Position numbers and translations under genes: made by a program
Notes under the pieces: model-generated
Told to the model about the DNA's origin: nothing
Database searches by the model: none
What the model saw: only the letters and a program-made list of their open reading frames with translations
Origin: Ectocarpus siliculosus
Taxonomy: Eukaryota > Sar > Phaeophyceae > Ectocarpales > Ectocarpaceae
Direction: 5' to 3'
Assembly: GCA_000310025.1 (NCBI GenBank)
Contig: FN648454.1
Location: 60,720 to 112,507, forward strand
Length of the DNA stretch: 51,788 nucleotides
In this document: positions 1 through 51,788 of the stretch, piece after piece
Layout: each line of letters starts with the position of its first letter
Position numbering within the stretch: position 1 is the stretch's first letter

Positions 1-190
1 CACCCCCTTGTGGAGTCTCTTTGGCAGGCAAGGTCGGACACCTTGGTGAACCCAACCAAGGCCTCGAAAGGGGAGAGTATTTTTCGAGACCTTGGTTGGG
101 TTCACCAAGGTGTCCGACCTTGCCAAAGTCTCCACAAGGGGGCGCGGGCATCCGGCACATTGGGGAAGGGGAGTCGACCTCCACCTGTGA
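1..190. mobile_element. Foldback MITE, left end cut by window edge
   Basis: Positions 3-145 form a long imperfect hairpin: the stretch around 12-66 is the reverse complement of that around 93-141, with the centre near 70-90. The outer right end (about 165-190) reads GTCGACCTCCACCTGTG. The same arrangement and end sequence occur at 29423-29658, so this is one family of non-autonomous palindromic elements. No coding potential is seen. Comparison with the matching intron of septin copy B (near 15570) shows that the flanking sequence from about 192 is shared while the element is absent there, so it was inserted into intron 1 of septin copy A. The target duplication cannot be read because the left end is missing. 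Confidence 0.75.
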
Positions 191-724
191 TACACAGCAT
201 GTCCATATGCGGTACGACCACGAGTAGCCTCGGAGTACTCCGGATTCGAAATATGAAGTCCCGCCCCAACTTCGTGAGAAGGAATGATGTTAAAGGCGTG
301 ATGCGATTTCTACAGTACGGAATGGAGAATTGGCTCGAGGGTGCCCCGAGGGTGAGTCTACGTTAACAACAACTCTCTTGCTTCCTTTTTATGTGGCAAG
401 TACCTACACTGCATGTAGGCACATGACTGCACAGAATGGAGCACCAAGTTTTTGTTTTTCCCTCTTGCACGAAACTGCGGAATACGTGTCTCGCAACAAC
501 CTATCGGGAGATAAGTGTGGTGATGGCTCGGCGGAGATAGGGCTTAAATATTTCCCCCGGCTCTTTTCGCTTCAATGACGATGTACTGCTGAAAGACTGT
601 AGGTAATATTCAGTGCGAAAAAGCAGGTAGTGACCACTCCCCCCTTGCCACCAAACCTTTGTGACCACTCCCCCCGTGCCACCGAACCTTTCCGTTTGAT
701 CGGTACTGTTTGTTGCTCCTCCAG

Positions 725-3700
725 ACGACATTCCTAAACAACATATTCCGCCATCTCAACCAAGGCGAAGACCCCATGGAACAGGCTTCTGTCGTGCGTG
801 GGCAGACAGGACGCGTCTTAGGCCACAGCAAGACGCTCAGGATCGAAGAACGCAAATTTGACCACACCACTTCTGACGGCCAGTGCTACAAGTTCTTTTT
901 GGTGGTGCGGATGTCAAAGCCGCGTATCACAATGCTCCCGATTGTAGTGGATTTCGCGGTTTGGCAACGGACGATCATTCACCTCTGGTAGTCAAGCAAG
1001 TCCTACTAATAATGTAGAACGATGTCCTACGTCTGTATGGGTGTCATCGATTGTGCCGTAGCCTGCATGCTTCTGTCGCGGGTGTCGATGTCCGAGGATA
1101 CCCACTACCGACGACCACTCACTTTTTGGGACGCACTACGCCGTCTTGATGGCCTCCCCGCAACCAAGACGTCTCAACCGACTGTACATCTCGGCAGGAC
1201 ACCCCCGGATATGGCGACCATGTGAACGTCCGCAAAAGCTTCCAACCAGTAGTTGATTTCATCACCAGCGGGAGCAGGAAATACCTGACCGAGGTTATGG
1301 GGGGCAATGACACTCCGTCGGAAGACGGCAGGACGGATGTTTGGTGAGTTGAGATTCAATGCACAGGCGGTCCTTCCACCAACTGCTCTGCTCGGCGTGC
1401 GAAACGATGCTAAAATTTGTTTCTCATGCAAATTGGTTGAAGGAGGTGATGAAAATGATTGATGACATGGTGTTCAGCAGATTCACTGTATACTAGATGT
1501 TCAAACAACACCCTCATTAGTGATGTTTTCGCCTGAGCTGCAACCGATCGGTCGCGTGCCCCTGGATCACGCGTTTGCACGACCATTTCTGACTCAAGAT
1601 GTGCCCCGATCGTGTTCTGCCGGACCTACAGCATATACTTTATCGCAGCCCATCGGTGTAAGCCCATCGACATCGAATACATGAAGCAGCTTTCCAAGGT
1701 GCGGGACAGGAGATTGACAGGTCAACTCTTATGAGATATGACAGCCGAATCACCGCCAACACAGAATCTAGATCGAAAGGCAGGACAGCTCGTCACGAGT
1801 CTAGGTTGTACACAATGTGCTGCCGTCGCGTGATGGCCGGTTTTGATCCTGCCTGAAGACTATCAGTGCTTCGGGACATTTGTTGCGAATGGCTTGGCCT
1901 TGCTCCACGGTCGGTTTTCGTAACCGAGCGAGAGACGCAGTAAGTTCGTTCAGCTCCTCCCCGCCTTTTGCTCATCCCCGTTTTGCGCAGGTTGTTGCTG
2001 TGATTCCCGTGGTAGGGAAGTCCGACAGCATGACGGTGGACGAGATGATTGGCTTCAAAAAGGCCATCGTTGACTCGGCCGCCCAGGCTAACGGAGTCGA
2101 GTTCTTCAATTTTTCGGGTGGGTGATGTTTCGGACGGGACGCAATGGTGGCTCCGTGGTGACACCACGAGCCAGCTCTCCAGCACCCTTGTGAGGCCAGG
2201 GGTTAGTTACTTCCACCTTTTGTAGGTTTCCCGTTTTTCAAGATGTGTCACTTGAATGGCTGATTGACAGTAGAGTGGCGTTCATCCCTGCCCCCGCTGC
2301 TCAACGATAATGTCGGGCAGAGCGGGCATGGGGAAAGTGCCTGGGAGCCCTGAACATCGCCGATGAGCCCATCTGGCTGGGCGAGAGGCGGCCACCGCCG
2401 TACGCGGTGATCTCGAGCCAGGTGGACGACCCCAACGGAAACGCTCATGCTCCCGATCCAGTACGCAGGTTGTATTGCTGTGGTCGAGCCCGTGCGTGTC
2501 TGGCCTGTGCAACCAAAAACTGACTTTTGGCGTCTAATTCGCATAGTGCATCGATTTCGAACGTATTGCGTTTGTGGGTCATGGGCTGGGACCTATCACC
2601 TCCAAACAAAGTCCCCGTGACTCACCAAAGTCTAACGGCTCATCTCATTTCCGGTCGCACCAATGACCCTGGTCTGACAGATATCCGTGGGGTGACTGTC
2701 ATGTCATGAGACCGGAGCACAGTGACAATACTTACCTTCAGTGTCTCCTTCTGGAGGTGGGGTTCCAGGACATGAAGGACGAGATGAGGAAGCGGTATGA
2801 AGCCTTCAAAACGGAAGAGGTTCGAACAAGATGCGGCAACTCACCGACTTCCTCGGATTTTCGTGTCTTCTCGAAACCCTCGGGGAGACAATTTTGTATA
2901 TCGATCAATTCATTTGGGAAATATGTACACCACCAATTTGTCGTCGGTAACATTGTATCAGAGCCCGTGGGTGTCATCTGTTTGAAATAATTTCTCGGTG
3001 TGACCTGTCGAAAACGGTTAGTGCAGCGTGTGAACCAGGGGAGTCGACGTTTCGACGGTGTCCCACCATCAACGTACTCGACATTGGTTGCGTCTCAATC
3101 AGAAATGTCGGTGTTGCTGTAACGATCTTCCCCACTCGTTCCCTGCCCCCTCACCTCTTACAGGCGAAGCCTCTCGTGATAGTGATTGGAGAGAAAATTC
3201 GGGAGTATCGCCATCCCATTGCCTCCGGCAAGCCGTCGATTCTCTTTGTGGTTCTGGCGGTGATTTGCGCCATAGTGGCGGTGATTCTCGCACACACTCA
3301 GGTACACAAGGTGCTAGAGATCCGCCCGTTTGCATGCTTGAGTGCACCCTAGACTGATTACTGCTTCGTTAGATCATTCAGTACATATGTGGCATGATAG
3401 AAATAGTCGCAGTGGCATTTGGCTCCTCCATCGCGACTTTGAAATCGGTTGGAAACACGGAGGCCTGAAGACCAACGATGCCGTTGTAATCACACCGATA
3501 CCGGTTTCTCAGGGATACTGTGTGAACGGAAACGAGCCTTCCACGGGCCTGGCTGATTGGAGCGAAGTCATTCTCAAGATTCAGCAGGTGACGTGACGTC
3601 CTGCTAAAAGTGCCTTTCCGTGCATGTGCACACCAGTTATTAATTTGACGAGAAGATTACGTTGCAAACCAACGATGTGTGAGTCTTCCTGTCTCGTAGT

Positions 3701-5122
3701 GCGTGACGCTCATCAGCGCGTAAAGTGGGTTCATTCACCAGCTTCCTTCCCGATACACTCTCTAAACAGCTGTAAACGGCTTTGAAACCTTTTCCCGGGG
3801 GATATCTTGACAGCTCGAAGGATCGGACCGCATCTTGACGGCGATAGACCCCGGGGAGGAACCTCTGTACGTCCTCATGGAGGTGCTGATGGACGACCGC
3901 AAGATTTGGACGGAAACCTCCGAGGAGGCCCAGGTCGGTATCGCCATCTTTGCTCAGAATATCACGGTTTTTTCACTTGTTGACCGTGGAGAAGAGGGGG
4001 TGCTGAGACAAGAGTCGATGGTCACGTTCACCGGATACTCCCAACAAGAACTAAAACGTGTGATTTCCGCGTTGTTCCCCATCTTGGTCTTTGCTCCGAC
4101 GTCTACCCGCCTCGTATCCACAGCAGGAAGCACCACTAGGGGCAAAAGCTGCGACAATTGGGAAGGATCCTGCCAACAAGGGAACCGATCGCCCTCAGGT
4201 TCCGGATAAACCAGCGACTCGGTCTGCCGGCACACGAACGAGTGGCTCCACCACCATACCCGATGATGGATCTTCGCGAAACAATCAATCTCTAGGGAGC
4301 ACGGAGGAGCCGACCAGCTCCCCCTCCACTGGCGATCCCGAAATCAAATCCAATTTGCCGGTGAACAGCATCTACTGCATCCTTGGATATTCGGCACTAT
4401 CGCTTCTCCTTGCAATCTGTGGCCTGGTTGTTTTGGTAGTCGCGGCCTTCTTGAAAGCCTGTAGCCGTGTGGTTTCCACCGTGTGTAAATGTTTGTCTCT
4501 CTTTCGCGAACGACGACGTGTGAACGCGTATCCCGGACGCCCTCATGGAGTTGCTAATGGAGCGCTAGGAGATTTGCGCGGAAGTCCCCGAGGAGGCGCA
4601 GGTCGGTTTGGCCCTTTTTGCTCAGAATGTCACGGTTCGTGTACGTTTGTTGAACGTGGAGAGAGTGCGGGTGGTGAGACAAGATACGATGATCACGTTC
4701 ACCGGATACTCTCAGCAAGCACGTTTACGAGTGTTTTCCGCGTCGTTCCCGCCTTCGTCGCTGCTACTTCGTCTACCCGCCTCTTACTCATTGTCAGGAT
4801 ACATCGCAAGGCGCAAAAGCTACAGTCGAAGAAGGGGACGCCAAACAGGAAGCAGATCGCCATGAATCAGCGGCAGGGCCTGCCGGCACATAAACGAGTG
4901 GCCCCACCACAACCCCAAATGGTGTTCCTCCGCAAACGGAGGAGCCCGTGGGGAACGCGAGGGAGCCGAACGAGTCCGGTTCCGCTGAATCGGATTGGTC
5001 GGGGACAATTTACCACTATCTGTGTGCATTTTTGCAACTCTCGGCTGCCGTTGCCCTTTGTGGGTGTGTTCTGTGGGGAGTGGGAGGTCTGTAAAGAAAG
5101 GTTGATTGCCACCTTGTGGTAG
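725..5122 (+). CDS. Septin GTPase, copy A (5' exon outside window)
   Basis: Septins are GTP-binding proteins that assemble into filaments at membranes. Exons read from splice signals and phase: 725-904, 1198-1343, 1632-1698, 1991-2117, 2321-2468, 2681-2819, 3164-3301, 3513-3587, 3814-3933, 4124-5122. The first starts just after the P-loop lysine codon, so the exon with GESGLGK is missing to the left. Seen: switch II/G3 DTPGYGD at exon 1198, G4-like GKSD in exon 1991, and the septin signature YPWG at 2682. Exon 3164 encodes a hydrophobic helix (SILFVVLAVICAIVAVILAH). Exon 4124 adds a Ser/Thr-rich linker and a second hydrophobic helix near 4365-4460. Exon lengths match copies B and C almost exactly and phases agree throughout. 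The last exon runs open to 5122 over a decayed duplicate, so the true C-terminus is uncertain; an alternative stop is 4209 if the 3934-4123 intron is retained. Confidence 0.85.
4538..5094 (+). pseudogene. Decayed tandem duplicate of the septin A terminal exons
   Basis: This stretch repeats 3860-4460 about 0.68 kb downstream: it contains a second copy of the end of exon 3814-3933, its intron, and exon 4124 with linker and hydrophobic end. In the frame of the original it is broken by TAG at 4566-4568 (where the first copy has AAG) and TAA at 4891-4893 (where the first copy has CGA). A duplicated acceptor (CAG at 4795-4797) and a hydrophobic C-terminus (YLCAFLQLSAAVALCGCVLW, then TAA at 5092-5094) are still visible. 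It is inferred to be a tandem duplication that lost coding function. A different reading frame across it is open to 5122 and may be translated as the tail of copy A. Confidence 0.7.
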
Positions 5123-5849
5123 CTTTTGTCGGTGCTCCGGTGAAGCATGATGCACAAATTTATGCCGCGTAAAGTTGTTGCTCACTGTCGTGGTATTCCT
5201 ATTGTTCGTCTTCGGATGACAAAAGGCCCGTTGTTAGCAAGTGTATGCACTATGCAGCATTAGGTAACCCGTCGTCCGAGTTGCACCTGGAAAAGGCGTG
5301 CTCAACCACTCACTTCAAAGTCCTTCCTTGAGAGGTTGCCACTATTTGTCTAATGTACGGAGTTTTAACGGTGCTTTTGTCTCACCTTTTCTCGCCTGTG
5401 AACCGCGAAGTATCTCCAGACCAAGCCGGATGTGCTCCACCATATACTTAGTTGCACATGTATAATAGGACGGCTAAACTACAGTGAAGTCACACCAGAC
5501 CCCATCCTTTTGCTGTTTGCGCTGGCGGTGGGGAGCTTCAGCCAGATGTTAACCAGACTATGCCTGTAGGGTTGGTCGATCTGCGGTGTCACCGTCGCCA
5601 GTCATGTCTTTCAAGAGTTGCGGCTAGGGTCTACCGTAGGCGCAATGCGCGTACTGACCTGTTTGTTAGGGTTTAATGACTCGTCGACCGGCCCGAGAAG
5701 GTACTGAAGGCATGGGGGCAGCATCTCGAAATAGCACGGTATCCGCTTAAACCACTCACCAGCGGTCAACGCCGTGTTGGAATGTCCAGCACAGCCAAGG
5801 CTCATTGTCGCCATTTATCCACCAAGTTGGCGTCACTGGAATATTTCTA

Positions 5850-6062
5850 GAACGTCCATGAAATGTTTCATAGGCTTCCATGATGAAATATTTCATGGAC
5901 TTCCACGGACTTCCATGGACATGGTGTCATGGAGTTCCATGGACTTCCATGAAACTTTTCATTTTTCCATGGACTTCCATGGTTTCATGGAAGTCCATGG
6001 AAGTCCATGGACTGGTTCCATGGCACGCCATGAAACTCCATGGACTTCCATGAAATATTTCA
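5850..6062. repeat. Palindromic CCATGGA/ACTTCCATGG satellite
   Basis: The decamer CTTCCATGGA and its reverse complement TCCATGGAAG recur many times in both orientations, with TGAAATATTTCA blocks at both ends. The segment can fold into several alternative hairpins. It lies within the spacer between the septin copies. Frames crossing it translate to repeats of M, D, F, H and W only and are not treated as genes. Confidence 0.8.
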
Positions 6063-6089
6063 CTAAAAAATACTATAATGTAGATGATT

Positions 6090-6350
6090 GGGTTGTGACT
6101 GCCTCCCAACCTTTATCATCGGTGCTTTCACAACCAGGAGGTCTGGCCTAAGGTTGTGGCTGCCCCCCAACCTGTGTGATCGGTGCTTGCACAACTAAGT
6201 GGTATGGCCTAACGTTGTGGCTACCTCCCAACCTGTGTGATCGGTGCTTGCACAACCAAGAGGTGTGGCCTAACGTTGTGGCTGCCTCCCAACCTTCCGC
6301 ATCCGTCCGTGTACAACCAAGCCGTTTGGCCAAGGTTGAGGCCTCCTCCC
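6090..6350. repeat. Minisatellite, period about 61 bp, about four copies
   Basis: Units share GGTTGTGGCTGCCTCCCAAC, then CGGTGCTTGCACAACCAAG and GTGGCCTAAC. The two central units are almost identical and the outer ones have diverged. There are no spacers, so this is a direct tandem array and not a CRISPR. It directly follows the palindromic satellite. Confidence 0.85.
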
Positions 6351-7756
6351 AATCCCCCTCTGCAACCTGCCCCTACCTTGTGGATGCTCACAACCCACCC
6401 ACAACCTGCCCTCTGGCCACCCGTGCATGATCACCCTTGGTGCTGCAGCTGCCGGGTTGTGCAGTCTACGTGTTATGCCGAGATCGTTTACGCTAAAATT
6501 CAAATTCTTGGAAGCCGCCTGACACTTAGTCTCCTATTTTGCCGAGAAGATTGGAAAGTGTGTGCGAGTCAGCGCGTTCTAGCCCAGATGAAACAGACGA
6601 AGGCGCTCGGGACTTACGTCACAAAGGGAAGCTACTTCGGGGATAGATGACAAAGTCGAGGTGATCATGGATTTCACTCACACGATCGCACCATCCATGG
6701 TTCAAATCGCAGTAGCGGCCAATCACGCCCTTTGTCTACCTCGGGATCTGTTGAAAACAAATCTCCCGATTCGATTTTACCTTAAGTTGTTACGGGACAA
6801 CGGGTGAAAACTCCGGCGCCGCGCTCCGGGCCGAACTAGGACCCAGTATTACCGCCACTTGCTTGTGAATCGTCGAGGACAACATACACACTCGATTGCA
6901 TGTTCTAGCAAGACTGGATCTCGATGACATCGAGGGGTTTCGAGAAGAAGCTAAAATTCTCTCAAGAACAAGTGCCCCTGGGGGCTCCGCAACGATTCGC
7001 CTAAATATGAGAGCCGGGGAGCGGCGAAGCCGCTTTTCTTCCCTTCATCCCAGGATGGCAATAAAGGCTTGAAGTATCGGCCTCCTCCAACGCGATGCAG
7101 GGTGACAACACGGGCAACCGAAATTACCCTCCGTTTCTACCATAACACGATCTATAGGGCACTCATTGACGATTTATTGGTTTCTGAGGTGGAAGAAAGA
7201 TGGCCTTTTCGTCACACCGGTTTGGTGGTGCTCCGGCAAGAGATGGCCGTGCTATGTACATAGGCATCGGTCCAAGCCTTAGGCGGAGATCCCAGGGCAG
7301 AACGGCGCAACCCCGGCAGTTGTCAGCAACAAGGATTGCGATGAGCAAAGCGGAGATCCCAAACACCAATTCAAACCAGGAGAGACCGAGGTAGCACTCA
7401 ACTAGAAACGTAACGCTGCAGGGAGGAGCAAAACAAACACTGGCGGGGGAAGTACAGCATGGGTTTGCGCTCAGGCTCAAAATGCGGTGGGTTGGGACAG
7501 AGAACCGGGTCGATCGATAGAGAGAAAGAGGCAGACCGAATAAAAAGAACTGTTATGGGATGGTCAATGTCCCGCTTGTTCACAGGACGAAGATTCACAC
7601 ACTAGGCGGAGTCCATCATCGCTACATCCCCCCATTCATAGGCCGTGATACCACTGCTCGTATGCCAATAACGGTAAGTATGTGCACGGTGATCTGTACC
7701 TTTTTTTACTTCGCTTTAACGTGTCCACCTGCTTCGCATGTGGGAAAAGGTATTTT

Positions 7757-7796
7757 CGAGTGAAATGAATGAGTTTGTTTCAATTCATTTCACTCG
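7757..7796. repeat. Perfect 14-bp stem hairpin
   Basis: CGAGTGAAATGAAT at 7757-7770 is the exact reverse complement of 7783-7796, with a 12-base loop. No T-tract or gene lies next to it that would make it a terminator. It may be a relic of a small inverted-repeat element. Confidence 0.6.
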
Positions 7797-10700
7797 CAAA
7801 AGAATGAATAATGCGACAAACCATTTTGACAACACAGGTAGAAGAACTACCGCCGATGAAGTAACACACTCTAACCGAATCGTGGTCGTATTTTGGGCGC
7901 TAGTATACGCATGTTTCAAGCGTGTAGTGTAGCGTTCCGCTGTCGCGTACACTTCGACTTCGACCATCTCACGCATCTGGGCCTCTGAAACGTGCTACGA
8001 ATGAAAGGATATGAGTAATTCGCGGGATATGGATATGTACAGCAATACCTATGGTATTTGTGAATGAACTTATTGACCTGGAATATGCTCCTAATACCGA
8101 CTAATATAGAGGGGTACGAGCTGTATGTCAAACACATAGTGTAAACCCCGTTTCCTTGGGATACGGTTTTGCGACGCAAAGAACGACAGCCAGAGTGCTC
8201 TCGAGTGAGACGTGGTTATTGAAATTTTAATGCGAAACAGGCATCATACATGGACCCCGCCTTGCACCCACACCTGGGATGCATCTGACCTCTGGTCCCC
8301 ATCATCGCCGTCAATGCGACCCTCCGCTTGGAGGTCCATGTCTACACGTTAGGGAGGTGGGATCGTTCACTCGTTCCCTCCCGCGTCACGCGTGCATGTG
8401 GAGGACACAATTATTCTAGCATTGATTGGACCTTTGCCAATACTGCAACGTGATGGGTCACATCGTTCCAGCCGGTGTTGCGGGCTACGGGCAGATGGTT
8501 TTGTAAACGGGCCCGAGAGTAAAGGTGCTGTTTAGTATGCTGGTGTGGTATGCTCGTTGCTTGTTGTGTGCAAGGTTGGAGAAGGCAGTGTGCACATTCC
8601 ACGTTCACGTGTTTGAGGATGTGCGGAAGGGTTTTGCGGTATTGGCCCCCGCTCCTGTTGTTGTGATCGAGTCTTGTAGGCAGAGAGATCTAGGTGGTGA
8701 AAAGAAAGCCATCTACCCCGCCCATGGGGCACATGCGGCATCTACGCATGGTGCTTGTCAACGGATTGACCCAGTTGCTACAAGAACAAGTATTCCACTG
8801 CTTCTTTTCAACATTGGGATGGAGAAAAGAGTCGGTGTATCCCGCAAGGTTTATTACCCGCCCTAGGTTTCTTAGCTATAGGGTTCAAACCACATCCAAG
8901 GTTAGATGGCCGTCCGCACTATTACACCACCGACTTTATACAATAGGGGCAGGTACTGCGCCCGCGCCCCCCATGGGGCAGGCGGCCAACATGCGACGGT
9001 AGGAAGTATCGGTGAAGTTGAAGTGGGAATTACACGGGTGTGTCTACAAGCTCCGTCCATACCCTCGAAGAAGGTGGGGATGATGTGGAAACTTCCTGCC
9101 CCCCAGCGACATTCAAAGGAAGTACGGTCTATTGTACACGATCTGAAGAAGACGGTTTCACATTTGCTATCTAGGTTCGAAGATTGTTGTCGCAACAGCG
9201 CGCGAAATTCCCGCCGGCAGACCCTCCTTCGTGGAAGCCACTCTACGTAAAAGGAACGTGTCAAAACTCTGAAAGAGTCAGTTTGGTAAGGAAATGTCGA
9301 AAATGTACGTAGTGGTGGTCAAAAGCTTGCTACCGATACATCGCCTTCACACGAGGGAACAAAGTTTCATCTACGGTAGCAGTCTGTTTCGTTCAAGGCC
9401 ACGTGTTCAGTCTTTCTCTCAAGTCCTGCACCCTCTCTTATTTACAGAAATCCTGCCCTGGTTCGTGTCTACAGTATTCCCCTCTACAACGCTTTCCGGG
9501 TTCCATGGTTCACTATGTACGGTACACTTTCAACTCTACACTACACCAAGATATCTCCTCTTTATGCACCTGTTGGCGTTTTTTTACGTGCGCCGCTGTC
9601 CGAATTTCTCTCGCCCCCCCCCCCGGCAACGGAACCCACCCCTTCATGGCTTCCCCCTCTCGTGTGTTTTGGTGCTTCCACCCAAATCTCGTCCTACCGT
9701 CTTGTGTACACGTGTATCGTTCGTCCCCCATGGTACTTCCCGTTGCATTGCTTTGGCCGCGTAAAGAATCAGGCGTGATATCGTGTGGTGTTCGAAGGCC
9801 TAATCATGCCACAAGCTTTCAACAGGACACAACGAGTCCTTCTATGTACCCTGCGCGGACCACGTTCACAGCCCAGCACGTGCATTGCGTCTACGGTAAG
9901 CCCTAGCCGTAATCCTCAAACAGAACGACTGGCGACAGTGATACTCACAACTCGACCACCTCAACATTGACGGATCCCACCACCAGTGTAAGCGGCGAAA
10001 CGATGGGGCCCCGATAATCTTCGACGTTGTTTCGCCGGCCTACAAATTCAATAATAACGTGGAAAACATCTGGTTTGAGACGGAGATACGTTGAGGTTCT
10101 AAAACCTGGAGGGTATGACTCCCTCGTAGACCATGTACAGCGCAAGCGAGGATGGGGTGGTCGAGCATGCCTTTGCAGGTGTAACGCAGACGATGGGGTG
10201 TCTCAACCCACCCAGACAACTTGCCTTTGTCATTCGAAGACGAAAACAAGGATGGAAATCTACTCATACGTCGCGCTTCACAACAGCGGTGTGACAATAA
10301 CTCCCACACGGTACTAGCTAATCGCACGGCGACAGACGGTCAAGCACGCCTCGGCCGCCCACACAGTCAGATCGAGCAGTTCAGAGAAAACCGCGATTGC
10401 TTCCGAATCCCAAATCCCGCAGAAGAAATCATCGAAGAATGTCACCACTGCATCGAAGGTGTTCCTTGCTTGCCGATTATGCATGTTCCTCAGAAATCCA
10501 ACAAGCACCAAGAACGCCACCACTGCTGCGGAGTAGCCAAGGTTGTGAAACATCACACTGCTACAGACTTTCAAGAGAGTCGCGACTGCCCAAAGAAGAA
10601 GGCCGTCCAGCACTGAGAAAGTCATGGCTCCTATCCAACCACCAATGAAGCAGACACCGTTTTCCACGAACTCCTCGAAACGAAAACCGACATCGAGGGA

Positions 10701-11717
10701 GCCAGTGGAGTTGGGCCATCGCAGTGTGTTTCGATAATTCCCCAAATGCCAATGAGTACCAAGAAGGGCGCGACTGCTGCCGAACAACCAATGCAATACA
10801 AAACACTTTTGATGGTGACTACCCACGATTTGGATTCAGTCTCTTCTTGATCGCCAGCGGATTGGGGACCATTCGACTCCTTCGTGTCCTCCAGAGACTC
10901 CTTCTTTTGCAAAGGAACATCGTCGGGTATCGTGGTGCTTGTGTGCCGACGGACAAAGTCGCTGCTTCCGTCTCAAACGGAGGGTGGTCCGTACCCTTTG
11001 CCGCGCCGCCTTCTTCTTCGATTGTCGCGGCTTCTGGACCTGGTGGTGTGTCCTGTTTATGGATACGAGGCATGTAGACGACGGAGCAACGGCGAAGACG
11101 GGAACAACGCGGAAATCGCTCGTTTTCGTTCTTGTCGGGAGTATCCGATGAACGTGATCATCGTACCTTCTATCCGCACGCCCCCCTCTCCACGTCCCGC
11201 AATCACAAAAACCGTGATATTCTGAGAAGAGATGGTCAGACCGACCTGCACCTCCTCGGAGGTTTCCGTCCAAATCTTGCTGTCCTCCATCAGCACCTCC
11301 ATAAGGACGTCCAGGTGTTCCCCCCCTGTGTCCACCGCCGCCAAGGTGCGGTCCGATCCTTCGAGCTGTGTCAAAATTGGCACCGACGAGAGCGATAATC
11401 AAAGACCTTTACAGCTGTAGCGAATATATATGTATGGGATCGGAAGCTATACAATACGCGGGCCTACGTGAAGCGCTGCTGAGCTTTGCACACTATGGAT
11501 GGGAAGACGTTTCTGTCGTTGGTTCGCGACGTGATCGTTACCACGCGTAAACGATCTCGGGAGGGCATCATGCACTGAAGGGTCCCAGTTGCAGCACGCC
11601 ACTCACTCGCTGGATCGTGAGCATGACTTCGCTCCAGCCGGCCTCGCCCATGGAGGGCTCGACTCCATCCAGGCAACGTGAGTGCACACCCAATAACCCT
11701 GAGAATAACGGCATGTT

Positions 11718-12375
11718 GGGGTTAATCGGTAAAATTAGACCATCCGACTAGTCAGCGCTGACTAGTCGGATGGTCTAATTTTACCGATTAAGAGATACGN
11801 NNNNNNNNNNNNNNNNNNNNNNNNNNNNNNNNNNNNNNNNNNNNNNNNNNNNNNNNNNNNNNNNNNNNNNNNNNNNNNNNNNNNNNNNNNNNNNNNNNNA
11901 ATTTTACCGATTAAAAGATATGCTCAGAGCTCGTTAGCACCCCGCCGGATCACATGGGCTTGAGGCTTTGTGGCTTAATCACTGGGGTTGAGATTAGGGA
12001 TCTCCGGGGCTTGCCCCTCACCAGACGTTGCTATTTGGTAAAACAAAAGGTGTTTTTGTCGAAAGTGGACCATTGGGAATCGAGCCCGTGCGTGTAACTT
12101 GGTGTATGAACGCTTTGACCATTGAATCACTGACGGAATCCCAGTGGTACACTTACAACATAATCATCATTTGTTTACCAAACAGCAACGTCTGGCGAGG
12201 GGTACGCCCCGGAGATCCCTACTCTCAATCCCAGTGATTAAGCCACAGAGCCTCAAGCCCATGTGATCCGGCCGGGTGCTAACGAGCTCTGAGCATATCA
12301 TTTTATCGGTAAAATTAGACCATCCGACTAGTCAGCGCTGACTAGTCGGATGGTCTAATTTTACCGATTAGGGGT
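11718..12375. mobile_element. Composite inverted-repeat element with palindromic tips
   Basis: The element spans 11723-12370 and is flanked by GGGGT on both sides (11718-11722 and 12371-12375). Each end is a nearly perfect palindrome of 66-68 bases (11723-11790 and 12305-12370), both containing GACTAGTCAGCGCTGACTAG at the centre. Inside are long inverted arms (about 11917-12042 against 12173-12299) that start GATATGCTCAGAGCTCGTTA. The centre near 12045-12170 is unique and has no recognisable gene. Copy A lacks the insertion at the matching intron. It looks like a non-autonomous DNA transposon whose terminal repeats are themselves hairpins. Confidence 0.75.
11800..11899. other. Assembly gap of 100 N
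   Basis: Exactly 100 N, so a gap of arbitrary recorded length. The sequences on its two sides (TTACCGATTAAGAGATACG and TTACCGATTAAAAGATATG) are near duplicates, which suggests the assembler broke at the palindromic tip of the surrounding element and may have duplicated or lost part of it. Confidence 0.95.
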
Positions 12376-15300
12376 TGCAACGACATCTTCGACCTTCAGG
12401 TTCTGTGTCTCTACCCGAGAATGAAGTCGCAATGGAGATGCCAACGCCGCTACATGTACATGATGGCAATTTTTATGCCACGGACCCTAGGTTACCCACA
12501 TCTAACGAAGCAGCCATCTAGGCTGCACTCAAGGCATGCACCCGCGACACCGGGCGGATCTCTACATAGCACCCCATATACCTGAGGGTTTGCCACATTC
12601 CCCGCCAGCAACGCGCATATCGCCGTCAGCACCACAACGAGAATCGACAACTTGCCGCCGGCAACTGTTCGACGATACTCTGGCATGTTTTCTCCAATCT
12701 TTTTCACCAGAGGCTTCGCCTGCAAGACCATGACGCAGTGTTAGGGGGAGTGAGGAGGATGAGTATAACGACATGCACACTCTAGTTGAGACGTGACCAA
12801 TGTTAGCACTGTAGAAACGTCGACCCCCCTGTTCCCTCGCTGCAATAGCTCTGTTCGACCGTCGATAAACCTATTGATTGAAGTAGTGTCCAACAATTGT
12901 CACTCAGTACTTTAAACAAGGCACCCACAACATTTGGTGGTGATCATTCATGCCTAATTGAAAATACCGATGTTGTGAAACGAAGCCTCCAAAGATTGCC
13001 GGAAGACAACTGCGAGCAACTCCAGTAGCTGCAACTTCTTCAGCAGGCTCAAAAACTCTTCCCTCCTGAAGGCTTCATACCGCTTCCTCATCTCGTCCTT
13101 CATGTCCTGGAACACCACCTCCAGAAGGAGACACTGAAGGTAAGTATTGTCACTGTGCTCCGGTCTCATGACATGACAGTCACCCCACGGATATCTGTGA
13201 GACCAGAGTCATTGGTGCGAAACGAGACGAGACAAGCCGTTAGACTTTGGTGGGTTACGGGGACTTTGTCTGGAGGTGATAGGTCCCAGCCCGTGACCCA
13301 CACAAAGCAATATGTGCCAAATTTGTGCAATACATAGATTGAACGCCAAAAGTCAGTTTTGGTTGCACAGGCCAGACAATCACGGGCTCGACCACAGCAA
13401 TACAACCTGCGTACTGGATCGGGAGCATGAGCGGTTCCGTTGGGGTCGTCCACCTGGCTCGAGATCACTGCGTACGGCGGTGGCCGCCTCTCGCCCAGCC
13501 AGATGGGCTCATCGGCGATATTCAGGGCTCCCAGGCACTTTCTCCATGCCCGCTCTGCCCGACATTATCGCTGAACATCGGAACAGGGATCAACGTGACT
13601 CTGCTGTTAATCAGCCATCCACATAACGGGGTGGCTCTGTTGTTGATCAGTCATAAAGTGACACGTACTGAAAACAGGAAACGTATAAAAGGCGTAAGTA
13701 CCTAACCCCTAGCCTCCGAGGGGGCTGGAGAGCTGGCTCGTGGTGTCGGAGATCTGGCTCGTGGTGTCACCAGGGAGGCACCACCGCGTCGGAAACACCC
13801 ACCCGAAAAGTTGAAGAACCCGAGCCCATTAGCCTGGGCGGCAAAGTAGGCGATGTCTTCTTTGAAGTTAATCATCTCGTCCACCGTCATGCTGTCGGAC
13901 TTCCCTACCACGGGAATCACAGCAACAACCTGCGCAAAACGGGGATGAGCAAAAGGCGGGGAGGAGCTGAACCAACTTACTGCGTCTCTCGTTGGGTTAC
14001 GAACACCGACCGTGGAGCAAGGCCAGGCCTTCGTGGCAAATGTCACGAAGCACTGGTGGCCTTCGCGAAGGATCAAAACCGGCCATCACACGACGGCAGC
14101 ACATTGTGAACAACCCAGACTCGTGACGGCCTGTCCAGCGGTTCGATCTAACTCCTGTGTTGGCGGTGATTCGGCTGTCATATCTCACAAGAGTCGAACT
14201 GTTACTCTTCTGTCCCGCACCTTGGAGGGCTGCTTCATGTATTCGATGTCGATGGGCTTGCACCGATGGGCTGCGATAAAGTACACGCTGTAGGTCCGGC
14301 GGAACACGATCGGGACAAATCTTGAGTCAGAAACGGTCGTGCAATCACCTGGCCCAGGGGCACACGACCGCTCGGTTGCAGCTCAGGCGAAAACATCACT
14401 AATGCAGGCGTTGTTTGAACATCTAGTATGTAGTGAATCTGCTGAACACATATCACCAATCATTTTCATAATCTCCTTTCAACCGATTTGCATGAGAAAC
14501 ACTTTTTAGCATCATTTCGCATGCTGAGCAGAGCAGCTGGTGGAGCGACCGACTGTGAACTGATCTCAACTCACCAAACATCCGTCCTGCCGTCCCCGAC
14601 GGAGTGTCGTTGCCCCTTAAATCTCAGCCCTTTACCTCCTGCTCCCGCTGGAGATGAAATCGACTACTGGTTGGAAGCTTTTGCGGACGTTCACGTGGTC
14701 GCCATATCCAGGGGTGTCCTGCCGAGATGTACACGTCGTAGTTGAAAGGAGGCCATCGAGACGGCGCACTGCGTCCAACAAAGAATGACCGTCAGTAGTG
14801 GGTATCGTTGGATATCGACACCCGCGACAGAAGCACGTAGTCTACGACACAATCGATTATACCAATACAGATGTAGGATATCGTTCTGCAGTAGTAGGAC
14901 TCGCTTGACTACCCGTGGTGAATGATTGTCCGTGGTTGCCAAACCGCGAAATCGACTACAATCGGCAGCATTGTGATACGCGGCTTTGACAACCGCACCA
15001 CCAAAAAGAACTTGTAGCACTGGCCGTCAGAATTGGTGTGGTCAAATTCGCGTTCTGCGATCTTGATTGTCTTGCTGTGGCCGGAAATGCCTCCTGTTTG
15101 CTCATGCACGACAGAAGCCTGGTCCATGGGGTTTTCGCCTTGGGTGAGGTGCCGGAATATGTTGTTCAGGAATGTCGTCTGTAGGAGCAATAAACAGTAC
15201 CGATCAAAGCAGGTTTGGTGACGGGGGCGAGCGGTCACAACGGTTTGCTGGCAAGGGGGGGAGTGGTCAAGAGCATGCTCTTTCGCACTAAATATTCACA

Positions 15301-15964
15301 CTACATCACATCCATTGAACTGAAACGAAAGAGAGGGGCGATATTTGCACCCTATCTCCGCCGAGTCGCCACCACACGTACCCGCCGATCTGTGTAGTCG
15401 CGAGAGGTATTCCGCAGTTTCGCGCAAGAGGGAAAACCAAAAACTTGGTGCTCCTTCATGTAGTGCTAATTCACGTGTACGTACCTGCCAAAGGCAGGGA
15501 GACATAAGTTTGGCTCTCCAAGGAGTTGGAGCGAGGCTACTCGTAGTTGTACTGCATATGGACATGCTGTGTACATCCCAATCAGTTGCCATTAGTTGTG
15601 GCGACGTTTCGTCAACGAGAGGCATAGACCATAGTATAGCCTAAGGGGTCAACTTTCCCACGCACACACGCACATCGCACTCACAAACTCTCATACCCAT
15701 CCACCGGGTACTGACCTTTCCGAGGCCACTCTCGCCCGCGACCATGACTCGTAGCTGGTTCGGCGCTTGCCTGCTTACAGGATCTCCGGGTCTGCGCGGG
15801 CCATTTTGGTGGCTTGGAGAAACAAAGGAACCATCCGACCTGGCGATTGGGAAGTTCATGATTGTGAGCAGAATGTACCCGAGCGACTCCAACACTGCTG
15901 TAGGGGCAATGACTGAGACAGCGGTGTGGCGATTGCTCGGTGGAACATCACTAGGATCGTCCAT

Positions 15965-16691
<727 letters not shown>

Positions 16692-19600
16692 ATGCCTCCT
16701 AACACAACTGTAGGAACTGACCCCTGCATGGCCTCCCCCGTTGTGGGCGATCCTCAAGCCAAAGACGGTGGGAACGCACCCAGTGTGCGGGTACCAGGAC
16801 CTCCACAGCAAAGGCCAACACCGGACCAGCTACGAGTCATGGTGGCGGGCGAGAGTGGGCTAGGCAAGGCAAGTCCGGAGCCCTGTTGGCATTGGCGCTG
16901 CTTTACCGTGGGCAGCATGAGTTCGCCCTCATGGCGCTGTACGCCCGCCGTGAGCAGATCAACCGCGTATTTGTATTGTCTCGTCCGTGTCCTTGCATAA
17001 CTGCATGTGGTACAAGTATTGCTTCATGGGCAGGAAAAGTTGTGCCGAACACACACCTCATGCGTCATGGTCTGTTTTTCAGACGGCAAAGAATTTTTTC
17101 TCCCTAGTTCATAGAGCTGGACAGGGTTGAGCAAGTTTGAGTACTATAGTTATTTATTTCTATATGGAAGGTTCTTTTCTGGGCGAACGGGATTGCCCCT
17201 CTGCGATGCATACTGTACCGTCTTGTTTATTTGAGCGACGAACAGGTTTCCCCCTTGATGTCTTGCTTTTGTTCTTCGGAACGAGCGTCTGCTTCAACTG
17301 TAAAAGGAGGGGCTCCAGAGTTGACGATTGCAGCGAAAGTTACCAAATAAGATGCGCCGAAACAGCTACTTGTCGAAGCGTTCAGAGTCTGCTGCTTATG
17401 CGACTTCGAATGTGCACCCTTGCGTGCATATGGAAGGATAATAGGTACTTTCCCGAGTCGCGGAGAAGGACATGGGTTTTTTCTGGCACAGCCACATCCC
17501 TGTAAACGTTGCACCTGCCTTCTCTGAAATCCGTAGGCACCAGCACGTGACGGTTATTCGGTACGCGTATCGCAGAGGCCTCTACTTTCGCCCGCCCGTA
17601 CTAAATACGTTCAACGAAGCGCGCCTATCCAATACCACAGATGGGCACACCTCTCTCGAAACCGTGGTGAGCACAACCTATTGTGCTCATCGTCTCACCG
17701 CCGTTCTCGGGCGTCAACCGCGTTAACCCTCCCCACCCCCTGATGATTGTTTGCCGATCGATCCACACCACGCCCAGACTACTTTCCTGAACAATATTTT
17801 TCGGCATCTCAATCGAGGCGAAAATCCTATGGACCAAGCTGCCACCGTGGTCCAGGCGGCAGGCAGAGGCGTTTTCGGCAACGGCAAGACGCTCCGCATC
17901 GAAGAACGCGAGTTTGATTACAAAACCGAACGAGGACAAGACTACAAGTTCTTCTTGGTGGTGCGGCCTCATGTTCATGAATTGGTTAGGGGTATGCTTG
18001 GTGTTTTGTACGTTTTTCCACCAGTCGGTATTGGACTGGACGTGCATAACAATCATAGGAATCCACTAGTTCACCAATGTACCCACAATTCCAAATGTTT
18101 CCGATAACGCCCACATGTTCTTACAGTGTATGTTGGATCTTGGTAACACCCGACCGATTGACGATTCGCGTCGACCCAGCGTGTTCATACCTCCGCGAAA
18201 AAATCACAGTACACGAATTACCGCATGACGGGTTTCTTGCCTCGTTTTTGCAGGACACCCCTGGGTACGGCGACCATGTGAATGTCAGCCAAAGCTTCCA
18301 ACCGGTGGTGAATTACGTCATGAACGGGAACAAGAGTTACCTGGAGGAAGTGATGAAGGGCAACGAGACACCGGAGAAGGACGGCAGGACGGACGTCTGG
18401 TTAGTGAGAAAAGTACTACGGTCTGTTCCTAACAACACGGCACACAACCATGATTCTTGAATTGCTGATCGCTCCCTAGCCCGTCTGTTTCATGTCGCAA
18501 ACGTTCCTCTTTGTGTGTCAAACAGGCTGATGCCAGTAGAAAGCTGATGCCAGTAGAAGATAATCCTCGTCTAAAACCGACACACCGCCGCGCAAACGTG
18601 CATCGTTTCAGACACCTGGAACGTGGTTGGCTACGGCTACTGCTACAGTAGTTGTGTCACGGCTGGTTTAGGTTTGGCCACGTTTTGACTACTAAACGCT
18701 CGTTGCTGTTGTGCCATCGCAGCATATACTTCATTGCTGCTCATCGATGCAAGCCCATCGACATCGAGTACATGAAGCAGCTCTCCAAGGTACCGTCGGC
18801 ACTCCGTGAGGGCAATAGATTGACCGATCTCTTCTATCAGGTCGTACAGCCGAAGTACTTTTGTCGCAGCAGAGTAGTCAATCGTCGAGATGTGGTCGCC
18901 AAGCAGATGAATGGTGTCTGGACTATTGTGCTGCCGTTACCTCGCGGTCGTCATCACGAGACCTCTAGTCTGCATGTACGATGGCATATGTACGTGATTT
19001 AGGGGGATTGACCTGACGTTGCCGCGGTGGTCTGGTCGTCGCGGGCGGCATCGTATTGTGAAATTGCGCCCACCCTGCTTTCGCAGGCTGTGGCCGTAAT
19101 CCCCGTGATCGGTAAATCCGACAGCATGACGGTGGACGAGATGAAAGAATTCAAGACGGCCATCGTCGACCTTGCTGCTCAAGATGATCAGCTCAAGTTT
19201 TTTCAGTTCTCGGGTGGGTGGATCTAGAACGGCCTTGTCTCAGCCCAGCGGCAACTCAATCTTGTGCCTCTTCACATGTAGTTCCTGGTTTTGATTCTTC
19301 CATTCGCGTCCTGACCGGCAGAATATCGCCCAATGCACGGGGAGCTATTTCGCGTTTTTTTGTCCCGGCGTTTGCTCTTTTTTACTCGGTATTAACTACC
19401 CTGACCTTTTGCCCGACCCTGTCCCCTGGCCCAATCAGAGACGTCATGGAATGAATGCAAGGGAGCCCTAGGACCCACTGACCCACCCAACTGGCTGGGA
19501 GAAAGGCAGCCGCCCCCTTACGCCGTGATCTCGAGCAAGGTGGACGAGTCCCACCGGGGTATCCGTAGCCCCGCACGTAGGTAGGTCGTGTGACCGCTGG

Positions 19601-22106
19601 GCGTAACCATCTCGACGGAAAAATAACCAGATCATGGGGTTTGTGCTCACCAGTACTTTCTTTTTTCTGCCATCCAATTTTTCTCGACATGGACCCTTGC
19701 ACCTTTCGGTACAATTTCTGGACGCACGACCGGAAGTCACACAGGAGGAAGGCCCCACAGGAGTGTTGTGCTCCCCCTCTGTTCTGTGGTGCTTGCCTGA
19801 ATTCCCGTTTCGAGAAGGATGCAGCGGTTCCTTTCCCTCGTCGACCATGGAGACAAATTATTGTGCACACACGAAAACATCAATCTCCACATTGTTTGGG
19901 CATATTGTGAGAACAGTCCCAGCTCGCGTGACTGCGCCGAGCTTCGAACCCAGGTACCGAACCTCCGAAGGTTGGGAGATTACCTACTGAACCAGTCAGC
20001 CACTATTGTTTGTGTCGACTGAACTGTAGACAATCATCCGACATTTGATCTTTGCACGAGCCATACCTCAAATCTACCACAGCTAGACTAAACGTTCGCG
20101 ACTCCATACACACACAATGTTGCCGAATGATAGGTACCCGTGGGGCACCTGCCACGTCATGGAAACGGCGCACAGCGACAACACCTACCTGCAATGTCTT
20201 TTGCTGGAGGTGGGGTTCCAGGACATGAAGAAGGAGATGAAGACGCGCTACAAAGCTTTCGTTAAAGAGCAGGTGAACGGATACAATGATATCCCCGTAT
20301 CTTGAGGAGTGTCGTAGAAGCCAAAAAGTTGGTACATGCTCAAGGTTACACTTACACGTGAACCAAATCGTTTCTCTATAACCGTCGCCGATTCAATTGA
20401 CGCTGTTGTAGAAATGTCATAAAAGGCATCCTAGACTAAACACAACCAAGAATACAGAGAAGACAACGGATGGGAAATGAAACAACGGACATATTTCGGT
20501 TGTGTTCCTGAAGCAGAACCCTGACTAACGAAAACACACTTAACGAACAAGTACGAGAGAACCAATAGATACCGCGGCCTGTGCCAACGACACATCATTC
20601 TCGGGCAGGAAAAACGAATGTGTCGAGCCAGCTCCGCTCCAGACCAAACGTGTGAGATCGCCACACGTGAACACGAAAGTCGCGCAACCAAAAATTGTGG
20701 ACACTTTGTTGACCAACTCTGACAGTACACGCTTACATAGTTCACGAGACCCTAATGTGTAGGTTAATGTTTCACCGGCCATGCTTTTTCTCACGTGGTG
20801 TGGACTTAACCATGGCAAACATCGCCGTCCGTTGTGTAGTATCCTTGAGACGGTTCCTATAGCATCATCTGCGCTCAAGAAGCGGTTCTACGTCGCCAGG
20901 GAAGGGTAATGGGTTGAATGGCCAGCGGGGGAGCTATTGATATCTCTTTCTAATGTCCAGAACTTCGTGTTTCTTCATTTCCAGACAAGGCCTACAACGG
21001 AGGTTACCGTCGACGCTATCAAGCGCCTTCCTCGCTGGGTTGCTCACAAGGTTCAGGGTCGCGGTCGCAAGTCCGTTCTGGTCCTGATAAGTGCGGTGGT
21101 CTGCGCCTTGGTCGCGGTGGTGCTGGCGCACCTTCGTTGCGGGGTGAGACGCTTTGATGCGCTTTTCCGGTGTTGTCTCGGTACCGTCTCATATGAGGAA
21201 GATCCTGGTCGCCAAGGAGGTAGCGGAGTAGTTTTGCGAGACCGACTCTTCTCTCTCAAGTCATCGTGCTTATTTCAGGTTGTCCGAAGCACCGTGCACC
21301 TTGAAGAATCGCATGCACTTGGCCCATCAACGTTACAGGTCAACGGTACCCCCCCGATCGAGGGGGGAGGCATGTACAACCCTCCCGAGAGCCTGGCCAA
21401 CTGGGCCAAAGTCATCGAAAAAATTCAGAAGGTGAGCTACTGGTTGTCGCGCTGCATACGATCGGTGAGGAAAGACGCACGCTACAAGAAGCTGGCCATG
21501 TACATACGGGCTCGGTTGTCGCTAGGGATAACCCTGCTCCTGAAGATGATATTGGTCCTGAAAGCTGAGTTTCTGGTCGTAGATGGAACACACTGATGTT
21601 CACGGTGCATCCGAAGATTTACTAATACGAAATACATGAAGACTACATACTATGTATTTGCATCATTGTTGGAGGCCGGTGCCATGGAGAACAGATCCCG
21701 AGCACGTACGGATGTCGTAGGTCGTCACGCTTGAGGGCACGAAAGAGGAACAGGGGAGTAGTACGTGAGCACGCCGAAAGGTGGAGGCGTTCGCAAACGT
21801 TGATATGTGTTGTTTTCGTAGCATGCACCTGCCGAGTTAGCCAGCCTACTCAGCGTCCAAAAACCGAACGATTTATCGGTACTTCGCCGTGACGTTATGG
21901 ACTCGCAGCTCGAAGGATGGGACCGCATCTTGGCGGCGGCAGACTCTGGCGAGGAGCACCTGGCCATCCTCATCGATGTGCTCATGGAGTACTACAAGAA
22001 TACAGAGCTGCGCAACAAGGCACAGGTCAGCAAAGCCCTGATTGATGTGTGCACGAATGAACAAAGCCACGGGCAAGGGCATTTTGTATTGCACCTATCT
22101 ATATGA
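16692..22106 (+). CDS. Septin GTPase copy C with C-terminal membrane helix
   Basis: Ten exons: 16692-16868, 17778-17960, 18254-18399, 18723-18789, 19087-19213, 19439-19580, 20134-20272, 20985-21143, 21279-21431, 21909-22106. They sum to 1491 bases (496 residues) and every junction agrees in phase. Seen: P-loop GESGLGK (53-59) completed by TT in the next exon, DTPGYGD (121-127), GKSD (200-203; AKAD in typical septins), the septin-unique YPWG (282-285), and a transmembrane helix (about 357-377). The G1, G3 and septin signatures make the family assignment firm. The first intron has a GC donor (AAG|GCAAGT), where copy B has GT. The tail after the helix has no clear coiled coil and ends at a TGA, unless the CAG|GTCAGC at 22025 is spliced as in copy A; no matching downstream exon was found. 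Expected to bind GTP and assemble at a membrane; this paralogue appears intact. Confidence 0.9.
19899..20004 (-). repeat. tRNA-derived short element in a septin C intron
   Basis: On the minus strand a tRNA-like fold can be drawn: acceptor strands GTGGCTG and CAGTCAC pair over seven positions (one G-U), a D-arm-like GGTTCAGTAGG follows, then an anticodon-like stem, then GGTTCGAAGC in the T-arm position. Two extra bases separate T stem and acceptor, so it is probably not a working tRNA. The element is flanked by the direct repeat ATTGTTTG (19891-19898 and 20005-20012), as expected for a retroposed copy. It lies within intron 6 of septin C on the opposite strand. Confidence 0.55.
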
Positions 22107-22736
22107 AATTACCTTCGATTCCATCTAACGAGCGACATTGAGTGTTCTTCGATCAAGCTCTGTACGCATCATGAACCAAATGGCATGCAACCAAGGCGAC
22201 TTCCAAACGAATCACGAATGACTCCTGCACCCTTTCCTTGACCTCTGCTGCACCGCTCTCTGCGAACACCAGGAAAAGCACCCGAGGCATGCCTAGGCAG
22301 ACCGACCGGTGAAAAGCCTCGAGCTCCTGCCACCCCTATCACACACAGGGCACCCTATTAGGGCCTTGCTTAATGGAACACGGAACCAACCGCGGCCCGG
22401 TCATCATGCCCCGGTGTATCCAAACGTTTAGCGCTGCCTCATGTTGTTCGTGGTGGTTGGATTCTGAGGGTCGGCTACTTACTGCAGACTTCCTTGTTGT
22501 AGGTGCCCGAACTCTTGAGATTGATGTTGGGTGTATTGTTTGGTTTGTGAGATTCGCGAGTATTTGTCGAAGGGCTAAACGATGACATACATGTATGTGA
22601 CGATATGCCTCGACATGTTGGAAACGATTGAAAATCATACCTTGGGACGGTCGACAGTAGGGAAGTTCCTCTCCTTAACGTAGATAGTAGTTTCATAGGT
22701 GGAGAGCGTCCGTCTGTGAGCATGCTACAGTAGAGA
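22107..22736. other. Intergenic, no recognised gene
   Basis: Between the septin C stop and the retroelement target site. A 70-codon frame at 22373-22585 ends in a weakly hydrophobic stretch but has no homology I recognise and no supporting splice context. Confidence 0.5.
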
Positions 22737-22741
22737 GCATG

Positions 22742-23263
22742 TGTTGGATGTTCTCACAGCATCAACAGATTATTGCGAGCAAGAATTTCCCGAGCAGATG
22801 GAGCGGGGAGTTTGGGGGTTCAAAGGTTGCTATGGATTAGATTTGGTGGTACCAACTTTATCACAAATTGCAGGTTTGAGGGTATGGGTGTCTACAACGG
22901 AATTTGTGTGCGTGGCTTGTGGTTCCTCACTTCCTTTTTCTGTGTATAATCAAGTCCTTTTTCCGGCTCTCACGCCAACCCCGGCTTCCACGCCCATACT
23001 CCGGCTATCACGCCAACCCGGCTTCCACGCCTTCAGGACTCCCACGTCCCTACATATACCTTTACGTCAGGGCTTCCACGCCACCCGGCTTCCACGCCAC
23101 AACTATATTATACACGAGCTTCCACGCTCCACCACGTAGAAGGGCTTTCACGTCCGCAGATAGTTTCTACATTTTGACCGTTGGCAGTGCCCAGCTGCTG
23201 GCACCTTATGTTTCCCACTACGGGACCCCGCGCCGAGGCACCCACGCCCAAAGCTACTCAACA
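22742..23263 (+). repeat. 5' LTR
   Basis: 522 bases, TG at the start and CA at the end. The right half (about 22965-23160) is an array of degenerate GGCTTCCACGCC motifs. A possible TATA-like stretch (CTATATTATACACG) occurs at about 23102-23115. The primer-binding site directly downstream (CGCTAGCGTTTCGATCAAGG) could not be assigned to a tRNA by eye. Confidence 0.95.
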
Positions 23264-23311
23264 CGCTAGCGTTTCGATCAAGGGAGTGGCCGCTGTGTCT
23301 ACGCGCGCAAG

Positions 23312-24545
23312 ATGCCGGATGGAGACGGACGACAGCCTCCGGGGGGACAAGGTCATGGTGACCCTTCCCCGGGAGAAGGCATCGGCGATGGAGGAACCAA
23401 CTATTCGTTCACCGCCGATGCAGAAGAACAAGACAATCTGGGAGGGAGAGCGGCGGCGGGGGGAGATCAGCAAGACTCGATGCGTCAGCTGGTCGACCTT
23501 CTCAAGCATGCTTTCACGGCAAACTCCCAGGACCAGGGGCATCGTGCCCATTCAGGCACGTCTAGCGCCCACACCGTAGAGTTGAAACAGCGGGAGAAAG
23601 TCGAGGTCCCTGTTTGGAGTGATGATTTCCTCAAAAATCGATCGATGGAGGTTGCGTTGCGGATTTTCACGAGTGTGTTTGAAGCATGGATAGAGAACGA
23701 GGGAGTGGTTGACGCAATGAGAGGCCCAGAGATTCCTGTAGCTGCAGCTCAAGTTAATGTGGAGTGGCTGAAACGTTCGTTTGGTGAGGAGAGAGTAAAG
23801 CAGTCTAGGAAGGTATGGATTTTCATGCTGTCGAAGATCACGGCACAATCTATTCAAGGGTAATTGCTCGCAGCGGAGAGCCCGCAAGCAGGGTACAAAA
23901 TTTCCTTGGACTACTACCGACGCAGTAAAAACGAGGAGAGGCAGACGTTTGATGATCAGTGGAATGTGCTGTGTCAGAGAAATGGAGAAAGTTTGATGGA
24001 CTTCTTCGGTAGAGCTAAGGCGCTTTGGATGAGACTGGTGTCATACGGTGATAATCGTGCTGAGGTGTCCATGTGCAAGCACATCGCTCGGGTTTTTTTG
24101 CCAGAGTTTGAGAGAATTAAAGAGCGTGTCCTGTTTCACCCCATGTTGTCGAGTGCACAAATGCAGGAGGCGTTGAGGACGGCTGAGCACGAGCAGAGGT
24201 ACGAGCGGAGGTCTGGAGAGAGAGAAGAGGAGACGAGGCACGCCCTCGTCGCTGCCGGCATGGGCCGGGGCGGCGGGCAGAGGAGACCAGCCGTTGTCGG
24301 AATGGGTCACGGCGGGCAGCAGCAGCAGCAGCAGCCACAGGCGTCGATGCAGCCACCGCAGCAGCAGCAGTTGGTGGCGACGCGGGCGGCGGTTGACCGG
24401 CGGCGGTCCCCGTCACAGGCGGCCACGGGAGCGGCGACACGGCGGCACCAGGCGAAGGTGCAGGCCATGACGCAGGCCCCGGTGGCGGCGGCGACGGCGA
24501 CGGCCCGGCGGCGGCAGCAGCGGGCGGCGGTGGAGCGGCAGCAGT
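23312..24545 (+). pseudogene. Copia gag, interrupted by a stop
   Basis: The frame opens at ATG 23312 and runs to a TAA at 23861-23863, then continues in the same frame from 23864. The second part resembles the UBN2-like gag core of Copia elements (WNVLCQRNGESLMDFFGRAK) followed by a helical region rich in E and R. From about 24240 it becomes low complexity (Q, A and R rich). The zinc-binding part expected next is absent on this strand and is found inverted near 27630. Capsid-forming role is known for the family. Confidence 0.75.
24391..24545. repeat. Left inverted-repeat arm at inversion boundary
   Basis: About 150 GC-rich bases encoding A/R/T/Q-rich gag sequence. They recur nearly unchanged as the reverse complement at about 27640-27790, marking the left edge of the inverted segment. 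Confidence 0.85.
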
Positions 24546-27500
24546 TGGCGGCGAAGCGGCGATCTCGAAGGGCAGCTGGGGCGTGGGTAGAGTCCCCGCG
24601 GAGGGGGGTGATGGCGCATGCCCTCCCCCCCCCCCGACGGCGGGAGCGCCGCCCACGTCACATTCGATGAGTAGCAGACGTGGGCGGTCCTTTCCTTGAG
24701 CACCTTGACCGTGATGTCGGCGTGGTTGTCGCCGCCATTCAGGAAAAAACACGGCACGGCCCTGTCGTCCAGCTTGGTCGCCGCCCGCTCCCACATGAAA
24801 CCGTACTGGAAAAACGGTACCAAACGGAAGGGCCGTTTCTTGCCGGTGTAGAGCTCCTGCGGCGAGGCACCCCCTGCGTTGGAAGGAGATGCAGACTGGT
24901 TCAGCTTCTCCGCGGCGTCTTTTGCGGACTCCGCCCAAAGCTCGTCTCCCCGAATGCTCAGCCCGCGGATACGAGAAAATCCAGCGGGGCCAAGTATCTC
25001 TTGGGCAGCGCGGCGAGAAGCCTTGCCGACCTTGAGGCACCTCTGGATGGCGCTCTCGACGACGCCGTTGTACTGCTGCACGCCGGGAGGGGAGTACTCG
25101 ATCGCGATCCCCATGCTGGCACAGAACTCCTTCAAGTCGCCGCTGGTCCAGAGGGCGTCACGGTCGCCCCGGACACATTTGATCGCGGTGCCAGCCTTGT
25201 GGGCGGCGTCCACGACCATGCGTTTGAAGACCGCCAACGCCTCTGACTTCCGCCGCATGGCATAGCAGACGATCCAGCCCGTGGCGGCGTCCACACCGCA
25301 GAGCATGTAGTGGTTGCCGCCGATGGTCGCCGTGTACCCGCCGCACATCTCGATGTGGAACATGTTCGTTCGGCGCCCTCTTGCCGCGGTATCCGCCCCC
25401 CTGCTTCGGCACCGGTGCCCTCGTCCCCCGCGCCGGCAAGCACCACCGGCAGCTGTCCATCGTGCCCGTGAGGGTGATTCCGTGTTGTTTTGCGGATAAC
25501 CTCAAGATTGGTTCGGACAAGTGGCCGGCACGGTTGTGGAACGTGTTAATATCCATATCCTTTGTTGCATTGGCGACATGGAAAGGCGTCTTACCCGGGC
25601 CCAACACAGCCAAAGCACGGTCACACTCAGCACTCTCCCAAACATCTATCATCCTGGCAGAGGATTCTGCCGAAACATCCGTCACGCGGGGGGGTTCAAA
25701 ATCCGAATCCAGAAGGCAATTCAACACTTCAGATCTCTGGGCATACGTAAAGATGTTCGACATGCAGGAATGGGCCCATTCTCTCGAGGGGTCACTACTC
25801 TCGGCAGTAGAGGCCGGCGTCACCAGAAAACTCTCACGCGCAACATTCACTTGAGACACATCTTTGTGGGGAAGGCGGGAGGCGAAAAGGGAGTCACTTG
25901 ACACGCCACGGATGAATCGTAGTTTACCGTGCAGCAGTTGAGTTCCGCTCGGGTTTATCCGGACCTCATGCTTGTGCGAAACTTTCCAAACCGAAAAAAG
26001 ATTGAATCCACACCCGGGCACAAACAAAACTTCTGGAACAGTAATGTCTGTGTCTTCCTGTTTCCCGTCGGCTCCGATTTGGTGGAACCGAAGGTCTAAG
26101 CTTCCTACAGCTGCAACCTTGATGAGAGCCGAGTCTCCAATTTGAATAAATTGTTCATCCTGGCCCAAGTGGCGAATGTCGTACATGTGATCTATCTGGT
26201 TTGAAATCATCGCGCTCGCTCCAGAATCGGCCTGCCACTGCTCGCTACCCTTCGGATTCGGCATGTACGGTTGGCATCGAAAAGCTTTGTCTACTGTGGG
26301 ACGCTTGGTGACACGAGCTACAATTAGCATTCCAGATACATCAGAGGCAGCAGGCACAATCTTATCAGGCTCAGCAGTCGCGATCACATCAGGCATAGAA
26401 GGCACCCTCACATCATGGACAGCATTCATTATCCCATCAGACTCAGCACTCACAACCACGTCAGGCACAGCGGGCACAATCGCATCAGGCTCATGAAAAT
26501 CGGTCTCCTTCTCATAATTCTCGAACATCGCAGACAGACTCGGAGAAGCAACCCTATGCAAATCTTGCTCAGAAAAACAGTGATTCCTCTCGTGACTCGC
26601 AAGCATTTCAGGGTCAACACCGGGTACAGCAGGTACGAAAACGTCAGACGCCTTACAACCAAACGCCGACTCAAGAAAAGAATCAAACTTGCCTCGAGGG
26701 CACACACTTCGTGCCATGAAGAGACGAAGAGGGGCGTCGCCAGCAGGAGGTAGAACGTCGCCTGGATCTGGAGGGGGAGAGGAGGAGGAAGAGGTCGCCT
26801 GAGGTACGCCGTGGTGCTGCTGCTGCTGCTGCTGCTCAAAGCTCGCCTGCTGCTGCGGGAAGGGCGCCGGCTGCTCCGAGACGTAGAAGGCCTCGTTGTA
26901 GACTCTCGGCTGATACGCGTCAGGACCTGCAGCAGAAGGGCAGTATGTTACGTTGGCCTCCTGCTGCTGGTGCGGCCCGCCGTCTTCGGAAAAATAGCCG
27001 AAGCCAAATCCCCCGCCGGCGTTGTCGTAGGAACCGCCGCTGTGGTTCCCCCCGTGAGCCGCGAGCCCATACCCGTATCCCGCCTCGGAAGGTGATGGGG
27101 CCCAGCTTGGCGTGGGTGCCGGCGTCGACGTTTGCCACCATCCCGAGCTGCTTTCGCCACCGAACGAATCTCCACCCCCGATGGCCAGGTGAGCCGGAAA
27201 AAAGGGCCGCGGGACGCTGGCAAGCTGCCCTGCAGGTACGTTGGCCGGCGGGAAATTGCCCCCGCGGCCGCCGCCTTGCCCACGGCTGTCGTAGGGGCGA
27301 GGCCCGTAGCCGCCGTAGCCCCGTCCCCCAGCGTTGTGCCCCTGCACCTGCCCCCCAGCTCCGGGTTCTGGCCCGCGCGGCGGCCCCTGAGGCGCAGGAG
27401 CGTGGCCCTGACTCCAGCCCGCACCGTTTTGGAATTGGTACGACTGCTGTACTGATGGACCACCAACCCGCCCCAGGTTCTGCGATCCGCCTCGTGGATG

Positions 27501-27640
27501 AGCGGCCGCCTCGGCGTTCCTCCTGCCGCTCAAGTACGCGATGATCTCGTTGTAAGTCGCCAGGAACTCGCTGCGCAACTTGTGACAGTCAGCGGTCGCG
27601 TGCGAGCTGTTGGGCCCGTGGTACTGGCAGAAGTACGGTC
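24546..27640 (-). pseudogene. Inverted Copia segment: zinc knuckle, protease, integrase
   Basis: Read on the minus strand from 27640: a short Cys/His motif (FCQYHGPNSSHATADC), a long G/Q/P-rich linker, the aspartic protease motif DSGAS near 26215, then the integrase zinc finger HNRAGH...CRWC near 25440-25540 and the integrase core to about 24800. In the core the usual first catalytic Asp is Glu (FHIEMCG), with Asp in VRGDRD and Glu in NGVVES following. A one-base frameshift separates the long upper frame (to 25158) from the core frame starting near 25363. The upper frame continues artificially to 28049 on antisense sequence. The segment is in reverse order relative to gag and RT. Confidence 0.85.
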
Positions 27641-27790
27641 GCTCCACCGCCGCCCGCTGCTGCCGCCGCCGGGCCGTCGCCGTCGCCACCGCCACCGGGG
27701 CCTGCGTCATGGCCTGCACCTTCGCCTGGTGCCGCCGTGTCGCCGGTCCCGTGGCCGCCTGTGACGGGGACCGCCGCCGCTCAACCGCCG
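27640..27790. repeat. Right inverted-repeat arm at inversion boundary
   Basis: Reverse complement of 24391-24545. Part of the same motif is repeated once more in tandem (about 27776-27830), so the boundary sits in a small repeat cluster that could promote recombination. Confidence 0.85.
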
Positions 27791-27829
27791 CCCGCTGCTG
27801 CCGCCGCCGGGCCGTCGCCGTCGCCGTCG

Positions 27830-29422
27830 ATATCGCCGCCGCTCCCGGAATGGTCGTCCTCACCCATCGAGGCTGAACAGTCCCCGCCAAGAAGAGCGCC
27901 GCAACCACGCCAAACCAGGCTGACCAGACCGCCGCCGACCGCACCGGGGTACGCCACGCCCCTGACGCCCCATGCTTCGAGGCAGCTGGGCGAGAAGGGA
28001 GACCTTCGGGTCCGAGGACGCACGAGGGGGGATGCGCGCGCCATGTCACAGCAGCAGCTGTCTACTCTTTCGGAGGACCGGCAGTTCCCATCTCTGCCGA
28101 ACGAGGCCGTCAGTACTCCTCTCCCTCCTTCCGAGATCACCATGGGGTTGCTGGCTCAGGCGAACGAAGATGTTCTCCTCTCCATGCTGGATGCTCGGCT
28201 AGTCATGAACGGGAAGACGATGCTCCGGCCAGGATTGGAGGGGGATGATGAGCAGGGGGGGGGAGGCGAGCAGCGCGCTCGGAGTGGGGACGCGGGAGGA
28301 AGCAAGGGAATCCCGCCGAAGGGGGACACAGGCGAGAAGGGACGCGTGGGGTATGGAGGGTCGATCGGTCCCTCTGAGCGGGGCGTTCCGCTCGGGCTCG
28401 TGGCGCGTCTTGCGACACGCGACGACCTCAATTCGGCTATCTCTGAGATGGAGCCACCCCTTCTGCGCCCCGACATGCCGCGCTGCCACTCCAAGGACCT
28501 CAGGGTACCCCAGACATTCAAGGAGGCGAAGGAGAGCGTGCACAGCACCCAGTTCATGGACGCGACGAAGAGAGAGGTGTTTGGGTTGCTAGAAGCAGAT
28601 GCATTCAAGGTTGTTGGACCCTAGCAACCAATCGGTAATTGTAACAAGTCGAAGTTTCTGTTTGATTGGAAGGTAGATGCGTTCGGCTTTCCTACGAAGC
28701 CCAAAACCAGACTTGTTGCAAGAGGAGATATGCAGAAGGAATACATTGACTTTGGTGATTTGTATGCCCCCACTGTAGCTTCGTCTAGTGTTCGTATGTT
28801 GGCAGCTTTGGCGTGTGAGCTTGACTTGGAGTTGTGTCATTTCGATATCGATCAGGCGTTTGTGAGGGCCCCTCTTAAGGAAGACATTTTCATGCGATTG
28901 CCGGAAGGATGTGGTGCGTTGTCGGGGAAGATTGTGCAGTTGAACAAGAGTCTTTACGGTTTGAGGCAGGCATCTAGGGAGTGGTACGCGTTGCTGAAGA
29001 AGTGTCTTTTGGCTTTGGGTTTCGAGCAGTGCATGGCCGATTCGTGTGTTTTTCGCTTAGTCGAAGGGGGGGAAGTAGTGTTGATTCTAGTAGTACACGT
29101 AGACGATATTTTTGCAGTGGGGACGAAGGAGAGGTGTGATCAATTTGGGAAGGATCTGGGCGAGTACGTACCGGTGAAGTCTCTGGGGGAGTTGCAGTGG
29201 TACTCTGGTTGCTATTAGGAGAGGGACAGAGAGGCAGGTAGATCGACGATTTCGCAGGAGACATACACCAAGGAGTTGGGAGAGAGATATGGTGTGGAGT
29301 GGGGCGGAAGCATTCCTTTGCCCACGACTTGGAGACTTTGGGACTTTGACGTTCATGAGCCGAGCGTAGAGTACCCATTTCGCGCGCTGATTGATTCGTT
29401 GCTATGGATAGCTTTGTTGACT
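27830..29422 (+). pseudogene. Copia reverse transcriptase, first part, with stops
   Basis: An open frame leads through a P/S-rich linker into RT. Seen: the DIDQAFVRAPL catalytic Asp region, KSLYGLRQASREWY, and VHVDDIFAVG (YVDD in most Copia elements). In-frame TAG codons occur at 28622-28624, before FLFDWKVDA, and at 29216-29218, before ERDREAG. The domain is then cut at 29423 by a MITE after SLLWIALLTT. RT copies element RNA to DNA in virus-like particles; this copy cannot give a complete enzyme. Confidence 0.85.
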
Positions 29423-29658
29423 ACACAGGTGGAGGTCGACCCCCCTTCCCCAAGATGTGGGATGCCCTCGCCCCCTTTTGAAGACCTTGACAAGGTCGAC
29501 CACCTTGGAGAAGACAACCAAGGCCTCGAAAATACCTCGATTTCTCCCCTTTCGAGGTCTTGGTTGCCTTCTCCAAGGTGGTCGACCTTGTCAAGGTCTT
29601 CACAAGGGGGCGAAGGTATCCGACATTTTGGGAAAGGGGTGTCGACCTCCACCTGTGT
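29423..29658. mobile_element. Palindromic MITE inserted in reverse transcriptase
   Basis: A 236-base imperfect palindrome whose ends read ACACAGGTGGAGGTCGAC and its complement. The centre is near 29535. It shares arms and ends with the partial element at 1-190. It splits the Copia block SLLW...RPDIANAV, so it jumped after the retroelement inserted. A target duplication is not clear by eye. Confidence 0.85.
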
Positions 29659-30282
29659 GGGCCGGATATCGCGAATGCGGTGAGGGCAGTAGCGAGGTAC
29701 TGTAGTGCACCCAAGTTGATCCACTGGAAGGCTGCACTTGGCATCTTAGGATATGCAGTTAGGACTAGTTCTTTCGGGACTTCTTTTCAGAAGGGGACAA
29801 TCTCAGGATTTTCTTTGATCACGTTCGCCGACGCGGATTACGCCTCGCGTGCGGCGGATCGTAGGTCGGTTTCAAGTGGAGTAGTAATGTGTGCGGGGAG
29901 AGCGATAGCATGGTTTTCCAAGACTCAGAAGTGTGTGACTTTGTCCACCACGCAGGCAGAGTACGTGGCGATGGTGGACATGGGGAAGGAGATTCTTTTT
30001 TTGAGGCAGGTTTGGCGCTTTATGTTGCCGAAGGAGTTGCGGCCGTGCATTCCACTGTACGAGGATAACGAGGGTGCTATCCAGATCGCAAAACACCCGA
30101 TCTCGAATTCCAACTCGAAGCACATCGACGTGCGGCATCACTTCCTCAGACAACTGGTAGATGAGAAGGAGGTAGAGATCATTCATGTAGCGTCGCAGTA
30201 CCAACATGCTGACTTCCTCACGAAGGCGCTACCTGAGAGGGATTTTGTGTTTCACAGGGACTACGTGATGAACTTAAAGTGA
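29659..30282 (+). pseudogene. Copia reverse transcriptase end and RNase H
   Basis: Starts after the MITE with PDIANAVRAVARYC and continues without stops to 30282. RNase H acidic residues are seen in FADADYA, TTQAEYVA and YEDNEGAI, with the usual C-terminal HIDVRHHFLR and ADFLTKAL blocks. The frame is intact but cut off from the N-terminal RT part. Confidence 0.9.
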
Positions 30283-30774
30283 GCAGTCCCGGAGTTTTTG
30301 TGTTGTGTGATTGTTTGTGTGATTCTTTCGATTTGAGTATATGAGGAGTTGATTTTCTACGAGTTTGAATTCAAGGATGGCCGATGGATAATATATTTGG
30401 TATTTCTGTTTTAATGGTTGGGAATACTTTCTATCCGATTATTTTTTGTTTTTTTTTGCGTTTGTGCGATTTTTTTGAATTACTATTTCTGAGGAGTTGA
30501 TTTGATACGATGTTGAATTCAAGGGTGACCGATGGATAATCTCTGCAGTGTTTCTGGTTTAATGGTTAGGAGTAGAGTTTCAAACCGGTTGGAGTTCTAA
30601 CGAGTTTTGTTTCTGGTTTAATGGTCATGGTGTTTTGGCGAAGACGAAGCATGAGATGGATGGAATGTTAATCACTAAGGCTTGCGTTCAGGTATTTGGT
30701 ATAAGAGGGTATGCATGTTTAAGGTAGTGAAATGAGTCCGGGTGTAATCTTGCCAATGCAGCGAGTAGGGGGGC

Positions 30775-31296
30775 TGTTGGATGTACTCACAGCATCAACA
30801 GATTATTGCGAGGAAGAATTTCCCGAGCAGATGGAGCGGGGAGTTTGGGGGTTCAATGGTTGCTATGGATTAGATTTGGTGGTACCAACTTTATCACAAA
30901 TTGCAGGTTTGAGGGTATGGGTGTCTACAACGGAACTTGTGTGCGTGGCTTGTGGTTCCTCACTTCCTTTTTCTGTGTATAATCAAGTCCTTTTTCCGGC
31001 TCTCACGCCAACCCCGGCTTCCACGCCCATACTCCGGCTATCACGCCAACCCGGCTTCCACGCCTTCAGGACTCCCACGTCCCTACATATACCTTTACAT
31101 CAGGGCTTCCACGCCACCCGGCTTCCACGCCACAACTATATTATACACGAGCTTCCACGCTCCACCACGTAGAAGGGCTTTCACGCCCGCAGATAGTTTC
31201 TACATTTTGACCGTTGGCAGTACCCAGCTGCTGGCACCTTATGTTTCCCACTACGGGACCCCGCGCCGAGGCACCCACGCACAAAGCTACTCAACG
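30775..31296 (+). repeat. 3' LTR
   Basis: 522 bases, same length as the 5' LTR, with about nine substitutions; the last base is G where the 5' copy has A. It is followed directly by the GCATG target duplication. Confidence 0.95.
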
Positions 31297-31301
31297 GCAT
31301 G

Positions 31302-33019
31302 GTTGAGTGGAACTACACACCTTTGACGTATTTATACAAGGTGGGCGTGTTTGATGTGACCGACTGGGAAAGTTTCTTAAGTTTGGTTGGCGGTGAAAAG
31401 CCGCGCAACATGTCATCTCGAAAACAAACAGCGCCAGGTTCGTCTGGTCCTGATATTGTTGGGCAGTTGACATGGATGTGACTTCCCATGGGGTACATGG
31501 GCGCCCCATGTGCGTCTCATGGGCCGTCTCACACATCCCACGAGCGGAACACAAACACATTGATGGGACGCTTGGGGCTACCCGGTGTTCTCCTACCCAC
31601 GGCGAAACATGATGACGCTTCCTGGGCGTTGTAGTGGGCGTCCCCGCGTGTCCCATGGGACGCGCCGGACGGAGGACGTCCGATGGGAGCGCGGGACGTC
31701 GCATGGGACTGACGATCAGGCGCATTAGGGCTAGGGTTAGGGTAGGGCCACCCATGGGACGGACCCATGAGACGCACATGGGTTGCCCATGGGACGGGAG
31801 CGTGGGACGCCCCATGGACGTCCCATGAGAACTCCTAATAAGTAAAGAACCTAACGGCTCTGTTCGAGTCCAATTTGTTGTTTGTGTCCTCCCGTTCTCT
31901 CCCAGTCGCTCGCTACCGATCGCTCACTCCCAGGAAGCACAGAGGAAGAGCGCACACTGTGCTTGTCAACAAGAAATACACTGGTTTTATTAACACGGAA
32001 GTAAACAGAGTCAGCCTACTGTATTGCAGGGTGGTCGGTGTATCCTACAAGGTACAGTTCCTGCCCATTTGGTATCTTAGGGAACAGGCTCAAAAATGTC
32101 ATACCATGACACTAGCAGCCTACCCCGAGGGATCGTGTCAGCAGATGCTAGAACCCAAAGTCGAAGAAGAAGGGTCCTTCTAGAGGTACATCTACTGATA
32201 CGGAGCTTCACAAGCTGTTACAGTAGCGGCTACAGTAAAGAGAGGTCACGCCTGCTCTCTTAAATCGGCACTTTGTTGAAGATAGGTCACGCCCGCCTGT
32301 TCTCTGACATCAGTACCACCCTAATGCACAGGACGTTCGGCAAATCATCGTGAGCGACCTCCCAGATTCAACGGTCCTGCCTGAACCAACAAGGCCATTG
32401 ATTGATGATGCCTGAACCAGCATACTTTCGAAAATGAATGTCATTGAGTGATGCAACAAAACTCATGCATCTTGTCCGACCCGCAGCCTGCATGCTAGTT
32501 TGTCGCCCGCTGCACGCTACTGAATCCACCAAACGGTTCATCAAAGATCATCATTAGCATTTTTTGCACTTGGCAAGGTTGATCAGTCAGAGCGATCGTC
32601 GTGTCATGCGACCATGGATGGAGGACTAGTCGAACACAGCAAATATGTAGTGCTTGATCCCAAAGGAGGACCCATTGAATGTCTACCGGGACAACACGCG
32701 CATCTACGTACTTCAATCAAAGAATAACACCCCAAGACCCTGCTTAACCATCACCGGATGCTACACAGATAGCTACAGTTCTACCAATCAAACAGAGAGT
32801 AACTCCCACAGCGAGACTGTGACTATGTCCTCCACCGACAAATTCCACACTCACGCCCGTGTGACGGAAGACTCAGGATATAGGAAGAGGCGCACCTGAG
32901 CCACAGTGTGCAGACGCTCTGGTGAGCGTTTTTCCTCTCTTCACCTACTTTCGCGTGCGCGAGCCAATGAAGGTATTCTGCAAGTAGGTGACGCAAGAGA
33001 AACTGACTCGGCGCCGTGC
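31302..33019. other. Intergenic with repeats, no recognised gene
   Basis: Short overlapping frames only. Contains the CCCATGGGAC-rich stretch (31490-31830) and a few short duplicated phrases such as AGGTCACGCC at 32246 and 32285. I see no domain, RNA gene or convincing splice pattern. Confidence 0.45.
31490..31830. repeat. CCCATGGGAC palindromic repeats with telomere-like run
   Basis: The self-complementary core CCCATGGG and variants (CCCATGAGA, GCATGGGAC) recur about ten times. At 31724-31747 lies a short run of TTAGGG-related units (TTAGGGCTAGGGTTAGGG). TTAGGG is the common telomere unit in many algae, so this is at most an interstitial relic. Confidence 0.6.
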
Positions 33020-36000
33020 TTACTGTAGGGGGCACTCTCCTCTGCGAGTCTCATCTCTAAGCTTGAGCTTGACAACGAGCGAGGCCCACATCCAAACACC
33101 GATTGTCAAGATTACACTGTTTACGGGATATGTTTACCGCCTCTAAAGACGGGAGGCCGGCAGCGAAACAACCTACAGCAGCCCTGACCACTCCTTCAAT
33201 GTCTAGGAGTCTAGGTGGGAGCTTCTGCACGTGGGCATATGCGCCGCCTTTACACCTTGACGTAGCACGTGCCTTCCAGAACGAGCTCATCTTCGTCGGC
33301 GTCAATCGTGACCGTGCTGGGGTCGTCAGCCTGTTGGGCATTCACAAGACAGTCGTTGCGTTTTTGTTAGTGTGGCTGGGAACCCGAAGAAAACCGAAGA
33401 AAACCGAAGAAAACCGAAGAAAATCGACGCACGTCACCACTTCGTTCGGGAGCGGGTGGCCAATGGGGCGTCTAGGATAGTCTTATGTATCGTCTGAAGA
33501 ACAGCACGCGGATTTTCTCATCGAACCACGGCACAAAGAGGCGCTCGCGGCACACGAGCGTGGCAGAAAAAAACATTTGTTAGGCGGTGTTTTACAGGTT
33601 CGCCGAAGGTACTGTAGTTCTTGATGGGGTGCATTGTTGGAGTTCTTGGATATACAAGGTAGCGTCAACGGAGGATATTTGGCCCGTGCTGGAGGAGTAC
33701 TACATGAAAGGTACCCCACATTGCCGTCTTAACCCGGAACTTTCATAAGAAACTCCGACATCATATCTCGCGCCGAGTATGGGGGACTGTTTGGTGTACT
33801 CGATCTACTACTGTAGAAATGTGCTGCGGGGGCTTTGGGGGGCTCTGGTCTTTTCGGGCATGGGTGAGTTAGAAAATGGAGGGGCCCGTACCTGGTGCGT
33901 GAGATATGGGTGAATAATGCAAGGAGACAAAAGCTTGCCTTCACTAGTGGTCTCGTGGCACGACCGTTCGGGAGATCACGCAATCCACTGGACAACCTCG
34001 TTGGAGTCCTACACACAATTTCTACCGGGTATCGACACACCTTGGACCAGGGATTCGTGTCGTCAAAGCCGTTCATGTCCGAGCAGCATCGGGTGCACAG
34101 TTTTCGACGTTGCTGAACACTCTAGGTATGGCTAGGGGTCAAACATCCGGACATACCTGAATGGTGCACGTGCCGGATGGGACATTGGAGTAGCCGCCGT
34201 TGGTGAAGGACACCGTCGTGCTATCGGTGATGGTCATCACCGGATCTGCGCACGGGAAACGATGGAAGGGAAGGCAAGACAGCAGGGTTCAGGCGGGGTG
34301 TACATACGAAATAAGCCAATTGATACAGGCACATGCAATAACCCCATCAACACAAAGGAATCTGAGGAAGGCGGCATGGCGAGGATGCTTCAGGAACAAC
34401 ACACTCACGACATTCTAGCCCCGAGAGAGGGGCACACGGCCTTCGCCCACGCTAAGCTTTCTTCAGTGGGAGATGGTTCACGAGACTACTAGAACGCCAC
34501 CATCACCCGAACACGCACAGAGTCTCGCTCACCATTGACCGACTGAACCGGCTTATCTTGGAACTTTACAAGGCTGGAGGATTCGACGATGACTTCGATA
34601 GGCTGCTGTCCGTCAACGCTGCCAACGTTTCCTGCGCCCTCGGGCCCTCGCCGATGGTTGCTTCGAAGGTAAAATTGTTCGAGCCCATGATGTGGAGACC
34701 CGCCACGACGTTGTCGCGTAACTGCACGGAACCACATTGAGGCCGACCCAAGCGCACGAGAGATTGACGACAATGTTGGGGGGGGGGAGGCCATATTCCT
34801 GGCGACGAGTTCCAATCTATCGTACTACAGTGGTGGTACTAGCCGGTTCGCCGGCGCACGTACTACCTGAGAGTATCCGCGAGATTCCACTGTCCCGCAG
34901 TCTGCGGGACGATAGGAACAGCTCAGGTGGTGCACTTAACAGTCTATACTGGCAACACCCATACCATGCAGGAACGATGGGCCTACACAAAGCCCGAGTC
35001 AGAGTCAATCGTTGATATGCTGTGCGGAGCAGCTATCTATGTTGCACCCATCACGCGCGTCCAGTTCCAAAGAGGGAGGGTGTCGCGACTCACCGTGTGC
35101 CGGCGAACTCAGACGGAGTCCGACGTGTCGACTATCAGACCGGTGCCTCGGCTTAGGCCGATAGTCCACGGAAGGAACTCCTTCATGCCTAGTAAAAACA
35201 CGAAAACGCGTCGAAATACCGCAGGAAAACCACGGAAGGGAGGGAAGAATTACTTCGGTGAGCACGGGTGTTGCCACGCAAGGCTGACGCGGTCGGCGCC
35301 GACAACCACCAACGACTCGACGCGGGAAATCTGATCCCTTAACAATCGACAGGTACAAGATTAGATCGGACGAAACGAACGGAAAAGGGCAGCAGCAACG
35401 ATAACAGCACAAGCAATAAGGCGTGCAGCCGCAGTCCGTTTGTAGCGCACTCACTCGTCGTATCTGCCGGCGTCGATGCTTACGAGGGTAGAGTCGCGCA
35501 CGACCAGGGCGTCACCGCTGCAGTAGCGAATGTCGACGCCCTCACAAGTGACGTTCTGCAACGTGTTCGGCATCGAGCGGTGAAGAGGAGGAACGGAGGG
35601 AACGAGACACAGACTTGCCTTGGGCAGGGAATGCAGGGACGCAGAAAAAGCTGTAACTGGCATCTCCATCAGTGTTAGTCTAGCCACGACAAAATCTGGC
35701 AACATCGATATTGAAAAAGCGCAATCCGCCCTCGTCAGCAATTCTTATCGCCTCACCTGGGAGTTCACAACCGAGCGGCAGGTCGATCCTAGGCCAGATA
35801 CGGCGGGATTGCTGTCGGTGCCGGTCTCGGGAACTTAATTCCCTTGGATCCACACGTCTTCGATCTGAAACGTTTTGTTATAGCATGTATGGAGCACACC
35901 GCGCCTTTCTGGTTAGTTGGGAGAATGTGTTGAACTCTTGTTGCATACAAGTAGTTACTTTTCGTTATGCAAATAACATCGGCCTGGGGTGACTGCCCCC

Positions 36001-39000
36001 CCGGAGCGACCGTCACATACACACACCATAGTTCAGGTGCTTGGGTGAGGCGCTCTACACCCTCACACGGCAAAAGAAAAATAAACAAAATCGGTCAGGA
36101 CAAGATGCAATGGCCGCCAAAAATGAAGCGGGTCCATCGAAGAGCTGTGAATTTCTCAAGTCACGAGTCAAACAGCAGCCTCTAGCCTAGCCCTAATTGG
36201 CTCTGCTCGTGGTGCATACTTCTCTCTACTCACACACACAGGCATGGGATGTCAGCCTACAAGACGCATGCGATCGTCTTCGCACTCGTGTAAATGCTCT
36301 CGGATACCCGGTCGCCCCGGTGGTCTAGTTGGTATCCGCGAAACCTTCTAGAGGTCAGGTCAGGGGTTCGAATCCCGGCGTAAACGAGCTTTTCTTGCAA
36401 AGTGAGTTTTTCTCTCGCTTCCGCTCCTGGTCTAGTGGATAGCGCTAGTTCGTGTGTACACAGAGGGAAGGGAGTGCTGAACTCTTCTCGCATTAAAAAT
36501 CGAAGGCCAAGTACCGCAGGAGGGGAGGGTAGAGAGGGGTTCTTCTGTTTGACCACGGGTTGGAGTAAAACGGCACTAATAGTGCTGTGAGCGCTGATTT
36601 GAAGTGAAGATAAAAAAAAAAAATCAATAATAAATGCTCTGTCAAGGACGCCCTTCCCCCAAATCAGCATGCCCAAGCGTCCTGAACGCCATCCATGACG
36701 ACGATGGCGTCGATGTCAGTGTTTCCCTCAGCCCCTTCCTCCAGTACGATGTCGGTCGTGTTTGGGTCGTCTTCGCCGAAACTGGTAGGGAAACAAGCGT
36801 AATGTGACGCCACAAGCAATGTCAAAGGAACACGTTTCCAATGCACCACGCCTGCGTACTCGAGGCGAAGAAGAGAACGAATAGGAAACCATTGAAGTAT
36901 CCCGGGAGCCTTACAGCAGAAATGGTACAAAGGTTTCTGTGGGCGGCGGGACCACACGCACGCAGTCGCAGTTTTTTTCCAGCCACCAGGCACGAAGTGA
37001 CCCGTGCGCCAACGTTCCGCCGCAGTGGGCATTCCCGCGACCGACACGAAACCTCGGACAACGCCAAACCGGCTGAGAACGGGTGCAGCAACTTTTACAT
37101 AATGCTGTTCTGTTACAGATATTACTTTCACGTATATAGCATTGATAGATATACAGGCGCTCCGAAGACTACTTATTGTGGCTCGGTCAAGACACTATTA
37201 GGCACAGTACTGAGAGCAATCGTTGCGCAACACAAAGCAGAAAATAACAAGTCGGGAACTCACTCGCCGAGGAGGAGAACGCCAGACTGCATGAAGACGT
37301 TGCCGTCCACGAAGTACGCACCCAGGACAGATCCACCTGCGAGGAGTAGCGGGATAGCGAATTTTTTTTATACACACATACGGCGTACGGGCACGATGGG
37401 ATCGACATCGCGCGTCAGATGACCCCACTTGGGGGAGCCGTGCGAGGGCGGATTGGCGAATGTGTTGAGGGATGCGCTGCGGTAAATGTTCGTGTAGGAT
37501 AGAAGCGACAGTCGGCCTCATCGAAACCGTGCAGACAAGCGAAGAGGCTCCGGGGGACACCGCGGGAAACCGTAGAGGGCTGACGACAAGACATCAGAAG
37601 GCAGGGTGTTCGTACGGTTCGATTAGGGGAAGAGTAACACACGATGGCAACTTGACCCAGACGCACTACATACACTACATTCTATCTTGCATTTCGAAAG
37701 TCCGAAGAAACTACAGGTCTCACCGTGCCCGTAGCAGTTTCATCCATGTCGATGCAGTCCACGCCGTCGAAAGTACCCTTCTTCACCGCGCAAATGGCAC
37801 CGTTGATTGCGTTTTGGTCTCCCGAGCCCGTCCCCACGAAGTCCGGCAATCCGTTTCCACTCCAGAACTCGATGAAAGTAGACCCAACCTGAGAACGCAT
37901 TCAAAACGAGATGTGAAGGTAGGGGAAGGGGACCCGTCGCCGGAACCAAGGGAGACGATTGCGAACCGGTGAGCTTGCAAGGTCAGGGCTTTCCGTCGGG
38001 GGCCTTAGAATGGGTATGTCTGGTGGCCAGTGCTGCCTTGGAAGCACGCACATGATACATCTCGACGCCTCTCTCTCGCCATCTTTGTCTCCCGTCTTTC
38101 TCTCTCCGTCTCTCCTTCTCTCCCGTAATGTCTCTCCCGTGGTCCTCCGATGGTCGCACCCGCCTCGAACACTCACATAGAAGGTGTCGGAGGGGTTATC
38201 GATCTTGGCGCCAAGTACCATGGGGTCAAGCACTGCGAACCCGGGCGCTCCCGAGCCGGTCCCCTTCATTTCGATTCCAATGGAGGTGACGTACTGGTCG
38301 GCGAAGCCCGTCAGGTCGAAGGACTGGAACCCAGCTGTATCGGTGCTTTCCAAACCCTATCGCCATTCGTAAGGAGCAAAAAGCGGAGGTAAACTCTTGT
38401 GGAAGGGCTGTGGGAGTCAAGTCACAGCAGTTTCATAGCGGAACGCAGGGCCCTCCGCACGCGAAGGGCAGCAAAACTCTTGCTACATATTTTAGGTGGC
38501 CCTGATGATTTGATGGAACGACCAATAAAAGCATCGAATGGGAGAGCAATTTCTCCTCGGTTTCCAGCCTGGCATGGAAGCATTATTCCAAAAAAAGGGT
38601 GCTACGCGACTGTTGCGAGCGGATTCGGCTCATGTGCTGCCGTTTCTCGAAAGGGGGGTGATGCAAGATGAACAGAGAGAGAGCTGGAACAGTCCATACC
38701 GCCGACGTGTTTAGACATGACGAGCCCAGCGAACCGAACCAAAATATCTGTACCAAATCTTCTATCCTCTCACCGTGATGGTCGTGTACGCCTCGCCCGT
38801 GCCGTTCAGCCTGTTGAAAAGCGTCAGGTCAACTTGTATGTGTCGCCCTCGGGGAACAATAGCTGGAGTTCTGTCACCATGAAGTATCCGGCGAGAGACA
38901 AGAACAAGGTCCGGCTGATGGCCTCGTTGGAGTCGGAGCTCCACTCGAACCCGTCAGTCGTCGGTTCCTGTGCATCAACGTCAATGTCAAACCAGAAGGG

Positions 39001-42000
39001 GCGCATTAAGGGCAAAGAACTCTGCCGTTGCAATTCGTCATCGTTCTACGTAGATGCTGTTGATCGGCGGTTCGTCACAACAACGCGGATGCCTAGCAGC
39101 GAACGAGCTCCTTGAGTACGGAAAGGCACAAGTGTGATGTCGATGGTTGGGATGAAGAAATTCCTCATAAGCTGTCCAACATCACGCACACATCTTGCAG
39201 CTATTCCACGCACACATCATATAGCTATTCCACGTAGGCCCAATAGGACTATTCTCCCGTCAGCCCCAGGTTTGTGATCCGCTGCAGCTTCCTGTTGATC
39301 GAAACAGTTAAGCACGTGCTGGTGCATACATGGACGAGTGGATCAGAGCGCTCATGTTTACAAGGCCGTCTCCGTTGTCGCGCGGAGTGCTGAAGTTTTC
39401 GATTGGGGCTTCGCCTTCCACCACCTCTTCAACGATCTCCACCTAACAAGAAAAATATCAATGAACGGCATCGGACCGAGGGAGATGGAGGCACAGCCGT
39501 TAGTAGCTGTTTGGGAAATGGTCGATCGGTTCCTGTGTTGCATAATTTGGATCGAACATCACCGTTCGAGGGCGTACTCTGTTTCTTGGTACGTAGCCTT
39601 CGGCGACGTTCTGGACAAGCAACGATTCTAAGCAGTCAGCAACGAGGCGTCCCAGAAACCGCGCCAATCAATATTATCCTAGATGAACACTGCTACTGCT
39701 GCGCCCTCCAGCTAAAGAGGTACATATTTGACCTAACGCGGAGAGACGCAAGAAAGGCCATGCGCACGAAACGACAGAGGAGGGGCAACGGTGAATGTCT
39801 CAGCACACACACCGAGTACCCCCTGTGGGGTCCACTGACCTCCGAGATGGAAATGAACTCCCCGGGGGAGGAGAAGACCGCGGCAATCCTGACACTGCTG
39901 GCTTTGTAGTCGAAGTCGTACGTCTCGAAGCCGTCGGTCGTTCCCGAGCTCATCACGAACTCCTCAGCGATCTTTTTCAAGAACAAAAAGATATGTACAA
40001 CGTTCCAGTCAACGCCAAGGGGAAGCAGCGGAGTCCAGGACCCCGGCAAGCCGGCATGGGCCAGCCCATTGGGTCGGCTGTCTGGTACGACACAAGATAA
40101 CACCCCCCCACACACACAATTCGATACCCGGAGGAAAATGTTTTTGCCGGTCGACATGAGTCAACCACATTAGTAGATCAAGCGATTGGGGAGCGAAATA
40201 CCCCCCCAAAAAAACAAAGAAAGACACCTGGAGCTGAGTCGCCCAGAAGCAAAACATCTCATCACCGTGACGTGTTTTTTCGTGTCGAGGAGTGAAGGCA
40301 AGCTCACGGAATGCAGTAACGATGGGTGCGAATGCTACGAGACAAGGGGACAGCTCCAAGCGTTTGCAAGTCTTTGGTTGAGTTTCGCGAAACGTGGCGG
40401 GAGTTGTCTCACCCAGCTTGTGAAACGGCCACCTAGCCTCATGTCCACCGAAGGCTCGGCACCGTCGGCGAGAGCTTGACAAGTGGACGGAGAAGAGAAC
40501 AGAACGGGCACGGAGACACGAAACGTCATTATCGGGTTCGACTTCTTGCTTCGTCGGCAGCTGTCGAGCACAGGATATTGTAATGAGTTTAGTGTAGGAT
40601 CCACCGCTGCGCTATGTTTGTTACAACTATTTTTCGAATATGTCGTAAATATGGGAGCCTCTGTTTCTTAACGAAATGTTTTCACGCGATATACGAAATA
40701 GATGGTAGCGACGACGGCGTGGTTCATTTTGACAAGGGTAGGGTGTGCGGAGACCCGTTTGTAGCTTAGCACGCTTTGAAGCCCGAGGGGGGCCATTGAC
40801 ACCCCTGCTTGTGTGCATGCGCCGTCGTCCGGCCACCGAGTGGGTGGTCAGAAGTCCGACCTATCCGAGGTGCGCCAGACGATTTCTCACCGATTTTGAC
40901 GTGCTTGACATGGCGGAAGTACACCAGGCCGAAGAGGATCTCGCACTGGAAGAACGTGACAATCAGTCAGTCTCGTTGATTACCTGCATTTGTTTACAAT
41001 AGTCTACAATAATACTGTTTGGAGGGAATAGAGATAAAAAAAAGGGAGGGTGCAAGGTCGTTGCTCCTAGCTTCGGGTACTCACTCACATAGATCTCTTG
41101 TGTTAGCCTTCTTAGACCAGGTCCGCTCAGCGTCCACTCCGAAAGTGAGCGGGGCTGGGGTTTTGATCCTTCTTCAAACTACTTCAATACCCCACAACGA
41201 CGCCAAATATCCATACAGTATCCAACGAAACGTCAAAATATCCAAGAATCGCTCATCATACAACGTTCGTTCATGCAACGCCCATCCATATGCATACAAC
41301 GCTCTACACTAATGTATGTATGTAGTTGCTTCATTAATCCATTACAATTCGCGAAACACTGCAAATTAATTATCAAGATTGTTGAACCTCGCGGCGAAGG
41401 GTGGGTTCATCCCGGATAATCGGCATATCATGACCACCCCCGTTGAACCTACATCCCCCTTCCCTGGAAGTACAATATGCTTGCGTTTGACGATGAAGGC
41501 TCCGCGACCATGATTAACTGACGGCAGGAACTCCTTCAACACTGGAATAAAACGTCTGTATGTAGTCTTCATCTCTCTCTTCGATTTTGCGCGAAGACGG
41601 CGTAGGTAGGCCACGGCCATATCAAAATTGGAGAGACTGATTCTCCGGCAGTCCAACCAACATCAAATATCCTCGGTGGTGCTGCTCCGTAGTGTTGACT
41701 CCAAGTATACACCCAAATCAAATCACCCGCATCAACGATGCAATCAGTGCGTAGCCAGGCAGACGCAGTCGTCAATGAAAAAAGAAACCCCCCTTCAACC
41801 AGATGCCGGCCTCATGCATATGCGGCAGTGCGCCTGGCTGCTGTTGTGTGCGAGGGGCGAGAGGGGAAACCTCAACAACCATTCTTCACATTAAAACAAC
41901 CATGCCACAGCCATGAAATTGAATTTTCCCGCGGTCTCCCAACTGGAGCGTTCACAATCATGTTGAAAGCAGTCGCAGAACACAGACTGCGATTCCACTC

Positions 42001-42124
42001 ACTCTGGTTAGCTCAGCGACACATCCTGACGGATCGCACCCGTTGTCAGCGCTGAGGTTCGGACCGTACAGTTCCGCAACCGCGGTGACGGTTGCAAAGG
42101 TGGAAGCTTCGACTATGGCTGCGT
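33020..42124 (-). CDS. Secreted or surface protein, F5/8 type C plus beta-helix
   Basis: Minus-strand exons from acceptor, donor and phase: 42124-42003, 40945-40891, 40474-40413, 40257-40228, 39971-39840, 39442-39362, 38967-38774, 38356-38177, 37888-37724, 37336-37264, 36781-36664, 35555-35455, 35337 onward, about 34800-34533, 34245-34157, 33330-33256, and possibly a last one to 33020. The first exons (HVKHVKIALADGAE-like, then VRIAAVFSSPGEFISISEVE) match the discoidin/F5/8 type C pattern, and a second such module spans 38967-38177. Later exons (NVTCEGVDIRYCSGDALVVR and others) have the rhythm of right-handed beta-helix repeats, as in polysaccharide lyases and epimerases. The tail VILTIGVWMWASLVVKLK could be a membrane anchor. 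Exon 38967-38774 is one base short (frameshift), another shift lies near 34650, and TGA at 36664 may end the frame. The 5' end is unresolved; one gene or two is open. Confidence 0.6.
33381..33426. repeat. Short tandem repeat AAACCGAAGA
   Basis: Four units of a 10-base repeat with minor changes at the ends. It lies just upstream (on the minus strand) of the acceptor of exon 33330, within an intron of the beta-helix gene. Confidence 0.9.
36301..36630 (+). mobile_element. tRNA-derived SINE
   Basis: A 330-base element flanked by a perfect 10-bp direct repeat, TAAATGCTCT (36291-36300 and 36631-36640). The head holds RNA polymerase III promoter boxes: A box TGGTCTAGTTGG near 36330 and B box GGTTCGAATCC near 36366. 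A second A-box-like sequence (TGGTCTAGTGGATAGCG) follows near 36429, so the head may be dimeric. The tail ends in a run of A and then TCAATAA. It lies antisense to the beta-helix gene, about 24 bases beyond the TGA at 36664. Confidence 0.88.
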
Positions 42125-42427
42125 CTGCGAACCTCGAGAGGCTGGTAGATAGAGCAAGCCCACAGAAGGACTGCCTGTTGGACCCTCATTGTCGGCTGAT
42201 CGGGGGTCTTGTTGCTGCACGGTAGGTAGCCCTATGTCGGAGGAAGGGAGAGGCCTGGGGATTGGTGTGAAGGCCGTGAGAGAGACTGTGCGTGTGAGAG
42301 GGAGGAGCAAGATCAACCGCCGCCTCGTATTGTTCGTTGGGTTGTTTTCCCGAGCGGGATGTGCGGACTAAATAGAATGTAGTCGTGTCTGCAGACAGAC
42401 CGCTGGACTTTTCAAAAGTTTTCAAAA
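42125..42427. other. Upstream of the beta-helix gene, no firm feature
   Basis: Should hold the 5' exon(s) of the minus-strand gene. A minus-strand frame starting at 42316 begins MILLLPLTRTVSLTAFTP, which could be a signal peptide, but no donor joining it in phase to the exon at 42124 was established. TTCAAAA at 42421 is half of the foldback element's flanking repeat. Confidence 0.3.
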
Positions 42428-43197
42428 AGAGCAGTGGCCAAAATCGGGTACACCCGGTCAAAACATGGCCACAATCGGGTACTCCTACAAGATGCTGCTG
42501 ATGGGAACGACCGCATGACACCATCTGATTGGCCGACGCCCGCCCCTACCCGGCCTTGACCGTCTTTCCACCGGGTGCACCCGATCTTGGCTACTCACCC
42601 CCCGGAGGAGTACCCGGTTTTTCTTTCCCCTACCCGAAAATGGTTGGGCTGTTCGGCGAAACCCCACATGCACACAATCACGGTTAGGACGCACACCGCT
42701 GGCCGCTCGTTTTTGTCGCCAATGAGAAAGAAGCAGAAGCAGAGAACATCTCTGTCTGTGTATTCGTTAGATGCGTGTCGTGTGTGCTGCATCTCGTGAG
42801 TGAGGCATTCATCCACAGCTCTTTTGTCGATCATTTACACCGACCGCCTGCCTGATGCCGTTTCCCCCACGCGAGAGTTCCACCGCCGGCGGTGGGTCCG
42901 CCCCCGCTGGCCGTCAGAACGTCCGAATCGAGGGCAAGGCACTACTTGTGTGCATGGGGTTTCGCCGAACAGCCCAGCCATTTTCGGGTAGGGGAAAGAA
43001 AAACCGGGTACCCCTCAGGGGGGCGAGTAGCCAAGATCGGGTGCACCCGGTGGAAGGACGGTCAAGGTTGGGTAGGGGCGGGCATCGCCCAATCAGATGG
43101 TGTCATGCGGTCGTTCCCAGCAGCATCTTGTGGGGGTACCCGATTATGGCCGTGTTTGGACCGGGTGTACCCGATTTTGGCCACTGCTCTTTCAAAA
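42421..43197. mobile_element. 763-bp foldback element with long inverted arms
   Basis: Arms of about 250 bases (42428-42690 and 42945-43190) are near reverse complements and start AGAGCAGTGGCCAAAATCGG. Direct repeats TTCAAAA flank it (42421-42427 and 43191-43197). Inside the arms, CCGGGT(A/G)(C/T)ACCCG-type motifs recur. The unique centre (about 42690-42945) has no recognisable gene. It looks like a non-autonomous DNA transposon; the superfamily cannot be fixed from the ends. Confidence 0.85.
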
Positions 43198-44704
43198 AGA
43201 TACTTCCGAAAAAATATCTGGACTGGACGAACCGCGAGATTTTCAAGCGGGTTGCTGTATGTTGTTGGCACGGCGGTGATTAAGCTGTGATGTGTGATGC
43301 CCCATGGAAATATGTGGACCGGTATCTACTGCTGTACTGATGTTTCGGGGTGCACGAAGCGCCGGGACGGTTTTGTTTGAAACAACACGTCACCGGATTC
43401 ATGGGTTTACTTGATCACTGATGCTTAAAATGATGGACAGGTGTCACAGTGGTTATAACGCTATCGCTTAAAGTAGCTCACTCATGTGTTAGCGTGACAA
43501 GCACTGGCTAGGGTTCAATCAGTTTCATCCATTTCATGGTCAGGTTCATGGTATCTTACCATTGGATTCAAGTTGGGGGCTAGTAAAAGGGATACAATCC
43601 CGGTGGGTCTAGTCAAGGTGGGACTAATCAAGGTGGGACTAGCAAGGGGGGTCTACCTCCTGCTTTGACTCACAACTGGTTGCTGCTTAGCGATGTGGGT
43701 CAAAGTTCCTCTTCCGAGATTGGCCGTGTTAACAGTGAGCGATCACCCAAAACACGTGTTGAGGCGGAGCTCTAGAGGGGCTCCGCCAATGATTCAGGTA
43801 CACCCGGGGGTATACCCTAGCCCTCCTCAAACCATCGTGAAATGGAATGATTCTCAGTATTTAGCGCCCGTTCATGCTACCGTGACGCAGGAGCAGGAGT
43901 CTAAAATAACAGGCGCTTCCAGAGCCCTTCTCTAAAACTTTCAGGATGAGAGGTACACGTCGGTGGTCTACTTGTAGAGTGAGGTCCTGACTACAGACCT
44001 ACAGCAGTCTCATCCCATGGATGAGCTCCGGGGGTGGATCCACTTTATCCAATTCCATATTTCGATCGTTCCTTCGAGCCTCGGAGGCGTGTGTGTGTGC
44101 GCGCTCGGCGGGGTATCACAGGGGCAAAGGGGCATCAATTTACTCCAGCGACCCCAGAAATTTCCACGATTTTATCCTCCAAAAAAGTCTTTAATAATAT
44201 CTTTGCGGGTGATCTGCTCCACGCTCCCTCTATTAATCCCCAGTAGTGTTTTCGGTCTGTTACCCTCCTCATCATCCCGTCTCTTGCCGTCCCCTCTCTT
44301 CTCTCCCCCCCCCCCCACCGCTTCAACATTCCTCTCACTCCTTTCTTCTCACAAAGGTTGCCGTGTGCCCATGGCTGCTTCCCCAATTGTTTTTTCTTAT
44401 TCCATCCAGTGTGTGGGACCAGCAGCAACAACAGTGTGCACACAGCAGCGTGAGGGTAGGACACAGGAGCAAACAGATAGCACAGAGACAGCAGTCAGTG
44501 TCGAACTGTGGGCTAGGACACACACACCACCACTCCTCTCACTCCTTTCTCCCACACACACGCGTTGTCGCTCATACACGACGTCGTCACGGCCAGCGCC
44601 CCTGCCGCTGCCACTGCTGTAAGGAAAAACGAGTCCGCTAGCACCACCATCATCGCTGGAAAACATCAAAGGACCAGCAGAAAAGAGAAATCAATGAGGA
44701 TAAC
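43198..44704. other. Intergenic, no recognised gene
   Basis: Contains a tRNA-like stretch (43441-43530), short repeats of TCAAGGTGGGACTA at about 43610-43645, and a poly(C) run near 44308. The frame at 44017-44622 is low complexity (S, P, L, T) and not supported as a gene. Confidence 0.45.
43441..43530 (+). repeat. Possible tRNA-derived repeat
   Basis: TGGTTATAACGC resembles an A box and GGGTTCAATC a B box, at tRNA-like spacing with a long variable region. The fold is imperfect and no flanking duplication was found, so it is more likely a decayed SINE head than a tRNA gene. Confidence 0.3.
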
Positions 44705-45058
44705 ATGGCGAGGGACGCCACTCATATCCTCGCACACACAAGCAGGCTGAGAGATACAAAGCAGTATAGTCTGCTGGGTAAGCGCTACGCCCGCAACAAT
44801 GCAAATGCACGGCAGTCCCTGGAGCCGAACGCCTTCTTTGATGGAGAACCGTGTAGATGAATTGACGGAGCCCCCCCAGCAGAGTGGGACAGTCCAACTA
44901 GAACGAGGTTGCTTCGTCATCCCAACTTTTAGCCGTCGCTTACAAATCTACCTGCCCTAAACAGGGCCCCTTGCCTCTCTTCAGCCAAAGATCTCGACAC
45001 CCTTGTCAAACAGAACAACACCTTTGAGGTGCGCGCCCTCATGTTCGACTTAGGGTAA
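44705..45058 (+). CDS. Small hypothetical protein, two exons
   Basis: Not recognised. An ATG at 44705 opens a frame of non-repetitive sequence (YSLLGKRYARNNANARQSLE). A donor at 44851 (CC|GTGTAG) and an acceptor at 44964 (ACAG) join it in phase to 44965-45058, which encodes AKDLDTLVKQNNTFEVRALM and stops at TAA 45056-45058. The sum is 240 bases, 79 residues. It is charged, with no signal peptide or membrane segment. It ends 104 bases from the FTO stop on the other strand, a convergent arrangement. The donor is weak and further upstream exons are possible, so the model is tentative. Confidence 0.35.
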
Positions 45059-45162
45059 CGAACGAGTGCTTCCACTATTGCTGAGGTGTTTCAACTTAGC
45101 CGGTCATCGTTCTCAATGTTTACTGACCACCAGAGCGATGATTGCGAAACCGAAACGGTTTT

Positions 45163-48100
45163 CTACCGTTCTCGTACGCGGCCCTTTCTTCTTGATCTCT
45201 GCCCCTTCGACGTTCGCCCTCCCCCCCCATCGCCGCCACCCTTCACGACGCCCCCAGCACGCTTCTTTTTTTCCAGGCCATCCTGGCCGGCAGCACCCCG
45301 CTTCTTCCGCTGCTGCTGCTGCTGCTGCTGCTTCCCAAGAGCACTGCCGTGTTTTTTCCCGGCACCGCCACCACCAGAAGAAGCAGAAGAAGAAGCGGCC
45401 CGAAATAACTCCCAGTTCGACGCGGCGCCGGCGGCGATCGCCTTCGCCGACCCGGCCTTCTTCCCGCCGGAAGCGGCCCGATAAACCACGGTGTAACACT
45501 CCCTCAGCCGCGAGATAACCCCGCCCAGGGACTGGGGCAGCAGCAGAGTCGAACCCTCCTCACCAACGTCGCCGCCGCCGCTTCCCTCGGCGGGCCACAG
45601 CGCTGGCACCACGGGCGCGAGGTCGGTGGCGAGCGAGCGGTACGCCGGGTCTGCGAACCTCGCCGACCACCTCGACCTCGACTCTCGCCGCTCCTCTAGG
45701 GCCCGTAGCACCGTCTCGAACGCCTTCGCTATCGCTGCCGGTTCCGCCGCTGCTGCTGCTTCTGCTGCTCTCCTGCCGCCGCCAGGCCTGGCACCTTCGC
45801 CCCCATCCTGTCCTCGGAGGGACATCAGGTGTTGCACCGTCAAGGACGTCCGTCGCTCGAGCTCTCGCCATGTTGCAAGCACCAGCGCCATCGGGCCCCG
45901 CCACCACGGGTGGAGGGAGGCGTGTCTCCTCCCCTGCACCCAGAACTGGTTCAGCCATTCCGACTCCAGCTCCGTCAGGAGCGCCTGTTCCGCACGGACC
46001 TGAGAAACAAAACAAGGGGCGACGTTGGGCATGACGAGGACGGGATTGATTGGAAACAAAGAGAGTTGTTTTGATGGGGGGGGGCGCACTGCGGTGTGTG
46101 CAGCCTGGCGGGGTGATCACGGAGACGCAATGGAAGCCCACGGTCAACCACGGCGACAAAAAGACAGTATTTATCCGCTTAGGGTACACCTGAGCAGCGA
46201 TACAACGGTGGGACGGAGGTGGGAGGAGGAGCGTGACGAGCTTCTACCGCGAGGAACCGGTTGCGGCACATCGATGCACCAACGATCGCACAAATGTCCG
46301 TTGCACCTCCAAGAATTCCCTAGCAATATGTAGACTACAGTAGCACTTGTGGTCAAAAAGAGTTTCCACATAACGCTGCTGTCGGCGAGGGTGAGTATTC
46401 ATCACCCTCGGATGCAATCAATGTTCGCTTTCGCTCTCACAAACTCATCAAAGAAGAGCCACAATCTACCGACGACGTACATAGAGCGTCCGTGGTGAAA
46501 CAAAGCTGAGCGAGGGACAGAACGCCTCTGACTATCCAAACGCCACACGCCGCGCGGAGAAGATAGCCAAACGGAACACGACGCGGAGAGGACGAACCTG
46601 AGCAAGGTTCAAGATCTGATCATCTCCTCCCGCCGCCGCGGAGCCCCCACCGGCGAGTGCCTGTTCGCAGCGCTTCTGGACGTGCGAGAACGTGTTCCCG
46701 TCGGTGTCCGCAACGCGATGCGTGGACGAGTATCGAAGGGTGGACGACCCCGACACGACCGCGTGCTCGTGGAAGTGACTGCCGCGAGTACACGATTTCC
46801 CCCCGGGATAGGCGGCCGAAACAGAGGAAACGGATGCATGCCATGCCAAAGGTTAGCGTCGCGGGTGCGTATGTGTAGCGCACACGGAAGAGGGAAATCT
46901 GCCGACAACGTACGTACTCGAACGGCTCTGGAATATCTCAACACTTGTGTGCAAAGCGTGTGCGTGGGTGTTGGGCGCGGCCCATGGAGCCCCATGCAGC
47001 TCCTCGGGAGTGGGCTAGTGCTCGAGAGCGCTTGAAAAGGTATGGAGGAGTGGGGTAGGCCTGCACCTTCTCAATCCTCAAAACACTCCAAGAACACGGC
47101 AGCGCAGGGGAAACTATACAAAGCCTGCAGGATTTGTTAACAGCAGCATCGAGAGGCAAAAACAAAAAAACTCACTCCTAACTCACTTGAAGTCGTCCAG
47201 GAGGAAGTACGCGTCGCCACTCTGGAGAGGGATCAGCAGCGGTGGCGTCAGGACTTGCTCCCCCTGCTTCTCCGGTACAGCCTCCGCCGCTGACGCTGCG
47301 ACTGATGCTACTGCCTTCGGCCCCGCCGGTTTCAACCCCCTCTCTGCTTCCTTTCTCCTCGTCTTCTCGTCGTTGCTCACGCCATTGCCATCACCATCGC
47401 CACCGCCGTCGCCACCAACTCTTGCCTCTGTCGACACGCGGAGCGCTATGCCCCAGTCAGGCTCTGCCGGGACGGGGTCAGTGCAGTGATACACGCCTGC
47501 AGCGAAAGGAGGGGGGTGGAGCAAGAGCGTCGGCGAAAACAGCCCGGAAGAGAGACGAAGCGTGGACTGAAAGGATGATGGATGATTTCGAGTGTAACAG
47601 GAGTGGTGGGATTGATGAGGGCACCTGTGACACTCCAGAGGATAATAGCAGGGCCAAGTACAGCAGCTTAGGATAAGCTCCTGGCCTACCAGCTGGTACC
47701 ATGCACACCCATGCTTCTAAAAAAAATTGAAACAAAATCAGATAGAAACAGGCAAAGACGGCTCAACAAGCACCACCAACGCGGTGTCTTCCTCACCTAT
47801 GGTGGAGAAGTCCTGCAGGCAGCTGTCGGCGTGCCAGCTGACGGAGCACTTTCCCATGGAAAACAGGGGGTCCGGCTTGAGATCTCTCTTCGCCCCCGAG
47901 CACTCCATCCGGTTGATCAGGGTCAGGTTGAACGCGCAGCTCCCCCTCTCCCCTCCCGCTTCCCGGACTTCCTCCTTAAGCATGGCGCCGGCGCGGAGAC
48001 GCATCCACTCGCTCAGGTCGCCGACTTTTCTCAGGGTGTCGGCGACCCTGTCGTTGTCATCGAATCTGCTACCCCTGAGGTTGTCTTTCGACTTTCTTAC

Positions 48101-49281
48101 ACTGCTAGCGCCATCTTTGGAGAACAGGTCTGCGAGGCACGGGTCGTTCAGCGCGTCCGCCAAGCCGTCGCCTGGCCCCTTTCGGAAGTCGCTCTCCCCC
48201 AGCCCCCAAGGGTGGGCGAACAACCGGAGCCCCAGGTACTGTTTGTTGCGAGATGGCGAAAACGTTGGCGGGTAGAGAAAGGCGAGATGAGACAGGGCAC
48301 GGCCGTTGCGAGAGACCAATGCGATGCTGGGGGAAAAGAAATCATGGCACGGAGGCTACCGTAAGGATGCGAGAGATGCCCCCCCCCGCCAAGACCGGCT
48401 TTCGAAGCTCCATTGCTAGCGGGTGCGGGTAAGAGCCCCATGCGCCTGCGCAAAGCCCTCGGCGAGATGCTCTCACAACCACCATTTTTAGTGTTGGCAC
48501 ACAAGCTTGGTTGCGGAGCAATCGAGCTTTCACAATCGGTCTACAGGGGTTATGCTATCCCATCTCTCACATCCTATCGGTACTACAGCAGTACGTTACT
48601 GCTGATACGGCGAGGCAGCAAACTATACTACAAAAAATGCACCTTGTAGGTGATGCCCGCGTCCCCAACAAGGGTCCTGGTCACGAACGTCCGGCTCAGA
48701 CGCTTGCCCCCGGCCTGGACCGTGTCGTACAGGAAGAGGCCGGCCTCGTGGAGGCTGTCGAACGATTGCCGGAAGCCACTGTGGACTGCTTGCGGGAGAG
48801 ACCCCGCCGGCTCGTGCCTCACCCCCCTGTAGCTGCGGTCCAGGGCGGGCGTGAACAAGGGGTCGCCTGGGGACAACCAGGAGCGGCCAAGTCGGCGGAG
48901 CTCTGCATCGAGATGAGGGTGGACGAACCGGGCTGGCTTTTCCTTGATCCGCGAGTGTTTCTTTAAAGTTGTTGTTGTTGGTGGTGGTGGTCGTGTCGAG
49001 GACGAACTGCTACCACGGGACTGTTGAGATGCAGCCGGGATGCTGCATTCCTGTTGCCTCTTCCGCTTGTTCTTCGCCTTCTTCTTGTTGCTCGTTTTCT
49101 CCGGGCTCGCCTCCGTGCCGTTGTTGCTATGTTGGATGGGCGTCGTTGCTGCCGACGTTGGCGGTGATGGTAGGCGCGACCTTGCCGCTGTGGTGGCTGA
49201 GGTCGTTGTCATGTTGCTCGCTCGGTGCTTCGCTGCTGGCAAACCAGGACCACCCCGACGGCGTTTACCAGGCTTCGCCAT
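45163..49281 (-). CDS. FTO: FTO-like 2-oxoglutarate/Fe(II) RNA demethylase
   Basis: FTO enzymes oxidatively demethylate N6-methyladenine-type marks in RNA using Fe(II) and 2-oxoglutarate, mostly in the nucleus. Five exons: 49281-48643, 48238-47797, 47496-47187, 46778-46598, 45999-45163. They total 2409 bases (802 residues) and all junction phases agree. Residues matching the human active site: the iron ligands in SWHAD (H349, D351) and H469; Y457 in AYFLLDDF; R479 and R485 in RYSSTHRVAD; and N322 in FNLTLIN. GITYK-YLGLRLFAHPW across intron 1 matches the start of the catalytic domain. The C-terminal helical domain is seen from ESEWLNQFWVQGRRH. The protein is longer than the roughly 505-residue human one because of a basic, Ser/Thr-rich N-terminus, a G/D/N-rich insert near 385-400, and a tail with Q7 (CTG repeat near 45320) and K/R runs that could be nuclear signals. 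Confidence 0.96.
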
Positions 49282-50153
49282 CGTACGGCTGGGACCGCAC
49301 AGTCACAGCAAGCGACCTTCCCACAACGACTAGCGAGAGAGCAAGACACAGGGGCAAGACTCGAGCACTACAGCAGTGCTGCCAACTGTCAACTGCGCTG
49401 TGTGGAGCCGCCAGAGAGAGCGGCACACAGGGGGCCGGAGGTGAGGATAGGGTACACGGGCTACATGTTCTCAGTAGGAGGACCCCCGGTTTAGACAGCT
49501 CGTGACACACACCCGGCTGACTGGGCGCAGAAGGTACCCGAAGTACCGGTGAGTAACACGAGCGTCGACTGCCCTACGACGAAGCTCTCTGCTACCAGAA
49601 AGTGAAGGTTTAGGGAGCTGGTAAACTAAGTTTCTTGAACCTTTACGACAACGTATGTACGCAAATTATCGCGTTCATGTTTGCTTCCCTTGGTCCCAAC
49701 GCAGCAGCAGCTGCGGGCTACATCCGTAGTGTAGTTTACCGCTCCAACCTCTCAGGAGGAGGTTTGTATTTTCCTGCTCTGGTGAACCCGTATGGCGTTG
49801 TGGCGGGAACCCTGGATCGTCTGCCGCCAGTTGCGTCGGTGTCCGAGTCGGTGCTCGATGCCTGTTGCATCGGTGTTTGCTGCCCTGACGTGTTTGTTGC
49901 CTCTCTGCGTTCGCGGCCGAATCGTGGGGTGCTATCGGCATGCCGCGTGTGCCGAACGACGACACAAACAAGACATCAGCAGTGTTATGTAGATCACGAC
50001 GTGTCACGCAACATTTTCTCATTGTTAGACCGATCCGGACACCTGGCTGTTTGTGACTCTCTGCTGTTCTCCTGCTTCTTCTTTCCTGCTGCGTGTGACG
50101 AAACCGTTTCTGGTTGGTGTGATGGTCTGGTGGGTGTTGGGTCGCAGCAGAAC
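49282..50153. other. Between FTO start and next candidate gene
   Basis: Should contain the FTO promoter and the upstream region of the 50154 gene, which are divergently transcribed. No TATA box or other motif is assigned. The open frame at 49635-50282 has no recognisable domain in its upstream part. Confidence 0.4.
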
Positions 50154-50305
50154 ATGATGGCGCGCACGGCGCTTATCTCCTGCCTGCTGCTGGTCGACCA
50201 TGCTGACGCTTTCGTGGTCCCCGCTGGTGAGTCTTGGCCCTCATGCCGTCGTACGTGGAGTTCTGCCCTGCTCCTCCTTTAGAGTTCAAGACCACCTTGG
50301 CATAC
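50154..50305 (+). CDS. Start of a candidate plastid-targeted protein
   Basis: The ATG at 50154 encodes MMARTALISCLLLVDHADAF followed by VVPA, then a strong donor (G|GTGAGT at 50227). This looks like a signal peptide ending in an AxAF-type site with Phe at +1, the pattern (ASAFAP-like) that marks plastid proteins in heterokont algae. A pyrimidine-rich acceptor at 50282 starts a 23-base exon (50283-50305: EFKTTLAY) with donor TAC|GTGAGA, in phase. The mature protein was not found; later exons may lie between 50340 and the window end or beyond it. A merely secreted protein is the alternative. Confidence 0.4.
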
Positions 50306-51788
50306 GTGAGATGGTTGCCGCTGAGACCGTATTTTTGTGCAGTCACATTTCGCGTGCCTGCTCGCGTGCCCCCTCCTGATCCAGTTGCAGTTGACACGAG
50401 TTGCGATCAGCTCGTCGAGCCAGCACAAGATTTCTGTTTTGCGCTGCCAGAAAATTTTAAACGTACGGAGAAGTCTTTGTCAAACCCATCACGCCCCCAC
50501 TTTGTGTACTTTTGTAATGCACCTGTACAACCTGTAGCTGCACCCTTCAACAGCCCTTGTGTGCATGCTTGACAGTAAAGCTACGGCGGTAGGTGCGGTA
50601 AGAATATCTGCTGTCTGTGTGTGCTACATACATGGTGCCGTTGACGTGCTACAGCAGCAGTATTCAGCCACCGCCGTGTTTTGAGTCACCCCGCAACACG
50701 GTAGGAAGTCTGCTGTGATTGTGAGTTTTAGAAAATATAGGCAACGTCACTGAGAGACCACCCGTTCGAGCTTAGTGAAGATAGCTCCGGCACGTGCGTA
50801 CAACCAGGTATAGTACTTGTGTTTTCAGTCACGGTTGAGTGAACACCTGGGAGCGCGACGCTGGGGTTGCCGTTGAGTTCTGTTTGAAGCCTTGGACCAT
50901 TGAGAGGGAGGAACCTGTGACGCCAGCCGGAACGAAAAAAAGAAGGGTGGAATTGTATCCACCGCCTTTAGTCTAAGGCTTTGCGCACAACCCAACAACA
51001 GAACCTTGAAGTTGTTATGTTTGCTACTGTTGTTTATGATAGCTTCTTCCACAGGAATATGTCGCAATGTCTTTAGGCGTATGGTAGATGTTGTTGCAAG
51101 TTACTTCACGCGACCTCACACCGGATTGTAGGCTTGTTTCACCGTAAGTACCTGAATAGTGAACATATTTCCACCTCGCCGGGAAATTGGTTTGGTGTTT
51201 ATTTCAAGCAGACTCATGTGTTGTTTTGAGTGCTCTGGTGGTTGGGGAGAAGTCGGCACACACCGAGCCTATATACCGCGGTGTATCTTTATACTAGTCG
51301 TTCTTATGAGAAAAAGTACTTCGTATTCGTGTTGTGGAATGGTGTTCTTCTCTCCCGAAGACCTTCGCGCGAGAATCATGTGGCACGGCCAACACAGCAG
51401 TTGTTCATGTGTTGATCTCAACTGCGCGCCGATATCTGCTTTTGATGTGGTCACTATCCCTTAGCTGATAGCATACAGAGACCGTGAATGTATGCATGTG
51501 CGTCGAATTTCTCGCGCACCCCTAGTACGACGCGATCGCGTGCGGTCGAACGAACGAAAGCAGGCGCACACAAAACCTCGGTTTCTATTTTTTTTTTTTT
51601 GCCGTGCCGCGACGATGTCTCTTCGGATACCATCGAAGCACCATCATCGCCGGGGTGTTCATCCATCTTCCCTAAACCGTCCGCCGTCGACCTCCGTTTC
51701 CCTCGCCCGGTCCCCCTAGCTCTATTTACCGTAGTGTTGGATACTTTCCGCTTTCCGCCGACCCCCCCCCCCCCCCCCCCCGCCCCCC
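50306..51788. other. Window end, no firm gene, terminal poly(C)
   Basis: Frames are short and none shows a known domain. Some may be exons of the gene beginning at 50154. A T-run lies at about 51588-51600. The window ends in about 25 C with one G (51764-51788), which is probably where the assembly or contig stops being reliable. Confidence 0.4.

Follow-up and report, generated by a model that had tools for sequence, protein, structure and literature searches.

The genes between positions 725 and 22106 of the window (the whole 51,788-nucleotide stretch of Ectocarpus siliculosus DNA that was analysed) raise the question of whether a brown alga makes septins that are fixed in a membrane by a helix following the GTPase domain. 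The initial annotation had described three paralogues, each with a hydrophobic exon at the same position after the YPWG motif, and this was borne out, the exon lying at 3164-3301 in copy A, 12719-12582 in copy B and 20985-21143 in copy C. The sequence, exon structure, motifs, hydrophobicity and repeated occurrence of these genes are matters of direct observation. They are consistent with a septin GTPase followed by one predicted membrane-spanning helix on its own exon, that is, with a membrane-anchored septin, a reading to which we assign a probability of about 0.75 on the basis of the sequence.

Copy C, on the forward strand, yielded a complete 10-exon model. Its exon 1 (16692..16868) has a start codon, the P-loop GESGLGK and a GC donor, and exons 2-7 (17778..20272, with AG/GT flanks and consistent phases) lie at 17778-17960, 18254-18399, 18723-18789, 19087-19213, 19439-19580 and 20134-20272. 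They are followed by exon 8 (20985..21143, phase 0-0), with the helix SVLVLISAVVCALVAVVLA at 21072-21128 and a basic N-side flank, and by exons 9 and 10 (21339-21431 and 21909-22025); reading beyond 22025 adds 26 residues, and the stop ends at 22106. For copy C, we rejected extended forms of exons 9 and 10 because copy E has stops there and the acceptor of copy A lies further in. Copy A, also on the forward strand, is represented from exon 2 onwards (TTFLNNIF..KFFLV, 725..904, placed by tblastn anchors and AG/GT flanks). Exons 3-7 (1198..2819, placed by AG/GT flanks and phases) comprise exon 3 with DTPGYG (1198-1343), exon 4 with AAHRCKPID and its arginine finger (1632-1698), exon 5 with GKSD (1991-2117), exon 6 (2321-2468) and exon 7 with YPWG and the last helix (2681-2819). 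Then come exon 8 (3164..3301, phase 0-0), with the hydrophobic helix SILFVVLAVICAIVAVILA at 3236-3292, exons 9-10 (3513..3933; 3513-3587 and 3814-3933) and exon 11, an open frame at 4124..5122 with a provisional 3' end, part of which coincides with a degenerate repeat of exons 10-11. The window does not contain the P-loop exon (exon 1) of copy A, which would lie within the stretch of N that stops immediately upstream of position 1. Copy B, on the reverse strand, consists of part of exon 1 with the P-loop GESGLGK (15716..15796), exons 2-3 (14579..15178), of which exon 3 is broken by in-frame stops and a length change, exons 4-7 (13056..14283), after which the GT is lost, and exon 8 (12582..12719), whose hydrophobic segment is weakened and contains an Asn.

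That these copies are septins, as had been proposed, was upheld by profile, structure and motif evidence. The Pfam Septin family (PF00735, cut-off 26.2 bits) matched copy C at 176 bits, copy E at 170 and copy A without exon 1 at 134, and the 44 distinct PDB sequences hit at E <=0.001 (best E 6e-36), among them 5irr, the single septin of Chlamydomonas, all carry the name of a septin or of a yeast septin subunit (CDC3, CDC10, CDC11, CDC12, SHS1). GESGLGKT (G1), DTPG (G3), GKSD (G4) and YPWG are present in C, E and F; copy A has G3, G4 and YPWG and is missing G1 together with its exon, and in the broken copy G, GTPG replaces DTPG. Exon 4 was located at seven loci (A-G), and all of them, broken copies included, keep the arginine of AHR, which aligns with the small residue that follows the His of human SEPT7 (His-Gly). 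Toc34 has a C-terminal anchor, and this would suit a different reading, in which the proteins are not septins but paraseptins resembling Toc34 or GIMAP and anchored in the outer membrane of an organelle. GTPases of that type also have an arginine finger, as stated by Delic et al. (2024, PMC11238149). Two general P-loop GTPase models are narrowly passed by copy C, GTP_EFTU (27.5 bits, cut-off 26.5) and MMR_HSR1 (22.5, cut-off 21.9), and the latter also by copy E (22.0). However, the Septin scores are far higher and cover the whole domain, YPWG is present, and a profile search of the three proteins A, C and E found no AIG1-type family (Toc34/GIMAP paraseptin) at E 0.001, and the paraseptin reading is very improbable. 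Delic et al. place the arginine finger next to the invariant His in the S3 region, and it was found at this position here, as in Group 7 septins. From these sequence features, the copies are likely to be genuine septins of a brown alga, carrying the arginine finger and resembling those of algal Group 7; an organelle-membrane location may be compatible with a true septin.

Exon 8 directly follows the YPWG exon in A, B and C, and AG and GT flank it in all eight copies, with lengths of 138 nt in A and F, 159 nt in C and 180 nt in E. When scored by our own script with approximate scale parameters, not by TMHMM or Phobius, the predicted insertion energy was below 0 in each of the eight exon-8 copies (best values -2.45 in A, -0.68 in B and -2.36 in C; controls -1.50 for glycophorin A, -1.05 for bacteriorhodopsin helix A and +6.8 for ubiquitin), and the best segment in the rest of models A, C, E and F through exon 10 was at least +4.7. 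The chance level was 21 of 935 fifty-residue chunks for an energy below 0 and 2 of 935 for a 19-residue Kyte-Doolittle mean of at least 2.6, the chunks being drawn from the window in six frames and including those from the septin exons; the means for exon 8 were 3.27 in A, 2.49 in B, 3.01 in C and 2.41 in E, with B and E under the 2.6 mark. The 19-residue core is free of D, E, K, R, N, Q, H and P in A, C, E, F and H and, as judged by eye, in D and I, and the core of copy B has gained the Asn. The helix begins 24 to 36 residues past the end of the YPWG exon; by the same script and parameters, a predicted membrane-spanning helix outside the GTPase domain, the trait of transmembrane septins, is present. 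Counted over 15 residues, Lys/Arg number 3 to 5 on the N side of the helix and 0 or 1 on its C side in five of five models (A, C, D, E, F). The charge-weighted score of Delic et al. is passed in the same five by an 18-residue basic amphipathic stretch that precedes the helix (D 1.02 to 2.66), but charge drives this score, and three of the five stretches contain a proline; therefore, we gave it no weight. Further hydrophobic segments had been reported for both A and B. For copy A this held, since exon 11 contains another strong segment (-3.18, at about 4385-4453), in frame via a GT-AG intron and followed by basic residues. In copy B, a frameshift precedes the extra segments, and in-frame stops further interrupt the gene; B is therefore a poor third witness, and copies E and F are better ones.

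The YPWG exon was found at nine loci in the genome and exon 8 at eight of them, the exception being locus G, while relic J, outside the nine, retains the hydrophobic exon. Copies E and F are elsewhere in the genome, on contig C10; C and E are open throughout the gene model, and F is open through the helix and has a frame change in exon 10. None of 216 pattern-matching stretches checked in viral contigs encodes a relative. As to lineage, one antenna protein encoded by this genome shares 173 of 178 positions with FCP17 of giant kelp. Damage or truncation affects five of the nine loci (B, D, G, H and I) as well as relic J, and this, together with the frame change in F, would agree with a gene family that is mostly decaying, the helix being a leftover without present function. 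The dN/dS of exon 8, near or above 1 in several pairs, points in the same direction (A-F 0.83, A-C 0.55, A-E 0.73, C-F 1.06, E-F 1.36, and C-E 5.87, the last from only 1.5 synonymous changes). Against decay, the GTPase exons gave 0.14 to 0.30 for these six pairs (0.16 for A-F and A-C, 0.30 for C-E) in an analysis of six loci and nine pairs that omitted B as broken and H and I as truncated, the C and E models are fully open, and the core stayed hydrophobic in A, C, E and F, for which the neutral probability over the tree is roughly 0.01 by an arithmetic estimate. We consider general decay to be improbable. Exon 8 overall is weakly constrained, with little purifying selection and fast-changing residues, and we conclude with moderate confidence that only its hydrophobic character is retained. 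The argument of the initial annotation from conservation to functional anchoring survives in part: the helix is kept at a fixed exon position at an A-C synonymous divergence of 1.30 (GTPase exons), but exon 8 is weakly constrained, and because B is broken and A is without its P-loop exon in the window, C, E and F carry more of the argument than the trio A, B and C does.

Since exon 7 ends and exon 9 starts in phase 0, skipping of exon 8, itself phase 0-0 at each of its lengths, keeps the frame. The hydrophobic exon could then be a cassette that most transcripts skip, with a soluble septin as the working protein and a minor membrane form, and the transmembrane septin of C. elegans is described as a transcript isoform by Delic et al. 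(PMC11238149). However, exons 2, 9 and 10 are likewise phase 0-0, so the phase of exon 8 is not special alone, and its splice sites are retained in eight of eight copies; predominant skipping appears unlikely. We regard as equally doubtful the wider proposal that in brown algae one gene gives rise to both a soluble and a membrane-spanning septin through exon 8 skipping, with every paralogue retaining the arginine finger and thereby pairing into active GTPase dimers, and with a two-helix hairpin in A-type copies.

For the membrane-anchored septin that we favor, what we propose about insertion and orientation, about the target membrane, and about pairing and function derives from sequence features. 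The GTPase domain would remain cytosolic, and the helix would insert in the membrane with its basic N-side flank towards the cytosol, placing some 70 to 100 residues past the helix on the far side in copies C and E, while A-type copies may return through the second helix with its basic end. Such an anchor would keep the septin constantly attached to the plasma membrane or to an internal membrane, and the arginine finger may let two subunits pair across the GTP site.

The architecture had been presented as unlike that of textbook septins, and it is indeed present, but it is already in print. In Table 2 of Delic et al. (2024, PMC11238149), a transmembrane domain is given for 43% and an arginine finger for 91% of Group 7 septins, a group that includes brown-algal Ectocarpus. 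The same paper gives a transmembrane domain for 44% of Group 6A septins. The algal Group 7 septins share with the present copies the septin GTPase, the arginine finger and the transmembrane domain; what differs here is that one brown alga has several clustered copies in which both the arginine finger and the helix are retained, and that the exon structure of the helix is resolved, for which the passages of PMC11238149 compared contain no counterpart. The single Chlamydomonas septin (Group 6A) likewise has an arginine finger and possibly a transmembrane segment (PMC11238149), but it is a single gene in a green alga. In animals, where transmembrane septins are credited to Perry et al. 2023/2025, as cited in PMC11238149 and PMC13262245, one transcript isoform of C. 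elegans UNC-61 is a septin with a membrane-spanning segment (PMC11238149). Many opisthokont transmembrane septins have the segment in an N-terminal extension (PMC11238149), whereas the helix here is C-terminal, although a 2026 review (PMC13262245) also reports predicted transmembrane segments for the human SEPT6 group, within the C-terminal extension. Among the matches listed in a literature search for brown-algal or stramenopile septins, none was closer than Delic et al. Because such septins have already been described in algae and animals, the present genes are a real new example and not a new kind, and the placement of the helix on a skippable phase 0-0 exon is possibly new.

These genes provide a well-resolved brown-algal case for the proposed antiquity of C-terminal membrane anchors in septins. 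The arginine finger was kept at each of the seven loci with its exon, in contrast to its loss after duplication in many lineages, although it is retained by 91% of Group 7 (Delic et al., PMC11238149). Furthermore, the anchor lies on one exon within a recently multiplied gene family, and therefore the question of anchored versus soluble septin is addressable by RNA reads.

The window of this photosynthetic stramenopile contains three septin gene copies, A (exons 2-11, within 725-5122, plus strand), B (exons 1-8 at 15796-12582, minus strand) and C (16692-22106, plus strand). Copy C has 10 exons whose phases agree throughout and whose junctions are all AG/GT, the one exception being the GC donor of exon 1. 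Its frame comprises 450 residues plus 26 further residues before the stop. A long CT/GA simple repeat is located directly upstream of this copy (about 16330-16520). Copy A consists of exons 2-10 followed by a long exon 11. Its P-loop exon (exon 1) was looked for within the window and was not found; it may lie inside the run of N (positions 7408-8720 of the region C72:52000-61500) that stops right before the window start, upstream of copy A. On the 3' side of copy A, septin exons 10-11 recur as a degenerate tandem repeat (4569-5122) that overlaps the open frame of exon 11, and exon-11-like repeats likewise occur downstream of copies D and F elsewhere in the genome. Copy B has exons 1-10 and is broken, because there are in-frame stops in exon 3, the GT after exon 7 is missing, exon 11 contains a frameshift, and an insertion (11722-12370) separates exons 8 and 9. 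This insertion is MITE-like, with nested inverted repeats (arms of 143 nt at 93% and 75 nt at 96%) plus a pair of nearly identical perfect palindromes, 70 and 64 nt long, and it encloses a 100-base run of N.

The Pfam Septin model scored 176 bits for copy C, 134 for A and 170 for E; copy C also clears two general GTPase models, by a margin of about 1 bit or less. The PDB search returned septins, with human SEPT7 as the best match and the Chlamydomonas septin 5irr also among the matches. In the motif AHRCKPID, an arginine immediately follows the invariant His, and it is kept in all seven loci at which exon 4 was found. The R-finger of algal and ciliate septins has been placed directly after the invariant His (PMC11238149).

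When the genome (189 Mb, 492 contigs) was searched, the exon encoding YPWG (exon 7) was located at nine places, eight of which also have exon 8. The exception is G on contig C488, at which locus no exon 8 was found, exon 7 contains a stop and GTPG replaces DTPG. Copy D, on the same contig as the window, adjoins A in inverted orientation with 96% identity across 4.57 kb. The two form a head-to-head inverted duplication (C72:52000-61500 and window 1-4600) and are separated by a run of N that ends at the window start; D has a stop in exon 3. E and F are both on C10, where E is open as far as a stop 6 residues beyond exon 10, and F is open through the helix, with frame changes in exon 10 and again in exon 11. 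For H (C236) and I (C310), exons 1-5 were not found within about 4.3 kb upstream. Searches with exon 8 added a relic, J (C10 at 3408061), in which exon 1 is decayed, exon 8 is retained and exon 11 survives as traces; none of exons 2-7 was found at this locus.

Contig C488 bears an array of light-harvesting genes as well as G, and such arrays, with equal scores and open over the whole domain, are also present on C92 and C232. There were 87 light-harvesting matches genome-wide, and the one antenna protein compared matches giant kelp FCP17 (PDB 9YGV, Macrocystis pyrifera; PMC13219633) at 173 of 178 positions, so that the source is in all likelihood a brown alga. Within the window, long open frames, one of them Gln-rich, occupy 23270-24670 and a GC-rich stretch to about 28000. 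They may represent a retroelement gag; the two frames searched gave no Pfam family at E 0.01.

The initial annotation had proposed a hydrophobic helix at a fixed exon position in A, B and C, and this was borne out by exon 8 (A 3164-3301, B 12719-12582, C 20985-21143), which is preceded by AG and followed by GT in all eight copies. As estimated with our own script, the best predicted insertion energies of exon 8 were -2.45 (A), -0.68 (B), -2.36 (C), -2.30 (D), -2.70 (E), -2.57 (F) and -1.91 (H and I), and the controls gave -1.50 for glycophorin A, -1.05 for bacteriorhodopsin helix A and +6.8 for ubiquitin. Kyte-Doolittle 19-residue means were 2.41 in E, 2.49 in B and at least 3.0 in the other six. 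In models A, C, E and F, taken as far as exon 10, no segment outside exon 8 fell below +4.7. In five of five models the N-side flank of the helix has 3-5 Lys/Arg per 15 residues and the C-side flank 0 or 1. Under the positive-inside rule a basic flank marks the cytosolic side, which would place the GTPase in the cytosol. The 58-74 modelled residues C-terminal of the helix exceed what a classical tail anchor allows.

The initial annotation had also argued from conservation that anchoring is functional, and this was supported in part. The dN/dS of the GTPase exons was 0.16 in A-F, A-C, A-E and C-F, 0.14 in E-F and 0.30 in C-E, and was higher in pairs with a damaged copy (A-D 0.51, C-G 0.42, E-G 0.36). 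For exon 8 it was 0.83 (A-F), 0.55 (A-C), 0.73 (A-E), 1.06 (C-F) and 1.36 (E-F), values which, together with the broken state of B, weaken the argument; C-E gave 5.87 with only 1.5 synonymous changes. The helix core was lower than the upstream part of exon 8 in A-C (0.30 vs 0.58) and A-E (0.49 vs 0.76), and was not lower in A-F (0.86 vs 0.83) or C-E. Nucleotide identities in introns, GTPase exons and exon 8 were 79%, 92% and 86% for C-E and 79%, 89% and 85% for A-F. From these identities and dN/dS values, exon 8 is more conserved than introns while its residues are free to change, and hydrophobicity is what persists. Under random substitution, the probability that the 19-residue core stays by chance without D, E, K, R, N, Q, H, P or stops was 0.24 for A-F and C-E and 0.05 for A-C, or about 0.01 by our own arithmetic when each tree branch is counted once. 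A further simulation, this one scoring predicted energy, put the probability at 0.004-0.14 in five of the pairings of A, C, E and F, at 0.11 in A-H and at 0.28 in A-B. The evidence that selection keeps exon 8 hydrophobic is moderate, not overwhelming.

Of the additional hydrophobic segments suggested for A and B, the one in exon 11 of copy A held up, as a second predicted helix (energy -3.18) that ends in basic residues and would lead the C-terminus back through the membrane; in the broken copy B, exon 11 is frameshifted. The matching stretch is also frame-shifted in D and F, and therefore the second helix of A has no intact full-length second witness; in H and I the matching frame is open, the energy figure coming from A alone.

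A septin with a transmembrane helix is an architecture already known. Delic et al. (2024; PMC11238149), who examined 254 septins, reported that 44% of Group 6A septins and 43% of Group 7 septins have transmembrane domains, assigned Ectocarpus to Group 7, and named Wloga 2008 and Nishihama 2011 as the sources of earlier notes. For a transmembrane isoform of C. elegans UNC-61 they cited Perry et al., a study also cited in a 2026 review (PMC13262245). The literature consulted, including main-text passages of Delic et al., yielded no account of the helix exon or of a septin cluster in brown algae. The gene models most likely describe a cytosolic arginine-finger GTPase that would be tethered permanently by its C-terminal helix. 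Skipping of exon 8, which is phase 0-0, would keep the frame and could thus produce a soluble isoform, and it is this possibility that is of greatest interest.
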